Below, one piece after another: positions 1 through 47,204 of a DNA stretch of 47,204 bases. Location: the IMG/VR virus record IMGVR_UViG_3300035698_007038, positions 1 through 47,204 of that record; one strand, 5' to 3'. A program made the translations under genes and the position numbers. The DNA comes from a virus. The notes beneath the pieces are model-generated. The model worked only from the letters and a program-made list of their open reading frames with translations. It searched no databases and was not told where the DNA came from. How positions within the stretch are numbered: the first letter of the stretch is position 1; each line of letters begins with the position of its first letter.

Positions 1-150
1 GTACATGTATATAACATATATATATATATAATATGAGGCACATGTATATATATAATATATATATATAATATAACGTACGTATGTACATGTATATATATAT
101 ATATAATATATAACGTACGTATGTACGTATATAACATATATGTTTATAGT
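1..150. repeat. AT-rich simple-sequence terminus with short direct repeats
   Basis: Almost pure TA-rich sequence. A 16-bp unit (TAACGTACGTATGTAC) occurs at 71-86 and again at 111-126, exactly 40 bp apart. An 11-mer, ACATGTATATA, occurs at 3-13, 40-50 and 85-95. The opposite end of the window (47160-47204) is similar TA/ATT sequence. This may be the centre of a divergent intergenic or origin region in a circular map, or simply the low-complexity place where assembly stopped. No gene is seen here. Confidence 0.6.
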
Positions 151-656
151 TTATAGTTTACTGTATACACTATACCATGCTGTACTTCGTATATGCCCTG
201 TCATACTCCACTACACTTCACCATTACCTGTGACACTTTACCGTGACACTCGTGACACATAGTCTATATCCATACTATTACCTATGCTTAGTACGTATGT
301 GTACTACATGTGGGTACTATGTATTAGACAATAGCCTATGATCATCATGATATAACCCTGTACCTGCGTTATATAAACAGTCAACGCTGCATACATATGT
401 CATAAAACAAGGGCATTGGTCATAATATGCATGGGGGGTATGGTATTTTAATTTGATTTACTAGGCACGTTCTATGTACACTACGTTGTGTGGGGGTATA
501 TATTTATTTAGGTGCGGGGGGACCCCAAACATTTAGGCCGATGCGTAGGCAAGGCCGGGGACCCTAAGCACATCATTTACAGCGATTTTGTAAGGGGTGT
601 ACGGTAAAGCAACTATCCGGGTTCCCCGGTAAGTTCAACTTGTGAGGAGAGAGATT
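151..656. other. Noncoding region with GC-rich island and hairpin
   Basis: No convincing gene. GTGACAC occurs three times in 29 bp (230-236, 243-249, 252-258). A GC-rich stretch at about 512-575 contains runs of G and C and two GGCC sites, unlike the AT-rich flanks. A perfect 5-bp hairpin (CCGGG-TTC-CCCGG) at 617-629 lies just upstream of the first small ORF. The region could hold a packaging or replication signal or leader RNA; none can be named from sequence alone. Confidence 0.4.
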
Positions 657-782
657 ATGGATACTATTGAGATCTGGGTATGGATTGCCGTTCTATACGT
701 GGGTTATTATGCGTTATGGTTAATCATAGCTGCCACGAAGGTGGTATGGACTAAGGTGCGCAACTTGTGGAAAAGGTACTGA
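657..782 (+). CDS. Small single-helix membrane protein (41 aa)
   Basis: An ATG preceded by GAGGAGAGAG at good spacing opens a 41-residue protein. A short N-terminus (MDTIEIW) is followed by one hydrophobic helix (about residues 7-27, rich in V, Y, L, I and A) and a basic tail ending KVRNLWKRY, so the predicted topology is N-out/C-in by the positive-inside rule. It is the first plus-strand gene. No homologue is recognised. It matches the many micro membrane proteins elsewhere in this genome. Confidence 0.55.
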   Translation: MDTIEIWVWIAVLYVGYYALWLIIAATKVVWTKVRNLWKRY

Positions 783-889
783 CAGGTACGGGGGGAAGTT
801 ATCTGACAGCTAAAAGAGAGGCTTTTCAATGAAAATACGGGTTCCCAGCTATTTTTTGGGTACTTTTCTGACAAAATGTCCTAAAAAGC

Positions 890-918
890 TTGACTTTATC
901 TGACAACTATACTATACT
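890..918 (+). promoter_or_regulatory. sigma70-type promoter
   Basis: TTGACT (890-895), a 17-bp spacer and TATACT (913-918). The context (AAAAAGCTTGAC upstream, ATAAGAGG downstream) is shared with the promoter at 2631-2659. It would drive the exported ClpP-fold gene at 1075 and genes beyond. Confidence 0.75.
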
Positions 919-936
919 AAAGATAAGAGGGGTCCA

Positions 937-1011
937 ATGTTACCTCCAATCGACATATACGTCAATAATGTGCTCTGTATGGTACATTATCCTGGACAAT
1001 ATGCTCTATAA
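937..1011 (+). CDS. Possible 24-aa leader peptide
   Basis: The first ATG after the promoter at 890-918 follows AAGAGGGG and opens a 24-codon frame starting MLPPIDIY. It is too short to judge by composition. It may be a leader peptide or chance. Two hairpins follow before the next gene: GCAC/GTGC at 1013-1026 and CTACAG/CTGTAG at 1036-1060. Confidence 0.25.
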   Translation: MLPPIDIYVNNVLCMVHYPGQYAL

Positions 1012-1012
1012 A

Positions 1013-1060
1013 GCACAACTTAGTGCACAATAATACTACAGAATAATCCTATTACTGTAG
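1013..1060 (+). promoter_or_regulatory. Leader hairpins upstream of exported ClpP-fold gene
   Basis: Two inverted repeats lie in the 5' leader: GCAC (1013-1016) with GTGC (1023-1026), and CTACAG (1036-1041) with CTGTAG (1055-1060). There is no U-run, so they are not simple terminators. They may stabilise the message or modulate access to the AAAGG ribosome site at 1065-1069. Confidence 0.3.
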
Positions 1061-1074
1061 ACTTAAAGGTATAA

Positions 1075-1722
1075 ATGATGAAAAAAGGACTATTAATCCT
1101 AGTGTTAGCTATCTTTAGCTTCACTTCGATAGGGGCTAGTGGCAACCTGCTAGTAAAGAAGAATCCAACATATGGTAACGTATATGTACTGCATTCGCAG
1201 GTTAAACAACCAGGTGAATATCGAAGACTGATACATAGATTGCAATCAGCAAACAGTGGCGAAGTAGTTTACATCATCCTGTACAACAATCGTGGAGGAC
1301 ACGTAAGTAGCTTAATAGCGGTAGGAAACGCGATTCGAGATTCAAGAGCACAAGTAATTGTGGAAGGAAGAGGACTGGTAGCTAGCGTAGCTGCTCTTTT
1401 ACTGTTCCAAGGTGATATCGCAGTAATTAACCCTAACTCTAAGATCCTATTTCATAACTTTAGGTTTCCTAGTGGTGTACTAAAGAAAAAGTGGATTGTA
1501 CCTAGTGTTAATAATCAAAATACTATGAGAAAGAGACAGGTATGGAATAATACCCAGTACTGGTACCAACGAACCCACGTAAAACAGAAGTTGACTACGC
1601 GACAATGGAACAAAGCAATACGAGGTGGTGATGTTATTGTTCGAGGCGGTCAAATATGCCAGAAACAAGAACAAATTAAAAAAATGAAGAACGGGGGATG
1701 TATAGTAAGGGGAGTAAAGTAG
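1075..1722 (+). CDS. Exported ClpP-fold (S14-like) serine protease paralogue
   Basis: The 215-aa protein starts with a signal peptide (MMKKG, a hydrophobic core to about residue 18, then small residues and a possible cleavage near 21-23). The body shows the ClpP pattern: NNRGG at about 71-75 (oxyanion strand), GLVASVAAL with Ser104 where ClpP has its nucleophile, and ILFHNF with His127 where ClpP has its catalytic His. Two C-terminal cysteines (about 195 and 209) and a terminal C-x-V-R-G-x-K motif match the paralogue at 43743-44387, where Ser104 and His127 fall at the same positions. The cysteines suggest a periplasmic disulfide. ClpP is normally cytoplasmic and works with an AAA+ unfoldase, so an exported form would act alone. 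The substrate is unknown; peptidase activity is inferred only from the conserved residues. Confidence 0.7.
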   Translation: MMKKGLLILVLAIFSFTSIGASGNLLVKKNPTYGNVYVLHSQVKQPGEYRRLIHRLQSANSGEVVYIILYNNRGGHVSSLIAVGNAIRDSRAQVIVEGRGLVASVAALLLFQGDIAVINPNSKILFHNFRFPSGVLKKKWIVPSVNNQNTMRKRQVWNNTQYWYQRTHVKQKLTTRQWNKAIRGGDVIVRGGQICQKQEQIKKMKNGGCIVRGVK

Positions 1723-1802
1723 CTTCGGCCAATATATAGGCCAATAACGGCCAAAAACTGGTCTTCGGCCATTATTAGGTCCTTTATCGGCCAAAAAGTA
1801 AC
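1723..1802 (+). repeat. Two tandem 40-bp repeats with CGGCC motifs
   Basis: Directly after the stop codon, 1723-1762 and 1763-1802 are two diverged copies of one 40-bp unit. Each begins CTTCGGCCA and carries CGGCCAAAAA 25 bases later (1748-1757 and 1788-1797). The GGCC motifs could pair within or between units. Possible roles are a processing or terminator-like structure or a protein-binding site upstream of the gene at 1868. Confidence 0.6.
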
Positions 1803-1867
1803 AATAATTGTTAGATACTGGCGAAATATGACAGTATATTACAAAAAAGTGTAATAGGGGGGAAATA

Positions 1868-2602
1868 ATGAAAGAAAAGTTTAGAGAAAGATTGGTAGAC
1901 TTGGTGTTAGCCAAAAGTGAGGTTATAACCGGCCATTTGGCGGACTTCGAAGTACTGAAAGAACGAATAAGGCCTGGAGATGTACTTGTTTCTTATGAAT
2001 GTAACCGTATAGGAAGAGTAATCAACAAGTTGTCCAACAGTCCTTGGACCCATTGCGGCCTATGCTTAGGAACATCCGACCTGATAGAAAATATAGAAAC
2101 CAGGGCACTGGTCAAGGAACATTACGAAGGAAACAAAGGGGATACGTTGATCATAGAGGCTAACCTAGCTTCAGGAGTGAAAATATACCCTTTAGATAAA
2201 TATAAAGGTGAGCATGTGCGGATATGCCGACCAAAAGGACTAGGTAGTCGAAAACTACAAAAAGTGTTGGATTTCGCGGTCCATACGGTAGGACAAGAGT
2301 ATGACGTAGTACATGTCTGGGATTTATTACTATTCCTAACCCTACCCTTTAAATTATTACCGAACAAAACTACGACACGACTATTTAGTGTGAAAGATCC
2401 CGAATCACTACGTGATATATGTTCTCACATGATAGCCAGCGCATTTGCTTCGGTTAATTTCCCCATCATGCCTTTGCCCACGTTGGCATCGGACGGAAAG
2501 ATATTATTCGACGATAAACCGTGTAAACTCATTTTACCTAAGGATTTTGAGGAATCACCGTATTTTGACATCATTAAATGTCCTCCAGCGGACAAAATTT
2601 AA
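1868..2602 (+). CDS. NlpC/P60-like (permuted papain-fold, YiiX-type) protein
   Basis: The 244-aa protein follows a GGGGG-rich ribosome site (about 1857-1862). The motif GDVLVSYE at about 37-44 followed by SPWTHCGLCLG with His62 is typical of circularly permuted NlpC/P60 or YiiX-type proteins, in which His precedes Cys. The Cys candidate is in RDICSHMIASAFA at about 185. Family members act as peptidoglycan amidases, peptidases or acyl thiolases. There is no signal peptide. It sits just upstream of the holin and endolysin, so a role in cell-wall or envelope attack is plausible but not shown. Confidence 0.6.
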   Translation: MKEKFRERLVDLVLAKSEVITGHLADFEVLKERIRPGDVLVSYECNRIGRVINKLSNSPWTHCGLCLGTSDLIENIETRALVKEHYEGNKGDTLIIEANLASGVKIYPLDKYKGEHVRICRPKGLGSRKLQKVLDFAVHTVGQEYDVVHVWDLLLFLTLPFKLLPNKTTTRLFSVKDPESLRDICSHMIASAFASVNFPIMPLPTLASDGKILFDDKPCKLILPKDFEESPYFDIIKCPPADKI

Positions 2603-2630
2603 CTTATTTCATGTTTTTTGCAGAAAAAGC

Positions 2631-2659
2631 TTGACAAGTGTCTCGAAATAGACTATACT
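2631..2659 (+). promoter_or_regulatory. sigma70 promoter for lysis genes
   Basis: Consensus TTGACA (2631-2636), 17-bp spacer, TATACT (2654-2659). It shares the flanks AAAAAGCTTGAC and ATAAGAGG with the promoter at 890-918. It is positioned to transcribe the holin-like gene, endolysin and micro-peptides, possibly through the RNA cluster and terminase genes. Confidence 0.8.
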
Positions 2660-2702
2660 TAAATTATAAGAGGTATAAACTGATAACTGGGGAGTAGAAA
2701 CT

Positions 2703-3107
2703 ATCGGTAGTATATTAAGCATCCTTGCCGGTCCGTTAGTGGCCGTAGTGCGCAGTCTCTCAGGAATCTTGCGTGATCGCTATGATAAATCAAGAGAGCT
2801 CCAATTTATGGAGCATGAAAGAAGAATGGCAGTAGAGACAAGACTTCGTGAGCTAGCACTGGACAAATCGTCCAAAGACTCACTTTGGGCACTCGAACAA
2901 ATTAGGCGATCCGATAAGTGGATGAAGCGGGTATCTTTCGTGCTTCTTTGGACCCCACTGATACTAGGAGCATTCTTTCCGAATGCCATCAAGGCTTATT
3001 TCGATAACGTTATGGCAGCGGTACCAGATTGGTATATCATGATCTTCGGAGGTATGATGATGGCAGTTTGGGGAATTCGTGAGCTATTTAAGTTTTGGGG
3101 AAAATAA
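2703..3107 (+). CDS. Holin-like membrane protein (GTA-type 3TM holin), non-AUG start
   Basis: The first standard start in this frame is a GTG at 2739, but it has no ribosome site. The frame is open back to 2679. A strong GGGGAG (2689-2694) sits 8 nt before an in-frame ATC at 2703, giving an N-terminus (IGSILSILAGPLVAV) that supplies a hydrophobic segment. Then come an amphipathic, charged middle (about 35-80) and two hydrophobic segments near the C-terminus (VSFVLLWTPLILGAFF and WYIMIFGGMMMAVWGI). This layout resembles the gene-transfer-agent 3TM holin family. It lies immediately upstream of the endolysin, which is consistent. The AUC start is an inference; GTG 2739 is the conservative alternative. 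Confidence 0.6.
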   Translation: MGSILSILAGPLVAVVRSLSGILRDRYDKSRELQFMEHERRMAVETRLRELALDKSSKDSLWALEQIRRSDKWMKRVSFVLLWTPLILGAFFPNAIKAYFDNVMAAVPDWYIMIFGGMMMAVWGIRELFKFWGK

Positions 3108-3602
3108 TTGAAATGGAAACGAAGACATGGATTAGTGATATCGAAACCCAGGATTATTCAACCTTACCGGGTGATTTTACATCATACGGGTGGGAGTTCG
3201 GTAAGTGGGGCAGTTTCGACACTTATTCGTCGCAAACTAGGATATCATTATATCATTACGCGCGATGGCCATATACACGAATTAGTCCCCGCGAGCAGGA
3301 AAACATTCCATGCCCGTAGGAACAATGTAGGTACTGTAGGAGTATCCTTTGTTGGGGGAGGAAGAGCAGGTTGGGTAAACGAAATGCAGATAGATACATG
3401 TGTTAAATTACTACGTATCTTAAGGCATGACTACCCATCAATCAAAGAGCTTTCTGGACATAAGCATGTAGATGCTAAAGGGAAAATAGATCCCAGATTT
3501 CCAGGAGAACCAGTGAATGGGATAGATTGGGAGATCGATAGTGGGTACATGAACCTGATAGCGAATGAGACTGATCTTAAATTTATATCTAAACAGGGGT
3601 AA
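3108..3602 (+). CDS. Endolysin: N-acetylmuramoyl-L-alanine amidase (Amidase_2/T7 lysozyme-like)
   Basis: The 164-aa protein begins with TTG directly after the holin stop codon, with GGGGA just upstream. The zinc-amidase pattern is visible: ILHHTGG (His25/26), GYHYIITRDG, HARRNN with VGVSFVGG, and GHKHVDAKGKIDPRFPG, which supplies the later His and the Lys/Asp region. Known family members cut the bond between muramic acid and L-alanine of peptidoglycan. There is no signal peptide, so release through a holin is expected and fits the gene before it. The length is close to T7 lysozyme. The T7-type role of inhibiting RNA polymerase is unlikely because no phage polymerase is seen. Confidence 0.88.
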   Translation: MKWKRRHGLVISKPRIIQPYRVILHHTGGSSVSGAVSTLIRRKLGYHYIITRDGHIHELVPASRKTFHARRNNVGTVGVSFVGGGRAGWVNEMQIDTCVKLLRILRHDYPSIKELSGHKHVDAKGKIDPRFPGEPVNGIDWEIDSGYMNLIANETDLKFISKQG

Positions 3603-3614
3603 GAGGAAAATAAA

Positions 3615-3713
3615 ATGAAAGAGTTTTTTAGTAAATTCGTAGCGCACGTCAAGGCACATCCTTACGTGTACGGCAGCATAGTTGCTGTAGTTATATTATT
3701 TATTGCTTTATAA
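3615..3713 (+). CDS. Micro membrane peptide 1 (32 aa)
   Basis: ATG 8 nt after AGAGG. A charged N-terminal half (MKEFFSKFVAHVKAHPYV) is followed by a single hydrophobic helix (YGSIVAVVILFIAL) that ends at the stop. It is the first of five consecutive micro-peptides of 25-32 residues, each with one membrane helix, between the endolysin and the tRNA. No homologue is recognised. Similar size and position to small lysis or membrane peptides of other phages is inference. Confidence 0.5.
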   Translation: MKEFFSKFVAHVKAHPYVYGSIVAVVILFIAL

Positions 3714-3723
3714 GGAATAGATA

Positions 3724-3801
3724 ATAGAAAAAAGTAAACGCATATTTATAATCGCAGGGGTAGTTGTACTAATAACTATCTCAGTGTTAATAGCAATTTA
3801 A
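3724..3801 (+). CDS. Micro membrane peptide 2, apparent AUA start
   Basis: The frame encodes (I)EKSKRIFIIAGVVVLITISVLIAI and then stops: a basic N-terminus followed by one clean membrane helix, just like its neighbours. It contains no ATG, GTG or TTG before the helix. A ribosome site AAGGAA (3712-3717) lies 6 nt before ATA at 3724 (a second ATA is at 3721, and an in-frame TAG at 3718). Either AUA serves as start, or a start was lost by mutation or sequencing error. Confidence 0.4.
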   Translation: MEKSKRIFIIAGVVVLITISVLIAI

Positions 3802-3814
3802 AGAGGAATATAAC

Positions 3815-3907
3815 ATGTCAGAACATGGAGAAGGCGGTAAAAAACGCTGGATTATTATAGGCATCGCGGTAGTAGCGGTAGTAGCCTTAGTAGTCGCAAT
3901 TTTATAA
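3815..3907 (+). CDS. Micro membrane peptide 3 (30 aa)
   Basis: AAGAGGA (3801-3806) precedes the ATG by 8 nt. The hydrophilic start MSEHGEGGKKRW leads into one helix rich in V, I and A (IIIGIAVVAVVALVVAIL) that ends at the stop codon. Type: N-in basic, C-terminal anchor. Function unknown. Confidence 0.5.
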   Translation: MSEHGEGGKKRWIIIGIAVVAVVALVVAIL

Positions 3908-3908
3908 G

Positions 3909-3998
3909 ATGGCCAAGAATAGATGGGGTCTTGGGACCCCTGGTTATATTGTAGGTGGAATTTTAGTGGTAGTATTTATTATTACCATGTTTTTTTAA
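3909..3998 (+). CDS. Micro membrane peptide 4 (29 aa)
   Basis: Starts 1 nt after the previous stop (TAAGATG), so translation is probably coupled; no strong ribosome site of its own. MAKNRWGLGTPGY is followed by a hydrophobic helix (IVGGILVVVFIITMFF) that ends at the stop. Function unknown. Confidence 0.45.
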   Translation: MAKNRWGLGTPGYIVGGILVVVFIITMFF

Positions 3999-4018
3999 TA
4001 GAAAAAGGATAGGTGATT

Positions 4019-4102
4019 ATGCACGGTAAACCCCCGTATATATTTTATGCGGTAGGAGGATTCCTAGTAGTGATGTTCGTGATAGGCTTCTTTTGCCTAT
4101 AA
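4019..4102 (+). CDS. Micro membrane peptide 5 (27 aa)
   Basis: Preceded by AAAAGGATAGGTG. MHGKPPYIFYAVGG leads into FLVVMFVIGFFCL at the C-terminus, one membrane helix with a near-terminal Cys. Its stop codon is 7 nt upstream of the tRNA. Function unknown. Confidence 0.45.
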   Translation: MHGKPPYIFYAVGGFLVVMFVIGFFCL

Positions 4103-4109
4103 GTAATGA

Positions 4110-4183
4110 CGCGGAGTGGTAAAGTAGCATTACGCGGGGCTCATAACCCCGAAGCCCGGGTGCAATTCCCGGCTCCGCTACCA
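4110..4183 (+). tRNA. Initiator-type tRNA-Met (anticodon CAT)
   Basis: Cloverleaf by eye: acceptor CGCGGAG (4110-4116) with CTCCGCT (4173-4179), so 1-72 is a C-U mismatch and 2-7 pair perfectly; A73 and encoded CCA (4180-4183). D-stem GTAA/TTAC with a 7-nt loop lacking the usual GG. Anticodon stem CGGGG/CCCCG (4135-4139, 4147-4151) around loop CTCATAA. T-stem CCGGG/CCCGG with loop TGCAATT, so position 55 is G rather than T. The unpaired 1-72 and the run of G-C pairs at the bottom of the anticodon stem are hallmarks of bacterial initiator tRNA. An elongator Met or lysidine-Ile tRNA is the alternative. The missing D-loop GG together with the altered T55 is odd, as these normally contact each other. 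Confidence 0.8.
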
Positions 4184-4188
4184 ACAAC

Positions 4189-4280
4189 GGGGCTGTTATA
4201 GAAAGAGGTAGTCCATGTGTTCTAAAGAGATACGTGGGATCAACTACCTAACGGTGGTGCAAATCCACCCAGCTCCATCA
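4189..4280 (+). ncRNA. tRNA-like element with tmRNA-type ends
   Basis: Starts 5 nt after the tRNA. The acceptor-like stem GGGGCTG (4189-4195) pairs with CAGCTCC (4270-4276), including a G3-U70 wobble, the alanine identity pair and the same ends as bacterial tmRNA. The discriminator is A, but the tail is TCA rather than CCA. A T-arm GGTGG-TGCAAAT-CCACC (4253-4269) has the same TGC loop as the neighbouring tRNA. There is no recognisable D-arm. The middle is a 7-bp helix AGGTAGT/ACTACCT (4206-4212, 4243-4249) enclosing CCATGTG/TACGTGG. It looks like the tRNA-like domain of tmRNA with helix P2 but without a tag frame. A degenerate tRNA with an insertion is an alternative. Confidence 0.5.
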
Positions 4281-4299
4281 TATGAGTATACATGTGATT

Positions 4300-4690
4300 A
4301 AAGAATTAATCTTAGGAGAAGATTCCTAAGTACTGAATTTGAGTCAGTGTGGCCATTAAGTCGTGCATTGAGGAATTTCGCTACTTTAGGACATTGACTC
4401 AACCTAACATAAGACTTGCTCCTCGGAGCATGAAACTCGGAAGTGAACGTTCCGTCGAGTATAAGAAAGTAGAGGCGTTTATTAAGACCCATGGAGCGTG
4501 TTTCACGTGTAGAAATGGGCGGTTACTGGAGCGGTGCTACGGAAATTCGAAACCGGTTTACCGGCACTATGTAGAAGGAACTGGCGCCGTATGGTAAGGA
4601 AACCCACTGCCTAACCCTGCGTTAGGAGGAGAGCGACACCTGCTCAGAAAGCAAGTGGTGTGACTAGGCGCGGGAGAGACCGTAGCCCTT
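4300..4690 (+). ncRNA. Candidate structured noncoding RNA of unknown class
   Basis: About 400 nt between the tRNA-like element and the next gene, with no credible coding frame but many stems. CTTAGGA/TCCTAAG (4311-4330). A 12-bp helix 4339-4350 with 4391-4402 (one G-U). TGCTC-CTCG-GAGCA (4417-4430). CGGAA/TTCCG at about 4437-4453. CCTAAC-CCTGC-GTTAGG (4610-4626). ACACC-TGCT/AGCA-GGTGT (4636-4661). GCTACG (4536-4541) could pair with CGTAGC (4681-4686) over a long range. Large structured RNAs beside phage tRNAs are known (for example GOLLD), but no match to a named class can be claimed. RNase P, group I and group II intron cores were looked for and not found. Confidence 0.5.
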
Positions 4691-4713
4691 AATTAAAAAA
4701 TAAAAAGGATACG

Positions 4714-4965
4714 ATGATGTTCGGAGGAGAATACCCAATATACATGTTATTTGCTCCTGTGTTAGCTTTGTTCGGATTCTTACTAAGAAGAACAGTGGTT
4801 AAATTAGACCAGACGATGACAGAAAAGGAAATACGCACATTGATTAGTGACAGGCTAGATCCTATCTATGTTAGGCAATCATACATAGACCAAGAGTTAA
4901 AACGGATAGACCATAAATTAGATCAAATTATGGAAATATTATTAAATGCGAAAAATAGACACTAA
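4714..4965 (+). CDS. Small membrane-anchored coiled-coil protein (83 aa)
   Basis: AAAAGGA (4703-4709) lies upstream; the start may be ATG 4714 or 4717, the latter better spaced. One N-terminal helix (IYMLFAPVLALFGFLL) is followed by RR and then a long charged helix with heptad character (LDQTMTEKEIRTLI... QELKRIDHKLDQIMEILL). The type resembles phage membrane proteins found beside terminase and lysis genes, or a short inner-membrane spanin, but no family is assigned. It overlaps the start of terS by 20 nt. Confidence 0.6.
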   Translation: MMFGGEYPIYMLFAPVLALFGFLLRRTVVKLDQTMTEKEIRTLISDRLDPIYVRQSYIDQELKRIDHKLDQIMEILLNAKNRH

Positions 4966-5488
4966 ACCCAAAGAAGGCGAGCTAATTAAAAAGGACACAG
5001 GAAGACCTAGTAGTTTTAAGGTAGATTACTTAAAGCAATTGTCCGAGCTAGTTGCCCAAGGATACACCGTAACGCGTATATGCGCGGAGTGGGGAATATC
5101 TAGGGACACATACTATAGGTGGATGAAGGAGAATCCCGACTTTGCCGAAGCCTCCGAAATCGGAGACGCTGCTAGAGAAGCTTGGTTTGAACAAGTAGGG
5201 ATAGCAGGCATGACGGGACAGATCAAAGGATTCAATGCAACTGTATATTTAGGATTTATGAATAATAAGTTCGGATGGGCTCGAGGAGGTGACTCCGGAA
5301 AGAATACTCAGATCAACATCCATGGAGACATGCAGGTGTTGCAAAATATACAACAACTGTCTAATCTTGAATTAGACGATAGAATTAAAGGTTTATTAGA
5401 GGGCCTAGATGAGTTTGAAGGAATCACACAAGACGAAGAAGGAACTAGCACTCCTACTAGCGGAAAAGGACCAGAGGAAGAAGTATAA
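4946..5488 (+). CDS. terS: Terminase small subunit
   Basis: 180 aa. A helix-turn-helix-type N-terminal domain (about 20-65: GRPSSFKVDYLKQL, GYTVTRICAEWGISRDTYYRWM) matches the DNA-recognition domain of terminase small subunits. A helical middle follows, then an acidic low-complexity tail (DEFEGITQDEEGTS to PEEEV). It lies directly before and overlaps the large subunit, the usual order. It should recognise the packaging site and load the large subunit. The overlap with the next gene is 80 bp, which is large for a phage. Confidence 0.8.
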   Translation: MRKIDTKPKEGELIKKDTGRPSSFKVDYLKQLSELVAQGYTVTRICAEWGISRDTYYRWMKENPDFAEASEIGDAAREAWFEQVGIAGMTGQIKGFNATVYLGFMNNKFGWARGGDSGKNTQINIHGDMQVLQNIQQLSNLELDDRIKGLLEGLDEFEGITQDEEGTSTPTSGKGPEEEV

Positions 5489-6932
5489 TCAAATCGGTAC
5501 ATTCTTTCCTGACAAGGGAGAGTTTCGACGAGAGCTTTATCCCAAACAACTAGCGTTCTTTAAAGCAGGTGCAAGATATAGACAGCGAGCTATGATTGCA
5601 GCTAACCGTTCCGGTAAATCCCTAGCGGGAGGAATCGAGATGGCATACCATGCTACCGGTCACTACCCACATTGGTGGGAAGGACGTCGATTCACACATC
5701 CAGTTAACTGCTGGGCGGTGGGCGTATCTAATATACAGACCAAAGAGGTATGCCAGCATATCCTAGTAGGTAGCTTTGTAGATAAGGGCACAGGATTAAT
5801 CCCCAAAGACGACCTAGATCCTAAATGTGTTAGTCGGGCAGGTGTGCCTGAAGCTATAGATACTATTCGTGTTAAGCATTACACCGAGGGCGTCTTCGAC
5901 GGATACTCGGCAATTACTTTTAAATCGTACGAACAAGAACGAGAAAAGTTCCAGGGACATTCAGTACATGTTATATGGATGGACGAAGAACCAAAAAACC
6001 CCGGAATATATACAGAGTGTTTAACCCGAATAGCGACCACGGACGGTATGGTCTATTGTACGTTTACTCCCCTACTAGGCTTGTCAGACGTGGTCCTATC
6101 TTTTATGCCAGGAGGACGGCTACCCAAAGACGGTGTAGTTCGTGACTTAGTAACTGGTAAGCCTGCCCGTAAGTATATTGTTCAAATAGACTGGGAAGAA
6201 GTACCTCATATCAATGAAGATATGAAAGAAGAAATGTTATCCGCATACTTGCCCTACGAGCGAGATGCCCGGTCAAAAGGAGTACCTCAATTAGGTTCAG
6301 GTGCTATCTATCCTATATTAGAAGAAGAAGTGATAGTAGAGCCTTTTGAAATACCCCCACATTGGAAGAAGTGTTTCGGACTGGATGTAGGCTGGAATAA
6401 GACTGCAGCAGTATGGGGTGCGATTGATCCTAACTCGAACACCATGTACCTATACTCCGAGTTCTACCAAGGTAGACAAGAATTACCAGTATTAATGTCA
6501 GGCATACGAAGTAGAGGGGAATGGATTCCCGGCGTAGTTGACCCTGCAGCAGAGAAACTTATTAATCCCACAGACGGCAAAAGCTTGTATTCTTACTATG
6601 TGGACGAAGGAATGGAATTAGTACTAGCTAATAATAGTTTAGAGACAGGACTATTTAAACAATGGAATCTATTATCGAGCGGACAGTTAAAGGTATTTAA
6701 AACCCTGAATAACTGGCTGGGTGAGTTCCGTATATATCGTAGAGATGAAAACGGAAGGATCGTTAAAAAGGATGACCATTTAATGGACGCAACACGTTAC
6801 CTAGTTATGTCTGGAATGGACATAGCAATTAATGAAGAAGAAGCATACCAAGACGAACACTCTCTGCGAAATGATTGGCAGATTGCTCAAGATAAGATAT
6901 CTAGAGGTGCTGACCCAATGACAGGTTATTAA
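5409..6932 (+). CDS. terL: Terminase large subunit
   Basis: 507 aa. ATPase domain: Walker A AANRSGKS at about 64-71 and Walker B VIWMDEEP at about 188-195. The HATGHYPHWWEGRRF block and FKSYEQEREKFQGHSV are typical of one podovirus/siphovirus TerL lineage. Nuclease domain: FGLDVGWNKTAAVWG at about 320 and DDHLMDATRY near 465 carry acidic metal-binding residues. The start at 5409 inside terS is kept because the first 40 residues match the usual N-terminal extension of this family (the LYPKQLAFFKAG region). It powers DNA packaging into the prohead through the portal. Confidence 0.93.
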   Translation: MSLKESHKTKKELALLLAEKDQRKKYNQIGTFFPDKGEFRRELYPKQLAFFKAGARYRQRAMIAANRSGKSLAGGIEMAYHATGHYPHWWEGRRFTHPVNCWAVGVSNIQTKEVCQHILVGSFVDKGTGLIPKDDLDPKCVSRAGVPEAIDTIRVKHYTEGVFDGYSAITFKSYEQEREKFQGHSVHVIWMDEEPKNPGIYTECLTRIATTDGMVYCTFTPLLGLSDVVLSFMPGGRLPKDGVVRDLVTGKPARKYIVQIDWEEVPHINEDMKEEMLSAYLPYERDARSKGVPQLGSGAIYPILEEEVIVEPFEIPPHWKKCFGLDVGWNKTAAVWGAIDPNSNTMYLYSEFYQGRQELPVLMSGIRSRGEWIPGVVDPAAEKLINPTDGKSLYSYYVDEGMELVLANNSLETGLFKQWNLLSSGQLKVFKTLNNWLGEFRIYRRDENGRIVKKDDHLMDATRYLVMSGMDIAINEEEAYQDEHSLRNDWQIAQDKISRGADPMTGY

Positions 6933-6933
6933 T

Positions 6934-8991
6934 ATGAAAAAACTTACAAAGACTTTTAATATCGAATCTATAGTAAACCTTCCTAACATCGCAGATAAGA
7001 TGAGTGAAGAAGACTTACTAAGATTAGCAAATGAAGTACTAAACTCATTTGAGCATGATAAACAGAGTCGAAGTGGCTGGGAACGACTTACCGAGAAAGC
7101 CCTGGACCTAATAGAATTAAAACATGAGACTAAGCATTATCCTTGGCCAAATGCATCTAACGTCAAGTATCCCCTAGTATCCACGGCTGTTATTCAGTTT
7201 GCGTCTAGACAGATGCCTGAGCTGATCAAGAACGGTAAAGTAGCCCGGGTACAAGTAGTAGGTAGGGACGAGTCTGGAGAAAAGGCAGATAGGGCTCGAC
7301 GAGTAGGCACGCATATGTCGTACCAATTACTTCATGAAATGGAAGAATGGGAAGATGATCTGGACAAGATGTTACATATGTTAGCTGCCGTAGGTATAGC
7401 GTTTAAAAAGACTTATTATGATCCAATCAAAGAACGACCAGTTAGCGAGCTATGCTTATATGATGATATCTTCGTACATGATGATGTTAAGAGCTTGGAA
7501 GAAGCCCGGAGAGTAACGCATCGTTTCTTCATGCATAAAAATCATATCATGGAAAGAATGCGGTTAGGGATCTATAGCGAAATGGATTCAGACGAACTAG
7601 ACAGCGAAGCACTAGAATCCATGCAAGAAGATAGTGTGCACGAAATATTAGAACAACACAGATATATAGACTTAGATGGTGACGGTTACGAAGAGCCATA
7701 CATTGTATTAGTAGACAGAGACCTTCGTAAAGTATTACGAGTAGTAGCACGATATGACGAAGAAGACATAGAATATACGGAAGACGATAAAATATTAAGA
7801 ATTAAGCCAGTAGAGCACTTTACGGATTTCCACTTTATACGCTCTCCTCGGGGTAAGTTTTATAGCATTGGGTTTGGTCAATTGCTATACTCATTGAATA
7901 ATAGTGTAAACACAATCCTTAACCAATTAATAGATGCTGGTACTTTAGCGAATACGCAGTCCGGCTTCATCGATAAAAGGCTTAAGATTCCAGGTGGTGA
8001 TTTTAACATGGCTCCTGGACAACTGCAAAAGGTTAACTTATCTGCCATTGATGATGTAGGTAAGCATATACACATGATGCAGTTTAAAGAACCATCCAAT
8101 GTATTATTCCAGTTGTTAGGAACTTTAGTAGAAGCCACAAAAGAAGCGTCTAGTGTAAGTGATGCCTTGACGGGCCAGGAACAAGCACAAAACGTTCCGG
8201 CTACGACTATCCTAGCGTTAATTGAGCAGGGAACGAAAGTATTTTCCGCCATTCAGAAGCGACTATACAAGGGCATGAAAAAAGAGTTCAACAAACTATT
8301 CAGAATTAATAGATTATTTTTGGACAGAGAACTTTACTTTAGAATATTAGATGACGAAGCTGTAGTGCGACGAGACGATTATGAAGAAGCTGAACTTGAT
8401 GTCATGCCCGTAGCAGACCCCTCTATTTCATCTGACGCACACAGAATAGCCAGAACCCAGGCATTAATGCAATTGATGGGACAACCCGGAATCAACGATA
8501 GGGAAATTATGAAGAGATACCTGGAAGACATAGGTACTCCGAACGTAGATGCAATACTTCCACCTCCAAATCCGAACGAACCACCACCCTTAGAAGTCAT
8601 AGATAAGCAGTCGGAAATAGACGAACGAGGTAAAAAGCTAGTATTAGAAGCCCGCGCAATGGACCTGAGAGAACGTGCACAACGAATCGATGCTATGAAA
8701 ACAGAAGCTGAGATAGAAGAGTTGAGATCTAGAGCAGTGAAGGCACTGGCTGACGCTGAAGCAGCGGGCGTTAAGTCTGATATCTCTACCTATAAAGCAC
8801 TGGTCGATGACATGTCCGTTAGACTGGATGCATTAGCCTTAGCGAGAGATCCGGAATCTAAATTGAGTAATGCAGATGTTGAATCAATAACAGGAGATAT
8901 AACAGATGGGGACGACGAATTCGAGCCAAGAAGTCTATCAGTGGAAAAACCATCCAGTGACTCAGGTACTTCTTCGACTGATGGAGGATGA
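6934..8991 (+). CDS. Portal protein (P22-like)
   Basis: 685 aa, within the usual size of P22-type portals. N-terminal motif HYPWPNASNVKYPLVSTAVIQFASRQMPEL at about 70-100 (read as adjacent segments) is characteristic of podovirus portals. The central region has wing/stem motifs including FTDFHFIRSPRGKFYSIGFG and SLNNSVNTILNQLIDAG. A long charged helical C-terminus (about 570-650) matches a barrel-type extension. It forms the dodecameric ring for DNA entry and the tail docking site. It starts 1 nt after the terL stop. The last 86 bp overlap the next gene. Confidence 0.9.
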   Translation: MKKLTKTFNIESIVNLPNIADKMSEEDLLRLANEVLNSFEHDKQSRSGWERLTEKALDLIELKHETKHYPWPNASNVKYPLVSTAVIQFASRQMPELIKNGKVARVQVVGRDESGEKADRARRVGTHMSYQLLHEMEEWEDDLDKMLHMLAAVGIAFKKTYYDPIKERPVSELCLYDDIFVHDDVKSLEEARRVTHRFFMHKNHIMERMRLGIYSEMDSDELDSEALESMQEDSVHEILEQHRYIDLDGDGYEEPYIVLVDRDLRKVLRVVARYDEEDIEYTEDDKILRIKPVEHFTDFHFIRSPRGKFYSIGFGQLLYSLNNSVNTILNQLIDAGTLANTQSGFIDKRLKIPGGDFNMAPGQLQKVNLSAIDDVGKHIHMMQFKEPSNVLFQLLGTLVEATKEASSVSDALTGQEQAQNVPATTILALIEQGTKVFSAIQKRLYKGMKKEFNKLFRINRLFLDRELYFRILDDEAVVRRDDYEEAELDVMPVADPSISSDAHRIARTQALMQLMGQPGINDREIMKRYLEDIGTPNVDAILPPPNPNEPPPLEVIDKQSEIDERGKKLVLEARAMDLRERAQRIDAMKTEAEIEELRSRAVKALADAEAAGVKSDISTYKALVDDMSVRLDALALARDPESKLSNADVESITGDITDGDDEFEPRSLSVEKPSSDSGTSSTDGG

Positions 8992-9148
8992 GCGAGAACA
9001 CATGGTACAACACTTACTGAAGGGAGAAATCCAAAAGGACAACATAGGCAGTAAGAACTTCGCATTAGGTAAAATAGAACTGTTAGATGAGTTGTTAGAA
9101 GAAGAATTGTTTAATGATTTAATCGCAGGGATGGAGGATCTAATATGA
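8906..9148 (+). CDS. Hypothetical acidic helical protein (80 aa)
   Basis: A ribosome site GGAGA precedes the ATG, which lies inside the 3' end of the portal gene in another frame. The protein is helical and acidic (HPVTQVLLRLMEDEREHMV, LGKIELLDELLEEELFNDLIAG). Its stop overlaps the GroES start (ATGA). Small genes of this kind between portal and scaffold are common in related phages. Function not known; an assembly cofactor is possible. Confidence 0.65.
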   Translation: MGTTNSSQEVYQWKNHPVTQVLLRLMEDEREHMVQHLLKGEIQKDNIGSKNFALGKIELLDELLEEELFNDLIAGMEDLI

Positions 9149-9468
9149 AAAAGTTACCTTGGATACCAGTAGGCCATAGAATTATGGTTTTGGTAGACGA
9201 AATAGGTGAAGGTGTACAGAAAGATGGAGATATCATTCTTACCCATTCCACCGACGATTATGAACGGGAACGAGAGTTCCAAGAAGTAGGGACTGTAGTA
9301 GCCTTAGGCGAAACTGCATATAACTTAAGTCATCACGACGGCCCGTGGGTCGAAGTAGGAGACCACGTTTTATACAAGAAGTATGACGGCAAAAAGTTCC
9401 TGGACAAAGAAACGGGCAAACTCTATCGTATCATTAACGATGAGGATGTTATAGCGAAGACACCATAA
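9145..9468 (+). CDS. groES: GroES-like co-chaperonin
   Basis: 107 aa, slightly longer than bacterial GroES (about 97). The chaperonin-10 pattern is clear: IPVGHRIMVLVDE at the start, a mobile-loop-like segment GVQKDGDIILTHS with IIL where GroES has the IVL that binds GroEL, VGTVVALGE, WVEVGDHVLYKKYDGKKF and a C-terminal YRIINDEDVIAK. It would cap a GroEL ring. Phage co-chaperonins such as T4 gp31 let large capsid proteins fold. Here it sits between portal and capsid genes and has a phage GroEL partner encoded at 27864-29489 on the other strand. Confidence 0.88.
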   Translation: MKKLPWIPVGHRIMVLVDEIGEGVQKDGDIILTHSTDDYEREREFQEVGTVVALGETAYNLSHHDGPWVEVGDHVLYKKYDGKKFLDKETGKLYRIINDEDVIAKTP

Positions 9469-9481
9469 CAGAGAGGTGATT

Positions 9482-10408
9482 ATGTCTGAACAAGAAGATG
9501 GTTCCATTAAGGAACTAACCCCCACAGAGGGTGAAGAGAATATTACCGTACGGGATAATATTGAGGAAAATCCCCCCGAAGTAGCTGAAAAGTTACCGTA
9601 CGGGACAAAGGAATCAACTGACGGGGAACTCTCAGAAGTTGAAAAAGCCGCAACGGAACAGGGCTGGAAGCCCCCTGAGGATTTTCAAGAGGAAGATAAA
9701 GAGCCTGTATCTGCAGAAGAATTCTTACGACGAGGAGAATTATTTGATAAGATTAAAGAGCTCAAGAACCAAAACCGTAGGGAAACTAAACGATTAGCGG
9801 ACCAAGTCCATGAGCTGAGTGGACTAGTTAAAGATTCCAAGAGGCAAGGCTACGAGCAAGCCCTCCGAGACTTGAAAGAGAAACGTAGGACAGCTGTGGA
9901 AGAGGGTGATCTGGATGCCTTTGAAGAGATTGATAGCGAATATGCTAAGGTCTCAGATGAGTTATCAAGAGAAACTGTTCCCCGAAGTAGCGCACAACGG
10001 GATATCCCAGAAGCTGCTCTAGAGTTCCAGGACCGGAACCAAGATTGGTTTAACACGAACACAAATGAAAATTCAAATATGGTGAATCAAGCCATTAACA
10101 TAGATCAACACATGGCAGAATCAAAGCCATATCTCAGCGACGACCAGAGACTGGGCTTAGTAGAGAAAGAGATCAAGAGTTTATATCCACATAGATTTTC
10201 AAATCCTAATAGAAAAAGACCTGCAGCCGTAGAAAGCGCGTCTAAATCTGAAGCACGTCCTAGTGCGGGTAAAATTAGGTATGAAAGTCTAGATGATAGA
10301 CAGAAAGCGGCGTGCCAACGCTTCTTATCTTTAGATGAGAATCTCAAAGTAGAGGATTATATGAAGAGTTTAGAAGAAGGCATGCGTCTTAGAGGACAAC
10401 TTAAGTAA
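9482..10408 (+). CDS. Capsid scaffolding/assembly protein
   Basis: 308 aa from ATG 9482, chosen over an upstream GTG (9476) because GAGAGG lies just before it. Strongly acidic and helical. A disordered N-terminus rich in E, P and T is followed by the motif EKAATEQGWKPPEDFQ seen in phage scaffold proteins, a coiled-coil middle (about 85-165) and a basic helical C-terminus. Location immediately before the head genes supports the call. It should be removed from or absent in the mature head. Confidence 0.75.
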   Translation: MSEQEDGSIKELTPTEGEENITVRDNIEENPPEVAEKLPYGTKESTDGELSEVEKAATEQGWKPPEDFQEEDKEPVSAEEFLRRGELFDKIKELKNQNRRETKRLADQVHELSGLVKDSKRQGYEQALRDLKEKRRTAVEEGDLDAFEEIDSEYAKVSDELSRETVPRSSAQRDIPEAALEFQDRNQDWFNTNTNENSNMVNQAINIDQHMAESKPYLSDDQRLGLVEKEIKSLYPHRFSNPNRKRPAAVESASKSEARPSAGKIRYESLDDRQKAACQRFLSLDENLKVEDYMKSLEEGMRLRGQLK

Positions 10409-10419
10409 GAGGAATTGTC

Positions 10420-10854
10420 ATGACAAAAGAGAAGAAGGCTGATAAGCAGCCTGTTACAGACGACAACGACGCCACAGAGGCAAGACAGAGTAGGAAACGT
10501 CCTATTCGAGTGACTAGAGATCTTCTAGTCAATAAAGGACCTTTGCAGGTACCGGACTCCGTTCGTAAATCGGGTATGAAATATTACTGGATGAAAGACG
10601 GACCCTATCAATTTGAGAAGTATAATCGTTTAGGTTATGAATTCACAATGAATGATAAGGGAGATAAAGTTTCCGTAGGCCGTGCGGGAGAGATGCTGTA
10701 TTTATTAGAAATAGAACAAGATCTATATGACGAAATACAAACTCTTAAACGAGAACTCCTCCAAGAGAAATCCGAGGAGCGGCGTGGGATCACTAATCCC
10801 AGGAGACAAGGTTCTGCAGAAGGAATATTTGAAGATCGACTTATTGTTAAATAA
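10420..10854 (+). CDS. Hypothetical head-region protein (144 aa)
   Basis: A charged N-terminal 25 residues precede a compact region (RDLLVNKGPLQVPDSVRK, MKYYWMKDGPYQFEKYNRLGYEF) and a C-terminal helix (EIEQDLYDEIQTLKRELLQEK). It lies between scaffold and head proteins with its own AAGAGGA site. Proteins of this type are found at this position in related podoviruses. A role in head assembly is inferred from position only. Confidence 0.65.
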   Translation: MTKEKKADKQPVTDDNDATEARQSRKRPIRVTRDLLVNKGPLQVPDSVRKSGMKYYWMKDGPYQFEKYNRLGYEFTMNDKGDKVSVGRAGEMLYLLEIEQDLYDEIQTLKRELLQEKSEERRGITNPRRQGSAEGIFEDRLIVK

Positions 10855-10885
10855 TGTCGATTCATAATAAAAGGAGTGTTTAAAC

Positions 10886-11491
10886 ATGGCAGATAATCCA
10901 CACGGATTTAACCCTGTAAAACATAGCCTCGGTGTACCGCTAAGTGCGACAATTAATCCCTACTATAAAAAGAGTGATTATGCAACAGCACTATTTATTG
11001 GCGACCCAGTCGTTAAAAATAGTACTTCAAACTTAGCTACAGTTTATGGCGGTTCTGAATCGTGGGCCTCAGGTGAATTACCTGAACTAGCGATTGGTAA
11101 CGCGGCAGGAGCAAACACAGGCATTATGGTTGGTAAAGTTACCCGTTCCGGGAACTTAACTACTGTACATAGTGCTGCAAGTACCGAGGACGTAATTTTA
11201 GTAGTTGACGATCCCTTTGTAATATTTAGTGCACAGGAAGATAGTGTTGATGAAAACGTCGCTGCTACTACTGTAGGTCTTAACTATGACCTAGTACTTG
11301 ATACTGCGGGTGACGCAATAACTGGAATTAGTGGAGCTGAAATTGATTCATCTTCTAAAGCTACGAGCGATGCTCTAGCTCTGAAGGTATTGAGATTAGC
11401 CCCTCTTCATGGTAACGCAATTGGCGCGAATGCTGAATGGTATTGTTTGTTAAACGACCATACGGAAATGCCAGGCGTAGCCGGTATCTAA
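10886..11491 (+). CDS. Head structural/decoration-type protein (201 aa)
   Basis: AAAGGAGTG precedes the start. Beta-rich sequence with alternating small residues (GVPLSATINPYYKKSDYATALFIGDPV at the N-terminus, read as segments), no Cys except one near the C-terminus, ending PGVAGI. It lies immediately upstream of the major capsid gene with an equally strong ribosome site, suggesting a high-copy virion protein such as a head stabiliser. The family was not identified. Confidence 0.65.
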   Translation: MADNPHGFNPVKHSLGVPLSATINPYYKKSDYATALFIGDPVVKNSTSNLATVYGGSESWASGELPELAIGNAAGANTGIMVGKVTRSGNLTTVHSAASTEDVILVVDDPFVIFSAQEDSVDENVAATTVGLNYDLVLDTAGDAITGISGAEIDSSSKATSDALALKVLRLAPLHGNAIGANAEWYCLLNDHTEMPGVAGI

Positions 11492-11506
11492 TTAAGGAGA
11501 TATATT

Positions 11507-12424
11507 ATGGCAGGTGGAATTATTACCACGGGTAGTTATCCCTCGGACTTAGAACCGATCGGACGCCACTGGTTTATGGATGCTGAAAAATCCCTAGACC
11601 CGTTGTATTCTCGTATTTTTGACGAGAAATCTACCAAACGTAAATTTGAACATGATTCAATATTCGGTGGCTTAGGCCTCGCTTCTGTTAAGTCAGAAGG
11701 AGCGTCTGTGAGTTACGATAGCTTGGTTGAAGGCCCTGAAAAAGTCTACACCCAAGCTACGTATGCCAACGGTTTTATCATCACGAAAGAGATGATGGAC
11801 TTTGGACAAGCGGACATCGTGATGAAGAATCAATCTTCAGAATTACGTAAATCATTAGACGAGAAGAAAGAAGAACTATTAGCGGATGTATTAGATAATG
11901 CATTTACTGATGCCTCTGGTGCGGACGGTAAGGAGCTTTGTGCTACTGACCATCCAATTCAGGATGGATTAACCATCAGGAATGAACTAAGCACGGCCGC
12001 AGATATGTCTGAAGCTTCTCTAGAACAGGCATTAATCGATATCAAAGACGAAATGAAAGACTATCGCGGTAAACGTGTTAGTAAATCAGCTCGCTTTTTG
12101 ATTGTTCCTACGGAACTCGTATTTGAAGCCCAACGTATCCTCAAAACTGTGGATAGAGTTGCGACAGCAGATAACGATGTTAATGCAATCAGAAGTCTAG
12201 GAATGTTAAGTGAAGAAATCATGCACCATCATCGGTTATCCGGTGCCAACGCATGGTTCATCAAACTTGATGTGGCCGATGGCCTCAAAGTATATTCATC
12301 TGAAAGCCCACGCTTTCAGGCTGATAACGATTTCGATACCTTCAATATGAAGTTTATCGGTTATGAGCGATATGCTTACGGTTGGTCTGACTACCGAACA
12401 TTGTTCGGTTCGCCAGGCGCGTAA
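11507..12424 (+). CDS. Major capsid protein (Mu gpT-like, HK97 fold)
   Basis: 305 aa with strong AAGGAG. The N-terminus GSYPSDLEPIGRHWF resembles Mu gpT-like major heads; FGGLGLASVKSEGASVSYDS and the conserved CATDHP motif at about 144-149 support it. A helical spine region (DIVMKNQSSELRKSLDEKKEELLADVL) and a C-terminal aromatic segment (FIGYERYAYGWSDYRTLFG) follow. There is no obvious N-terminal delta domain, consistent with use of a separate scaffold. A terminator hairpin follows directly. Confidence 0.85.
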   Translation: MAGGIITTGSYPSDLEPIGRHWFMDAEKSLDPLYSRIFDEKSTKRKFEHDSIFGGLGLASVKSEGASVSYDSLVEGPEKVYTQATYANGFIITKEMMDFGQADIVMKNQSSELRKSLDEKKEELLADVLDNAFTDASGADGKELCATDHPIQDGLTIRNELSTAADMSEASLEQALIDIKDEMKDYRGKRVSKSARFLIVPTELVFEAQRILKTVDRVATADNDVNAIRSLGMLSEEIMHHHRLSGANAWFIKLDVADGLKVYSSESPRFQADNDFDTFNMKFIGYERYAYGWSDYRTLFGSPGA

Positions 12425-12429
12425 AAACA

Positions 12430-12466
12430 ATAGTTGGGAGGACTTCGGTCCTCTTGGCTATCTTTT
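12430..12466 (+). terminator. Rho-independent terminator after capsid gene
   Basis: Stem ATAG..GAGGAC with a TTCG tetraloop (12444-12447), then GTCCTC..CTAT and a CTTTT run (12462-12466). It is placed 6 nt after the capsid stop, so it may end part of the head transcript and protect the capsid mRNA 3' end. Confidence 0.75.
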
Positions 12467-12471
12467 CGAAT

Positions 12472-12513
12472 ACTGCAATTTCGCTTTAAGTAGCGACCGT
12501 AATACGGTGCAGT
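12472..12513 (+). promoter_or_regulatory. Small three-way-junction RNA element
   Basis: Closing stem ACTGCA (12472-12477) with TGCAGT (12508-12513) encloses two hairpins: CGCT-TTAAGT-AGCG (12482-12495) and CCGT-AAT-ACGG (12497-12507). It lies between the terminator and the ribosome site AAAGGAGG at about 12526-12533 of the next gene. It could be a processing, stability or translational-control element. No known class is recognised. Confidence 0.5.
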
Positions 12514-12540
12514 TAAACAAAAAATAAAGGAGGCAATAAA

Positions 12541-13482
12541 ATGCCTATTTCAAATTATCCAAACGGTTTCAGTAATGGCTTAGTCGTAAAAGGCGTGCCT
12601 GTAGAAATCCCTCATCCGGGTAAGGTATTCTGGGTTAATAACTCAACCGTATTACCTGATTTAGGATTGGCAGGTTCCGATGGAAACGAAGGATCGTACT
12701 TAAAACCATTTTCAACTATAGATTATGCTATTGGTAAATGTAAGGCCAACAGGGGCGATGTTATTTACGCCATGCCTGGCCATAGCGAAACCGTATCAGC
12801 GGCTTCTGGAGTCGACTTCGATGTCGCGGGAGTTAGACTTATCGGTCTTGGTCATGGCTCTAAACAAGCTAGATTCAATTATACGGCAGCAGCGGCTACG
12901 GTAGCTGTCGGTGCTGATGACGTTGTTGTTGAAAATATGAATTTTCGTGCTAACAATGATTCAACAGCCCTAGGACTTGTGATTGAAGACGGAACAGATT
13001 ATACAGTAGTTAGAAATTGTACGTTCGACGTTACAACATCTGGTACTGATGAGTTCGATGCATCAATCCAACTAGTTAATAACAATACTGGATGTATTAT
13101 CGAGGAATGTACCATTGATATGGGAATAGCTAATGCTGTTGCTGGTATTCTGATGGATGCAGATACTGCGAAGACTACTATTAGAAATAATGTAATTCGC
13201 GGCGATTTTTCTACAGCTAATATCGTCGGAGATACTACGTTGTCAACCAACGTAGATATTAAAGGTAACTTGCTCGAGAACGGTATCGGTGGTAACCTAA
13301 ATGCCCAACCAGGTATTGAATTACTAACGGGTACTACGGGTACTATACGCGATAATTACATTGTATGTAATGTCGCAGCCGCAGTCAACTCAATTGTAGC
13401 GGACACGTGTTTGAAGTTTCAAAACAAATACAACGAAACAATTGCCACAACTGGGATTAACCTAGAAACGGCTGACGCATAA
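12541..13482 (+). CDS. Right-handed beta-helix virion protein
   Basis: 313 aa. A short N-terminus with VKGVPVEIPHPGKVFWVNN is followed by a pectate-lyase-like repeat pattern: DGNEGSYLKPFSTIDYAI, GDVIYAMPGHSETV, VVVENMNFRAN, VVRNCTFDV, IIEECTID, TTIRNNVIRG, VDIKGNLLEN, GTIRDNYIV, each with the N-x-x-I/F rungs of a parallel beta-helix. Typical of phage head fibres or surface decorations. It lies between head and fibre genes. Enzymatic activity is not evident. Confidence 0.7.
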   Translation: MPISNYPNGFSNGLVVKGVPVEIPHPGKVFWVNNSTVLPDLGLAGSDGNEGSYLKPFSTIDYAIGKCKANRGDVIYAMPGHSETVSAASGVDFDVAGVRLIGLGHGSKQARFNYTAAAATVAVGADDVVVENMNFRANNDSTALGLVIEDGTDYTVVRNCTFDVTTSGTDEFDASIQLVNNNTGCIIEECTIDMGIANAVAGILMDADTAKTTIRNNVIRGDFSTANIVGDTTLSTNVDIKGNLLENGIGGNLNAQPGIELLTGTTGTIRDNYIVCNVAAAVNSIVADTCLKFQNKYNETIATTGINLETADA

Positions 13483-13487
13483 AATGT

Positions 13488-13537
13488 TTAATCTTCGGAT
13501 TAATCATACAGGTAAATGGGCCGATAAACATTGGCCC
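13488..13537 (+). terminator. Paired hairpins between virion genes
   Basis: TTAATC-TTCG-GATTAA (13488-13503) is followed by GGGCC (13518-13522) with GGCCC (13533-13537). No strong U-run follows the second, so termination may be partial, or the structures protect mRNA ends. AGGAGG for the next gene lies downstream. Confidence 0.45.
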
Positions 13538-13578
13538 TATTATCTGAACACGAATTTATATAAAACAGGAGGCAGGAA

Positions 13579-14250
13579 ATGCCTAGAAGAAAAGAAATTG
13601 ATATCGATCTGGACACGGCAGATTTGGACGGTATCGCAGATGCTAACGTTACGGTAGAAGCTGCGGGTGTTGTGCTAGACGGCATACTAACATCAGGAGG
13701 AACATATACCTCTGTGGATGGGTTAGGACATATCATCACAATTAAAGACGCAGGGACAGACGACCAGTCCAATGCAATATTCACATTAACTGGTACGGAT
13801 GCAAACGACCAAGTGATATCGGAAGCTGTTACGGGACCGACGGCAGATGCTACAGTAGTATCTACCAAGTTCTACAAAACATTAACTTCTATCACCCTGT
13901 CAGGTACAGTAGAAGATACTGATGTAGTTGACGTAGGAACACGAGGAACCACGCTAGCAGCACGATCAGAAGCTTACATTCTAAATCACCATAACGAAAT
14001 AGCGGCCCAGGTGGCACTAGACGTTACCGGCACATGTAATGTCGATGTTATGATTACATTTGATGATTTATTGGGTGCCGGAAACACAGCCATAGATAAT
14101 GCAAACTGGGTAGCAGATGCTAACCTAGCAAGCGAGACAACAGACCAGAACGCACAGTTACCTGTAGGCTGCACTGGATGTATGCTCGAAGTTAATACGT
14201 ACAGCGCGGGCGCTGAAATTCAAATGATGATTATACAACCCAGGAAATAA
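13579..14250 (+). CDS. Hypothetical virion protein (223 aa)
   Basis: Strong AGGAGG ribosome site. Beta-rich and acidic with repeated D-G-T strands (VTVEAAGVVLDGI, LGHIITIKDAG, AIFTLTGTDANDQVISEAV, LTSITLSGTVEDTDVVDVG) and a C-terminal half ending IQMMIIQPRK. Two Cys lie close together (PVGCTGCMLEV). Position between the beta-helix protein and the large fibre suggests a structural protein. Family not identified. Confidence 0.6.
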   Translation: MPRRKEIDIDLDTADLDGIADANVTVEAAGVVLDGILTSGGTYTSVDGLGHIITIKDAGTDDQSNAIFTLTGTDANDQVISEAVTGPTADATVVSTKFYKTLTSITLSGTVEDTDVVDVGTRGTTLAARSEAYILNHHNEIAAQVALDVTGTCNVDVMITFDDLLGAGNTAIDNANWVADANLASETTDQNAQLPVGCTGCMLEVNTYSAGAEIQMMIIQPRK

Positions 14251-14253
14251 TAC

Positions 14254-16302
14254 ATGGCAGCATTAACGGGAAACAGGATTAAAGATACCTATAAGGATTT
14301 ACTTCAAGTAAGTAACTCTAACACAGGTATCGATGGTACTCTACGTTCCGTGTCAGACGGAGAGGGCACAGCTAGTGTCCTTTCGTTGTCTTCAGCTGCC
14401 GTGAGTATTAACGGATTAACATATCCCACATCTGACGGAACAGTTAATCAAGTGATAAAGACAGACGGCTCGGGCAATCTAAGCTTCGCGACGGTATCGG
14501 GCGGATCAAATGCTCTGGATGATCTTACAGATGTTACCATAACAGCCGCCGTTACCGGAGACTATATAAGATATAGCGGAAGTGCCTGGGTAGATGTTAC
14601 GGTAGGCCAGCTAGAAACAGATATAAATCATGATAATTTAACGGGGTTTGTAGTCAATGAACACATTGATTGGACAAGTACGGCGAGTAACTTCCTCACT
14701 TCTGGTACGGCTGCAACTGGTGCTCTCACGGTTACAGGGAACATTGGCGTTACTGGTACCGTCGATGGACGGGACGTTGCTACTGATGGTACTAAGCTGG
14801 ATGGTATAGAAGAATTAGCAGATGTTACAGACGAAGCTAACGTTACCACAGCTCTAGATGGAGCAACCTTAACAGGTGTAACTATTGCTGCAGATGATAA
14901 GGTATTAATACAAGATACCAGTGGTGCAGATGCATTAAAAACAGTAACTACGCAAGCCATAGCAGATTTAAACCCTACCCTCACAACAGAACAAGTACAA
15001 GACATTGCGGGTGGTATGTTTACCGGCAATACAGAAACTGGCATTACAGCCACCTACCAAGATGGTGATGGAACTATAGATCTCGTTACTGATGTTACGG
15101 CTTCTTCCACGAATACATTTACAAATAAATCAATTGATCTGGCCACAAATCCCGTCACAGGTACTAAGGCACAATTTGATACGGCTGTTTCTGATGGTAA
15201 TATAGCTTATGATGGCGGAGCGCATCACGATGGCTTCAGTGATTTCGTAGCTAATGAACATATAGACCATTCAACGATAACTCTCACGGCAGGCGATGGC
15301 CTGACGGGAGGCGGCACCATAGCCGCAAATCGTACATTCACCGTGGCTGGTGGTACCGGAATAACTGCTAATGCCAATGACATAGAAACAGATGCCAATC
15401 AAGGACACGTAACGACTGTGGGCGCACTAGATGGCGGATCCATCACGAGTAACTTCGGAACCATTAATAACGGTTCCAGTTCTATTACTACTACAGGCGC
15501 TTTATCGACAGGCGCTGCCACCGTTGCATCTTCTATTGATATCACTAATAACGGCGCTACCGCCGGATTCATTACCTTAGAAGAACCTAACGGTGATTCG
15601 ACAGTTAAACTCGCAGCACCTGCGTTAGCAGATAGCTACACATTAACACTTCCCGTAGATGACGGAGATAACACCGAAGTACTATCTACTAATGGTAGCG
15701 GTGTATTATCTTGGGCACCAGCCGGCGGTGCTCCCGAAGGTACGGCCGTACTATCTACTGGGGAAGGTGGCGGTACTAAGTTCTTAAGAGAAGATGGTGA
15801 TGGTACTTGCTCGTGGCAAGCAGCCGCGGGGTCTGCCTTAGAGGATGTAGATACTACTCAGGTTACTTCAGAAACAAATACAAATGAAAATGTCCTGTAC
15901 TCCCAAGCAATTACTGCGGGTCTGCTGGGGACTAATGGAGATATGATTAAAATCCGTGCCTTCGGTACAGTGGCGGGCGATACGGATACCAAAACTATAC
16001 GCGTTAAATTTGGCGGAACTACTGTAAACACGTGTGATGATGCCTTAAGTTTATTCGATGGTTGGGCCTGCGAAGCAACTATAATCAGAACGGGTGCAGC
16101 AACCCAGAAAGCCTGGGGAACAGTTCGCTTTACGCAAAGCGCTCCCGGAAATGGTGGCGGTGATACGTATGATGCAGAATTTACGAGCCCTACCGAAACA
16201 TTGAGCGGAGCAATCACCGTAGCAATTACCGGACAAACTTCCGGAGCAGATACCGACGACATCGTTATCGAAGCAGCCTGGATTGAATATTTACCAGTAT
16301 AG
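14254..16302 (+). CDS. Large fibre-like structural protein
   Basis: 682 aa, poor in Cys and aromatic residues and rich in T, D, G and A, with strings of short beta repeats. The module INGLTYPTSDG...IKTDGSGNLSF (about 49-77) is the same kind of unit found in the two fibres at 24925-27347 and recurs in phage fibre proteins. DVTDEANVTTALDGATLTGVTI and LTLPVDDGDNTEVLSTNGSGVLSW add further repeats. The C-terminal about 130 residues form a distinct globular region with two Cys (TCDD, WACEA). Likely a trimeric adhesin or side fibre. Confidence 0.7.
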   Translation: MAALTGNRIKDTYKDLLQVSNSNTGIDGTLRSVSDGEGTASVLSLSSAAVSINGLTYPTSDGTVNQVIKTDGSGNLSFATVSGGSNALDDLTDVTITAAVTGDYIRYSGSAWVDVTVGQLETDINHDNLTGFVVNEHIDWTSTASNFLTSGTAATGALTVTGNIGVTGTVDGRDVATDGTKLDGIEELADVTDEANVTTALDGATLTGVTIAADDKVLIQDTSGADALKTVTTQAIADLNPTLTTEQVQDIAGGMFTGNTETGITATYQDGDGTIDLVTDVTASSTNTFTNKSIDLATNPVTGTKAQFDTAVSDGNIAYDGGAHHDGFSDFVANEHIDHSTITLTAGDGLTGGGTIAANRTFTVAGGTGITANANDIETDANQGHVTTVGALDGGSITSNFGTINNGSSSITTTGALSTGAATVASSIDITNNGATAGFITLEEPNGDSTVKLAAPALADSYTLTLPVDDGDNTEVLSTNGSGVLSWAPAGGAPEGTAVLSTGEGGGTKFLREDGDGTCSWQAAAGSALEDVDTTQVTSETNTNENVLYSQAITAGLLGTNGDMIKIRAFGTVAGDTDTKTIRVKFGGTTVNTCDDALSLFDGWACEATIIRTGAATQKAWGTVRFTQSAPGNGGGDTYDAEFTSPTETLSGAITVAITGQTSGADTDDIVIEAAWIEYLPV

Positions 16303-16311
16303 GAGACAAGT

Positions 16312-16512
16312 ATGAGCGATGAATTTGAATATGCGCGAGAGCGCTCTAGAGAGTATCCTTACATGGGAGATCAGCTCGATATCATATTGATGCAATTTAA
16401 CTACATGCGTCTTAGTGGCGTAGACATGCACGCCGACATGGACAAGTTACTCGGGTCGATACTAGCAATTAAACGTAAATACCCTAAACCAGAAGAAGAG
16501 GTAAGTAAATAA
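16312..16512 (+). CDS. Small hypothetical protein after fibre (66 aa)
   Basis: AGGAGA upstream. MSDEFEYARERSREYPYMGDQLDIILMQF followed by a helix ending AIKRKYPKPEEEV (read as segments). The motif YP-x-x-DQLD...IK-x-K-YPKP recurs in small proteins next to phage fibre genes. Function unknown. Its stop overlaps the next ATG (TAATG). Confidence 0.65.
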   Translation: MSDEFEYARERSREYPYMGDQLDIILMQFNYMRLSGVDMHADMDKLLGSILAIKRKYPKPEEEVSK

Positions 16513-16589
16513 TGTTAAGAACTATTTTTTACATAGTAGTTATAATGGCCATATTAAGTGGTGGCTTTGGAATTTACATAGGATTTTAA
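16512..16589 (+). CDS. Micro membrane peptide (25 aa)
   Basis: Coupled start (TAATG). MLRTIFYIVVIMAILSGG then FGIYIGF: one hydrophobic helix from residue 4 to 23 with a single Arg at the N-terminus. It resembles the cluster at 3615-4102. Confidence 0.45.
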   Translation: MLRTIFYIVVIMAILSGGFGIYIGF

Positions 16590-16592
16590 AAC

Positions 16593-16688
16593 ATGGATGG
16601 ATTTGGAAAATTAGGTAGAATATTAATGATCATTATGGTAGTGGCAGCTATCGTAGGTGGCGTTATAGGATACCTGGTAGTAACATAG
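16593..16688 (+). CDS. Micro membrane peptide (31 aa)
   Basis: MDGFGKLGR then a hydrophobic helix (ILMIIMVVAAIVGGVIGYLVV) that runs to the C-terminus. It is preceded and followed closely by other small genes; its stop shares a base with the next GTG start (TAGTG). Confidence 0.5.
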   Translation: MDGFGKLGRILMIIMVVAAIVGGVIGYLVVT

Positions 16689-16960
16689 TGAAGGGTGAAT
16701 ATTACGTATACTGCGGATTATGTGGATGTAAAAGGTTTAATACAGAAACCGTACGAGACGAAGAACATAAGAGAGTATGCAAGGAGCACCAGTTAGAAGA
16801 TCTTTTTGATCGGAAGAGGATAACTCCCAGGATAAAAAATTCATATCCTAAAATCAGAAGGGCTCCTTTAAAGACACCACAGTTCAGAGACGAAGCTTTA
16901 TACTGGGAAAAGATAGGTGAAGTTTGGGAAACAATAGAAGATACATGGGAAACTAGATAA
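16688..16960 (+). CDS. Small Cys-rich, probably zinc-binding protein (90 aa)
   Basis: GTG start coupled to the upstream stop. YCGLCGCKRF near the N-terminus and VCKEHQ at about 30 give a C-x-x-C ... C-x-x-H zinc-ribbon-like set. The rest is basic and aromatic, ending WETIEDTWETR. Its stop overlaps the ATG of the next gene. Function unknown. Confidence 0.55.
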   Translation: MKGEYYVYCGLCGCKRFNTETVRDEEHKRVCKEHQLEDLFDRKRITPRIKNSYPKIRRAPLKTPQFRDEALYWEKIGEVWETIEDTWETR

Positions 16961-17214
16961 TGGCAGTAAGACCAGAAGTAATCAACGGATTATATAATAT
17001 AGAATGCTCTATTTGTGGGGGAGAAATGAAAAGCAATGAGATGGTATTAGGTAAAGAATCAGGCTTACCCATGCATAATTACCACGCGGAAGAGAATCAG
17101 GAACGAATCCCGGTAACCGTATCGTTACAACAGGTACCAGACCCACAGAGTCAACCGGACGATATATTTAAAAGTTATGATGTGAGTCATACACCGACCA
17201 CAATAACTTATTAA
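16960..17214 (+). CDS. Small C-x-x-C protein (84 aa)
   Basis: MAVRPEVINGLYNIECSICGGEM gives one C-x-x-C, followed by LPMHNYHAEE with His residues that could complete a zinc site; the C-terminal half is Pro/Gln rich. It lies directly before the gp4-like gene. Function unknown, possibly a virion component. Confidence 0.55.
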   Translation: MAVRPEVINGLYNIECSICGGEMKSNEMVLGKESGLPMHNYHAEENQERIPVTVSLQQVPDPQSQPDDIFKSYDVSHTPTTITY

Positions 17215-17226
17215 TGAGGAATAAAC

Positions 17227-18198
17227 ATGGCAACTAGCGGATCAATAAATTATACGCAGACTGCGGGTGACGTAGTCAAGGATGCATTAGTATTATTAGG
17301 AGTAGCACATCCAGAAGAAACATTGAATAGTGCGACACAGAACTATGCTCTAAGTAGTCTTAACAAAATGACTAAGGCTTGGGGTGCTCAGGGTGCGAAA
17401 CTATGGGCGCTGGAGCAGGGAGCATTAGTATTTGACAACGACGTTGTGGCATACTCTTTTCATAACAAAGCAGGTACGGGAGGTACGGCGGCTGCCGGCA
17501 TTAAAGTTTCAGGCATAGTACAAACTACCATGAGTGCTGACGAGGCAGCTGCCCAGACCGTTTTATCAGTAACTAGTAGTACGGGGATGACCGCAAGTGA
17601 TAAAGTTATTATTGAATTGGATGATGGTACTCGGGATGAAACTACTATCGCTAGCGTTGACTCATCTACACAAATTACTGTCGATGATGCTCTCACCTCT
17701 ATCGCAGCTAGTGGCAATTTTATCTATGTCTATACTTTAGTTACAGATGAAATAAAGCACCCCGAACAAATACAGCACGTTAGGTTACGTAATTCCTCAG
17801 GTAATGAAATACCATTAGACCGACTAAGCAGACAAGAGTACCTGGAGATCGTAAACAAAGATCAGGAAGGAAGTCCTTATATATATTATTTTGATAAGCA
17901 ACTAACCAATCCAGTTCTTTATGTATGGCCCGAACCCAATAATCTACAAGAGAGTTTGAGGTTTGATTACCTAAAGACCGTGGAGGATATAGATGCGACA
18001 ACTAATAACATGTATTTTCCGGACGAATGGTTAGAAGCCTTAACCTACAGTTTAGCTGTGAGATTAGCCCCAGCCTACGGCAAAGAACAAAAGATACAAG
18101 CGCTGGCTGTTATGGCAAATGCGTTCTTTGATGATGCCATGAGGGCAGACGAAGAAGACGCAACTACTAATTTTGTCCCTGACATGGGGGGTTATTAA
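17227..18198 (+). CDS. Tail accessory factor, P22 gp4-like
   Basis: 323 aa. The N-terminal helical part (AGDVVKDALVLLGVAHPEETL, ALSSLNKMTKAWGAQGAKLW) and C-terminal FPDEWLEALTYSLAVRLAPAYG match the gp4 head-closure family of P22-like phages. An inserted beta domain at about 95-170 (VLSVTSSTGMTASDKVII, TIASVDSSTQITVDDAL) is a common addition. It should bind below the portal and start the tail. Its neighbours (portal, gp10-like) fit. Confidence 0.75.
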   Translation: MATSGSINYTQTAGDVVKDALVLLGVAHPEETLNSATQNYALSSLNKMTKAWGAQGAKLWALEQGALVFDNDVVAYSFHNKAGTGGTAAAGIKVSGIVQTTMSADEAAAQTVLSVTSSTGMTASDKVIIELDDGTRDETTIASVDSSTQITVDDALTSIAASGNFIYVYTLVTDEIKHPEQIQHVRLRNSSGNEIPLDRLSRQEYLEIVNKDQEGSPYIYYFDKQLTNPVLYVWPEPNNLQESLRFDYLKTVEDIDATTNNMYFPDEWLEALTYSLAVRLAPAYGKEQKIQALAVMANAFFDDAMRADEEDATTNFVPDMGGY

Positions 18199-18199
18199 C

Positions 18200-18655
18200 A
18201 TGGCAGGTACCCTGAGTAAAGTTAACGCAGGTGAATATTTAATAAACGGAGATCCTTTGACCGTTACCGATCTGGACGGAGTCACTGTCAGTACGAACGA
18301 TTTAAACGCCATACCCAAAGCTACTGAAGCCGTTGAAAAGACATTAAAGATGACCGTGTCAGGAGACACTTTAGATGGGCAGTCAAACGAAGTTGATTTT
18401 ATCTTCCCTGCCAAGGCCATCGTGACCTTCGCATGGATCGACGTTCTAACTAGTAAGACAGGTACTATAAACGTAGGAATACCAAGTAACAGTGATCAGA
18501 TAATTGACGGAGTATCTATAGGTAGTACTGGCATCGTACTTCCATCATCAGTTCTTATTTCGTCAGTGGGTGGTGAAACACTAGTCATCGATTCCGTGGG
18601 AGCTAATCTAACCGCTGTAGTAGTTGTCTATATTAAATACATAGAAATTGCATAA
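18200..18655 (+). CDS. Hypothetical virion protein (151 aa)
   Basis: The start is taken at ATG 18200, preceded by a G-run at 18185-18190, rather than an upstream TTG (18173). Beta-rich: EYLINGDPLTVTDLDGVTV, then TIFPAK-like strands, ending VVVVYIKYIEIA. It lies between gp4-like and gp10-like tail genes, so a tail or head-completion component is likely. Family not identified. Confidence 0.55.
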   Translation: MAGTLSKVNAGEYLINGDPLTVTDLDGVTVSTNDLNAIPKATEAVEKTLKMTVSGDTLDGQSNEVDFIFPAKAIVTFAWIDVLTSKTGTINVGIPSNSDQIIDGVSIGSTGIVLPSSVLISSVGGETLVIDSVGANLTAVVVVYIKYIEIA

Positions 18656-18673
18656 CGTACTGGAGACTAATTA

Positions 18674-20098
18674 ATGCCAACACAACCGATCAACATAGCA
18701 GGGCCAGCCTACGAAACGGTGCTAAATCAAAATGCCCAGCAATTGATTAACTGGTACTTAGAGGGTGATTCGTCCGGTGGTAAGTTTTCTTACATATTAA
18801 AACCCACGCCGGGGCTCACCTCGTTTTCAAGTATTACAGGAGACGAAGTACGAGGACTACTAGAACACCGTGGTGTACTGTACGCTGTAGTAGATGATAC
18901 TTTTTATAGTATAGATTCTGCGGGAACAGCGACCAGTAAAGGTACTATCAATACTATTAGTGGACAAGTAAGAATGTCTGACTCGAACGACCAAATAATA
19001 ATAGTAGACGGTACTAATGGATATATATATGACGTACTGGACGATACATTTGAAGACATAACGGATGAGAACTTTCCCAGTAGTCCGGACGACGTGACGT
19101 ACCAGGACGGTTACTTCATCGTAATCTCCCAAACTGACCATAAGTTTTATTTATCTGCTGTTGCGGAAGGTAGGGAGTGGGACGGGTTAGACTTCGCATC
19201 TGCTACTGCAGACGCGGATAGATTAGTAGGATGCATATCTGACCACAGAGAGATATGGCTATTCGGAACTAGAACAACGGAGATTTGGTTTAACTCTGGT
19301 AATGTAACCTTCCCGTTTGAACGACGTCCTGGAGTATTATTACATAAAGGACTAGCCGCACGAGATAGTTTAGTCTCTATTGATAATACATTATATTGGC
19401 TTGCAAATGATGACTCAGGAAATAGCACAGTAGTGCGCGCTTCAGGATATACTCCAGAAGTTATATCCAGCGTGGCGATCTCACAAGCAATAGAAGGATA
19501 CACTACAATCTCTGACGCCACGGCATATGCCTATAAAAACGGTGCACATGAATTCTATGTATTAACATTCCCTACTGAAAAAGTAACGTGGGTGTTCGAC
19601 GCACTAACCCAGCAATGGCACCAATGGCAGTCATTGAACGGTGTTACTTACGGACGGCATTTATCTAATTGTGGGGCATTCGTCTACGGCAAACACATAG
19701 TAGGGGACTACTCCTCGGGTAATATTTATTATGTAGATAACAGTACTTATACGGACAATAGTATAGGCATTAAGAGAGTCAGAAGAACACAACATACTCA
19801 TTCTTATGATTCATACTTAAGCTTATACAACCTTAGGGTATTTATAGAGCCGGGAGTAGGTTTAGTCTCGGGCCAGGGCAGTGACCCTAAGATCATGATG
19901 AGAGTATCTAAGGACGGAGGCCATAACTGGGGAACTGAGTTATGGAGAGATCTGGGAAAAGCGGGAGTGTACGGAGAACGTGTCGTATGGGACCAGTTGG
20001 GAATAGCAAAGTCATGGACATTTGAGTTCGTGGTGAGCGACCCTGTCAATATAAATATATTAGGCGCGGTTGCCTACGTAGAAAAAGAGGAAAAGTAA
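18674..20098 (+). CDS. Tail hub, P22 gp10-like (packaged DNA stabilisation protein)
   Basis: 474 aa, the size of P22 gp10 (472). Family motifs: QLINWYLE near 24-31, LKPTPGLTSF at about 41-50, REIWLFGTRTTEIWFNSG at about 190, FERRPGVLLHKGLAARDS, and TWVFDALTQQWHQWQS at about 295. It should plug the portal-gp4 channel and hold tailspikes or the needle. Its stop overlaps the next start (TAATG). Confidence 0.85.
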   Translation: MPTQPINIAGPAYETVLNQNAQQLINWYLEGDSSGGKFSYILKPTPGLTSFSSITGDEVRGLLEHRGVLYAVVDDTFYSIDSAGTATSKGTINTISGQVRMSDSNDQIIIVDGTNGYIYDVLDDTFEDITDENFPSSPDDVTYQDGYFIVISQTDHKFYLSAVAEGREWDGLDFASATADADRLVGCISDHREIWLFGTRTTEIWFNSGNVTFPFERRPGVLLHKGLAARDSLVSIDNTLYWLANDDSGNSTVVRASGYTPEVISSVAISQAIEGYTTISDATAYAYKNGAHEFYVLTFPTEKVTWVFDALTQQWHQWQSLNGVTYGRHLSNCGAFVYGKHIVGDYSSGNIYYVDNSTYTDNSIGIKRVRRTQHTHSYDSYLSLYNLRVFIEPGVGLVSGQGSDPKIMMRVSKDGGHNWGTELWRDLGKAGVYGERVVWDQLGIAKSWTFEFVVSDPVNINILGAVAYVEKEEK

Positions 20099-20541
20099 TG
20101 GGTGGATTATTAGCATTATTAGTATCGGCTGCCGGAAGCATGGCAGGACAACAGGTAGCTAAAGATGTATTTGGAGTAGGTAAAGACACAAGTGATCGCG
20201 GTCTGTCGGGCGGTGGTGGCGGTGGCAAGGCTAAAAAGAGTCAGAAAGATCAAATGCAACGCTTTGCGGAATCGTTAATGCAACAACGACAGAAAGGACT
20301 AGCTTCCTCTCCTGGCGCAGACCAGCAATCTGCCCAAACACCCCAACAAGGTGGCGGACAACTACAAGAATTAATGGACATGTTACAACAACGAGGACAA
20401 AATCAACAAGAGGCTCCTCAGCCTTCCGAACAACCTATACAACAGGGTGGGCCCGCCCCTCAGGAAGGAAACAAAATACCACAACGACTAAGTCCTCTAC
20501 ATTTTCTAATTGGTAGACGTCTATACGGTCTGGGTAGATAA
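20098..20541 (+). CDS. Gly/Gln-rich protein, possible ejection or tail component (147 aa)
   Basis: A short hydrophobic N-terminus (LLALLVSAAGSMAG) is followed by a Gly run (SGGGGGGK), then Gln-rich low complexity (about 50-125) and a C-terminus RRLYGLGR. Position next to the tail hub and before ejection proteins suggests a virion protein. Composition may point to a disordered linker. Confidence 0.5.
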   Translation: MGGLLALLVSAAGSMAGQQVAKDVFGVGKDTSDRGLSGGGGGGKAKKSQKDQMQRFAESLMQQRQKGLASSPGADQQSAQTPQQGGGQLQELMDMLQQRGQNQQEAPQPSEQPIQQGGPAPQEGNKIPQRLSPLHFLIGRRLYGLGR

Positions 20542-20542
20542 T

Positions 20543-21160
20543 ATGGCAGATTTATCACCACCTCCTACCAGCTCTCTGCTAACTACTACTGAACGAGGAG
20601 TAGAGAAGGGCTGGTCAGCGTGGTTCCAAGAAAACTGGGAACGCTCATTTGATGGTTATAAAGAACTATTGGATGGGACATTCGACAACGATACAGTTCT
20701 AAATATAACCTCAAAAATAGACGCTAGTTATGAGAAATATAAAATAGTACTATTTAATACTAAATTTAGTATTCCAGGAACAACGCTTTCTATGAGGATA
20801 TCGATTGATCAGGGAGAAACCTACGACAATACTAGTATATACGAGTGGCTCATAGATAACAAAGGTTCGATAGTTTCTACAGTGAGCAGTGCGGGAGATA
20901 CCCGATTCGAATTAAATACGTCGGGTGTAAGTTCTGACCTAAATGCTATCCTAAATGGTACCATAGAATTATACAAACCCGCGGATTCTACCAGAACACA
21001 ATGCTCATGGAAACTTACATATACAAATGAACTAGAAGAACAAGAAACAGTCGCTGGTGCGGGACAATATAATTCCTCGGAACAAGTGAATGCGGTACAA
21101 ATTAATATAAGTTCCGGATACGTAGTGTCTGGTAAATACGTATTATACGGATTAAGATAA
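20543..21160 (+). CDS. Hypothetical virion protein (205 aa)
   Basis: ATG 20543 is preferred over an upstream TTG because it lies 1 nt after the previous stop and is probably coupled. Aromatic N-terminus (KGWSAWFQENWERSFDGYKELL), then beta strands including CSWKLTYTNELEEQ and a C-terminal GYVVSGKYVLYGLR. Located in the tail module. No family assigned; a tail-tip or fibre-base protein is possible. Confidence 0.55.
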   Translation: MADLSPPPTSSLLTTTERGVEKGWSAWFQENWERSFDGYKELLDGTFDNDTVLNITSKIDASYEKYKIVLFNTKFSIPGTTLSMRISIDQGETYDNTSIYEWLIDNKGSIVSTVSSAGDTRFELNTSGVSSDLNAILNGTIELYKPADSTRTQCSWKLTYTNELEEQETVAGAGQYNSSEQVNAVQINISSGYVVSGKYVLYGLR

Positions 21161-21181
21161 ATATAGTGGAGAATAAATAAC

Positions 21182-21952
21182 ATGGCGGAACTACAAGCAG
21201 CCGGTGGTGGGTTTGATAACGATGACCATTTACCAATAAAAGGGTTAACGGTATCTAAACAAACTATATCTACACCTAAGGAAGAGATTAATAGGATCCT
21301 GAGGATGCTCTATCAGGCGGAACGTGTGGCGCGGGGCGACCTGAAGGGTAACTTCCAAGACGCATTGGATGTGTTTGATCAAGCACAGGGTAGTATGATG
21401 GAATTACTACAGCCTGCAATCGACGTCAATAAAGACGCCCTCGGAAGACTATCACAGTTTTCTAACCTTAAAGGAGATCAGGATCTAGACTCGTTGAATG
21501 CCCTTTTAGAGAGTGTTCCTGGATTTGCATTTAAGAAAGAACAAGGACGTAGGCAGATAGAGGCTTCCGGCGCTTCACGAGGACTCATGGGGTCTGGTGC
21601 AATACTTAAACAGCTAGAACAATTTGGTCAGGGACTGGCTGCGGATGAATTTGGAGCAGAACAAAATAGATTATTGAACATTATTAACTCCACAAATAAT
21701 TCAGTAAGCCAGGCTGCTGCCGCTACGCAATCCATTGGAGCACAGAAGGCTGGTATCCACACACAACTCGGCACATCATTAGCGGGTGTTACCGAACGTT
21801 TGGGAACACAACGAGGGTCCGCCCTTACGCAATTAGCGACTAAGATTAACAATAGTGCCACTTTGGAATTTAATCCAACAGGGCCTAATGGCAATGGTCT
21901 AGATGCTAATGATATTCGAGGAACAATAGGTATTTTAGGAGGGCTCGTATAA
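21182..21952 (+). CDS. DNA ejection protein, P22 gp7-like
   Basis: 256 aa. The motif PGFAFKKEQGRRQIEASGASRGLMGSG at about 115-140 (in parts) followed by LKQLEQFGQGLAADEFG is characteristic of the gp7-type DNA-transfer family. Helical and Ala/Gln/Ser-rich thereafter. It is packaged inside the capsid and injected with DNA in P22-like phages. First of three likely ejection genes, each separated by 0-1 nt. Confidence 0.7.
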   Translation: MAELQAAGGGFDNDDHLPIKGLTVSKQTISTPKEEINRILRMLYQAERVARGDLKGNFQDALDVFDQAQGSMMELLQPAIDVNKDALGRLSQFSNLKGDQDLDSLNALLESVPGFAFKKEQGRRQIEASGASRGLMGSGAILKQLEQFGQGLAADEFGAEQNRLLNIINSTNNSVSQAAAATQSIGAQKAGIHTQLGTSLAGVTERLGTQRGSALTQLATKINNSATLEFNPTGPNGNGLDANDIRGTIGILGGLV

Positions 21953-23247
21953 TGAATCCAGAAAGTTTATTGCAATTACTGCAAGAACAACAGCAACCTG
22001 AAGGACAAGGTGAAGAACAGCAGGCGGGCGTGCCCGACCAGCCACAGCCCGGCAAGGAAGAATTTCTAGGGCAGGTACAACAAATGCGTGCCATGATTTT
22101 ACAAGCAGCCCAGGACGCCGGAATAGACATGGATGATGACCTAACATCTCCGGAGAATAAAGACGCCATCAATGATAAACTAGGATTATCTACTAATTTC
22201 AGTAAGAGATTTGACGGAGCTTCAGGCGAAGTAACTGAAGGTGCTGCGGAACGAAATGCTCAACGAAACAACGAGCGAATAGCTGCTGACAAGAGTCGCG
22301 GTGTGTCCCAAGTAGACCCGGTAGTCGCTACTGCCCACATTAACTTCGTACGAGAACATATGGCTAAATCGGGAATGCCTGTGGATGAAGACGCTATCAA
22401 AACAGCAGTAGAGCAACGCATACAGGCGGGGGGCGAGTTCGATATGCAGAAGATAGCCAATGACGTAAGTCAAGCAGTTACCACCAAGCGTACTAAACAA
22501 TTAGCAGGCGACAATGCTTATCGTAAAGGATTATTAGAAGCTAATAAAATGAATAAGGAGATGGACCTGCTAAATAAACCGGTAATGGATTCCCAGTCAG
22601 GAGAACCCTTAGGGTCTGCGGGAGTACTAAACGACATCCGTAAACAGCAGGTTGCTAGTTCTGAGCTAGTACTTAACGTGTCATCTTTGGAAAAATCATT
22701 TGATCCACAGTTCTTTAATAGGTTCGCTGTTCTTAAGAATAAATCATTAGCGCAGATCAGTAAGTTAGGTGCAGAGCTAACGCCGGTTCAGCGTAAGCAG
22801 GTGACTAAGTTTACGGATTTCAGCCGGCAGGTGGTATCTCTATTTAACGCATACAGGAAAGAAATCACTGGTGCGGCAGCTTCTGAACAAGAACTGAAAA
22901 GATTAGAGAAAGGCTTTTTAAATATGGATATGTCAGCGGAACAAGCTAAGATAGCCATGACTGGTATTAAGGCCTTGGCCCAGATGAAAGCATTAATGGG
23001 CACTAAAACTTTACGAGACGCGGACTTCTTAAATAACACGTCAGACTATTTTAGTAATCTAGATGATATCGCCTCAGATCCTAGTGCTGATCCTATCGAT
23101 AAGAAAATGCACAAACTACTGCAGGACTGGGACGCGGTACGTGAGGATGTCTTACCTTCTATGCCTCGGGAACAGAAATTCACTGAAGCGCAGAAACGAG
23201 CCATCATCGAACGAGCCAAAACAATCAGAGCAGCGAGGGCTAAGTAA
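21952..23247 (+). CDS. Helical ejection-type virion protein (431 aa)
   Basis: TAATG coupling. A Gln/Glu/Pro-rich N-terminus (about 1-35) precedes long helices (GQVQQMRAMILQAAQDAGIDM, FTDFSRQVVSLFNAYRKEI, AQKRAIIERAKTIRAARAK). The order gp7-like, this gene, and a Gly-rich protein recalls the gp7/gp20/gp16 ejection set of P22, but sequence similarity to gp20 is not claimed. Confidence 0.55.
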   Translation: MNPESLLQLLQEQQQPEGQGEEQQAGVPDQPQPGKEEFLGQVQQMRAMILQAAQDAGIDMDDDLTSPENKDAINDKLGLSTNFSKRFDGASGEVTEGAAERNAQRNNERIAADKSRGVSQVDPVVATAHINFVREHMAKSGMPVDEDAIKTAVEQRIQAGGEFDMQKIANDVSQAVTTKRTKQLAGDNAYRKGLLEANKMNKEMDLLNKPVMDSQSGEPLGSAGVLNDIRKQQVASSELVLNVSSLEKSFDPQFFNRFAVLKNKSLAQISKLGAELTPVQRKQVTKFTDFSRQVVSLFNAYRKEITGAAASEQELKRLEKGFLNMDMSAEQAKIAMTGIKALAQMKALMGTKTLRDADFLNNTSDYFSNLDDIASDPSADPIDKKMHKLLQDWDAVREDVLPSMPREQKFTEAQKRAIIERAKTIRAARAK

Positions 23248-24923
23248 TGCCAGAAGATATCGAGCAATTATCAGATGACGAAGTGTTGAGTCTTGCCTCT
23301 AAACTTCAAGTGGAGGAGCCCTCGTTCGTACAGTCTCAGGCGAACCAAGCGAAAGAGTTTGGGTTGGGTGTAGGTGAAGGTGTTGTTGATTTTGCCCAGA
23401 GAGGATCTCTTTTCCTAAGGGAAATGTTAGACAAGACAGGGCTTACAGATAAGGAATTCACTAAGGATATTAAAAGTAGGTTAGGTGCAGACCGCGCCAA
23501 AAAAGAGCAAGCGGCGGCTGAGTCAGGACATCCTAAGACCCGTCGCGCGGGCAGATTCACTGGCTCTATGCTGTCATCGCTGCCTATCGGTGGCTCTGGT
23601 GTTGCCGGAGCAGTGGTAGCTGGTGGAATTTTAGGAGCCCTGTATAGTGAGGGAAACCGTGTTCGGGGAGGAGCGTTAGGAGCAGTCCTAGGGGGCGGTG
23701 GGCGTGCTGCCATCAAGGGTGTTCGGGGAATGCTACCGCAGAGAATTAATGAGAAAGCTTTCCAAAAAGCCGGGATTAAACCCACACGAGCACAGGCTAT
23801 AGGTGCTACCAACAAAACATCCCCACAGGATATACAGGCGGGAGAAGCTGCACGACGTATTGCCCCCTCCGAAAAGATTAGTAACTTCCAAGAGGAATAT
23901 ACTACCCTGTTGGTAGGACGAGAGCAGAAAGTGCGAATACTTCAGGATAAATTATTTGATAAAGCCTTCAAGGGTAAGGTGGGCCAACAACGCTTTGAAT
24001 TTAAAGACATAAAGGACAGTTATCAAGGAGTGCGGGAAGGTCTAGTTAAAAACCAAGATAACACGGTACAAAGTTTCGTCCGACAAATGGACGATCTCTT
24101 CTCAAAACCACAAGAGCTACGAACTGTTCACAAACTGGTTAAGTCGGACGGCAAACTTAATGATATCGTAGAATCCTTGGGAAAACATTCGTCGGAAGAA
24201 GTACGAATCGCTAGGCAATTACGTAACGGATTACGCGAAGGTGTTAAGACTAGACTTAAAGATACGGATCCTAAATCATTCAGAACCTTTATACGGGCAA
24301 ACGAAGTGTCTAAGAAAAAGATAGTAGACATAGAGAACAAGGAAATAACCAAGGCCATGCGTAGCGGTAACTTCGATACTATTACTTCCCAACTAAAGGG
24401 AGCTAACGGTAAGGTGGTGTATACTAATTTAATTAAAGCGTTAGGGCCACAGGGAAAGCCTATCATACAAAGTGGTATAATTCGAAGAGCGTACGAGAAA
24501 TCATTTACTAAGTCTGGTACTTTTGATAGTTCTAAATTCTTAAAAGACATAAAGGACGTACAGAAGTCATCCCGAATGGTACTAGGTAAGGAGCAGTCAC
24601 GGGCTGTTCATAATCTTGATATCATTATGAAATCAATTAAAGAGAATCCTCCTACTGCTCTTAAGGTGGAAGGTATAGTAGCCGGACGCGTTAATAAATT
24701 AATGGAACACTTCTTAAATAGTCCTGTGGGCATGAAAATGCTAACACGTTCTAAATTTAATTCTATTAAAGACATTAAAGCACGACGATTCATAGACCAA
24801 ACTATCAAGGCGGGCCTTGCCTCCGGCTTCAAATTAAAATCAGAAGGTGAGGATGCGGCCAATGTAGAAGCTATGCCTGAGGACGAAATATTAAAAATAG
24901 CAGAACAATTAGAGGGACAATAA
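23247..24923 (+). CDS. Large ejection-type protein with hydrophobic Gly/Ala segment (558 aa)
   Basis: Coupled start. Residues about 110-150 form a Gly/Ala/Val-rich hydrophobic stretch (SGVAGAVVAGGILGALY and GGALGAVLGGGGRAAI) that could insert in membranes; the rest is basic and helical. Both termini carry similar acidic motifs (DIEQLSDDEVLSLASKLQ at the start; AMPEDEILKIAEQLEGQ at the end), an internal similarity. It fits the largest injected protein (gp16-like role). No lysozyme or transglycosylase motif is seen. Confidence 0.6.
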   Translation: MPEDIEQLSDDEVLSLASKLQVEEPSFVQSQANQAKEFGLGVGEGVVDFAQRGSLFLREMLDKTGLTDKEFTKDIKSRLGADRAKKEQAAAESGHPKTRRAGRFTGSMLSSLPIGGSGVAGAVVAGGILGALYSEGNRVRGGALGAVLGGGGRAAIKGVRGMLPQRINEKAFQKAGIKPTRAQAIGATNKTSPQDIQAGEAARRIAPSEKISNFQEEYTTLLVGREQKVRILQDKLFDKAFKGKVGQQRFEFKDIKDSYQGVREGLVKNQDNTVQSFVRQMDDLFSKPQELRTVHKLVKSDGKLNDIVESLGKHSSEEVRIARQLRNGLREGVKTRLKDTDPKSFRTFIRANEVSKKKIVDIENKEITKAMRSGNFDTITSQLKGANGKVVYTNLIKALGPQGKPIIQSGIIRRAYEKSFTKSGTFDSSKFLKDIKDVQKSSRMVLGKEQSRAVHNLDIIMKSIKENPPTALKVEGIVAGRVNKLMEHFLNSPVGMKMLTRSKFNSIKDIKARRFIDQTIKAGLASGFKLKSEGEDAANVEAMPEDEILKIAEQLEGQ

Positions 24924-24924
24924 C

Positions 24925-26124
24925 ATGGCAAAACTAGGAGTATCTCCTGTATTCAAGGCGTATGACTCTGACGGGAGTGTCTTGGCGAGTGGTACAGTAG
25001 AAACATATATAACAAGTACCAGCACACCTAAGGCTTCTTTCAGTAGTGCTGCGGAGGCAGGATCAGCTAACACGTTCACCTTAGATGTGTACGGGGAAGC
25101 TGTACGTTATTTCGCAGTCGACGCAGCATATAAATTAATAATAAAAGACTCGGCAGGAAGCACGGTACGTACTATTGATCCATACATACCCATCCCATCT
25201 TTAACCACACTTCAGACGGATATGGACGTTAATGGAAATAGTATAGTATCCACGTCTAACGCAGACATCGCCATTACCCCTCACGGTACGGGAGATGTTA
25301 TATTAGATGGATTAAAATGGCCACAAGCGGACGGAAATGACGGACAAGCCCTGAGTACCGATGGAGCGGCCCAGTTATCCTGGACCTCCGTTACAACGGA
25401 CCTAGTTCAAGATACTTCCCCTCAGTTAGGGGGAGATTTAGATGCCAATGCTTTTGATATACAATTCGACGATGCCACAGGCATTAGAGATGATTCAGAT
25501 AATGAACAGCTAATATTTCAGAAGACTGCGTCGGCAGTTAATCATGTAGAGATTACGAATGCTAGTACTTCAAATGGTCCTATCCTAGCGAGCGTAGGGG
25601 ACGACAGTAATGTAGATTTAAATATAAACGCCAAGGGGACTGGTAATATAGTTATTTCTGGGCTGTCGTATCCTAATGCGGACGGCAGTGCGGGAGAAAT
25701 CATTACTACCGACGGTGCCGGAACTCTAAGTTTCGCAGCCAACCTGCCGACGGTAGCTTCGCAGGCACAGATGGAAGCGGCCACAAGTGATGCCGCATAC
25801 GCCACTCCTTCTGTATTTGTCTATCATCCCGGCGTGTCTAAAGGACATGCTACTGTGAACGCGAGCGGTGCGGTGTCCGAGTCATATAATCTATACAGCA
25901 CTACGGACAATGGTACGGGCGACATTACATTTACATGGGACACGGACTTTGGCGATGCTTTATATGCTGTGTTCGCAGACCTGTTCACTTCGAATGATAG
26001 TTATGCACAAGTGATCGCGGCGGCGGCAGGCACCACACAGGTGAGGGTTCGTGACATGAGCTCAGGTAACGCGACAGAGGTGGGTACTACGTATGTTTAC
26101 ATATCTGCATTTGGAGATCGCTAA
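24925..26124 (+). CDS. Tail fibre protein A
   Basis: 399 aa. The N-terminal head-binding-like domain (MAKLGVSPVFKAYDSDGSVL, VRYFAVDAAYKLIIKDSAG) is shared with the next gene. The middle has fibre repeats (LDGLKWPQADGNDGQALSTDG, ISGLSYPNADGSAGEIITTDG). Distinct C-terminus with ITFTWDTDFGDALYAVFAD. A 67-bp stretch (25459-25525) is identical in DNA to 26655-26721 in fibre B. Its stop overlaps the next ATG. Receptor-binding role is inferred. Confidence 0.7.
   Translation: MAKLGVSPVFKAYDSDGSVLASGTVETYITSTSTPKASFSSAAEAGSANTFTLDVYGEAVRYFAVDAAYKLIIKDSAGSTVRTIDPYIPIPSLTTLQTDMDVNGNSIVSTSNADIAITPHGTGDVILDGLKWPQADGNDGQALSTDGAAQLSWTSVTTDLVQDTSPQLGGDLDANAFDIQFDDATGIRDDSDNEQLIFQKTASAVNHVEITNASTSNGPILASVGDDSNVDLNINAKGTGNIVISGLSYPNADGSAGEIITTDGAGTLSFAANLPTVASQAQMEAATSDAAYATPSVFVYHPGVSKGHATVNASGAVSESYNLYSTTDNGTGDITFTWDTDFGDALYAVFADLFTSNDSYAQVIAAAAGTTQVRVRDMSSGNATEVGTTYVYISAFGDR
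25459..25525 (+). repeat. 67-bp perfect repeat, copy 1 (inside fibre A)
   Basis: Identical to 26655-26721 at every position, 1196 bp apart, in the same reading frame of two fibre genes that differ clearly on both sides. It encodes the IQFDDATGIRDDSDNEQLIF segment. Confidence 0.9.
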
Positions 26125-27347
26125 TGGCATACCTGGGAACTGATCCTTTATTTCAATTTCGTAATCTCGACGATTCCCCCTTGTCTGGGGGTTATGTTTA
26201 CACTTATAATACTGGCACCAGTACGGCGCAGGCTACATACTCAGACGCCGCACTCACGGTTAAACATGCTAATCCTATCAGACTGGACGGGAGGGGAGGT
26301 GCTATTATTTTCTTGGAAACAGATACTGAGTACAGGTTTGTTATTCAGGACGAGGACGAAATAACACTTAAGACCATAGATAATATACCATTTATTCCTT
26401 CTGTCAGACTACTGGATGCCAGTATAGATGTCAATGGTAATAGCATAGTTTCTTCGTCGAATGGTGATATAAATATAAACCCACAAAATGGTAGTGTTAT
26501 TCTGGATGGCCTCTACTGGCCTAAACGAGACGGTGTCTCTGGAAATTCTATAACAACAGACGGTGCGGGCACACTAACTCTAAATCCCGTAGTCAATGTA
26601 GTGGAAGACGTTACTCCTCAGTTGGGAGCAAACTTAGATGGTAACAGTTATGACATACAATTCGACGATGCCACAGGCATTAGAGATGATTCAGATAATG
26701 AACAGCTAATATTTCAGAAGAAATCTGCTGCTGTAAATTACCTAGAAATGACCAATGCTGCTACCGGCGCCGGACCAACACTCGGTGGGGTGGGAGATAA
26801 TACTAATATAGATTTAAACATAAAGGCTAAGGGATCAGGTGATGTATCACTTAGCGGGGTCAAGTACCCGACGGCAGATTCTGAGGGGACCCACGTATTA
26901 CAACGAACAGATACGGGCACGACGGGACTGGCTCTGTATCCTTCGGTGCTGGCAAGCTCAAGTGCAGCGGTGGCTGCCGGAGTAGAAGCCACGTCACTAC
27001 TAACGGCAGAAAACATGCGCTACTCTCCAAATGCTTTAGTGGCGTGGGGTCGTTATAATTATGGTACCTCTAATAGTTACAACCTAGCTTCTATAGTAGA
27101 CAACGGCGATACTGTTACATATAATTTAGCAACAGCATTGTCCGCAAACACATCTACGGTTTTATTAGCGGGCGTTAAGACGGATATATTCGGTAGCGGT
27201 AGTGGGGTTAAACATTGCCCCAGAGTAATAGCAACGACAACTTCGTCTGTTACTATTGAGGTTAAATCATGGTATTATTTTAATGGGTGGATTGTGTATA
27301 ATGATTTTCCAGAAAATACTGCGCTAGCAATTTTAGGAAATATATAG
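26124..27347 (+). CDS. Tail fibre protein B (paralogue of A)
   Basis: 407 aa. The N-terminal domain (MAYLGTDPLFQFRNLDDSPL, YRFVIQDEDEITLKTID) parallels fibre A, as do the VDVNGNSIVSSSNGDI region and the DDATGIRDDSDNEQL block. C-terminus differs (MRYSPNALVAWGRYNYGT, SWYYFNGWIVYND) and is aromatic-rich, as in receptor-binding tips. Two fibres with related bases and different ends suggest two receptors or a fibre that can be swapped by recombination. Confidence 0.7.
   Translation: MAYLGTDPLFQFRNLDDSPLSGGYVYTYNTGTSTAQATYSDAALTVKHANPIRLDGRGGAIIFLETDTEYRFVIQDEDEITLKTIDNIPFIPSVRLLDASIDVNGNSIVSSSNGDININPQNGSVILDGLYWPKRDGVSGNSITTDGAGTLTLNPVVNVVEDVTPQLGANLDGNSYDIQFDDATGIRDDSDNEQLIFQKKSAAVNYLEMTNAATGAGPTLGGVGDNTNIDLNIKAKGSGDVSLSGVKYPTADSEGTHVLQRTDTGTTGLALYPSVLASSSAAVAAGVEATSLLTAENMRYSPNALVAWGRYNYGTSNSYNLASIVDNGDTVTYNLATALSANTSTVLLAGVKTDIFGSGSGVKHCPRVIATTTSSVTIEVKSWYYFNGWIVYNDFPENTALAILGNI
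26655..26721 (+). repeat. 67-bp perfect repeat, copy 2 (inside fibre B)
   Basis: Same 67 bases as 25459-25525. Identity at the third codon position implies recent duplication or gene conversion. Confidence 0.9.
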
Positions 27348-27357
27348 GAGGATACTA

Positions 27358-27852
27358 ATGGATAAACGAATAGTTTATAAAGTAAAGGACAAGGACACAG
27401 TTTGTGTGTTAACTCCCGTGAGTAAGTCATTAGGAGACTGCTTAAATCGATTAAAGAAAGAACTGGGTGGAGATTTAGAATACTATGCGGTGATGCCTCA
27501 GCATTTAATCCCACAGAACAGGGAATGGAGAGAGTCGTGGGTGTATGACAAGGAACGTAAAGAAATCGTAGAAGATATGGAGAAATGTAAAGAAATCCAT
27601 ATGAATAGATTAAGGGAATGGAGAAATGTAAAGCTTAAGGAACTAGACTATGATAGCATGCGGGCTATAGAAGATGGCGACGCAGAAAAGTCAAGAGAAG
27701 TTAAGGAACGAAAACAGGCTCTGCGAGACATGCCACAGAACCTGGATTTACAAGGAGCGGTGTCTCCTGACGAACTCAAGGACCTAGCTCCATTTGAAGA
27801 ACCTACGAACTTAGACAGCATAGGTCCCGGATGGGATGGTGAGTCGGGCTAA
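27358..27852 (+). CDS. Fibre-associated/assembly-type hypothetical protein (164 aa)
   Basis: AGGAGG upstream. Helical and charged; NREWRESWVYDKERKEIVEDM followed by a repeated helix with R, E, K and LDYDSMRAIEDGDAEKSREV and KQALRDMP. This arrangement (WRESWV, then xxLDxxxxxAxxxGD, then KQxLRDxP) occurs in small proteins after phage fibre genes that may act as fibre chaperones. Last gene of the plus block; only 11 bp separate it from the convergent GroEL gene, with no terminator seen. Confidence 0.55.
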   Translation: MDKRIVYKVKDKDTVCVLTPVSKSLGDCLNRLKKELGGDLEYYAVMPQHLIPQNREWRESWVYDKERKEIVEDMEKCKEIHMNRLREWRNVKLKELDYDSMRAIEDGDAEKSREVKERKQALRDMPQNLDLQGAVSPDELKDLAPFEEPTNLDSIGPGWDGESG

Positions 27853-27863
27853 CGTCCGTACCC

Positions 27864-29489
27864 TCAGTCTATGTCCTCACCATAGTCCGTAACAATCGCG
27901 GCCTCAGTGGTCAACAATAACGTCGCAACACTAGCGGCGTTTTTTAATGCTTCCTTGACTACCTTAACGGGATCGATCACCCCTGCTTCTACTAGATTCT
28001 CGTACTGTCCTGAGGCAGCGTTGAATCCTGTCTCCACATGGGCAGCATCCGTTGTCTGCTGAATAACTAACGTTGGCTCATATCCAGCGTTTTTTGCTAT
28101 CTGCGCTAAGGGAGATGCTAATGCTCGACTCACTATATTAATACCCGCACGTTCAGATGAGTTAGATCCTTTCATATCTTTCAGGAGACTGATGGCCTTG
28201 ACGTATAAGGTACCTCCTCCAGGCACGATACCGCTCTCTGCGGCTGCCTGTACGGCGAATACAGCATCATCAATGCGGTCCTTAGACTCTCTCATCTCAA
28301 GCTCTGTAGAGCCTCCCGCACGTATTACAGCAATTCCTCCTAGGAGCTTAGAAATACGACCCTTCAGGTATGGTATCGCCTTAGCTGCGGCGGGTACATC
28401 TTTAATCTTATCCATAAAGTCATTGATCTGAGAAATCCTATTCTTAATGGTCTTCTTCTTACCTGCACCCCCAACAATTGTTGTATCTTGCCTAGTAACA
28501 ATAACTCGTTTTGCTTGTCCTAAATGCTCCAGCTTACATGACCTAGCATCTACTCCAGTATGGTGTCCTAGAACAGTGGCTCCTGTCAGTGCCGCTAAAT
28601 CTTTAGCTAACTCCGTACCATCCTCTTCGAATCCCATAGGAAAAGCAGTAGCACATACTTTAATAGATCCTTGCATATTATTTATAGCTAAAGTATTAAT
28701 AACTTCTGGTTCGTAAGAGTCAACCAGTAATAATAAAGGCCTGCCTGTGGAGGCCACCTCATTCAAAATATCTACTAGTTCGTGTATAGTATGCAGCTTG
28801 TAATCAATTAACATGACGTAGGCATCTTCATACTCTACCTTCATGTGACGTTGGTTGGTAACGAAATACGGAGAGGCATATCCCTCATCGTACCTCAGTC
28901 CTTCTACGTATTCTATGGTAGTGTCTGCCTGCCTGCCCATTTCAACGGTGATGGCTGCCTCGGCTCCTAACTTAAATTTAGCAGTGGCAATCATCTCGCC
29001 CAGAACTTTGTCCGAATTAGATGAAATTGTAGCGACGTGGGTCAACTCTTTCTTAGTGTTGCAGGGCTTGGCCTGATCATCCATAAAAGATTGTACCTTC
29101 TCTACTGCCTTGTCTATTCCCTTGGTGACGTGTACTACATTGTTGCCTGCCGCAATCGCTTTCTTACCCTCATTGAATATGGCACGAGCCAGTACCGTAG
29201 CTGTGGTGGTTCCGTCACCAGCAATTTCAGCAGTCCGCTGCGCCGCCTGACGTACCATCTGTGCTCCGATGTTCTCGAATGGGTCCTTTAGTCTGCGTAT
29301 AGATTTAGCTACCGTGACTCCATCCTTGGTCACCGCAAAGGCATTAGGTCCTGGCTCAAAGGCGACGTGTCTACCGCCGGGTCCTAGTGTGGCCTGTACT
29401 GCGTCGGCCAATAAGTTAATGCCCTTGGATATTTTCTCGCGAGCAGCTTCGTCAAACTTGACTACTTGATGTGGTTGTTTATTACTCAT
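27864..29489 (-). CDS. groEL: GroEL chaperonin (phage-encoded)
   Basis: 541 aa, full length for the family (E. coli 548). Landmarks: ATLGPGGRHV at about 33-42, TKDGVTVAKSI at about 54-64 (Asp of the ATP site), GDGTTT at 91-96, EGYASPYFVTNQ in the apical GroES- and substrate-binding region, RIDDAVFAVQAAAESGIVPGGG near 395-415 with the catalytic Asp. The C-terminus ends TDYGEDID and lacks the bacterial GGM tail. It should form a 14-mer folding chamber with the phage GroES at 9145. Its ATGA start overlaps the exonuclease stop. The last gene of the minus block. Confidence 0.95.
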   Translation of the reverse strand: MSNKQPHQVVKFDEAAREKISKGINLLADAVQATLGPGGRHVAFEPGPNAFAVTKDGVTVAKSIRRLKDPFENIGAQMVRQAAQRTAEIAGDGTTTATVLARAIFNEGKKAIAAGNNVVHVTKGIDKAVEKVQSFMDDQAKPCNTKKELTHVATISSNSDKVLGEMIATAKFKLGAEAAITVEMGRQADTTIEYVEGLRYDEGYASPYFVTNQRHMKVEYEDAYVMLIDYKLHTIHELVDILNEVASTGRPLLLLVDSYEPEVINTLAINNMQGSIKVCATAFPMGFEEDGTELAKDLAALTGATVLGHHTGVDARSCKLEHLGQAKRVIVTRQDTTIVGGAGKKKTIKNRISQINDFMDKIKDVPAAAKAIPYLKGRISKLLGGIAVIRAGGSTELEMRESKDRIDDAVFAVQAAAESGIVPGGGTLYVKAISLLKDMKGSNSSERAGINIVSRALASPLAQIAKNAGYEPTLVIQQTTDAAHVETGFNAASGQYENLVEAGVIDPVKVVKEALKNAASVATLLLTTEAAIVTDYGEDID

Positions 29490-30265
29490 GATATAGTTCC
29501 TACCTTATCTGTTTTACTTATAGGAGCACGTCCCGCGTAACCTCCATGCTTATTACAATAAAAGCTCTGGTATCTTGTCTTCCCAGCTACCCTAGTTCCA
29601 TTTTTATGTATATCTTCACTTCCGCACGTCCGGCAGACATTCCCACCCACGGCGGTAGCAGCATTGAATCTAGGTTCGAAATGTTTATAACAGTAATTCC
29701 AAATAGCTCTCGTGTCTACAATGTCCTTCTTACCATACTTAATCATCTTTGCAAGACTCTTCTCTCCTTGTGTGGGGTCCCGAGTAACGATATCTATCCA
29801 GTCCTGGAACTGCATCTTGATCTTGCCTCCTAGACCTAACTCCGCGGAGAAATAATCCAACGTATACGAGGGCAGGTAGAAGTACTTTTTCATCTGCTTC
29901 TCGAGATCGTCTGTGTATTTAAAGAAGTCAGGCATGGCATCTAAATCATGATACGCACGTATAATATTTAAATGTTTATTATCAAATCTATCAGAGTTCT
30001 TACCAATGATAACATCTGGTTTTTCTTTTCGTATTACTTCGTCGAACGCTGCCACCACCCCGGCAGAGTTCTGTTTCTTGAATCCCCAGTCAAATGCCTT
30101 GGCCGTCTTACCGTCATTAAAACAATAAGTAATACATATGATGCCGTATCTAGTGTGGCCCTCCATTAACTGGCCGTGACGTACCACTTGCTTTCCGGGG
30201 CGCCATATCCAGGCAGCTAGTGGGCTCGTTTCTATATCGTAAAATAATATCTTAGGTTTATTCAT
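29486..30265 (-). CDS. DnaQ/RNase H-fold 3'-5' exonuclease-like protein with C-terminal zinc ribbon
   Basis: 259 aa from ATG 30265. LFYDIETSP at about 8-16 provides the DxE exonuclease motif, IIGKNSDRFDNKHLNI at about 88-103 the second acidic residue, and YGKKDIVDTRAIW near 172-184 the ExoIII-type YxxxD. A C-terminal CRTCGS...YCNKHGG set (about 210-240) looks like a zinc ribbon. Resembles the RNase_H_2-type nucleases often encoded next to phage replication genes. Its start overlaps the endonuclease I gene end. Substrate unknown. Confidence 0.7.
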   Translation of the reverse strand: MNKPKILFYDIETSPLAAWIWRPGKQVVRHGQLMEGHTRYGIICITYCFNDGKTAKAFDWGFKKQNSAGVVAAFDEVIRKEKPDVIIGKNSDRFDNKHLNIIRAYHDLDAMPDFFKYTDDLEKQMKKYFYLPSYTLDYFSAELGLGGKIKMQFQDWIDIVTRDPTQGEKSLAKMIKYGKKDIVDTRAIWNYCYKHFEPRFNAATAVGGNVCRTCGSEDIHKNGTRVAGKTRYQSFYCNKHGGYAGRAPISKTDKVGTIS

Positions 30266-30665
30266 CAAACCACCCCTTTGGTATTAATGCTTTCGCATAT
30301 TTGAAGCCCTTCTTTTCACACCACTGTGCGTAATTAGATTTAGCTCCCTTATGTAGCTTGGCGTTAGGATTATTAAATACAAACCTAATGTCTAGCTCGG
30401 GATATTGTTCCTTTATCCACACGTGTTTTTGTCGGTCCTCTCTTGTAAATCGTCCCTTAGTCTCTATAATGATTCCATTATCTAACATAAAATCAGGGGT
30501 ATATGTACGGTTCTTAGCCGGCTGGGTAAACTTTATTCTGGTGCTTTCGTAAAGGAGGACATGCCCTGCTTCTTTGATCTGCGCTCCAACTGTTTTTTCA
30601 AGTCCACTTTTCCAACCATATATACGTCCGACTTGTCCCGGCGTAAGGTTTTTAGATTTGGGCAA
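30258..30665 (-). CDS. Endonuclease I-like Holliday junction resolvase (T7 gp3 family)
   Basis: 135 aa with a TTG start (preceded by GAGAGGAA). Contains RTYTPDFMLDNGIIIETKGRF at about 53-73 (read as YTPDF plus IETKG: the PD-(D/E)xK site), EYPELDIRFVF-like QYPELDIRFVFNN, and YAQWCEKKGF, all diagnostic of phage endonuclease I. It resolves branched DNA before packaging and degrades host DNA in T7. 133 bp at its 5' end overlap the 3' end of the exonuclease gene in another frame, an unusually large coding overlap. Confidence 0.9.
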   Translation of the reverse strand: MPKSKNLTPGQVGRIYGWKSGLEKTVGAQIKEAGHVLLYESTRIKFTQPAKNRTYTPDFMLDNGIIIETKGRFTREDRQKHVWIKEQYPELDIRFVFNNPNAKLHKGAKSNYAQWCEKKGFKYAKALIPKGWFDE

Positions 30666-31381
30666 AATTCCTCTCCTTCTTTGCGTCTAATCCATATCAG
30701 ACTAGCCTGTTCCATAAAGTAATCTTCGTTATATAATGTAGTATATACATCATACACTAACTGTAGCATCTTCTGCTTATCCCTACCTGCTGCTTTAATA
30801 AGATCGTTAGCACGCATCGGTCCTACCCCATCGATTCCTGGTATATTATCTACCGTATCTCCTGTCAATACCTGCTTACAAAAGATCCTGTACGCTTCGG
30901 TATGAGATATATAATAACCATCATTCTTAACAAAATTATAATGCCATCCTGGCACCATGTCTAGATCTTTATCTATAGTACATATAGTATTACTATTAAT
31001 ATCCTTTAAACATTCTATGGCCAAGGCATCGTCTGCTTCCATGTTAGATACTACCTCAGCGGCATGATATTTTATTAAGTATTCCCGAATGGCATTAAAG
31101 TATACGGGTTTCTGTTTAGATCGGGTACCTTTATAAGGACGTGTGGAAGCTACCTCATACCTGAAATTACTCTTATCGTTACTACTCAAGAATATTCTAA
31201 CGTTACCCGACGGTACGTTTTGCGCTATTTTGCTCAGCATCATCTGCGTGGCATGTAATGCGTGCGATATCGGAGGCAACTCCATAGTTGTCTGGTCTAT
31301 CCACTCTTTATTTCGGGCACTTTGTACGGCATATCCTGCACGATATACTAGTATGTCGCCATCAATCAATAGATTTTTCAT
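30533..31381 (-). CDS. 5'-3' exonuclease (T7 gp6-like, FEN/PIN fold)
   Basis: 282 aa. LLIDGDILVYRAG at the N-terminus, YKGTRSKQKP, NMEADDALAIE at about 115, TIDKDLDMVPG at about 137 and GDTVDNIPGIDGVGP at about 173 with the helix-hairpin-helix following: the ordered acidic motifs of flap/5' exonucleases. It removes RNA primers and takes part in recombination and host DNA breakdown in T7-type phages. Last 133 bp overlap endonuclease I. Confidence 0.88.
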   Translation of the reverse strand: MKNLLIDGDILVYRAGYAVQSARNKEWIDQTTMELPPISHALHATQMMLSKIAQNVPSGNVRIFLSSNDKSNFRYEVASTRPYKGTRSKQKPVYFNAIREYLIKYHAAEVVSNMEADDALAIECLKDINSNTICTIDKDLDMVPGWHYNFVKNDGYYISHTEAYRIFCKQVLTGDTVDNIPGIDGVGPMRANDLIKAAGRDKQKMLQLVYDVYTTLYNEDYFMEQASLIWIRRKEGEEFCPNLKTLRRDKSDVYMVGKVDLKKQLERRSKKQGMSSFTKAPE

Positions 31382-31805
31382 TTACCTTACCTTTAAATTT
31401 AGGAGAGAACTCCCGTATATATACGTATCCTTCCTTAACAAAGTCTTCCTCTGCGGCGACCGGCCCAATGTCTAGCCTCAGCATGCCGTAAGCATTGGCA
31501 AACATCCGGGTACCCGGCTTCAGGTATGTCGTATGCTTAGGTATCCACTTAACAACTTCCATGTTTAATTTCTCTGCGTCGTTCTTATGTAGTACGACTC
31601 CTGAAACAGTTATCTCTTCTAGTCCCGGCGATAGTCCTAACTTTTTAGCTACGTCTCTGTAGAACTTTAAGTAAGGGCAGTCCCTGTCCCGAGTACCGGT
31701 CCCTCCGTACTTTGAGATATCTTTTATCTTGGCTGACGCCAGCACCTCTCCTTTTTTCAAAGGTATTGGGTGCTCGGTCACATCTGGTCTCCAAACTTTA
31801 GGCAT
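31362..31805 (-). CDS. Hypothetical protein in replication block (147 aa)
   Basis: Starts MPKVWRPDVTEHPIPLKKGEVLA; middle GTGTRDRDCPYLKFYRDVAKKLGL with one Cys; VVKWIPKHTTYLKPGTRMFANAYGMLRL. It overlaps the exonuclease start by 20 bp and the upstream gene by 8 bp, so it belongs to the same operon. No family recognised. Confidence 0.6.
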   Translation of the reverse strand: MPKVWRPDVTEHPIPLKKGEVLASAKIKDISKYGGTGTRDRDCPYLKFYRDVAKKLGLSPGLEEITVSGVVLHKNDAEKLNMEVVKWIPKHTTYLKPGTRMFANAYGMLRLDIGPVAAEEDFVKEGYVYIREFSPKFKGKVNEKSID

Positions 31806-32085
31806 TTAACTTCTCCCATATTTGAGCTTCTACCGTCTTAGCAAAAGCTATGTTTTCTCGATCAGCGGCATCTGCCCCTGAATAAGACTGTCTATACTCT
31901 TCCAGTTCCCCTGCAAATATCCTAAGGGACTCGTCTCCAAAATGCTCTAAGTTCTCTTCTACGAAACCTATAACAAAATGAGGCATGTAGGTGTGTCTTC
32001 CGCAGGCATACCTTAGACTAGAGGCTACGAACAGCCTCATGTCTAGTTCATTGACGTTAAAATGGTACATTCTCAGCTGCTCCAT
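31798..32085 (-). CDS. Hypothetical protein (95 aa)
   Basis: Helical protein with LFVASSLRYACGRHTYMPHFV at about 18-38 and an acidic tail region (ENLEHFGDESLRIFAGELEEY). The RYAxGRxTYMP motif is seen in small phage proteins of unknown function. It overlaps the SSB-like gene by 29 bp. Function not known. Confidence 0.6.
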   Translation of the reverse strand: MEQLRMYHFNVNELDMRLFVASSLRYACGRHTYMPHFVIGFVEENLEHFGDESLRIFAGELEEYRQSYSGADAADRENIAFAKTVEAQIWEKLNA

Positions 32086-32617
32086 CGTTAGTGTCTTTAC
32101 TCTTGCTCTCTACAGATACCTCCTTACCACTGCTATCTACAGATAGCGGTGCCATGATAAATGCAGCTAACTCGTCAGATAACTTCAATAGTTCCGCAGT
32201 AGACTTAGCAAACCCAGCACTGGCGGCTGCCTGAACAGCTGTTTGTCTGGCGATACGTGCTGTCTCTTCCGAACTATTTGATTTTTTACTGCCTCTGGAA
32301 TACTGTTTACTGTATCCGGAACCAGCACTGCTACCGCTGTAGGTACCGGCTGCTCCCACAGGTAGTATGTCCATTAGATTCCAGAAACTACCAGACTTTT
32401 CTAGCTGTAAGGTTACTTCTTTACCCTCGGCTCCTTCAAGTTTCTGTATTTTACCGGCTAATTCTGGATGGTTTTTAAGCACGGAAGAGTGTATACCCTT
32501 CTGTTGTACTTTCCCGTCCGACTCGTATACCAGTAGTGCTCCGGTATACGTACCACCGTCGCGCTTTCCAATTTCAGTACTAGCTTCTACTGAGATTAAT
32601 TTTACATTTAGGTTCAT
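32057..32617 (-). CDS. Single-stranded DNA-binding-like protein
   Basis: 186 aa. The N-terminal about 90 residues are beta-rich, compatible with an OB fold (LNVKLISVEASTEIG, GALLVYESDGKVQQKGI, KEVTLQLEKSGSFWNLMDI). A Ser/Gly/Tyr linker (SGSSAGSGYSKQYSRGSKK), a helical Ala-rich part and an acidic tail ending NDGAAENVPF follow, similar to the DIPF-type tip of bacterial SSB. Position among replication nucleases fits. It lies directly downstream of spoVR in transcription order. Confidence 0.6.
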   Translation of the reverse strand: MNLNVKLISVEASTEIGKRDGGTYTGALLVYESDGKVQQKGIHSSVLKNHPELAGKIQKLEGAEGKEVTLQLEKSGSFWNLMDILPVGAAGTYSGSSAGSGYSKQYSRGSKKSNSSEETARIARQTAVQAAASAGFAKSTAELLKLSDELAAFIMAPLSVDSSGKEVSVESKSKDTNDGAAENVPF

Positions 32618-32629
32618 GTGTGCTCCCCT

Positions 32630-34180
32630 CTAATCGAAACGTATGTTTCGTTTTAATAAAGTGTCACCATTTTCATCGAGTTCCTCGAAGAATATAGGGT
32701 AACCCCATAATTTCCTTAAATATTTAGTGGTTGCTTTCCACTGTGCTTCATGTAACAGGCGTCCTTCTATTACTTGGTGTTGGACGTGAAGTCCTCTATC
32801 CTCAGCTTCGTCATAACCTACGACTTCAATCTGAGGTACCATATTGGTGAAACTATACTGTTGTGATAGCTTCTTCTTAATCTTTCTATAATCTTCCTTG
32901 TCTTGTATGTGGATGAACTCAAAGAATTCCTCCTCTTCGTTATCCTCTAAACAAAATAACTTAAAATCGTTGACTACTTTAGGAGATAAGAATTCTAATA
33001 CAAAGTTCTCATCTTTAAAGTTCTCCATGATAAATTTCATAGTCTCTAACCATGGCTTGCCTGCTACGAGAGGCATATGCTCGTAGTCATCCTCTGTGGG
33101 ATGCTCACAGGCTCTTCTTATATCTTTAAACATCGCAAACCCCAGAGCGTACGGGTTCAGCTGCGGTAATGCATTTAATAACGTGTTAGTTGTAGGGTCA
33201 GCTAACTGGCTCCTATCAAGCACGTCTTGAAACGAATGTTGACAACAGACAGCAGTGTGTGAATCTAAAAACTCCATGTAGCTGCCGTCATCTATTAATC
33301 CGTCGTCATACAGGTCAGTCATCAGTGTGTAATGCCAAAAGGATGCCCACCCCTCATTCATGAGTTTGGTCTGTATCTGTGGGTAAAAATACTGTGCTGT
33401 CTTGCGAACAATGCGCACTATCTCTCGTTCCCATGTCTCCATTCGAGGAGCATTCTTTTCTATAAAGTACAGTAGGTTTTCCTCAGGGAAGGGCCAGTCA
33501 AAATCTAACGGCATGTCTTCCTGGTGCTCCCGGTCAGGAGTAATAATAGTATCCCAGAACTCATCCGCACTTTCTTGCTCGTACTTTAACCATGTGTCTC
33601 TCTTCTTTTCTATCTCAGACGAACGGCCATGTCTTCTTCTCTTATACTTATCGATGCCGTTCATCCACAACGCATGACACGCATCTAATAACTTTTCTAC
33701 TCGGTCTACCCCATACCTTTCCTCGCATTTCTCTACATATCTCTTAGCAAACAGTAGGTAATCCACGATGGCTGATGCATCGGTCCATTCTTTAAACAAA
33801 TAATTGTTCTTAAAGAATGATCCGTGACCACACACAGCGTGGGCAAGAACAAGGGCCTGCATGGTAGCTGTGTTATCTTCCATGATGTACGCAATCATGG
33901 GGTCAGTGTTAATGATAGTTTCATACGCAATGGAAGACTGTCCCTTTACGTATGCTTTCTCAGATTCAATAAATGATTTACCAAAAGACCAATGCTTATA
34001 TAACAAAGGCATGGCATTCATACTATGATGATACAACATCTGGTCTGCTGTGACGATCTCTATCTGTGGTTCGTAGTACTCTAGTCCGTACTTCTCGGTC
34101 GCTATCTTATCAATAGCCTGCCACAACTCTTGGATCAAATCCATAGTCCACTCGGTACCTGTAAATAATTTCTTACTCAT
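32630..34180 (-). CDS. SpoVR family protein (YcgB-like)
   Basis: 516 aa, full length (E. coli YcgB is about 510). The N-terminus WTMDLIQELWQAIDKIATEKYGLEYYEPQIE, MLYHHSMNAMPLLYKHWSFGKSF, AYETIINTDPMIAYIMEDNT and HAVCGHGSFFKNN at about 114-126 are diagnostic of the family, and a large middle part (GWASFWHYTLM, FLDSHTAV, LNPYALGFAMFKDIRR) continues to the end. The molecular function of SpoVR is not established; in bacteria it is encoded with PrkA and YeaH and linked to sporulation, stationary phase and starvation. Here the three are adjacent and coupled (8-bp overlap with the DUF444 gene). Confidence 0.95.
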   Translation of the reverse strand: MSKKLFTGTEWTMDLIQELWQAIDKIATEKYGLEYYEPQIEIVTADQMLYHHSMNAMPLLYKHWSFGKSFIESEKAYVKGQSSIAYETIINTDPMIAYIMEDNTATMQALVLAHAVCGHGSFFKNNYLFKEWTDASAIVDYLLFAKRYVEKCEERYGVDRVEKLLDACHALWMNGIDKYKRRRHGRSSEIEKKRDTWLKYEQESADEFWDTIITPDREHQEDMPLDFDWPFPEENLLYFIEKNAPRMETWEREIVRIVRKTAQYFYPQIQTKLMNEGWASFWHYTLMTDLYDDGLIDDGSYMEFLDSHTAVCCQHSFQDVLDRSQLADPTTNTLLNALPQLNPYALGFAMFKDIRRACEHPTEDDYEHMPLVAGKPWLETMKFIMENFKDENFVLEFLSPKVVNDFKLFCLEDNEEEEFFEFIHIQDKEDYRKIKKKLSQQYSFTNMVPQIEVVGYDEAEDRGLHVQHQVIEGRLLHEAQWKATTKYLRKLWGYPIFFEELDENGDTLLKRNIRFD

Positions 34181-35414
34181 CTATAAATAACCCACGTAGT
34201 GCGACGAATACATCTTCCCTACAGTTTACTCGTGCTTGATTAAAATGTTTATACTTAGCCACGATCGGCACAAATATCTGAAGTAAAGTTTTCCACGCAG
34301 GAGTTCCATACATCGCGACCAGGGCCTGCGTCTCTTGTTTATCCTCTACTTCTATGTATGCTAAATACTGCACGGCAGGTAGTACCTGCTCTTCTATGAT
34401 CCGCAGTAACTTAGTACTGTCGTCTCCCCAGTTATCTCCATCACTAGCATGTGCTGCGTAAATGTTAATGCTATTAGAATCATACTCTTCATCGATTATC
34501 TCTAACATCTTTTCATAACAGGAAGATACTACAGTACCTCCAGATCTTTTATCATAGAAGAAAGCCTCCTCGTCTACTTCTTCTGCTGTTTCCGTGTGTC
34601 TTATGAACCGTACCTCTATGTTCTCATACTCTTTCTCAAGGAATAGATAAAGCAATAAGAAAAACCTCTTAGCTAAATCTTTTCTCTCCTCGTTCATGGA
34701 TCCCGAGACATCCATCAAACAAAACATAACTGCCTGCTTGACGGGATACTTAATCTTTTGGTACAGGTTGTACCGAAGATCCACATCCTCTAAGAAGGGC
34801 ACTCTCTTATTTTTTAATTCCTCTTTCTCTTGCTCAGTCACTGCTGCTTCCATCTGCCTTTTAAGACTACCTTTGTGTGCTATCCTACGGGCCAACGAAT
34901 GTTGGATAGTCTTCTTCAGATTAAGTTGTGAGATGATACCTTCTTTAGTGTATCCCGCCCTAATCCTCTTCTCCTTGAAATCGGTTTTTAAGTTTTCCTT
35001 CACATAGTTAGGTAACTTCATGTCTTCAAACAAAACATCTAGGAACTCGGCCTTGGTTATTTCGAAGGAGAAATCATCATCCGCCCCACCTCCTCCGGTA
35101 CCTGCTCCTGACCCCATGCCCTGACCTGGGCCTCCACTAGGCTTCTTAACCTTGTCTCCACGATTAAAGCTTTCGTTACCCGACGATACTCTCCTACGGT
35201 TACCCGCCTTAGGATCAGGGACATAAGAGGGCTCGTCTACTCTATCTATAGGCACACCTATCTTCCTATTACCTTTAATGTCCTTAATCTTGTGTTTTTG
35301 AATGGTTCTATCGATAGCACCTTTAACATATTTCTTGTATCTATCAAGAAACTTCTTGCGGTTACCTGCCGAGGTAGCTTTACCCTGAGAACGTCTGTCT
35401 ATGATTCTTGTCAT
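34173..35414 (-). CDS. YeaH family (DUF444) VWA-domain protein
   Basis: 413 aa from ATG 35414; an upstream extension was rejected because family members begin IIDRRxxGK and the ATG lies 1 nt after the prkA stop. The N-terminal region (IIDRRSQGKATSAGNRKKFLDRYKKYVK) is family-typical, then a Gly-rich linker (about 94-110). The MIDAS site is DVSGSM at 235-240, with RSGGTVVSS near 298 and SDGDNWGDDST near 330. It probably works with the PrkA kinase and SpoVR, as the conserved bacterial operon suggests. All key residues are intact. Confidence 0.93.
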   Translation of the reverse strand: MTRIIDRRSQGKATSAGNRKKFLDRYKKYVKGAIDRTIQKHKIKDIKGNRKIGVPIDRVDEPSYVPDPKAGNRRRVSSGNESFNRGDKVKKPSGGPGQGMGSGAGTGGGGADDDFSFEITKAEFLDVLFEDMKLPNYVKENLKTDFKEKRIRAGYTKEGIISQLNLKKTIQHSLARRIAHKGSLKRQMEAAVTEQEKEELKNKRVPFLEDVDLRYNLYQKIKYPVKQAVMFCLMDVSGSMNEERKDLAKRFFLLLYLFLEKEYENIEVRFIRHTETAEEVDEEAFFYDKRSGGTVVSSCYEKMLEIIDEEYDSNSINIYAAHASDGDNWGDDSTKLLRIIEEQVLPAVQYLAYIEVEDKQETQALVAMYGTPAWKTLLQIFVPIVAKYKHFNQARVNCREDVFVALRGLFIDE

Positions 35415-35415
35415 G

Positions 35416-37326
35416 TTATGTACTCTTAGCGTAGCGCATGTACCATTCCACAACTAACTGTACTTGGCGTGGTGTGTACCCGCGGGTTACCATCCGTTGG
35501 ATAAAGTTATTATGTTTATTTGTCTCGTCCTTAGACCCATGTCCTGCATAAGAAATCACAGGTAATAAATCTTCAGTATTGCTAAACATGTTAGACTCAA
35601 TCACTTCGCGCATCTTATTATACGCTGTCCATGGCGGGTTCTGTCCTTTACTGGTAGCTTGGTACTTAAGACAGTAATGTACAATTTCATTACGAAAATC
35701 TTTAGGGTTAGCAATATCCGCAGGCTTTTCGACTTTCTCTAATTCCTCATTCAGGGCTGACTTATCATACATCTGTCCTGTATCTGGATCACGGTAATCT
35801 TTGTCTTGGATCCAATTATCTGCAAATAGAATATACCTATCGAACATACTCTGTCCGAACTCTTCGTAACTATCTAGGTATGATGTCTGGATATCCTTAC
35901 CTACTTTCTTAGCATACTCAGGAGTCAAATAATCTTCTATGATTTCTAATGCGGCTACTTGGTTATCTTCAGGAATATCTGATTCTTCTATGAACTGACG
36001 TAATACATATAGCATATGTACTGGGTTAGCTGCAATCTCATCTACGTCGAAGTTATAAACACGAGACAATACTTTAAATGCTTGTCTTGTAGATATCCCA
36101 TCGAACCCTTCGTCTCGGGCAGCGTTATCTTTATACTCCTGCAGGGACTTAGCCTTAGGGTCTTTATCCTTAATGTTTTCACCGTTATATACTCTCATCT
36201 TAGAAACCACGCTAGAATTCTCTGGCGGGTCTAATCTACTGAGTACACAAAATCGCGCCAACATATCCAGGGTACCTGGTGCTCGGGCCGAAACACTCAA
36301 ACTACTATTAGTAATTAACTTCTCGTAAATCTGTCTCTCCTCACTGATGCGTAAACAATACGGTACTTTCACGATAGATATTCTATCTAGGAACGCTTCA
36401 TTGTTCTTGTTGTTCGAAAATGTATCCCACTCAGATTCATTGGAGTGAGCTAGGATCAACCCGTCAAATGGTATCGCAGGGATAGCCTCAGTACCCTTAT
36501 AGTTACCCTCCTGAGTAGCCGTCAACAATGGATGCAGCATCTTAATGGGTGCCTTGAACATTTCCACGAACTCTAACAAACCCTGGTTGGATTTACATAA
36601 CCCACCACTATAACTGTAGGCGTCAGGGTCATCTTGCGGTAAGCTCTCTAACTTACGGATGTCTACTTTACCTACGAGGGTAGAAATATCCTGATTATTC
36701 TCATCGCCCGGTTCTGTCTTGGACACACCTATCTGGTAAGCCTCGCTGGGATATAGTTTAACTACTTTAAATTTACTAATGTCTCCCTCATATTCTTGGA
36801 GTCGTTTTAACGCCCAGGGAGAAGGTCTAAATCTTAGGTAGCGTGCGGCAATGCCCAATTCCTCAGCAGCATCCGCACTAAATAATCCTAACGGAGATTC
36901 CTGGATAGGGGATCCCTTGATGGCATAGATAGGTTCTTGGGTCATCAACTCTTTAAGTCTTTCTGCTATTGAAGACTTGGCCGAGCCTACGGGTCCGAGG
37001 AGATATAGGACCTGCTTGGACTCTTCCAGGCCTTGGGCAGCATGCTTGAAGAATGCTACCATCCTTTCTATCACATCTTCCATTCCATAGAAATCATTAA
37101 ACGTACCGTATCTCTTTACGATACGATTACGATGAACACGACTCAGTCTCTCGTCCTTAGACGTATCCACCAGTTCCGGTTCTCCGATGGCCTTGAGCAA
37201 ACGCTCTGCGGGCGAGGCGTATAACTCTGGCTCTGACCCAACGCGCTCAACATACTCTTTGAGAGTCATCTCTTCGGGGGCACTACTCTTAAACTTTGTC
37301 TTAAGGTTTGCGAATAATTTACTCAT
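35416..37326 (-). CDS. prkA: PrkA serine protein kinase (YeaG-like)
   Basis: 636 aa, full length (E. coli YeaG 644). The AAA-type N-terminal domain has YGMEDVIERMVAFFKHAAQG and Walker A GPVGSAKSS at 111-119; LGLFSADAAEELGI, YSGGLCKSNQGLLEFVEMFK and AHSNESEWDTF are signature segments. The C-terminal kinase domain has GISTRQAFKVLSR and DRYILFADNWIQD. Bacterial PrkA phosphorylates proteins on Ser and responds to nutrient stress. In this phage it may alter host physiology as other phage kinases do; that is inference. Its start overlaps the upstream gene by 8 bp. Confidence 0.95.
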   Translation of the reverse strand: MSKLFANLKTKFKSSAPEEMTLKEYVERVGSEPELYASPAERLLKAIGEPELVDTSKDERLSRVHRNRIVKRYGTFNDFYGMEDVIERMVAFFKHAAQGLEESKQVLYLLGPVGSAKSSIAERLKELMTQEPIYAIKGSPIQESPLGLFSADAAEELGIAARYLRFRPSPWALKRLQEYEGDISKFKVVKLYPSEAYQIGVSKTEPGDENNQDISTLVGKVDIRKLESLPQDDPDAYSYSGGLCKSNQGLLEFVEMFKAPIKMLHPLLTATQEGNYKGTEAIPAIPFDGLILAHSNESEWDTFSNNKNNEAFLDRISIVKVPYCLRISEERQIYEKLITNSSLSVSARAPGTLDMLARFCVLSRLDPPENSSVVSKMRVYNGENIKDKDPKAKSLQEYKDNAARDEGFDGISTRQAFKVLSRVYNFDVDEIAANPVHMLYVLRQFIEESDIPEDNQVAALEIIEDYLTPEYAKKVGKDIQTSYLDSYEEFGQSMFDRYILFADNWIQDKDYRDPDTGQMYDKSALNEELEKVEKPADIANPKDFRNEIVHYCLKYQATSKGQNPPWTAYNKMREVIESNMFSNTEDLLPVISYAGHGSKDETNKHNNFIQRMVTRGYTPRQVQLVVEWYMRYAKST

Positions 37327-37768
37327 TTACTTTCTCCTCGTTTCTATGGTCTAGTTGGTACTTTAAAATCAATATGTTCGCTCCTATATGACTAACGTGA
37401 TCGAACCCGGACTCGTCGTCTACGTACTGACTATCTAATATTTTAAGTAGATGTCTTCCTATCGCGTCTACAAATAACACGGGGTCTATGGGATCTCGGT
37501 ACGCCTTGTTCCCGTGTTTTGCAGCTCCCATACATGCTACTCGTGCTATCGATTCGAAGAACGAATCGTCAGGACTACTGCTTATATTATTTATCTTACC
37601 TATGCCATATAGTACCTTCGCAGCTCCGAATAACTTCTTACTAGCGTCTATACTTAATGTTTCTACTAGGTTCTCGTAGTCTTCAACTACTATACTTACA
37701 GGACTGTCGCGTTGTTTGTCTAAACAATCCCAATAAAAGTAACTAGCTGGTGCTTTGTTTTGGTTCAT
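37319..37768 (-). CDS. dATP/dGTP diphosphohydrolase N-terminal-type (DUF5664) protein
   Basis: 149 aa. The segment CMGAAKHGNKAYRDPIDP at about 85-102, then VDAIGRHLLKIL, VDDESGFDHVSHIGANILILKYQL, matches the all-helical pattern (AxxHGxxN...RHL...D.ESGxxHxxHxxxN) of the dGTP_diPhyd_N/DUF5664 family found in many phages. Such proteins may hydrolyse or sense purine dNTPs. Here it neighbours a DUF1937 protein and DNA polymerase, suggesting dNTP pool control or base modification. Confidence 0.6.
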   Translation of the reverse strand: MNQNKAPASYFYWDCLDKQRDSPVSIVVEDYENLVETLSIDASKKLFGAAKVLYGIGKINNISSSPDDSFFESIARVACMGAAKHGNKAYRDPIDPVLFVDAIGRHLLKILDSQYVDDESGFDHVSHIGANILILKYQLDHRNEEKVNE

Positions 37769-38129
37769 TCACGAACTCCCCTTGTGAATTGATATATTTA
37801 ACGGGCATCTCATGGGCCTTGGCGTATGCTATTTCTTCCTGTACTCCTTTACTGTCTATCCACCCGTCAAGCGTAACCACAAATAACTCATCTGAAACGG
37901 CCATCTGTTTTAAATCTTTACGCATCCAGTCTGCGTGTTTAAGTGCACGCGCTTCACTACTGTATTGTACGATCGCATGACTCTCGGCTATAGGACAGTG
38001 TACCACATGTCCTTGGGCCAACAAGTACCCCGCCACTTTACAAACATCTACGTACCGTCTGTGTCTAACGTACGACATATGATGGCTGTACGGGCTGCTT
38101 AAATATATTAATGTATCACTTTTCTTCAT
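37743..38129 (-). CDS. DUF1937/nucleoside deoxyribosyltransferase-like protein
   Basis: 128 aa. IYLSSPYSHH near the N-terminus, then VRHRRYVDVCKVAGYLLAQGHVVHCPIAESH, DWMRKDLKQMAVSDELFVVTLDGWIDSKGVQEEIAYAK: the order and motifs of DUF1937, which has the deoxyribosyltransferase-like Rossmann fold (SPY, then D at strand 4, then S-K-GVxxE). Probable role in nucleotide salvage or modified base formation. Overlaps both neighbours. Confidence 0.65.
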   Translation of the reverse strand: MKKSDTLIYLSSPYSHHMSYVRHRRYVDVCKVAGYLLAQGHVVHCPIAESHAIVQYSSEARALKHADWMRKDLKQMAVSDELFVVTLDGWIDSKGVQEEIAYAKAHEMPVKYINSQGEFVNEPKQSTS

Positions 38130-38307
38130 TGTCTCTCTCTAAATAACCCCACAATTTACCTGTGTTTATCATGGATATGGTTGAGGAGTAAACCCCAAAC
38201 TCTAGTCCGATTTCTCTTTGTGTATGTCCCCGAACCAGCATCTCTTTAATTTCTAAGACGTCTTGCTCAGTCAACTTACTCCGCCCGTTCTTTTCCCCTT
38301 GATTCAT
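38116..38307 (-). CDS. Small helix-turn-helix protein (63 aa)
   Basis: SKLTEQDVLEIKEMLVRGHTQREIGLEFGVYSSTISMINTGKLWGYL in segments forms a clear HTH: TQREIGLEFGV (helix 2) and SSTISMINTGK (recognition). The same block occurs as the DNA-binding part of phage HNH homing endonucleases, but no nuclease part is present here. It is coupled to DNA polymerase upstream. May be a remnant of a homing endonuclease or a small regulator. Confidence 0.65.
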   Translation of the reverse strand: MNQGEKNGRSKLTEQDVLEIKEMLVRGHTQREIGLEFGVYSSTISMINTGKLWGYLERDNEEK

Positions 38308-40409
38308 TTCGCTTCACTCCAATTCTTACCACACCCTATTTCGACTTCGATGGGAACATTAAACTTCATCCCAAAATACTTATCAAAGCTACCTTCCACA
38401 TCTTCTAGCAGTTCTTTAATTTTCGGTAGGAGTAGTTCTTTATACTCTTTCTTCATGTCTATAACTATTTCATCATGTACTTCGTTAATCATTAAACATT
38501 TGTCTCGATGCTTCATCAGCCATCTAAACAACCGACCTGTCTGCATAGACACAATGTCTGCCGCCAATCCCTGCACCGGGAAGTTGTAAACGTCCGGAGG
38601 ATAGAAGTATGTAAATACATCACCTCTCATCGTCAATACAGCCTTCTCATAGTGAAAGTAGCGCTTACCCGTGATACTGGTCTGGCAACTAGTTCCTTGG
38701 TACACACCTGGCCTAGTTATAGTCTCACCAGTTCGTTTGTTTCGAATAAATAATAACTTATCCGTTGGTAGCCTACTATCTTTTAGTTCTTTGAACCTGT
38801 CTTTATAGAACAATTCAATCTCAGGGTACCGTTCGTCTTCTTTCTCAAATATCTTTTTCACTACCTCTATCGATAGTCCTGTCGTATTAGCAATCTTCTG
38901 AGGTGACGCACCGTATGCCTTCTCGAAAGATACCACCTTAGCCTTCTTACGCTTGTCTTTCCACGCCTGATCCCCATTAATTAATTGTACCACGCTTTCG
39001 TATGGTTTGTCAACTATATATGACAATCTTAATGCATGAAAATCCATGTTGTTTTCTATATCCTTGATCATACGTGGGCTCTGGGTCAGAAACGCCTGCA
39101 CACATACCTCTAACTGACTGTAATCTATAGCTACGATTTCACCCCCATCTCCATACCTACTATCAAATAACTCTAACAGGGATCCTGGAAAGTTCTGAGC
39201 GTTGGGATTCTTACTATTCAAGCGCCCTGTCTTAGTCTGTACAGTGTCTAGGGAATGATGTATACACCCATCAATGGGCTGAACTAAAGGGATTAATCCT
39301 GTCTCATCGTATTCTCCCTTCTTGTTTTTATATTTTCGACCATAAAGATACGTGTTTAACATCTTACTGGCGTCCCGATACTCTAGTAATAATTCTATTA
39401 CCTCACACACATTTGAATGCTCGTCTTTATTGGTGTAATCTAATCTGATCTTATCTAAGACTTTCTTGTCCGAAGAATAAACGCCGGCTTTCTCCATGGC
39501 CCTACTGTACCGTACTGATATACCTAGACCTTCATTAATATATAGTTTCTTTTCTTTTCTCGTCTTAATCTGACCAGCCTTTTGTGCCTTTGGACCATAC
39601 ACCTGGGGATTACCTTCTTCATCTAACTTAATCACGGATTCTACCACGGTGATGGGAGAGTTGAACAGTAACGCGCTGGTGTGGTCGTCACTACCCGGAT
39701 TAAATTCAGTCTCGGGGATAGACCAGTAGGTTTTTGTTATACTTGCTAGACTATCTTCTAACTCTTCTATTCTTACTTCGTAACCTTCTCTAAGTTTTTC
39801 CGCTTTCTCTACGTCGAAATGTAATCCGTTAAATTCCATCTCACACAACGCCACGTAGTGTTCCATGTATGCCAACATGATAGGCAACATGTTTTTCTTA
39901 CGTGCTAACTGCGTCTGTTCGTTAAATATAAGTTCAGTATTAACTACATCTGCTTCGGCGTAAGGTAATAATATAGCCGGATCTATCTCGTCCGAGCCAA
40001 TTCCCGCTTTGAACATCTGCACAACGCGGTCATCTTTTAAATCACCGTGGTATTGCTCAGTCAGTTTGTCCAATGAAGCATATGTAGAGGTTTGTGCAGT
40101 TAACAAATATTCTGCTGTCATGGTGTCCCATACCCGACCCCCCTTTGCTAACCATTCCTGGAATTCCGGATAGTGCCATATATATATTAAGTCGAACTTC
40201 AGATTATGCCCCACTAAGAAATTACATTCATCTAAAGGCAACGTCAATTCGGTTACGCCTTCGGGATCATACTTTAATTCGGGATCTTCTCCCTGTAATG
40301 AGTGAGCTATAACTACTATTTTATTTCGCTTATCGAATGGATTTGCGAACCTTTTGAATGACATTATAGAAGTAGTCTCTAAATCGAATACGCAATACTT
40401 GTTTCTCAT
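38304..40409 (-). CDS. DNA polymerase, family A (T7-like) with 3'-5' exonuclease
   Basis: 701 aa, the size of T7 gp5. Exonuclease: FDLETT (D9, E11), GHNLKFDL (D73), YAEADVVNT (D154). Polymerase: TGRLNSKNPNAQNFP near 394-408, motif A AIDYSQLEV with D429, motif B K-R-K-x-A-K-VVSFEKAYG at about 486-500, motif C INEVHDEIVID at about 641-651. The residue at the position of E. coli Phe762 is Phe (VVSF), not the Tyr of T7. ATG preceded by AGGGGAG. It replicates the phage genome. Confidence 0.95.
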   Translation of the reverse strand: MRNKYCVFDLETTSIMSFKRFANPFDKRNKIVVIAHSLQGEDPELKYDPEGVTELTLPLDECNFLVGHNLKFDLIYIWHYPEFQEWLAKGGRVWDTMTAEYLLTAQTSTYASLDKLTEQYHGDLKDDRVVQMFKAGIGSDEIDPAILLPYAEADVVNTELIFNEQTQLARKKNMLPIMLAYMEHYVALCEMEFNGLHFDVEKAEKLREGYEVRIEELEDSLASITKTYWSIPETEFNPGSDDHTSALLFNSPITVVESVIKLDEEGNPQVYGPKAQKAGQIKTRKEKKLYINEGLGISVRYSRAMEKAGVYSSDKKVLDKIRLDYTNKDEHSNVCEVIELLLEYRDASKMLNTYLYGRKYKNKKGEYDETGLIPLVQPIDGCIHHSLDTVQTKTGRLNSKNPNAQNFPGSLLELFDSRYGDGGEIVAIDYSQLEVCVQAFLTQSPRMIKDIENNMDFHALRLSYIVDKPYESVVQLINGDQAWKDKRKKAKVVSFEKAYGASPQKIANTTGLSIEVVKKIFEKEDERYPEIELFYKDRFKELKDSRLPTDKLLFIRNKRTGETITRPGVYQGTSCQTSITGKRYFHYEKAVLTMRGDVFTYFYPPDVYNFPVQGLAADIVSMQTGRLFRWLMKHRDKCLMINEVHDEIVIDMKKEYKELLLPKIKELLEDVEGSFDKYFGMKFNVPIEVEIGCGKNWSEAK

Positions 40410-40512
40410 CTTCTCCCCTTATTTCTTTGAAGCAATACCAGCAATAATCAAAAGTACCGCCCTCGCTTACCTCATACATTCTTCCGCATCTTTTACAAAG
40501 AGCCACGGCCAT
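40330..40512 (-). CDS. Small zinc-ribbon protein (60 aa)
   Basis: LCKRCGRMYEVSEGG and FDYCWYCFKEI give C-x-x-C...C-x-x-C, a zinc ribbon; the C-terminal half is strongly basic and aromatic (RIRFRDYFYNVIQKVRKSIR), so it may bind nucleic acid. It overlaps the polymerase start by 80 bp in another frame and touches the ClpP-fold gene upstream. Unknown function. Confidence 0.5.
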   Translation of the reverse strand: MAVALCKRCGRMYEVSEGGTFDYCWYCFKEIRGEDEKQVLRIRFRDYFYNVIQKVRKSIR

Positions 40513-41132
40513 TATTTCTTACTCTTGAAGTGTCGCTTAATACGCGCTGGTAATGTCTTCTCGTCATGACTGATATATACATCTTTATCGTCTTTAAGTT
40601 GTTGTAACTCTTTATCTGTTAAGAACGGTGCGGATAATACCTTTAAATGTCTATGAAAATAATCATAGAAGTGGTTGATTGCATCGCGCATCTCCTGTCC
40701 TTTCCCTCTCTCTCTTCCACTATAGTTATGGAACATTAAAAAGGTGCCGGGATTCATCTTCAGGCTCGATCCTGCCAACGAAATGATAGCTCCCATGCTA
40801 TAACACGGAGCATCTACAATAACATCTACGCCAGCCTTACATTCTTTCATCGCATTAATGATCTGAAAACCTGTACTCACACTGCCTCCGTAGTTGGCCA
40901 TATATAATCTAACATTATCTTTAGGACCTGCTGTTCTGAATACATTAAGTAAATCCACATACGCGAAGTTATTCTCAATAGACTCCGATAAATATATAGA
41001 CAGGTCTTGGAATTTCTTCTCGACTGCTATTATTTTATACTGATCGTCTAGGTCTAGTCCTAACTCACTATCTTCCCCTAATAGGTCCGTCATCTCTTTA
41101 CGCTTTTTCATAATAGATTGATCGTTTTCCAT
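40512..41132 (-). CDS. Cytoplasmic ClpP-fold serine protease
   Basis: 206 aa from ATG 41132, with GGAGG 9 nt upstream. YMANYGGSVSTGFQIINAM at about 78-95, then DAPCYSMGAIISLAG with Ser112 in the exact S-M-G-A context of ClpP, and FLMFHNYSG with His135. The following helical segment (about 140-175) and a basic C-terminus complete it. There is no signal peptide, unlike the two paralogues at 1075 and 43743. May process phage or host proteins; a prohead-protease role cannot be excluded although it is encoded among replication genes. Confidence 0.8.
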   Translation of the reverse strand: MENDQSIMKKRKEMTDLLGEDSELGLDLDDQYKIIAVEKKFQDLSIYLSESIENNFAYVDLLNVFRTAGPKDNVRLYMANYGGSVSTGFQIINAMKECKAGVDVIVDAPCYSMGAIISLAGSSLKMNPGTFLMFHNYSGRERGKGQEMRDAINHFYDYFHRHLKVLSAPFLTDKELQQLKDDKDVYISHDEKTLPARIKRHFKSKK

Positions 41133-42372
41133 CAAAACATACCTCCGATTTTATATTACGAGATAGGCCGGTGCCATCTCCGTCTAATTTATTTTTAGGA
41201 ACATGGACGTATCTAGTTAATGGATACTCCGGGTCCCTACCTATAGTGATAATAAACTCAGCCGCCGCTTGCTTAGCACTCCTGGAGAAATCCAACTGGT
41301 GCATTCCTATGTAATGTTGAAACCTGGCTTCTTGGGTCGAGTTGTCTTTCCATGTAACCGAACCATCGCATTGAGAGGACCCGAGGAGTGGACAAAAGTC
41401 TTTACTAATGTCTCTAATCTCACGATACAAATTCTTAAGTCTGATCACCTCTTGGTTTTTATTACCTCCGGGCAGTACGATATGATCTAACATATCGATC
41501 ACTATTAATTTGGCGTTATACTTTTCTGCCTTTTCTCTGATCATGTCAGGAGTATAGCCCACAGCATCAAATATCTTAATTCTATTTACGTCTCCGTGCA
41601 GTTTCTTAGTATACTTTTCATATGCATACGATTCGTTCTGTATTATGGTTTCATTATCCGTGTTTAAAACGGCGCACCATAACTGTGCCTGTACTCTATC
41701 TTCTGGTCCTTCGTTGTTGAACCATAGAACAGACCCCTCTTCTATTTGCTGCGCCATGTAGGCAGCTTCGCTAATCAAAAACTTACTCTTACCAGTATCT
41801 ACGTAAGCAGCGACGTAGCCAAAGTCTCCTGGTATTAACGGACCTATGCTTTTGTTCAGGCACCCCAGTCTCCACGACAGACCTTTACTTCTCTGAGCCT
41901 TAACGAATATATCTCCGAAATCATTAGATACGAAGTCAGATTCTGCTAATATCTCGGTCTCATCCACATATTCCTGTAGTTTCTTTCTAATATCCGCCAC
42001 AGCAAGTCCCGTATCGGACAATAAGTCTTTAATGGTGTCCTTAGCAGCCTCTTGCTTAAAGTGCTTCAGAACGCCTCTAATGAAGTCTGAGGAAGTATCA
42101 ACCGTTTCGTTGTGTAACCGTTCAAATATGACCGAGTATACCTTAGATTTAGTTTTATTTAGGTCCGGATGCTTTATCTGTTGGAACCAGGTATTAAACT
42201 GTTCTAAATCTATGGCTTCCACATCATCGAAGTCTTTGTAGTAAGAGCCTATGTCATCTAGAATAAGCTTAGTCTCATCTTGTAATACTTCTTCTCGTAC
42301 ATAGGTACGGTAGTTATTAAATATTTCTCGGCTATCTGTAAATAGTTTTAGCAATGTAATTTCGGTTATCAT
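41098..42372 (-). CDS. Replicative DNA helicase (DnaB/SF4-like)
   Basis: 424 aa from ATG 42372; an upstream extension was rejected because the ATG overlaps the stop of the previous gene (TAATG). The N-terminal helical domain to about 145 is followed by a RecA core: Walker A AAYVDTGKSKFLI at about 188-200, LWFNNEGPEDRV, Walker B KLIVIDMLDHI near 300, LLGSSQCDGSV with the sensor Gln, and a C-terminal DFSRSAKQAAAEFIITIGRD. It should unwind DNA at the fork with the separately encoded primase. Confidence 0.88.
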   Translation of the reverse strand: MITEITLLKLFTDSREIFNNYRTYVREEVLQDETKLILDDIGSYYKDFDDVEAIDLEQFNTWFQQIKHPDLNKTKSKVYSVIFERLHNETVDTSSDFIRGVLKHFKQEAAKDTIKDLLSDTGLAVADIRKKLQEYVDETEILAESDFVSNDFGDIFVKAQRSKGLSWRLGCLNKSIGPLIPGDFGYVAAYVDTGKSKFLISEAAYMAQQIEEGSVLWFNNEGPEDRVQAQLWCAVLNTDNETIIQNESYAYEKYTKKLHGDVNRIKIFDAVGYTPDMIREKAEKYNAKLIVIDMLDHIVLPGGNKNQEVIRLKNLYREIRDISKDFCPLLGSSQCDGSVTWKDNSTQEARFQHYIGMHQLDFSRSAKQAAAEFIITIGRDPEYPLTRYVHVPKNKLDGDGTGLSRNIKSEVCFDGKRSIYYEKA

Positions 42373-42542
42373 TAATGTACCCTTGTATCTAGTCCGAACT
42401 CTAGCACATCGTTGGGGCAATACACCGTTAGGCACAACTGACTATCTGTGAATTGTTTCACGGTATATGGAAATCCCATATCCTCAATTATAGATATAAC
42501 ATTGTCGAGAGTGGTATACTTGATGTGGTAACCATCGCTCAT
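42372..42542 (-). CDS. Small protein between primase and helicase (56 aa)
   Basis: Start at ATG 42542 overlapping the primase stop (ATGA). MSDGYHIKYTTLDNVISIIEDMGFPYTVKQ then a beta-like LCLTVYCPNDVLEFGLDTRVH. Coupled at both ends to replication genes; unknown function, maybe a replication accessory factor. Confidence 0.55.
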   Translation of the reverse strand: MSDGYHIKYTTLDNVISIIEDMGFPYTVKQFTDSQLCLTVYCPNDVLEFGLDTRVH

Positions 42543-43294
42543 TTTGTATAAGGTTTCAGTTTTTTCTGTATTTCGCTGTCGTATAAACATTTCGGATCTC
42601 GCTCTGTTACTACGTTACTTACGCAGGGCGTTAATAGGTTCAATTGTCTAAGTAATTTATTCGCTGCTTCCTGGCCCGGTGCATCGCTGTCCAGCCATAC
42701 TATTATATTATCATAGTTTGAAACTAATGTCAACATTTTATCTGTTTTTAAACTGGTTCCTATTAATGAAACTGCCTGACAGAATTCTCCAACCCTAATG
42801 GCACTTAACATATCTTCCACTAGTACTATGGTTTTAGTTTCGTAGTCTCCTTTTGACCAGAATAAACTATCCTTACTGCCTACTGTATAATATTTAGGAC
42901 TGTCGTGCTTGTCTGTGGCTCTGGCCTGGTAAAACTTCAACTCACCGTCTACATATGAAGGTAGTATTACTCTATTCTTAAGTACTACACCTTCGGTGTA
43001 AGTATTATATACGTATCCTATGTTATATTTATCCCGTAGATCAGCATAGATAGCGTGGGATAAGAGCCATTTATGTGCCTCTATAGGCATTCTTTTAGAA
43101 CATCCTGAAGGTAGACGTAGGTTCTGCTTCTCTTCGTCTCCTAAATCCATAAGTTCTGGGAAGAATGACTTACGGGGCCGTTTGCTGTGGCTAGTATGAC
43201 ATGAGTAACAATACGTATTATCCTCATATTCTGCCAGAGCATCTGACGATCCGCAGTCATCACACGGTTGATGGCTATTTACTAGTGCGCTCAT
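42539..43294 (-). CDS. DNA primase (Toprim, T7 gp4 N-terminal-like)
   Basis: 251 aa. Zinc-finger Cys at about 11, 14, 29 and 32 (CDDCGS...YCYSC), RNA-polymerase-like domain with NRVILPSYVDGELKFYQARAT, and Toprim acidic motifs: VLVEDMLSAIRVGE near 158-171 and WLDSDAPGQEAA near 200-211. The helicase half of T7 gp4 is encoded separately downstream, so the primase-helicase is split. Makes primers for lagging-strand synthesis. Confidence 0.88.
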   Translation of the reverse strand: MSALVNSHQPCDDCGSSDALAEYEDNTYCYSCHTSHSKRPRKSFFPELMDLGDEEKQNLRLPSGCSKRMPIEAHKWLLSHAIYADLRDKYNIGYVYNTYTEGVVLKNRVILPSYVDGELKFYQARATDKHDSPKYYTVGSKDSLFWSKGDYETKTIVLVEDMLSAIRVGEFCQAVSLIGTSLKTDKMLTLVSNYDNIIVWLDSDAPGQEAANKLLRQLNLLTPCVSNVVTERDPKCLYDSEIQKKLKPYTK

Positions 43295-43472
43295 TCTCTT
43301 TATCCTGTATTATCCCAGTAAAGAAAGCCTTTGCTGTTTGTATAGGATCTGAATGTCCCACACTAGCATCAAAAATTACCAGTACTCCATCTACCTTTAC
43401 TGATGCTGAATTATTTTCTTCCGAAATCTTCAACTCCACTATGTTATCGTATTGTGCTACTAAACCTGACAT
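43275..43472 (-). CDS. Small hypothetical protein (65 aa)
   Basis: MSGLVAQYDNIVELKISEE..SVKVDGVLVIFDASVGHSDP forms beta strands and is followed by a short helix (IQTAKAFFTGIIQDKENE). It overlaps the primase start by 20 bp. No family recognised. Confidence 0.5.
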   Translation of the reverse strand: MSGLVAQYDNIVELKISEENNSASVKVDGVLVIFDASVGHSDPIQTAKAFFTGIIQDKENERTSK

Positions 43473-43473
43473 A

Positions 43474-43731
43474 CTATTCTCCTCTACGTTTGTCGTAATC
43501 TGTAATTACATGTTTACCCGCATCGATTTGATTCGATACCCATTCTTCGTACTCGTTGGTTACTAAACCTACGTGAAGCCCTAAAACTCCCACGTTATGT
43601 ACGGCCTCTATTAATGCCATGATGGCCATGCTATGTGACGAATCCTCAGTGAACATAGTGTCTATAGACTCTAGTTCATTCTTGATCCTCGTTAGATCAT
43701 TCACCATGCGTTGTATGTCTGACGTATTCAT
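43474..43731 (-). CDS. Small helical protein (85 aa)
   Basis: Start at ATG 43731, preceded by AGAGGAG. A helical N-terminus (SDIQRMVNDLTRIKNELESIDTMF), then HSMAIMALIEAVHNVGVLGLHVGLV and a charged C-terminal end. Lies between the exported ClpP-fold gene and the primase block. No family recognised. Confidence 0.5.
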   Translation of the reverse strand: MNTSDIQRMVNDLTRIKNELESIDTMFTEDSSHSMAIMALIEAVHNVGVLGLHVGLVTNEYEEWVSNQIDAGKHVITDYDKRRGE

Positions 43732-43742
43732 AGATATCTCCT

Positions 43743-44387
43743 CTATTTCGTCCCTCGTATAAAACAAGAGTCTGATCGTTCATGTATGACACGGGTCCTT
43801 AGCCGGTCCTTACATATACGGGATCCATTCACCGTAATGTTAGATCCATTTAACAAACGTTCCCACTCCTCCCCAGTCACGAAGGTAAATACCCTCGAGG
43901 CCTGATACCACGACAATGTCGCCGTGTAAGTCATAAACTTAAATAAACCTAATTTATTATTAGAGCCAGGTATAATTACTTGTCTGCCACGTTGATACCT
44001 TATGTTATGAAACAGTATTCTAGAGTCGTGGTTTATCTTAACAATGTCTCCCTGAAATACTAACAGTGCGGCGGCACTAGCGATAAGCCCATCGGCTTCT
44101 ATTATTACTGTAGCCTTTGATTTTTTTATCTCAAATGTTAGGGCAGCTAGTGTTCTGACATACCCTCCGTTATTATTTGTTACTACTATATATACAACAT
44201 CTTTTTTCGTACCGTTACGTAGGGCTACTATTAAGTCTTTGTACTCACCTATATTATATCCAATTATACGACTAATATAATATTTCTTACCCGTGACCTT
44301 GTCAGGTTTAACTGCCAGATCCGCCCGGGTCTGTAGGCTTAACACCAGGCTTAGCGTTACCACGACACTTACTAAGATCTTCTTCAT
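43743..44387 (-). CDS. Second exported ClpP-fold serine protease paralogue
   Basis: 214 aa. Signal peptide MKKILVSVVVTLSLVLSLQTRAD with probable cleavage after about residue 22. NNNGGYVRTL at 71-80, GLIASAAALLVFQGD with Ser104, RILFHNIR with His127: the same positions as in the protein at 1075-1722, and the same end pattern (IC...CFIRGTK). It is thus a true paralogue on the other strand and near the opposite end of the genome. Its ATG lies within the 3' end of the upstream coiled-coil gene (80-bp overlap). Confidence 0.7.
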   Translation of the reverse strand: MKKILVSVVVTLSLVLSLQTRADLAVKPDKVTGKKYYISRIIGYNIGEYKDLIVALRNGTKKDVVYIVVTNNNGGYVRTLAALTFEIKKSKATVIIEADGLIASAAALLVFQGDIVKINHDSRILFHNIRYQRGRQVIIPGSNNKLGLFKFMTYTATLSWYQASRVFTFVTGEEWERLLNGSNITVNGSRICKDRLRTRVIHERSDSCFIRGTK

Positions 44388-44622
44388 ACTTCTTCCTCAA
44401 CTTTCGTAGCTCGTATTGACTGCTATTATACTTACGCTTAAGATTATTCAAATCCATCACTGAATCTGCATACCGTTTCTGCGCTTCTTTCAAATTACCA
44501 TCTATTAAATGGTTATGTGTACTCAGGAACTCTATCTCATGTCTAAATTCATTGTTCTTGTGCACTGTGACGCCGGTCACTATCCCAAAAGCTACCGCCA
44601 CTACCATTAGGTACCTTTTCAT
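44308..44622 (-). CDS. Membrane-anchored coiled-coil protein, i-spanin-like (104 aa)
   Basis: Start at ATG 44622 with GGGGGT upstream. N-terminal helix (MKRYLMVVAVAFGIVTGVTV), a long heptad-like helix (HEIEFLSTHNHLI through LRKLRKKYEEDLSKC) and a Pro/Gly-rich tail. This is the shape of inner-membrane spanins (Rz-like). A partner lipoprotein may be the gene at 45373. It is far from the holin and endolysin, so the assignment is tentative. Confidence 0.5.
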   Translation of the reverse strand: MKRYLMVVAVAFGIVTGVTVHKNNEFRHEIEFLSTHNHLIDGNLKEAQKRYADSVMDLNNLKRKYNSSQYELRKLRKKYEEDLSKCRGNAKPGVKPTDPGGSGS

Positions 44623-44631
44623 ATACACCCC

Positions 44632-44802
44632 CTATATGACTCTTACCATCACTACAACGGCTATTAAAACGATTACTAGAAGTAACATCCCTCTCCTGTA
44701 AAGAGGCTGATGTCTATCCTCATTACTTTGTTTATGTTCTCTGACGTTGTCAGGATTAGGAACATACATACCGTCTTTCTCTAGTCTATAAAATCTTTTC
44801 AT
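44632..44802 (-). CDS. Small tail-anchored membrane protein (56 aa)
   Basis: ATG 44802, with GGAGGG 7 nt upstream (a GTG 15 nt earlier was rejected). Polar N-terminal 38 residues (KRFYRLEKDGMYVPNPDN) then a C-terminal helix (GMLLLVIVLIAVVVMVRVI). First gene after the minus-strand promoter at 44839-44866. Confidence 0.6.
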   Translation of the reverse strand: MKRFYRLEKDGMYVPNPDNVREHKQSNEDRHQPLYRRGMLLLVIVLIAVVVMVRVI

Positions 44803-44838
44803 CTTCTTACCCTCCACGTTTACTACACTCTCACTATC

Positions 44839-44866
44839 AGTATAGTCAACAGGGAGGATTTGTCAA
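44839..44866 (-). promoter_or_regulatory. sigma70 promoter, minus strand
   Basis: Reading the minus strand: TTGACA (44866-44861), a 16-bp spacer and TATACT (44844-44839). It overlaps the 3' end of the upstream small gene and would drive the exported ClpP-fold, primase, helicase and later genes. A second TTGACT overlaps the -10 region. Confidence 0.7.
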
Positions 44867-45069
44867 GTAATATCCTTATTATTTTCATCTGATTCGTCAA
44901 ATTCTTGATAATCTGGAGGCAAGGACTCCTCTCCTTTAGACTCTTTACGTTCTGCTCGGAACGCTGTATACGCTCTAAACTTAGCAACAGAGGCTGTGCC
45001 CATGATGGCCATCAAAGGTATGCCAAAGCCAATGAACGCCATACCTAAAAACATTTGAAACCCACTCAT
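44863..45069 (-). CDS. Small membrane protein with acidic tail (68 aa)
   Basis: GAGGA upstream of ATG. N-terminal helix (FQMFLGMAFIGFGIPLMAIMGTASV), then a basic stretch (KFRAYTAFRAERKE) and an acidic tail (EFDESDENNKDIT). Coupled to the next-upstream micro-protein. Unknown function. Confidence 0.55.
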   Translation of the reverse strand: MSGFQMFLGMAFIGFGIPLMAIMGTASVAKFRAYTAFRAERKESKGEESLPPDYQEFDESDENNKDIT

Positions 45070-45198
45070 TTATTCGTCCTCTCTGTATTTATCAACCAAG
45101 TATCTGAGGGCTCCGAAAATACCCGCAGTTACTACTACAATTACGTTGTACAACATCATTCCCAGGGCCACTGCCCAGGCCATTTCATATGTTCCCAT
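45070..45198 (-). CDS. Micro membrane protein (42 aa)
   Basis: MGTYEMAWAVALGMMLYNVIVVVTAGIFGALRYLVDKYREDE, given here only as segments: one long hydrophobic helix (about residues 6-31) and a charged C-terminal end. Start overlaps the previous stop (TAATG) and AGGAGAG lies upstream. Confidence 0.55.
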   Translation of the reverse strand: MGTYEMAWAVALGMMLYNVIVVVTAGIFGALRYLVDKYREDE

Positions 45199-45380
45199 TA
45201 TGCTCTCCTGTATATCTCTTCAATATATAATATTTCGTTCAACGTCTTTTGAGCATCAGCTGGTAATTGCTGAGGACTAGAGGTTGTATACATAACAACC
45301 CCCATCGTCAGAATACCAATCGATCCGAATACTAAAACATCTTTAGTGGACGCTCTTAGAATTTCCCGTAGGCTATTCAT
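45198..45380 (-). CDS. Small membrane protein (60 aa)
   Basis: Start at ATG 45380, overlapping the stop of the lipoprotein gene upstream (ATGAATAG). MNSLREILRASTKDVL then a helix (VFGSIGILTMGVVMYT) and a helical C-terminal part (LPADAQKTLNEILYIEEIYR). Unknown function. Confidence 0.55.
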   Translation of the reverse strand: MNSLREILRASTKDVLVFGSIGILTMGVVMYTTSSPQQLPADAQKTLNEILYIEEIYRRA

Positions 45381-45705
45381 TGTTTTCCTGCTGAATCTTT
45401 GCACATTCATATTCGCCAGGATTTCTCATTTTCACTTTAAACCCTGAAACGTCAGATTCTGGTAATCTCACAACTACGTTGTATCGCCTGTTTTTTTCTT
45501 CCCCTACCGGTGCTATCACTAACACTCGTTTACCATCATACTCAATGACGGCATCGCCATCAAATATACGGAATTTGGGAGTATAAACAAACATCTTACA
45601 AAATAATAATGTACCCTCTGGTTTACTGGGCTTTACCTTCTCTTTGAATACACTGCACCCGGCAATACTTAAGGCCACCAATGCAGGGACTATATACTTA
45701 ATCAT
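45373..45705 (-). CDS. Putative lipoprotein (110 aa)
   Basis: MIKYIVPALVALSIAGCSVF contains a lipobox (SIAGC; Cys17), so it is probably lipidated and anchored to the outer or inner membrane. The mature part is beta-rich (TLLFCKMFVYTPKF, DAVIEYDGKRVLVIAP, YNVVVRLPE) and has two further Cys. GAGGAG upstream. Could be an outer-membrane spanin or a superinfection-exclusion lipoprotein. Confidence 0.6.
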   Translation of the reverse strand: MIKYIVPALVALSIAGCSVFKEKVKPSKPEGTLLFCKMFVYTPKFRIFDGDAVIEYDGKRVLVIAPVGEEKNRRYNVVVRLPESDVSGFKVKMRNPGEYECAKIQQENNE

Positions 45706-45820
45706 CTTTATCGCTCCTCGTTAATAAAAAGGCTGCTAACCCTACCCAAGCAGCGATCACTACGGTCGCTACCACCAAATGTAAAAAGCTAAAAAGCTTA
45801 ATAGTTAATAATTCAATCAT
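45698..45820 (-). CDS. Micro membrane protein (40 aa)
   Basis: MIELLTIKLFSFLHLVVATVV then IAAWVGLAAFLLTRSDKDD: one or two short hydrophobic segments and a charged C-terminus. Start overlaps the upstream stop (ATGA) and its stop overlaps the lipoprotein start (ATGATTAA). Confidence 0.5.
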   Translation of the reverse strand: MIELLTIKLFSFLHLVVATVVIAAWVGLAAFLLTRSDKDD

Positions 45821-45984
45821 GACATACTCACCAATACAAAGGCTGTTGTAAGTATCAACAAGCCCAGTCCCATGTTTCTTAGATACCGTTTCTTACTGTT
45901 ATCATATACTTCCAATGCTAGTCTAACTCCCATTAGTATCATTCCCACTGCCATTATCACTTCCGGCGTTGTTAATGTTATCAT
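45817..45984 (-). CDS. Small membrane protein (55 aa)
   Basis: ATG 45984 with AGGAG 6 nt upstream. First hydrophobic segment (VIMAVGMILMGVRLAL), a basic link (YDNSKKRYLRN) and a second helix (MGLGLLILTTAFVLVSM): a probable hairpin in the membrane with a basic cytoplasmic loop. Overlaps neighbours at both ends. Confidence 0.5.
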   Translation of the reverse strand: MITLTTPEVIMAVGMILMGVRLALEVYDNSKKRYLRNMGLGLLILTTAFVLVSMS

Positions 45985-46147
45985 TTGCTGCTCCTAATGG
46001 TTGGGCTTCAAGTACTTTCTGCAGGTCGACATACATCTCCTCCAGAACTGCTGTCTCCTCCCTCAACTGATGGAGGTCCGTCGCAATTTTGTAAATCCAG
46101 TCCCGATTTAAGTTCATTTGTTTTGTCTGATCCACGTCGTATTTCAT
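45923..46147 (-). CDS. Small coiled-coil protein (74 aa)
   Basis: AAAGGAGA 6 nt before ATG 46147. Helical with heptads (IYKIATDLHQLREETAVLEEMYVDLQKVLEA in segments), ending in an Asn/Gly/Ser tail (NNAGSDNGSGNDTNGS). It overlaps the gene at 46008 by 140 bp and the one at 45984 by 62 bp, so three frames are used in one short stretch. Unknown function. Confidence 0.5.
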   Translation of the reverse strand: MKYDVDQTKQMNLNRDWIYKIATDLHQLREETAVLEEMYVDLQKVLEAQPLGAANDNINNAGSDNGSGNDTNGS

Positions 46148-46295
46148 AACCGTCTCCTTTGTATACATGCACAATACAATGTGCCTTCTCTTGTTTCACT
46201 ATTTTCCCTTTATTGAAGGGTTGGAAATGTTCTAAAGCTACCATGCCACCTATCACTAATCCTAAGAATACTACTAGTAAAGCTATATATTTCAT
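46008..46295 (-). CDS. Small membrane-anchored protein (95 aa)
   Basis: Start ATG 46295 just after the previous stop (TGATATG), with AGGAT upstream. N-terminal helix (YIALLVVFLGLVIGGMVAL), then a polar domain with three Cys (HCIVHVY, LQNCDGPP, VCRPAE), suggesting an oxidised periplasmic part. Overlaps the coiled-coil gene by 140 bp. Confidence 0.5.
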   Translation of the reverse strand: MKYIALLVVFLGLVIGGMVALEHFQPFNKGKIVKQEKAHCIVHVYKGDGYEIRRGSDKTNELKSGLDLQNCDGPPSVEGGDSSSGGDVCRPAEST

Positions 46296-46296
46296 A

Positions 46297-47079
46297 TCAA
46301 TATCCTGGTCGAGCAAAGCCACAGTTATATTTCACTGCAGGATCTGCTATTATTTCATGGCTACCATATTTACCGGCATTAGGTATTCTAAATACCATGA
46401 ACCGACTACTATTCGCCCTAATTGTTAAGTAACTCCAATCCACCCTACGAACATTCATTCCCAAAGGTCTTGGGTGAAAATAATCTACCTTAATTGTTAC
46501 TTTTTTGTCTCTGTGACTAGTGTTCTTAAAGGTACACGAAACTGTATCACCTGATCCATAATCGGCTGGCCTGTAGTATGGGTGAACAAAAGGCTGTGCT
46601 GCGGGCACACCTATACCCACACCAGGTGTTATAGCAGGTGGGTTTACTGTTACCTTAGTAACTTGTGTTTGTGTCTGACGTTGTCTCTGATGTACTCTTA
46701 CTGGAGGTCTATACCCAGGGACATACCTAGGAGTCATACGTGGAGCATACCGTACAGGCTGGGTGGGCACCATTGCTCCTACTAATTCTCCTCGTCTTCT
46801 CGTTTGGTGACGTCTAACGTGACTCGGCCTAACGTAGGTACGCCTAACATATCTCCGGTGTGGGGGACGTACGAAAGGCCGTACAGTAACACGGCCCGGG
46901 TACACCGCGGGATAAATAATTGGCCCGTGGTAAAATGGATCGGCACGTCGGTGGTTCGGATAAACGTGTATTGATGGACCAATACGCTCGATGCCTGGCC
47001 TAGTGCCAGCACAACCCGAAATGAATAGTGCAGCCCCAACCAACGCTGCCATTACGAAACCATATTTAATTAAAACCAT
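46297..47079 (-). CDS. Large Arg/Pro/Tyr-rich lipoprotein (260 aa)
   Basis: First gene of the minus block. Signal with lipobox (MVLIKYGFVMAALVGAALF then ISGC, Cys23). A very basic segment (about 60-140) rich in R, P, Y, V and H (RRYVRRTYVRPSHVRRHQTRRR) is followed by a C-terminal beta domain (about 175-260; SCTFKNTSHRDKKVTIKV, SSRFMVFRIPNAGKY). The Arg/Pro region resembles cell-envelope-binding lipoproteins; binding to LPS or peptidoglycan is a guess. Early position suggests an infection-time envelope protein, for example superinfection exclusion. Confidence 0.6.
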   Translation of the reverse strand: MVLIKYGFVMAALVGAALFISGCAGTRPGIERIGPSIHVYPNHRRADPFYHGPIIYPAVYPGRVTVRPFVRPPHRRYVRRTYVRPSHVRRHQTRRRGELVGAMVPTQPVRYAPRMTPRYVPGYRPPVRVHQRQRQTQTQVTKVTVNPPAITPGVGIGVPAAQPFVHPYYRPADYGSGDTVSCTFKNTSHRDKKVTIKVDYFHPRPLGMNVRRVDWSYLTIRANSSRFMVFRIPNAGKYGSHEIIADPAVKYNCGFARPGY

Positions 47080-47117
47080 AACTTTTACCTCACTGTTACT
47101 TACAGCTTATCATAGTG

Positions 47118-47133
47118 TGACATACATGTCAAG
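47118..47133 (-). promoter_or_regulatory. Possible promoter/operator before minus block
   Basis: An inverted repeat TGACAT-AC-ATGTCA (47118-47131) overlaps a minus-strand TTGACA (47133-47128). A TATGAT lies 12 bp beyond, too close for a standard spacer, so the promoter is uncertain. It could be a regulated start for the first minus-strand genes. Confidence 0.35.
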
Positions 47134-47159
47134 TATTACTTCAAATAATTTATTGAGTA

Positions 47160-47204
47160 CATTCCGTATATATTATATATATATTATATTATATATTATA
47201 TATA
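47160..47204. repeat. AT-rich simple-sequence terminus
   Basis: TATATTAT-type repeats to the end of the window, similar in kind to 1-150. See the entry for 1-150. Confidence 0.6.

Follow-up and report, generated by a model that had tools for sequence, protein, structure and literature searches.

Predicted exported ClpP-fold proteins of a podovirus-like phage and its relatives, and their possible role in the host envelope

The tailed, podovirus-like phage represented by IMG/VR record IMGVR_UViG_3300035698_007038 (listed as linear, with a terminase and an SU10-type portal) contains three ClpP-family genes, two of which very probably encode exported ClpP-fold proteins. ClpPs are common in phages, and ClpP is studied as a cytoplasmic chamber that receives its substrates from ATP-driven unfoldases. 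Altogether, nine proteins of the predicted exported type were found in seven phages, including the one described here, and the chances appear to be about even that they represent an ATP-independent, ClpP-like periplasmic peptidase belonging to an early envelope module of the phage. The coordinates in Table 1 refer to the window, that is, the whole 47,204-base stretch that was analysed. The two genes of interest are denoted the late copy (1075-1722) and the early copy (43743-44387).

Table 1. ClpP-family genes and neighbouring features in the window
Coordinates	Strand	Feature	Basis or remark
1075..1722	+	Predicted exported ClpP-fold protein (late copy), triad Ser104/His127/Asp186, Cys195/Cys209	Profiles, alignment, AF2
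1075..1143	+	Predicted signal peptide, approximately residues 1-21 or 1-23	Own N-terminal rule, not SignalP
1868..2602	+	C92 (YiiX/YaeF) amidase-like protein, next gene after 1075-1722	Seven Cys, no export signal
2739-3107	+	Probable holin	phrog_2524 (function unknown); label from hydrophobic stretches and position
3108-3602	+	Amidase endolysin	Profile matches
6934-12424		Portal/capsid genes	Not adjoining 1075-1722
40512..41135	-	Cytoplasmic ClpP, Ser-His-Asp, without export signal	phrog_1827, E 4e-39
42539..43294	-	TOPRIM primase, downstream of 43743-44387	Order conserved in L098, L099, L100
43743..44387	-	Predicted exported ClpP-fold paralogue (early copy), Ser104/His127/Asn183, Cys192/Cys208	Boundary of early envelope genes and replication genes
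44308..44628	-	Membrane-anchored coiled-coil-like protein; gene overlaps start of 43743-44387	Weak Rz-spanin match, E 0.006
44632..47079	-	Early envelope module, lipoproteins and small membrane proteins	Lipobox read by eye
46297-47079, 45373-45705	-	Lipoproteins of the early envelope module	Lipobox by eye
46008-46322, 45198-45410, 44863-45069, 44632-44817	-	Small membrane proteins of the early envelope module	

The late copy is the first gene of the plus-strand (late, lysis/structural) operon, with an AAAGG motif about 8 nt before its ATGATG start. The 215-residue product begins with MMKKGLLILVLAIFSFTSIGASG followed by NLL, in which two lysines precede an uncharged core with a mean hydropathy of 3.26, and a possible signal peptidase I site follows residue 21 or 23. 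The protein scores 31.8 bits against the Pfam CLP_protease family (PF00574; cut-off 20.2, E 1.7e-7) and its best PHROG is phrog_1827 (E 7.6e-15), which indicates that the ClpP match is not due to chance. The early copy encodes a 214-residue protein with 37% identity to the late one, including Ser104, His127 and both cysteines of the C-terminal region. It reaches 20.0 bits with PF00574, just below the cut-off (20.2 when scored together with its neighbours), and its best PHROG is also phrog_1827 (E 4.9e-17). The same PHROG is the best one for all nine exported members, the two of the window and the seven others; among the latter, PF00574 passes its cut-off for L099_2122, L100, L102 and L104 and fails for L098, L099_2733 and L097.

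The ClpP fold that an earlier note on this DNA had proposed for the late copy is borne out by structure prediction. AlphaFold2, run on both exported copies as monomers with 21 aligned family members, yielded models with pLDDT of 90.5 (late) and 93.5 (early) and pTM of 0.83 and 0.85, respectively. All 50 PDB matches listed by Foldseek for the late-copy model are ClpP, only ClpP-type folds appear among the rows shown, and the top named matches in a viral structure library are phage Clp proteases. With VIA-align, this model superimposes on the ClpP in 6wrf with a Z score of 15.4 (rmsd 3.1 over 159 residues) and the early-copy model on ClpP 6cfd with a Z score of 14.8. The window proteins show no match to the SppA (S49) or NfeD1b profiles at E values up to 1; the relatives L100, L104 and L097 give weak, sub-threshold matches to NfeD1b. 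Given the export signal in both window copies, these proteins are best named ClpP-like rather than Clp protease subunits. Loss of unfoldase docking was considered as a distinguishing feature and dropped as uninformative: the positions of the hydrophobic pocket of E. coli ClpP are, by eye on the alignment, non-canonical in exported and cytoplasmic phage ClpPs alike.

The prediction of export relies on a rule of our own rather than on SignalP, namely, that the net charge is not negative and that an uncharged 10-residue core with a mean hydropathy of at least 2 lies near the N-terminus. Under this rule, both window copies have the features of Sec export (n-region charge, hydrophobic core and signal peptidase I site), in agreement with the export noted earlier for the two paralogues. 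The rule is passed by eight of the nine exported members versus none of the 12 cytoplasmic relatives and none of 11 other ClpPs (10 from phages and that of E. coli); the difference between 8/9 and 0/23 is significant (Fisher p 9e-7), with the qualification that the nine were classed as exported after their N-termini had been seen. Shuffled exported sequences pass at a rate of 2-6%. A previous version of the rule was passed by seven of the nine, owing to its exclusion of proline around the cleavage position; the relaxed version gives eight. The failing member, L099_2122, lacks positive charge at its N-terminus. In two other members, L102 and L104, the cleavage site is unconvincing, and these proteins may stay membrane-anchored and uncleaved; the positive charge before the core implies that their domains should still face outward. 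A periplasmic location is thus predicted for the exported copies.

The placement of Ser104 and His127 in a ClpP context holds throughout the family: both residues are invariant in all 21 aligned members, and in the late copy Asp186 completes the triad. The aspartate is present in 19 of the 21, that is, in 12 of 12 cytoplasmic members, all of which are Ser-His-Asp, and in seven of nine exported ones, the exceptions being the early copy (Asn183) and L099_2122 (Phe). Each of the two phages with two exported copies, the window phage and L099, combines a complete-triad copy with an Asp-less one. Thus, the earlier description of two exported paralogous proteases fits the late copy in full, whereas the early copy, with its Ser-His-Asn arrangement, may not be an active protease alone. 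The cysteine pair noted near the C-terminus consists of Cys195 and Cys209, the only two cysteines of the late copy, both conserved in the early one. The pair is common to the window copies, L098 and both L099 copies; L100, L102, L104 and L097 contain a different pair, after the catalytic histidine. Cysteine numbers after residue 22 are even in nine of nine exported versus six of 12 cytoplasmic members. The L099 record also encodes, beside its lysis genes, a DsbD/CcdA-type membrane protein (DsbD_TM, E 9e-40) and a thioredoxin-like protein that has a leader and a CSYC (CxxC) motif (L201 5341-6000, 7455-7946); the two might constitute a thiol-disulfide pathway supplied by the phage to the envelope. 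The even counts, the pairs and these two genes make disulfides in the exported members plausible.

The family is not confined to the window phage. Whole-record ClpP-profile searches covered 42 of 77 contigs found by terminase and 40 of 80 found by PrkA; any ClpP match was detected in one of the 42 terminase (TerL) relatives and in 15 of the 40 PrkA relatives, five of which contain an exported ClpP; the exported type is absent from the majority of the relatives searched. The seven further exported members come from six viral contigs: L098, L099 (two in tandem), L100, L102, L104 and L097/L017. According to the contig names, L098, L099 and L100 originate from one metagenome, and L097, L102 and L104 from three others. 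This recurrence in related phages indicates that the family is real, albeit unusual. The set of two exported and one cytoplasmic member that the earlier note singled out as unusual is indeed encoded in one phage but is not unique to it: the L099 record, which is closed by a terminal repeat, combines its tandem exported copies with a cytoplasmic ClpP and thereby repeats the three-member arrangement. Other searches were less productive. Scans of viral contigs with single exported proteins returned no close relatives (in one case, only the contig of the query itself), the two-sequence profile A2 found nothing among viral contigs, profiles A7 and A8 returned only already known records, a genome scan with A7 yielded no relative, and tblastn of the L097 protein against 50,697 phage records gave no match. 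Phage records matching the late and early copies numbered 64 and 46, respectively; 10 records were examined, and an export signal is absent from all 10 of their ClpPs. The L097 contig also encodes, at 6007-6621, a protein that by eye looks like an HslV/proteasome-type N-terminal nucleophile hydrolase, with no Pfam match at E 0.01.

The gene order exported ClpP, TOPRIM primase, helicase, cytoplasmic ClpP, DNA polymerase A is the same in the window, L098, L099 and L100, and in all four it continues with PrkA, DUF444 and SpoVR. In L097, a T7-type primase-helicase is encoded two small genes downstream of the exported gene, which in L102 and L104 comes after SpoVR. The PrkA, DUF444 and SpoVR genes, the counterparts of the bacterial yeaG-yeaH-ycgB stress set, occupy 32630-37326 (minus strand) of the window, and many viral contigs carry all three. 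The 80 best bacterial relatives of PrkA that were retained are, by record title, nearly all from gamma- and betaproteobacteria, which we count toward a Gram-negative host. A GroEL-type chaperonin (Cpn60, E 3e-64) is encoded at 27864-29489 (minus strand).

In a tree of 32 sequences, the nine exported members form one side of a branch with modest support (72/63), a topology compatible with a single origin, with the very long branches of L097 and L099_2122 limiting the resolution. In the best tree, the early copy pairs with L098 (95/72), the late copy joins next (98/71), followed by L099_2733; a topology that forces the late and early copies to group is not rejected (p 0.105).

Within the minus-strand operon, signal- or membrane-type hydrophobic stretches are found in eight of the nine genes of the block 43743-47079, the boundary of which was chosen after the map had been seen, versus none of 19 in the rest, which places the early copy at the end of the early envelope module. 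The two exported genes do lie at opposite ends of the contig, as the earlier note remarked of the genome, but this probably reflects the point at which the contig was cut. A direct repeat of 127 bp occurs at the termini of the L099 record, in which the early (minus) and late (plus) operons diverge from one shared region; both ends of the window (1-300 and 47000-47204) consist of AT-rich TATATA repeats and are likely an assembly break. Taken together, these features suggest that the two genes are probably about 4 kb apart on the closed map, plus any missing stretch; for the window itself, the join of the two ends is extrapolated from the L099 record and the AT-rich termini.

From the computed fold, triad residues, export-type N-termini, conserved gene order and recurrence, we infer a scheme in which exported S14-like ClpP-fold peptidases would cross the inner membrane of a Gram-negative host by means of a Sec signal and thus reach the periplasm. 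The periplasm contains no ATP and a leader replaces the canonical N-terminus of these proteins, so their action should be independent of an unfoldase; the substrates would be peptides or already unfolded envelope proteins. The assembly would probably be a ClpP-like ring of subunits stabilised by an internal disulfide, with the late copy, which has the full triad, as the likely catalytic subunit, and the early copy functional only within a mixed complex or as a regulator, comparable to Listeria ClpP1. The position of the early copy at the join of the early envelope block and the replication genes points to an early take-over of the host envelope, by clearing or remodelling envelope proteins or by excluding superinfecting phages, which would be the role rather than lysis alone. 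A more specific and rather doubtful extension is an ATPase-free periplasmic Clp system, in which Ser-His-Asp and Asp-less subunits would form a disulfide-stabilised mixed ring early in infection while the third ClpP remains in the cytoplasm, so that proteolysis would occur on both sides of the membrane.

The main competing explanations concern function. The exported proteins could be pseudo-enzymes or scaffolds that retain the fold for binding, for instance, in superinfection exclusion or as an inhibitor of a periplasmic target. Loss of the aspartate in two of the nine exported members and the location in the early envelope block fit this notion, as do the known phage exclusion proteins that act at the envelope (P22 SieA, T5). 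Retention of Ser and His in all nine and of Asp in seven, across very divergent sequences, however, is more than a scaffold needs, and this possibility appears unlikely. A role as a lysis accessory, with the late copy and the adjacent C92, holin-like and amidase genes breaking envelope proteins at the end of infection, is prompted by the position of the late copy in front of these genes and by the overlap of the early copy with the weakly matching spanin-like gene. This seems quite improbable, given that the exported gene of the relatives resides in the early replication operon and that the L099 record (46,954 bases) and the interval between the early operon and the lysis genes of the L098 record (30,181 bases) revealed no late copy.

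Two further alternatives question export itself or the assignment to the envelope. That the hydrophobic N-terminus is an anchor from which the protease domain faces the cytoplasm could be suspected from L102 and L104, with their unclear cleavage sites; nevertheless, the positive charges before the core in eight of nine members predict the opposite topology (N-terminus in, domain out), and the even cysteine count in all nine also speaks against such an anchor, leaving it a very slim chance. A ClpP-type capsid (prohead) maturation protease, suggested by head maturation proteases among the weaker PHROG and NCBIfam matches, is harder still to credit: the window copies score 32.1 and 32.6 bits with NF045542 (ClpP-related head maturation protease) against a cut-off of 120, an export signal is present, and the gene is not next to the portal and capsid genes. 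If, instead, the periplasmic peptidase reading is correct, a recurring exported branch that keeps the triad would illustrate how the ClpP chamber can operate in an ATP-free compartment and would add an uncommon example of a viral protease directed against the bacterial envelope; the Asp-less copy in each of the two phages with a pair of exported copies would provide a natural test of the mixed-ring idea.

Among known systems, the closest are the cytoplasmic ClpPs of phages (phrog_1827; the 'ATP-dependent protease' of T5-like, Seunavirus and N4-like phages), which share the fold and the same Ser and His with the exported members and, in the eight aligned, show 18-22% identity; unlike the window copies, the ten examined contain no export signal and were not encountered within an envelope block. 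Bacterial ClpP (S14, PF00574) shares the fold (Z about 15) and the Ser-His-Asp order with the late copy, which differs in being predicted to be exported, in its low identity (12-18% over the aligned structure), in a longer segment after His127 and in the C-terminal cysteine pair. ClpP-like folds outside the cytoplasm are known in NfeD1b (1510-N) and SppA (S49); these are extracytoplasmic like the phage family but employ a Ser-Lys dyad in contrast to the phage Ser-His-Asp. COG3904 is a bacterial periplasmic ClpP-like group. A targeted literature search for exported or periplasmic ClpPs, and for phage ClpPs, retrieved no paper. The only strong match (E 7e-14) among 229 genomes is a gammaproteobacterial protein (L294 1399-2157, minus strand) that resembles the exported phage copies in its PF00574 match, hydrophobic N-terminal stretch and, by eye, Ser-His-Asn; unlike them, it is encoded on a bacterial contig, beside what by eye is a patatin-like gene. 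Accordingly, viruses may not be the sole carriers of exported ClpP-like proteins. For the pairing of complete and Asp-less copies, the counterpart is Listeria monocytogenes ClpP1/ClpP2; these are cytoplasmic, unlike the exported phage pair, and work with ClpX, and the mixed complex of the phage pair is proposed by analogy. In both cases, there are two paralogues of which one has Asn at the triad Asp position, and, as described for Listeria, ClpP1 has Asn in place of Asp172 and its triad is aligned to the active form only in complex with ClpP2 (PMC9765437).

Follow-up and report, generated by a model that had tools for sequence, protein, structure and literature searches.

The window, by which we mean the whole stretch of 47,204 nucleotides analysed here, is a 47.2-kb viral contig. 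From position 1 to 27.8 kb, its plus strand carries genes for lysis, terminase, portal and head proteins. Between 27.9 and 47 kb, the genes are on the minus strand and encode GroEL, the trio PrkA (YeaG), DUF444 (YeaH) and SpoVR, a DNA polymerase, a helicase and a primase. The GroEL-type chaperonin gene is full-length (27864-29489, minus strand), which was observed here in a 47-kb phage contig, and the PrkA/YeaG kinase, DUF444/YeaH and SpoVR genes lie together in one phage operon (32630-37326, minus strand). The same phage encodes two ClpP-like proteases (1075-1722, plus strand; 43743-44387, minus strand). PrkA shows up to 64% identity to proteins of the Proteobacteria, the one phylum sampled, and about 60% identity to proteins of huge uncultured phages. 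Its likeness to the proteobacterial proteins is a hint at most as to the host.

On the plus strand, the amidase gene is followed by a tRNA gene and then by the small terminase gene. The tRNA is the first part of a noncoding cassette (4110-4712) that has the orientation of the late operon; no strong plus-strand promoter or terminator was found in the window between the tRNA and the late operon. The features of this cassette are as follows:

4110-4183, plus strand: initiator-type tRNA with anticodon CAU, C1·U72 and A18/G55 (ARAGORN, Rfam, alignment with metZ and metU)
4189-4280, plus strand: tmRNA-like tRNA domain without an mRNA-like domain (Rfam, fold, comparison with the E. coli tmRNA acceptor)
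4281-4712, plus strand: noncoding RNA region of about 430 nt that bears the antisense-23S hairpin, with related regions in contigs L034, L035 and L111
4339-4402, plus strand: antisense hairpin closed by UUGAGUCA/UGACUCAA (fold z -2.7 for 4336-4404)
4352-4367, plus strand: second antisense segment, GCCATT-[AAGT]-CGTGCA, complementary to 23S 1963-1974 (duplex calculation, direct reading)
4371-4392, plus strand: antisense core AGGAATTTCGCTACTTTAGGAC, complementary to 23S 1922-1943 at 21 of 22 positions, the exception being a G·U pair
4549-4574, plus strand: second conserved motif, GAAACC-hairpin-GGCAC(U)(A)UGUAG, common to four relatives

A preliminary description of this locus had reported a CAT-anticodon tRNA with an unpaired C1-U72, a G-C-rich anticodon stem and an A73-CCA end, all of which was borne out. 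ARAGORN and Rfam found a single tRNA in the window, at 4110-4183 and with the anticodon CAT. This match is not due to chance, since its Rfam score of 56.2 bits corresponds to an E value of 1.4e-9 in a search over the window. Read directly and aligned with metZ (initiator) and metU (elongator) of E. coli, the tRNA has an unpaired C1·U72, which is followed by G2-C71, C3-G70 and G4-C69. The anticodon stem (GGGG-CUCAUAA-CCCC, loop CUCAUAA) consists of C27-G43, G28-C42, G29-C41, G30-C40 and G31-C39, and thus has the three consecutive G-C pairs 29-31/39-41 that, together with CAU, are found in initiator tRNA-fMet. The claim of a paired loss of G18/G19 and T55 was half right. The T loop UGCAAUU indeed has a G at position 55, and in the D loop AGUAGCA (A14 G15 U16 A18 G19 C20 A21) G18 is replaced by A18. 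However, G19 is kept opposite C56, and therefore only one of the two elbow contacts is changed, from G18·Psi55 to A18/G55.

Positions 1 and 72 are paired in elongator Met and Ile2 tRNAs, as also seen for metU in the alignment, and by the unpaired 1-72 the phage tRNA is neither of the two. The pairs G2-C71, C3-G70 and G4-C69 are determinants for the formylase. Taken together, the 1-72 mismatch, the three G-C pairs of the anticodon stem and these three acceptor pairs speak for an initiator-type identity, as far as can be judged from sequence features. On the other hand, the D-stem pair 11-24, which was absent from the preliminary description, is U-A as in elongators. A11-U24 is usual in bacterial initiator tRNA-fMet and acts as a secondary determinant, and we therefore speak of an initiator-type tRNA and not of a canonical tRNA-fMet. 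Compared with metZ, the phage tRNA shares the unpaired 1-72, CAU, the three G-C anticodon pairs and A73-CCA, but it has C1·U72 instead of C1·A72, U11-A24 instead of A11-U24, the A18/G55 combination and a shorter D loop.

By itself, C1·U72 is not unusual. Initiator-type tRNAs with C1·U72 that end in CCGCUACCA were present in 22 of 299 sampled proteobacterial genomes (about 7%) and in 4 of 148 from Bacteroidota, and every match listed had the normal UUC in its T loop. The change in the elbow is not common to the one comparable relative, contig L034, whose CAU tRNA at the same place (1794-1867) has C1·A72, the T loop UUCGAAU and GG in the D loop, and does not have the stem with three G-C pairs. 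An exact 35-mer of the window tRNA revealed no second copy among viral contigs, and no match to the tRNA was found in six genomes. Phages that face the Shigella VapC toxin, which cuts tRNA-fMet, generally avoid encoding tRNA-fMet (PMC10264068).

The more unusual part of the cassette is formed by the neighbours of the tRNA, a tmRNA-like RNA and an RNA antisense to 23S rRNA, both of which the preliminary description had missed. The element at 4189-4280 combines an acceptor stem GGGGCUG/CAGCUCC, which includes G3·U70 and is followed by A73 and UCA, with a long middle hairpin and a T arm GGUGG-UGCAAAU-CCACC, and it has no D stem. Its fold has a z-score of -4.9, and none of 200 shuffled versions was as stable. 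E. coli tmRNA has exactly the same acceptor stem, including G3·U70, the alanine identity signal for AlaRS. The counterpart in L034 (1873-1959; fold z -3.1) keeps G3·U70 and A73, while its pairs 5-68 and 6-67 are altered on both sides relative to the window.

The window copy fits the tRNA family better than the tmRNA family: it scored 21.3 bits with the Rfam tRNA model, which is below the gathering threshold, and gave no match to RF00023. The L034 copy matched the tmRNA model RF00023 with 28.8 bits (E value 8e-8 in a 60-kb search), a value that does not reach the gathering score of 47. ARAGORN found no tmRNA in the window or L034. The elements share G3·U70, A73, the T arm and the missing D stem with tmRNAs of RF00023, a class that is also encoded by phages (PMC9004378, PMC7162821). 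They differ from these in that they are only about 90 nt long, have no mRNA-like domain, tag reading frame or pseudoknots, and score under the gathering threshold. For these reasons we class the element, which rests on two sequences (window and L034), as tmRNA-like and not as a tmRNA.

Three related contigs from one metagenome (L034/L112, L035/L117 and L111/L118) have TerL proteins with 73-79% identity, and all four phages have sequence related to 4281-4712 in this gene position. L035 has no tRNA, and no tmRNA-like RNA was seen in it, which shows that the three parts of the cassette do not always occur together. In none of the relatives do the stop-free stretches of this region exceed 94 codons. 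A search of 4281-4712 against Rfam at permissive thresholds gave no known family except weak tRNA/tmRNA matches, and folding of the minus strand gave a structure no better than that of the plus strand. For the motif at 4549-4574, no rRNA complementarity was found. The pattern GAAACCC..GGGCAC..GTAGG matched five viral contigs, namely the three known relatives and two more, L115 and L116, which showed neither a tRNA nor an antisense match. A further domain at the 3' side (GAGGAG..CGACACCTG..CAGAA..GTGGTGTGACTAGGC) was observed in the window (4626-4680) and L111 (310-400), and is absent from L034 and L035.

The antisense hairpin stands out by its complementarity to 23S rRNA. L034 carries GGAATTTCGCTACCTTAGGA, the reverse complement of a 23S segment whose conservation is universal. 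In BLAST comparisons with E. coli rRNA, the window matched at 21 of 22 positions, L034 at 20 of 20 and L035 over 59 nt at 78%, all antisense to 23S 1920-1972, and the antisense score was not reached by any of 300 Markov-randomised versions of each sequence. L034 and L035 are thus two relatives with the antisense at the same place; in the available part of L111, a contig that starts inside the noncoding region, there was no rRNA match. Across 1.6 Mb of phage DNA from the loci retrieved, most of the matches to E. coli rRNA were dominated by the stretch 23S 1914-1972. The core is kept at 20-22 nt in the window and L034 while its flanks diverge. A test for wobble bias was even: when all antisense substitutions were counted, pairing was kept in 13 and lost in 13. 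The few changes that remain without the degenerate L239 and the helix ends keep pairing, with the proviso that these exclusions were chosen after inspection of the data. When 84,980 genomes were scanned for a non-rRNA form of the antisense, all 111 matches fell within loci with long 23S alignments, and hence no prophage or host copy was found in these genomes.

E. coli rRNA served as the reference for predicted pairing. For the hairpin at 4339-4402, the calculated 23S duplex has -55.3 kcal/mol against -41.3 kcal/mol for the best site elsewhere. Across 70-nt windows of 16S and 23S rRNA, the best partner of 11 of 11 elements was 23S 1915-1984, by a margin of about 6 to 22 kcal/mol that was smallest for L034 (-56.8 against -50.9); these energies leave intramolecular structure aside and refer solely to E. 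coli rRNA. The window hairpin is predicted to pair with 23S domain IV at 1922-1944 and 1963-1974, with helix 71 looped out. We considered that the element might be an rRNA gene fragment or a 23S attachment site. This is not supported, as there is no contiguous identity to the E. coli 23S used for comparison: the window and T4-like versions join two segments and largely skip H71, and elements of this kind occur in three phage groups. An attachment site, being contiguous, would include this hairpin of the rRNA fold, which makes RNA-RNA pairing the natural reading. The complementarity of the RNA across 23S H70/H71 is plain from these comparisons.

Elements of this kind are also found in other phage groups. 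When 2.9 million viral contigs were scanned with a 19-mer, eight matched: L121 and L125, which are real 23S sequence, L034, the T4-like contigs L119, L120, L123 and L124, and L122. A single exact 19-mer match can occur by chance in so large a collection, but a second matching segment and a common gene position make the T4-like matches and that of L122 convincing. The T4-like contigs encode tail sheath, portal, gp23, tail tube and UvsY proteins, and these carriers are marine phages. In these contigs, gp23 is followed by the element and then by the tail tube gene, and there are plus-strand Rho-independent terminators on both sides of the element. Of about 75 gp23 relatives, several sub-lineages have it right after the gp23 stop codon (GCGCCATTCGTG-TAA-GAATTTCGCTACCTTAGGGC), while others have only a small hairpin with a loop that often retains UACCUU. 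Such a hairpin right after gp23 (TTTCC-UACCUU loop-GGAAA) was observed in L241, L247, L256, L281 and others, and is possibly a reduced antisense element. Eight cultured gp23 relatives (HTVC008M, Mosig, Melnitz, P-HM1, S-BM3, DLP6, XG4 and C48C1) have no element after gp23. In L122/L327, the element belongs to a T7-like late block and lies about 210 nt behind a promoter-like site (TTGACA-17-TATACT). In the predicted fold of the 300-nt leader of L122 (1127-1460; z -2.9), the antisense arm and an rRNA-sense-like 5' arm, GGTCTTAAGGTTCGAGGGAAC, form the two sides of a long stem, and a further ClpP-like protease is encoded just downstream of the leader in L327. Antisense elements to the same 23S site are thus present in three phage groups, namely that of the window and two unrelated ones, the T4-like and the T7-like phages.

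The pairing is not uniform across these versions. The window and most T4-like versions are predicted to pair at about 1920/22-1941/44 and 1963/66-1974/78, without H71 (GUCGG...CCGAC, 1945-1961). L237/L240 have three extra pairs at 1959-1961, L035 pairs with much of H71, and the second half is weaker in L034 and L122.

The position of the T4-like element between the gp23 stop codon and a plus-strand Rho-independent terminator points to the antisense strand being the RNA. It is very improbable that the minus strand is functional instead, as an rRNA-like mimic of domain IV. The sequence of that strand reads as conserved 23S core segments, and in L327 an rRNA-sense-like arm pairs with its own antisense arm. 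However, the tRNA, the late genes and the Rho-independent terminators are all on the plus strand, which disfavours this reading, and H71 is absent from the T4-like and window versions. Captured pieces of host tRNA, tmRNA and rRNA without a function would account for the variable presence of the parts, the altered elbow contact of the tRNA and the UCA end of the window tmRNA-like RNA. Such a remnant would not be expected at the same gene position in relatives whose TerL proteins have diverged to 73-79% identity, nor with an antisense core kept at 20-22 nt in the window and L034 amid diverging surroundings, nor with antisense to the same 23S site in unrelated phages, and we regard it as improbable.

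The target site suggests how an antisense RNA might act. The H70 loop UUCCU is single-stranded and is cut by MazF-mt6 in 50S, whereas it escapes cleavage in 70S. An H70 mutation abolishes subunit association; this region is needed for 50S-30S association and contacts tRNA and RRF (PMC5408214). An antisense PNA against the adjacent H69 inhibits growth of E. coli (PMC7038079). With H70 accessible on 50S but not 70S and needed for association, an RNA that pairs with it should act on 50S subunits that are free or immature. In mature 50S, rRNA helices take up parts of the target, and binding may thus need unfolded or immature subunits. We propose, at somewhat short of even chances, that 4110-4712 is a late-operon noncoding RNA cassette acting on the host translation machinery, and that its antisense RNA base-pairs at 23S H70/H71 while the 50S subunit is free or immature. 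The cassette RNAs would be transcribed and processed, and the antisense RNA would bind such 50S at H70/H71 and block subunit joining or 50S maturation. The tmRNA-like RNA could serve as a decoy for AlaRS, SmpB and EF-Tu, and the initiator-type tRNA could supplement initiation. That the antisense RNA acts by preventing joining or maturation is our leading, still tentative, account of the mechanism.

MazF-mt3 and MazF-mt6 both cleave at the UUCCU site (PMC5408214), which the same duplex would span. The RNA might accordingly guard H70/H71 of idle 50S against nucleases, such as MazF-type abortive-infection toxins or decay nucleases, so that ribosomes stay usable. We consider this rather doubtful: the H70-cutting toxins are described in mycobacteria, and if the same RNA also prevented subunit joining, it would need to be taken off again. 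An action in cis is unlikely, albeit worth weighing. In this case, the antisense would tether free 50S to the late structural mRNA, on the downstream or leader side, and so raise re-initiation on capsid and packaging genes. In its favour, the element is part of a late structural operon in all three phage groups and has the sense orientation there: it follows gp23 in the T4-like phages, precedes the TerL/connector/capsid block in L327 and comes before TerS/TerL in the window. However, a pairing of about 35 bp would not easily come apart round after round, and the T4-like terminator follows at once, so that the element there looks more like a 3'UTR-derived RNA. Returning to action on free or immature 50S, there is close to an even chance, in our estimate, that a class of phage RNAs that evolved more than once pairs across 23S helix 71 on such subunits and controls the host ribosome pool late in infection; in the window, such an RNA would be combined with the initiator-type tRNA and with a tmRNA-like decoy that lacks a message.

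No Rfam family covers the antisense element, and no description of it was found in the open-access full-text literature, a body of work outside of which most subscription journals lie. As far as can be told, the antisense-23S element is of a new kind. This novelty applies to the antisense element; the tRNA alone would be a new version of a kind already known. If the proposal is true, the tmRNA-like RNA would be a natural example of a tmRNA whose alanine-accepting half has become separate from the message. The antisense element also offers a testable handle, namely a short RNA with a defined target at the 23S subunit interface and with predictions for 50S binding and subunit joining. With the H69 antisense PNAs (PMC7038079) and natural antisense small RNAs it shares sequence-specific pairing to the subunit-interface region of 23S, which is predicted here. 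It differs from the PNAs in being a natural RNA encoded by phages, matched by no Rfam 15 family, with a discontiguous pairing that loops out H71. Huge phages carry genes for rpS21, rpS1 and IF1/IF3 (PMC7162821), and both these genes and the present cassette are proposed to redirect host translation. The former encode proteins, whereas the cassette consists of noncoding RNAs. The redirection of host ribosomes by phage proteins is already known, and an RNA aimed at the rRNA itself would, if true, be a new strategy.

Follow-up and report, generated by a model that had tools for sequence, protein, structure and literature searches.

A probable tag-less tmRNA of the tRNA-like-domain-only kind beside a viral tRNA-Met gene, and its relatives in viral contigs

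Introduction

Does the short structured stretch that follows a tRNA-Met gene in a viral genome encode a tmRNA reduced to its tRNA-like domain, and what might such an RNA do to ribosome rescue in the host? The stretch lies in the viral record IMGVR_UViG_3300035698_007038, which is 47,204 bases long and is called the window below. A preliminary description had read it as a mini tmRNA-like element that could mimic or sequester alanyl-tRNA synthetase (AlaRS), SmpB or EF-Tu, or act as a decoy for ribosome rescue. G3-U70 is the main identity element of AlaRS, and the tRNA-like domain (TLD) of tmRNA is the part to which SmpB binds. The TLD-only tmRNA of the DS6A type is said, by papers that cite it, to go back to a report of Mao and colleagues in 2009.

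According to excerpts of two papers, the tmRNA of Mycobacterium phage DS6A is little more than a TLD without a tag, and a molecule like it strongly inhibited E. coli tmRNA whether or not it could be charged, perhaps through titration of SmpB (PMC4131195, PMC11915505). Excerpts on a tmRNA database of 2025 give 79 phage tmRNAs and nine 'Standard, no CDS' sequences (PMC11915505), and those of a further survey give ARAGORN tmRNAs in 402 of 18,146 phage genomes (PMC9004378). No report of a broad viral family of tag-less tmRNAs was found in excerpts of the open-licence literature.

Results

The element and its locus

Among the window proteins that were scanned are both terminase subunits (small and large), portal, capsid, endolysin, DNA polymerase, helicase, primase and GroEL; the GroEL-type chaperonin is encoded at 27864-29489 on the minus strand (phrog_5725, E 6e-137). 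The order at the locus is small ORFs, tRNA-Met (CAT), the mini element, about 400 nt without an evident gene, and the terminase genes. Features are listed in Table 1.

Table 1. Features of the tRNA-Met and mini-tmRNA locus in the window (all on the plus strand).
Feature	Position	Strand	Basis and remarks
tRNA-Met (CAT), encoded CCA	4110..4183	+	ARAGORN; Rfam RF00005 56.2 bits; directly upstream of the mini; same neighbour in L002
5-nt spacer ACAAC	4184..4188	+	Sequence; L002 equivalent TTTAT, also 5 nt
Probable TLD-only, tmRNA-like RNA (mini-tmRNA), 89 nt from G1 to A73	4189..4277	+	Fold; R2 model; homologue L002 1873-1956
Acceptor 5' strand GGGGCUG, with G3 of G3-U70	4189..4195	+	Sequence, fold
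D-loop analogue, UUAUAGAAAG, with no D stem; most relatives carry GG in place of its AG	4196..4205	+	Sequence, fold
P2-like helix (4206-4212/4243-4249) and stacked inner helix (within 4213-4237)	4206..4249	+	Fold; three compensatory pairs against L002
T arm GGUGG-UGCAAAU-CCACC (pairs 4253-4257/4265-4269)	4253..4269	+	Fold, R2; two compensatory pairs against L002
Acceptor 3' strand CAGCUCC (with U70) and discriminator A73	4270..4277	+	Sequence, fold

The minimum free energy fold of the window mini consists of an acceptor, 10 unpaired nucleotides where a D arm would be, a 7-bp helix with an inner helix, and a T arm. Its energy is -35.9 kcal/mol, where shuffled sequences average -21.87 (z -4.18), and none of 200 shuffles equalled it. 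The ends GGGGCTG and CAGCTCC, assigned by the preliminary description to tmRNA and tRNA-Ala, pair at 7 of 7 positions (4189-4195 with 4270-4276) and include the AlaRS identity pair G3-U70. The presence of a T arm, the absence of a D arm and the stacking of P2-like helices instead of an anticodon arm, all claimed there as well, were reproduced by this fold, in which the P2-like and inner helices stand where a tRNA has its anticodon arm and tmRNA its entire mRNA-like domain. Both ends of the TLD fall within one 89-nt RNA that has room for none of mRNA-like domain, tag frame and pseudoknots, and the ATG frame from 4215 continues through the T arm and acceptor, in agreement with the earlier statement that there is no tag frame. 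A73 is followed at 4278-4280 by UCA, not CCA. The UUCGAC D-loop motif (GG..UUCGAC of tmRNA) is absent from the window mini. ARAGORN called the neighbouring tRNA-Met and nothing else at the locus, and no Rfam family reached its cut-off at the mini.

Relatives in the same position

A search with TerL yielded 77 loci, of which only L002 (75% identity) and L003 (73%) were close. L002 has the order tRNA-Met (1794-1867), 5 nt, mini (1873-1956, followed by CCA), a homologue of the downstream noncoding stretch, a small ORF and the terminases, and is the one syntenic homologue found for the window mini. Its acceptor is GGGGGCG/CGCCTCC, with G3-U70 kept, and the D and anticodon arms are missing from both elements. 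Every pair of the acceptor, P2 and T stem is formed in both elements; seven pairs are changed on both sides (two in the acceptor, three in P2, two in the T stem) and no pair of the three helices is broken, so that the compensatory changes for which a search in relatives had been proposed were observed. The fold of the L002 mini has z -2.99 (1 of 200 shuffles as good). Its D-loop (AUUAAAUCGAU) carries a partial tmRNA motif, UCGA, and as CAUUAAAUCGAUGAAGG resembles GAUUAGACUCGACUAUC of the viral mini L108. The window mini is taken to be more than a chance fold because its L002 homologue occurs at the same place with compensatory changes, and because a covariance model lacking both sequences finds both at full length.

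In L003 the downstream stretch is present, no tRNA was called and no mini was seen. In L004 (TerL 46%) no tRNA was called either, and neither element was seen in the part examined. Comparison of the 981-bp region of the window with a phage collection by blastn gave no match, a portal search of genome contigs gave no further relatives, and alignment searches gave few. The start of L081 (TerL 55%; ...CCACCTCCACCA, where the contig begins) was not readable as a mini or a tRNA and was set aside; its positions 1-40 start inside a sequence that ends ACCTCCACCA, upstream of the same small ORF, and are perhaps the tail of a tRNA-like gene.

Minis in viral contigs

Two patterns were scanned. Scan 1 combined a long acceptor-to-T-arm spacing with a fixed acceptor (GGGGCTG ... 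CAGCTCCA) and left one T-loop letter free (G or T). It matched at least 119 stretches of viral contigs, with 66 unique sequences among the matches listed; most of the RNAs are 79-81 nt long, and those with GG-UUUCGAC look like two tmRNA ends joined by P2 and a small hairpin. Scan 2 placed no constraint on the acceptor and used GGTTTCGAC, a gap of 28-50 nt, and GGAC with the T arm. It matched at least 120 viral-contig stretches; 126 matches were reduced to 84 unique elements, and the 12 at loci already in scan 1 were left out, so that 72 were counted. Among the matches listed, 71 of these 72 unique elements show G3-U70 within a 7-bp acceptor that is paired throughout, with 24 different stems represented (the remaining one was read in another register), and an encoded ACCA follows the element in 14 of 72. 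Across the viral family lengths range from 77 to 108 nt.

Alignment A8 was fitted to the structure of the model, and its counts lean towards that structure; with this understood, 97.2% of cells were paired in 88 model-fitted minis against 68.2% in shuffled ones, two-sided changes occurred at 20 of 22 pairs, and the covariation score was 0.698 against 0.142 when shuffled and at most 0.092 when slid by 1-3 columns. Invariance of the acceptor is argued from scan 2 only, because part of the A8 rows come from the scan in which the acceptor was fixed.

Among the unique sequences of scan 1 in the matches listed, a T-loop UUC went with a D-loop GG in 61 of 61 elements, and UGC went with the lack of GG (AG) in 5 of 5, which represent two sequence types. 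The window mini, which has UGC and AG, obeys this elbow rule and was not used in deriving it. The adjoining tRNA-Met (4110-4183) has a UGC T-loop and AG for GG in its D-loop, apparently the same elbow swap. The UUCGAC motif is also missing from some minis of the pattern scans, for example L101 and L107, and a pattern for minis of the window type (ARAAAG with a UGC loop) had no matches.

A distinct branch is marked by D-loops of the GGAAAGCCCG type and by P2 arms that are longer and variable (81-105 nt; L106, L117, L137, L141, L149, L162, L168, L187 and L197), several of its members being from one metagenome, 3300042934.

Most of 91 genome-contig matches to the acceptor pattern were unlike minis. 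Actinobacterial matches of 85-89 nt appear to be the 3' ends of full-size tmRNAs that happen to have a GGGGCTG upstream (as checked in L213 and L247, with tmRNAs of 369 and 372 nt). L275 is itself a complete tmRNA, and further matches are genes for tRNA-Ala. Two genome-contig elements, L265 and L267, pass RF00023 at mini length, and L211 is mini-like by model R2 (48.4 bits) and below the cut-off of Rfam. Four Lokiarchaeota matches (L217, L226, L268, L285) look like genes for tRNA-Ala in which a segment has been inserted or rearranged in an unusual way (about 100 nt).

Scores against mini, tRNA and tmRNA models

Covariance models were built from 14 minis (R1) and from 88 minis with the window and L002 excluded (R2). 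R1 gave the window 22.9 bits and missed L002 at E 10. R2 found both at full length in 68,892 bases (window 31.1 bits, E 2.6e-5; L002 37.7 bits, E 6.2e-7). The tRNA model RF00005 gave the window mini 21.3 bits (cut-off 29) and left its D and anticodon arms unaligned, so that an ordinary tRNA, the fold that was to count against the first reading, was not a better fit. In the tRNA-Ala gene L169 5188-5259 the two scores stand in reverse order (R2 32.0, Rfam tRNA 55.1; window, R2 31.1, tRNA 21.3), so that for the window mini the pair of scores favours the mini model.

R2 scores of bacterial tRNA-Ala genes (33-42 bits) overlap those of the window and L002, and in 23 control loci with 118 ARAGORN tRNAs two tRNA-Ala genes reached 34.3 and 32.0 bits. 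The tmRNA model RF00023 gave the L002 mini 28.8 bits (E 1.3e-9; both model ends aligned, 1-374, with the middle deleted; cut-off 47), and Rfam prefers tmRNA to tRNA there, yet below cut-off; tRNA-sized stretches of about 76 nt reach up to 32.7 bits under the same model. Neither R2 nor RF00023 alone decides for the window or L002, because tRNA-Ala genes and tRNA-sized stretches score alike. The search with a tmRNA model that had been put forward as a check went against the first reading for the window itself: its record had no RF00023 match at E 0.001, and the gathering score of 47 bits was reached by neither the window nor L002.

Fifty records were searched with RF00023, 48 with a mini (L002 included) together with those of the window and L003. 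Matches were found in 47 and passed the cut-off in 33; none spanned more than 115 nt of DNA, and a full-length tmRNA was not detected in any of these 50 records. SmpB (PF01668) was detected in 0 of 50 records, many of them fragments, and in 10 of 14 control genomes. With no phage SmpB detected and the RF00023 matches so short, the minis would have to rely on host factors.

Genomic context and isolates

In 191 mini loci a tRNA was present in at least 34 and lay within 200 nt in at least 25, both being lower bounds on short stretches. Neighbouring tRNAs are common for viral minis and are not the rule; minis also sit in tRNA arrays or beside a capsid gene. R2 detected minis (62-85 bits) in six isolates, the Streptomyces phages LuckySocke, pSt2308, BRock and Alone3, Stenotrophomonas virus Jojan60 and Pontimonas phage phiPsal1. 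RF00023 was passed by five of the six and failed by Alone3, and no tmRNA annotation was present at the minis in the regions shown. A seventh isolate, GiJojo, had a blastn match only. Control phages included Gordonia phage Sixama with a whole tmRNA (L396) and one with a permuted tmRNA (L395).

ARAGORN called a tmRNA at 1 of 191 mini loci, and minis may have been overlooked for this reason. Its 324-nt tmRNA at L343 5905-6228 (minus strand) shares one end with a mini and is probably that end joined to neighbouring sequence.

The downstream stretch

A stretch of about 330-430 nt without an evident gene is common to the window (4281-4710), L002 (about 1960-2283) and L003 (about 497-830), with the conserved blocks GAGNCAGNGUGG and GAAACC-S-GU...GGCAC...UGUAG. 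It had no match in Rfam, and its single-sequence fold had a z of only -1.27. In the consensus, two-sided changes were seen at 16 of 37 predicted pairs, many of which do not form in one of the three phages. A large-RNA pattern matched the contigs of L002 and L003 only, and a stricter version matched none. The stretch is possibly a new large phage RNA adjoining the terminase genes.

Discussion

The L002 element is very probably a derived TLD-only tmRNA and the window element probably one too, an identity in which we place good confidence. The term 'mini tmRNA-like' is supported by the UCGA kept in L002, by G3-U70 in 71 of 72 elements of the viral family and by covariation; the loss of UUCGAC from the window mini and the overlap of its scores with tRNA-Ala tell against it, and the preliminary interpretation as a whole is partly supported.

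The window mini shares with tmRNA (RF00023) a G3-U70 acceptor, a T arm, a P2-like helix and the lack of a D stem, and differs from it in having no mRNA-like domain, tag or pseudoknots. With tRNA-Ala it shares G3-U70, A73, a 7-bp acceptor and a T arm, but it has neither D arm nor anticodon arm and stays below the cut-off of the tRNA model. The DS6A tmRNA, likened here by excerpts of its published description, is also phage-encoded, TLD-only and tagless; compared with that description, the window mini lacks UUCGAC and carries the AG/UGC elbow swap. Tagless mitochondrial tmRNAs and those of Mallomonadaceae plastids are, in the excerpts at hand, likewise reduced to the tRNA-like part or frameless (PMC11915505); likened by description, they differ in being organellar and, in mitochondria, usually permuted. 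As a kind, the TLD-only phage tmRNA is already known from DS6A, and the window mini is a divergent member.

The 5-nt spacer in both the window and L002 is what would be expected if tRNA-processing enzymes cut tRNA and mini from one precursor, and such cutting would free the mini. Host AlaRS could then charge it with alanine through G3-U70; that the window mini is chargeable seems likely from its acceptor, a shade less so than its identity. Host SmpB and EF-Tu.GTP would bind the charged mini, which would compete with host tmRNA. Because the mini has no template for a tag, trans-translation would be blocked or diverted to a tagless event, and incomplete phage proteins might not receive a degradation mark, or a rescue-dependent host response might be blunted. 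We put the chances of this explanation as a whole, an alanine-charged phage TLD-only tmRNA bound to SmpB and EF-Tu and competing with host tmRNA, at about even, and a net effect as a decoy is given the same even weight. The inhibition of tmRNA described for a DS6A-like molecule (PMC4131195, PMC11915505) is a published precedent for such a function.

The main feature for which a pure SmpB sponge would have no use is the strongly retained G3-U70 pair, and this retention bears on active rescue without a tag, in which the charged mini and host SmpB would enter stalled ribosomes, take the nascent chain onto alanine and allow recycling, with benefit, for example, late in infection if host tmRNA runs short. 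A sponge need not be chargeable, judging by excerpts of the E. coli work (PMC4131195), and excerpts on tagless mitochondrial tmRNAs state that these persist together with SmpB, their authors suggesting a continued helping role on incomplete mRNAs (PMC11915505). A TLD-only molecule is, however, described in the excerpts as inhibiting tmRNA in E. coli (PMC4131195, PMC11915505), and there is no obvious route to termination without a stop codon; rescue of this kind is rated unlikely, at roughly one chance in four. The same 5-nt spacer, and the downstream stretch immediately adjoining in both window and L002, would also suit a processing device whose fold recruits RNase P and RNase Z to release tRNA-Met and the 5' end of the noncoding stretch of about 400 nt. 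L003 has that stretch with neither tRNA nor mini, though, viral minis occur in other settings too, and G3-U70 would be left unexplained; a processing device is rated improbable.

A functionless, degenerate tRNA-Ala is held to be just as improbable. The G3-U70 pair is found in tRNA-Ala too, and tRNA-Ala scores under R2 overlap, but seven compensatory changes without a broken pair and an intact T arm and acceptor are opposed to decay, as are the lack of D and anticodon arms in both sequences and the UCGA of L002. The 3' end of ssrA is carried by phages that use this gene as their integration site, as is probably the case in Mycobacterium phage Shandong1, where a 29-nt match to a tmRNA 3' end lies beside an integrase gene and looks attP-like. 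That the window mini is such an attP piece, derived from a host tmRNA gene and serving integration, is very improbable indeed: the mini contains the two ends of the domain, 5' as well as 3', and no integrase was found among 20 window proteins scanned with PHROGs.

Returning to competition with host tmRNA, we propose tentatively, and at somewhat less than even weight, that tag-less mini-tmRNAs are a widespread and mostly unannotated phage weapon, chargeable and strongly selected, that would seize SmpB and stalled ribosomes and switch off or rewire trans-translation. The window mini would then stand for a divergent branch that has lost UUCGAC and remodelled its elbow contact (A18/G55 for G18/U55). 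Whether phages use RNA to block or bypass bacterial ribosome rescue becomes a testable question, because at least 119 and at least 120 viral stretches with near-invariant AlaRS identity and covarying helices can now be set against the one phage example and nine database sequences given in excerpts of earlier work.

Follow-up and report, generated by a model that had tools for sequence, protein, structure and literature searches.

Large non-coding RNAs encoded beside tRNA genes are known from phages, and GOLLD and ROOL are the described types closest to the locus analyzed here. According to the accessible part of one report, GOLLD env-38 is located downstream of a Met-tRNA and GOLLD binds ribosomes in pull-downs (PMC12286853). 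The phage RNA presented here shares the position beside a tRNA gene; it differs in being shorter, in lacking a match to the covariance models of these RNAs and in carrying a hairpin antisense to 23S rRNA together with a separable 3' pseudoknot. The C/D box guide RNAs of archaea and eukaryotes are likewise short RNAs complementary to conserved rRNA; however, the host of the phage RNA is presumably bacterial and its complementary stretch is, as we take it, longer than that of the guides. Residues neighbouring its target have been addressed by antisense PNA; according to the accessible part of a review, growth of E. coli is inhibited by a PNA directed at 23S helix 69 (PMC7038079). That compound is synthetic and its site is helix 69 itself. 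With the helix borders assumed by us, the site of the phage RNA touches helix 69 only at its 3' edge. No description of a phage RNA pairing with ribosomal RNA was found in the titles and abstracts of the openly accessible papers retrieved.

The window, that is the complete virus record of 47,204 bases analyzed here, contains an operon with, in this order, an amidase gene (3108-3602), small membrane genes, the gene for tRNA-Met, a non-coding stretch, a gene for a protein of 83 amino acids (4714) and the genes for the small and large terminase. The preliminary description had placed a structured RNA of about 400 nt and of unknown class at 4300-4690 next to a tRNA, and the tRNA is indeed present. 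The segment makes up the final portion of a composite locus of non-coding RNA, which spans about 4110-4690 and consists of four parts: an initiator-like tRNA-Met, a tRNA-like element, a hairpin antisense to 23S rRNA and a 3' pseudoknot with a GAGAG hairpin (Table 1). The non-coding stretch is longer than originally described because the tRNA-like element occupies sequence upstream of it. Neither this element nor the antisense match had been noted, nor had the last ~60 nt been recognized as a portable motif of their own.

Table 1. Features of the composite RNA locus in the window (23S rRNA positions in E. coli numbering)
Feature	Position	Strand	Basis
tRNA-Met (CAT), initiator-like	4110..4183	+	ARAGORN; Rfam, 56.2 bits; acceptor pairs
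tRNA-like element without D arm	4189..4280	+	fold z -4.1; RF00005, 21.3 bits, below cut-off
Antisense hairpin, 12-bp stem 4339-4350/4391-4402, 40-nt loop	4339..4402	+	plus-strand fold
Antisense patch A, GAGTCAGTGTGGCC, against 23S rRNA ~1984-1998; doubles as 5' stem strand	4341..4354	+	direct alignment
Antisense block B against 23S rRNA	4371..4392	+	21/22 nt = complement of E. coli 1923-1944
Middle motif GAAACCGGTTTACCGGCACTATGTAG, form common to the window, L001 and L002	4549..4574	+	three-sequence comparison
3' motif, H-type pseudoknot and GAGAG-loop hairpin, in many phages	4625..4687	+	model R1, 42.9 bits, E 8.7e-10

Our findings agree with the earlier statement that the stretch holds no credible gene. 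Pfam gave no match for the GTG frame at 4349 (82 aa), and its protein-coding reading was rejected on this ground and because no conserved frame was found in the relatives; the conserved amino-acid pattern that had been named as the sign of a gene was not found for this frame. In the relative L001 no plus-strand ORF crosses the RNA except one of 30 aa at the 5' edge, and the RNA of the relative L002 contains frames of 69 and 55 aa. The 12-bp helix enclosing 40 nt is exact, TTGAGTCAGTGT pairing with ACATTGACTCAA with one G-U, and forms the main stem of the plus-strand fold. The claim of an unusual density of structure is partly true. The 401-nt stretch as a whole folds at z = -2.0 (3 of 100 shuffles being as good), but the excess is located at the ends of the locus: the tRNA-like element reaches z -4.1 and the antisense hairpin z -2.1, and the middle (4406-4620) is no more stable than its shuffles (z +0.2). 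The claim of a deviating base composition is weakly true, since the GC content of 0.47 exceeds that just upstream (0.36-0.455), but a value of 0.477 recurs in the terminase gene. The core reading stands in that this is a structured non-coding RNA whose class Rfam searches do not match; it does not extend to one uniformly structured RNA of ~400 nt. In the actual architecture an antisense hairpin at the 5' end is followed by a middle of low conservation and by a modular pseudoknot at the 3' end, which many phages carry on its own.

The tRNA-Met has a C1-U72 mismatch and a GGGG/CCCC anticodon stem, and the tRNA-Met of L001 a C1-A72 mismatch; by the mismatch at 1-72 and the anticodon stem we take it to be initiator-like. 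The neighbouring tRNA-like element combines an acceptor stem (GGGGCTG/CAGCTCC with G3-U70 and discriminator A73), a T arm and a single long arm that stands where a tRNA has its anticodon arm, and none of 200 shuffles folds as well. Its counterpart in L001 (1873-1964) also possesses a G-U as third pair and A as discriminator. G3-U70 and A73 are presumably alanine identity features. In these traits, as well as in the T arm, the absence of a D stem and the encoded 3' end, the element resembles the tRNA-like domain of tmRNA; it differs in measuring only ~90 nt from acceptor strand to acceptor strand and in having no mRNA-like domain, pseudoknots or tag frame. The L001 element matched the tmRNA model RF00023 with 28.8 bits (E 3.3e-8; cut-off 47) in a long search, and in a short-stretch search scored 14.1 bits against RF00023 and 17.4 bits against permuted tmRNA, all below cut-off; ARAGORN called no tmRNA in the window or in L001. 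Decoding by the element is unlikely because its central arm is not alike in the window and L001. Inspection of the L002 stretch by eye revealed no tRNA-like element.

L001 and L002 were obtained among 77 loci by a search with the large terminase (75 and 73% identity, respectively). Both carry a non-coding RNA at the same genomic place as the window, and L001 also has the tRNA-Met and the tRNA-like element. The DNA of the window's copy and L001 aligns over only 55 nt (78%), which drew attention to the antisense block. In the middle region, the three sequences have the short motifs GAAACCsG, GGCAC, GTAG and GGAAA in common, in this order, and their consensus fold shows few compensatory pairs there (n=3). 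The covariation check proposed in the preliminary description gave a strong result for the 3' pseudoknot and hairpin, and for the remainder it draws on three sequences, whose covarying pairs are too few for a firm structure of the middle. Members with the antisense RNA number three, two of them from one metagenome (3300035698). A search for the antisense in those of the terminase relatives L003-L077 collected by then found none, and the large non-coding gaps of L005, L010, L014 and L025 look unrelated upon reading. Scans of IMG/VR with patterns of the middle motifs returned L002 only, a looser form adding coding-looking chance matches (L107-L109). Two antisense pattern scans of IMG/VR yielded L001 alone, and a third gave 28 stretches, only L002 extending well past the pattern; antisense matches in the phage collection were genuine rRNA records or chance. 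Two of the terminase relatives attracted attention for other reasons: L007 contains a candidate Type-P1 twister ribozyme (416-477, minus strand; 61.8 bits, cut-off 67.2), and in L014 the non-coding end at 3880-4200 has the look of a putative TnpB-type guide RNA.

The match to 23S rRNA was assessed with five rRNA operons from four phyla (E. coli, Flavobacterium, Aureimonas, Priestia and Fischerella). On the opposite strand, block B of the window deviates from the rRNA by a single C to U change that still pairs as U-G, and the same 22-nt match is present in all five operons. L001 matches in 20 of 20 nt (1996-2015) and L002 in 45 of 59 aligned columns (517-575) for E. coli, Flavobacterium and Aureimonas and in somewhat fewer for Priestia and Fischerella; in E. 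coli numbering the sites are 1924-1943 and 1921-1973, respectively. With strict gap costs none of 200 dinucleotide shuffles reached the observed antisense score, for each of the three sequences, and the best scores against the 23S sense strand and both strands of 16S rRNA lay inside the shuffle range. A gap-friendly chain alignment did not separate the window's copy and L001 from shuffles (35.5 vs a shuffle maximum of 38.4, and 34.0 vs 37.9), and the antisense claim therefore rests on the compact block. The antisense is also the best rRNA match in each of the three whole records (36.5-41.0 bits vs at most 27.4). Upstream of block B, patch A is antisense to 23S ~1984-1998 in all three, reading GAGGCAGTGTGGGC in L001 and GAGGCAGCGTGGCC in L002, and direct reading of the hairpin stem reveals a compensatory change from U-A to G-C in L001. 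The complementarity is long and goes beyond chance, as is expected of a trans-acting antisense RNA.

For the hairpin region of the window and 23S rRNA, a duplex is predicted in which 46 of 55 nt are paired in runs of 23, 7, 9, 4 and 3 pairs, leaving 18 nt of the rRNA looped out, presumably about where helix 71 is located. Duplex energies for the window's copy, L001 and L002 amount to -70.5, -68.4 and -100.6 kcal/mol, values that leave aside the cost of unfolding either RNA (z -7.4 to -9.8 relative to mononucleotide shuffles); with the rRNA of the other four organisms they range from -55.2 to -93.5. When 51 windows along 23S rRNA were compared, the two overlapping the antisense site ranked first and second for all three RNAs. 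Because patch A also supplies a strand of the stem within the RNA itself, folding competes with pairing, and since the target lies within the folded 50S subunit its accessibility is only putative.

Taken together, this is a real composite phage non-coding RNA locus: all three members carry the 23S antisense and two of them the tRNA-like element, and the pseudoknot is a conserved motif. That it yields a non-coding RNA which acts through base pairing with the host ribosome is suggested by the sequences with a probability that we put at roughly 40%. Enzymes of tRNA processing would cleave the operon transcript at both the tRNA-Met and the tRNA-like element, releasing an RNA of ~400 nt whose 3' end may be guarded by the pseudoknot and the GAGAG hairpin, as their placement in other phages suggests. 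Its 5' hairpin would present the antisense of 23S rRNA domain IV, and computation predicts that it pairs with positions ~1922-1944 and, beyond a looped-out hairpin, with patches up to ~1998. Immature or free 50S subunits would offer the easiest access for pairing, which could there hinder subunit assembly or subunit joining and so favour takeover by the phage. The growth inhibition described for PNA against helix 69 speaks for the feasibility of such an action. If real, such pairing would be a new mode of host takeover, aimed at a site nearly identical in all bacteria.

It is somewhat unlikely, albeit a serious consideration, that a piece of a 23S gene was captured in reverse and served as mere raw material for a structured RNA, its complementarity being functionless. 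The window's copy and L001 keep block B, L002 keeps 1955-1973 with insertions, and such different remnants of one ~80-nt rRNA region are expected of decay from a single insertion; patch A would then have been reused as a stem strand. The interruption of block B by insertions in L002, which retains another antisense stretch, has the look of a decaying relic and counts against antisense action. On the other hand, 20-21 of 20-22 nt of block B have been kept in the window's copy and L001, in RNAs that have otherwise diverged past DNA alignment. About four of some six distinct substitutions in the patches replace C by U or A by G and keep a G-U with the rRNA, a number too small to decide.

The plus strand is favoured as the active one. 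The neighbouring genes, both tRNA elements and the 3' motif all reside on it, and the whole RNAs of the window, L001 and L002 reach fold z values of -2.0, -0.1 and -2.4 on the plus strand vs -0.6, -0.6 and -1.2 on the minus strand. The hairpin region is likewise more stable on the plus strand in the window (-20.3 vs -13.6) and in L001 (-19.6 vs -14.3); this pattern is broken by the whole RNA of L001 and by the hairpin of L002 (-22.9 vs -26.5). The latter would suit an active minus strand, read from which the hairpin presents 23S sense sequence closed by a stem, a mimic of domain IV and possible decoy for enzymes or toxins that attack this rRNA region. Toxins of the MazF type that cut rRNA exist. 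Against this quite improbable reading stand the direction of the genes and tRNA elements, the stem energies in the window's copy and L001 and the pseudoknot motif, which is oriented on the plus strand as in other phages; the promoter-like sites on the minus strand (~4737-4765 and 4458-4485) stem from a scan that gave 8 sites vs 5.8 in shuffles (sd 2.3).

We consider it very improbable that the locus encodes a large ornate RNA of the GOLLD/ROOL type, a multimeric scaffold whose rRNA match is incidental. The likeness to GOLLD put forward in the preliminary description holds for the position beside tRNA-Met, shared with GOLLD env-38, and the ribosome binding reported for GOLLD in the accessible text would also fit (PMC12286853). 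The resemblance ends there, as the RNA has about half the length of GOLLD, a middle without excess stability and no match in Rfam even with E values of up to 10 allowed. In the same search of 4000-4800, ROOL, group I and II introns, HEARO and known ribozymes were rejected as well, and no match to the GOLLD and ROOL covariance models was found at the gathering cut-off in the whole window.

Independently of any action on ribosomes, the 3' motif is a structured RNA motif with helices covarying across phages, a compact fold that is unmatched in Rfam searches and directly testable. In the window, P1 (GAGC/GCTC) and P2 (ACACC/GGTGT) are followed by the GAGAG-loop hairpin; the topology is that of an H-type pseudoknot, the P1 loop GACACCU pairing with a downstream GGUGU, with the hairpin on its 3' side. 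A 50-nt match of the window to Salinibacter phages (84%) led to an exact-pattern scan, which retrieved 19 IMG/VR stretches and six genome contigs without selection on the stems of P1 or the GAGAG hairpin. Matches of a relaxed scan were filtered by helix P2, so that conservation of P2 is partly by construction, and the hairpin set required at least three hairpin pairs. Across 43 instances P1 forms 130 pairs vs at most 117 in 2000 shuffles, though it is weak in part, with only two pairs in 18 of the 43 and none in one. In 17 sequences all five pairs of the GAGAG hairpin change on both sides and 97.6% of cells are paired; the covariation score of this alignment is 0.430 vs 0.113 (0/500). Alignment A3 omits instances of odd loop or stem length for which MAFFT had given no alignment in A2.

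Model R1, built from 17 sequences with the window excluded, recovers the window with the score given in Table 1. It matches all 19 strict IMG/VR loci (eight used in the model), all six genome contigs (one used; L112 and L114 weakly, 20-22 bits) and, among the matches listed, 33 of 100 relaxed-scan loci (seven used), where L125, L131, L174 and L184 look like chance matches. The motif was not found in the records of L001 and L002, and Rfam gave no match to it in the window stretch or in L116, L121, L146 and L167. At ten loci among the matches listed it lies no more than 20 nt after a mechanically called ORF on the same strand; ten upstream proteins that were searched comprise two major head proteins, two Gp2.5-like ssDNA-binding proteins, one pyrophosphatase and five without assignment, and L081 adds an SSB. 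A tRNA occurs within ~500 nt in 8 of 43 motif loci scanned (the window, L078, L082, L093, L142, L146, L168 and L172), and copies stand in tandem in L085 (10219-10347), L168 (5090-5371) and L172 (3677-3948). With this placement after ORFs, near tRNAs and in tandem, a putative function as a transcript 3'-end or spacer element fits better than a riboswitch, an idea that was rejected because the genes downstream have no common family.

The motif's occurrence alone in many phages, and that of the hairpin without it in L001 and L002, would agree with the tRNA-like element, antisense hairpin and pseudoknot being separate intergenic elements side by side, the pseudoknot marking the 3' end of the operon mRNA and no 400-nt RNA being made, but hairpin and middle motifs recur in the same order and genomic place in three relatives, and we regard this as the least probable explanation. 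An RNA that pairs with the ribosome may be part of a larger scheme, which we deem unlikely in its entirety: a cassette aimed at translation would combine an initiator-type tRNA, an alanyl tRNA-like element reduced from tmRNA and an RNA complementary to the core of 23S rRNA between the subunits, and would seize or stall host ribosomes by direct rRNA pairing. The widespread 3' pseudoknot, unmatched by Rfam, would protect or delimit transcripts, above all next to tRNA genes and downstream of genes for structural and ssDNA-binding proteins.

Several individual loci deserve mention. In L168 the tandem array lies downstream of a gene for a major head protein, and 8 nt separate its end from a tRNA-Met. 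In the Salinibacter ruber phages MF580961 and MF580962 (L078/L079) the motif ends 3 nt before a tRNA-Asp and overlaps in part with a CDS annotated as hypothetical (AUO79334.1 in L078); both phages carry a complete tmRNA (80 bits in L078), a feature absent from the listed annotation. A weak tmRNA match with the look of a tRNA fragment (20 bits; 142-199, minus strand) was seen in L146 next to an array of tRNAs in which the 3' motif also occurs. In the window itself, the stretch with the tiny membrane genes (3600-3999) folds much better than shuffles (z -4.8 and -4.2) and includes terminator-like hairpins at 3669-3689 and 3925-3940, and a frame of 541 aa on the minus strand (27864-29489) has, by eye, the look of a GroEL-type chaperonin.
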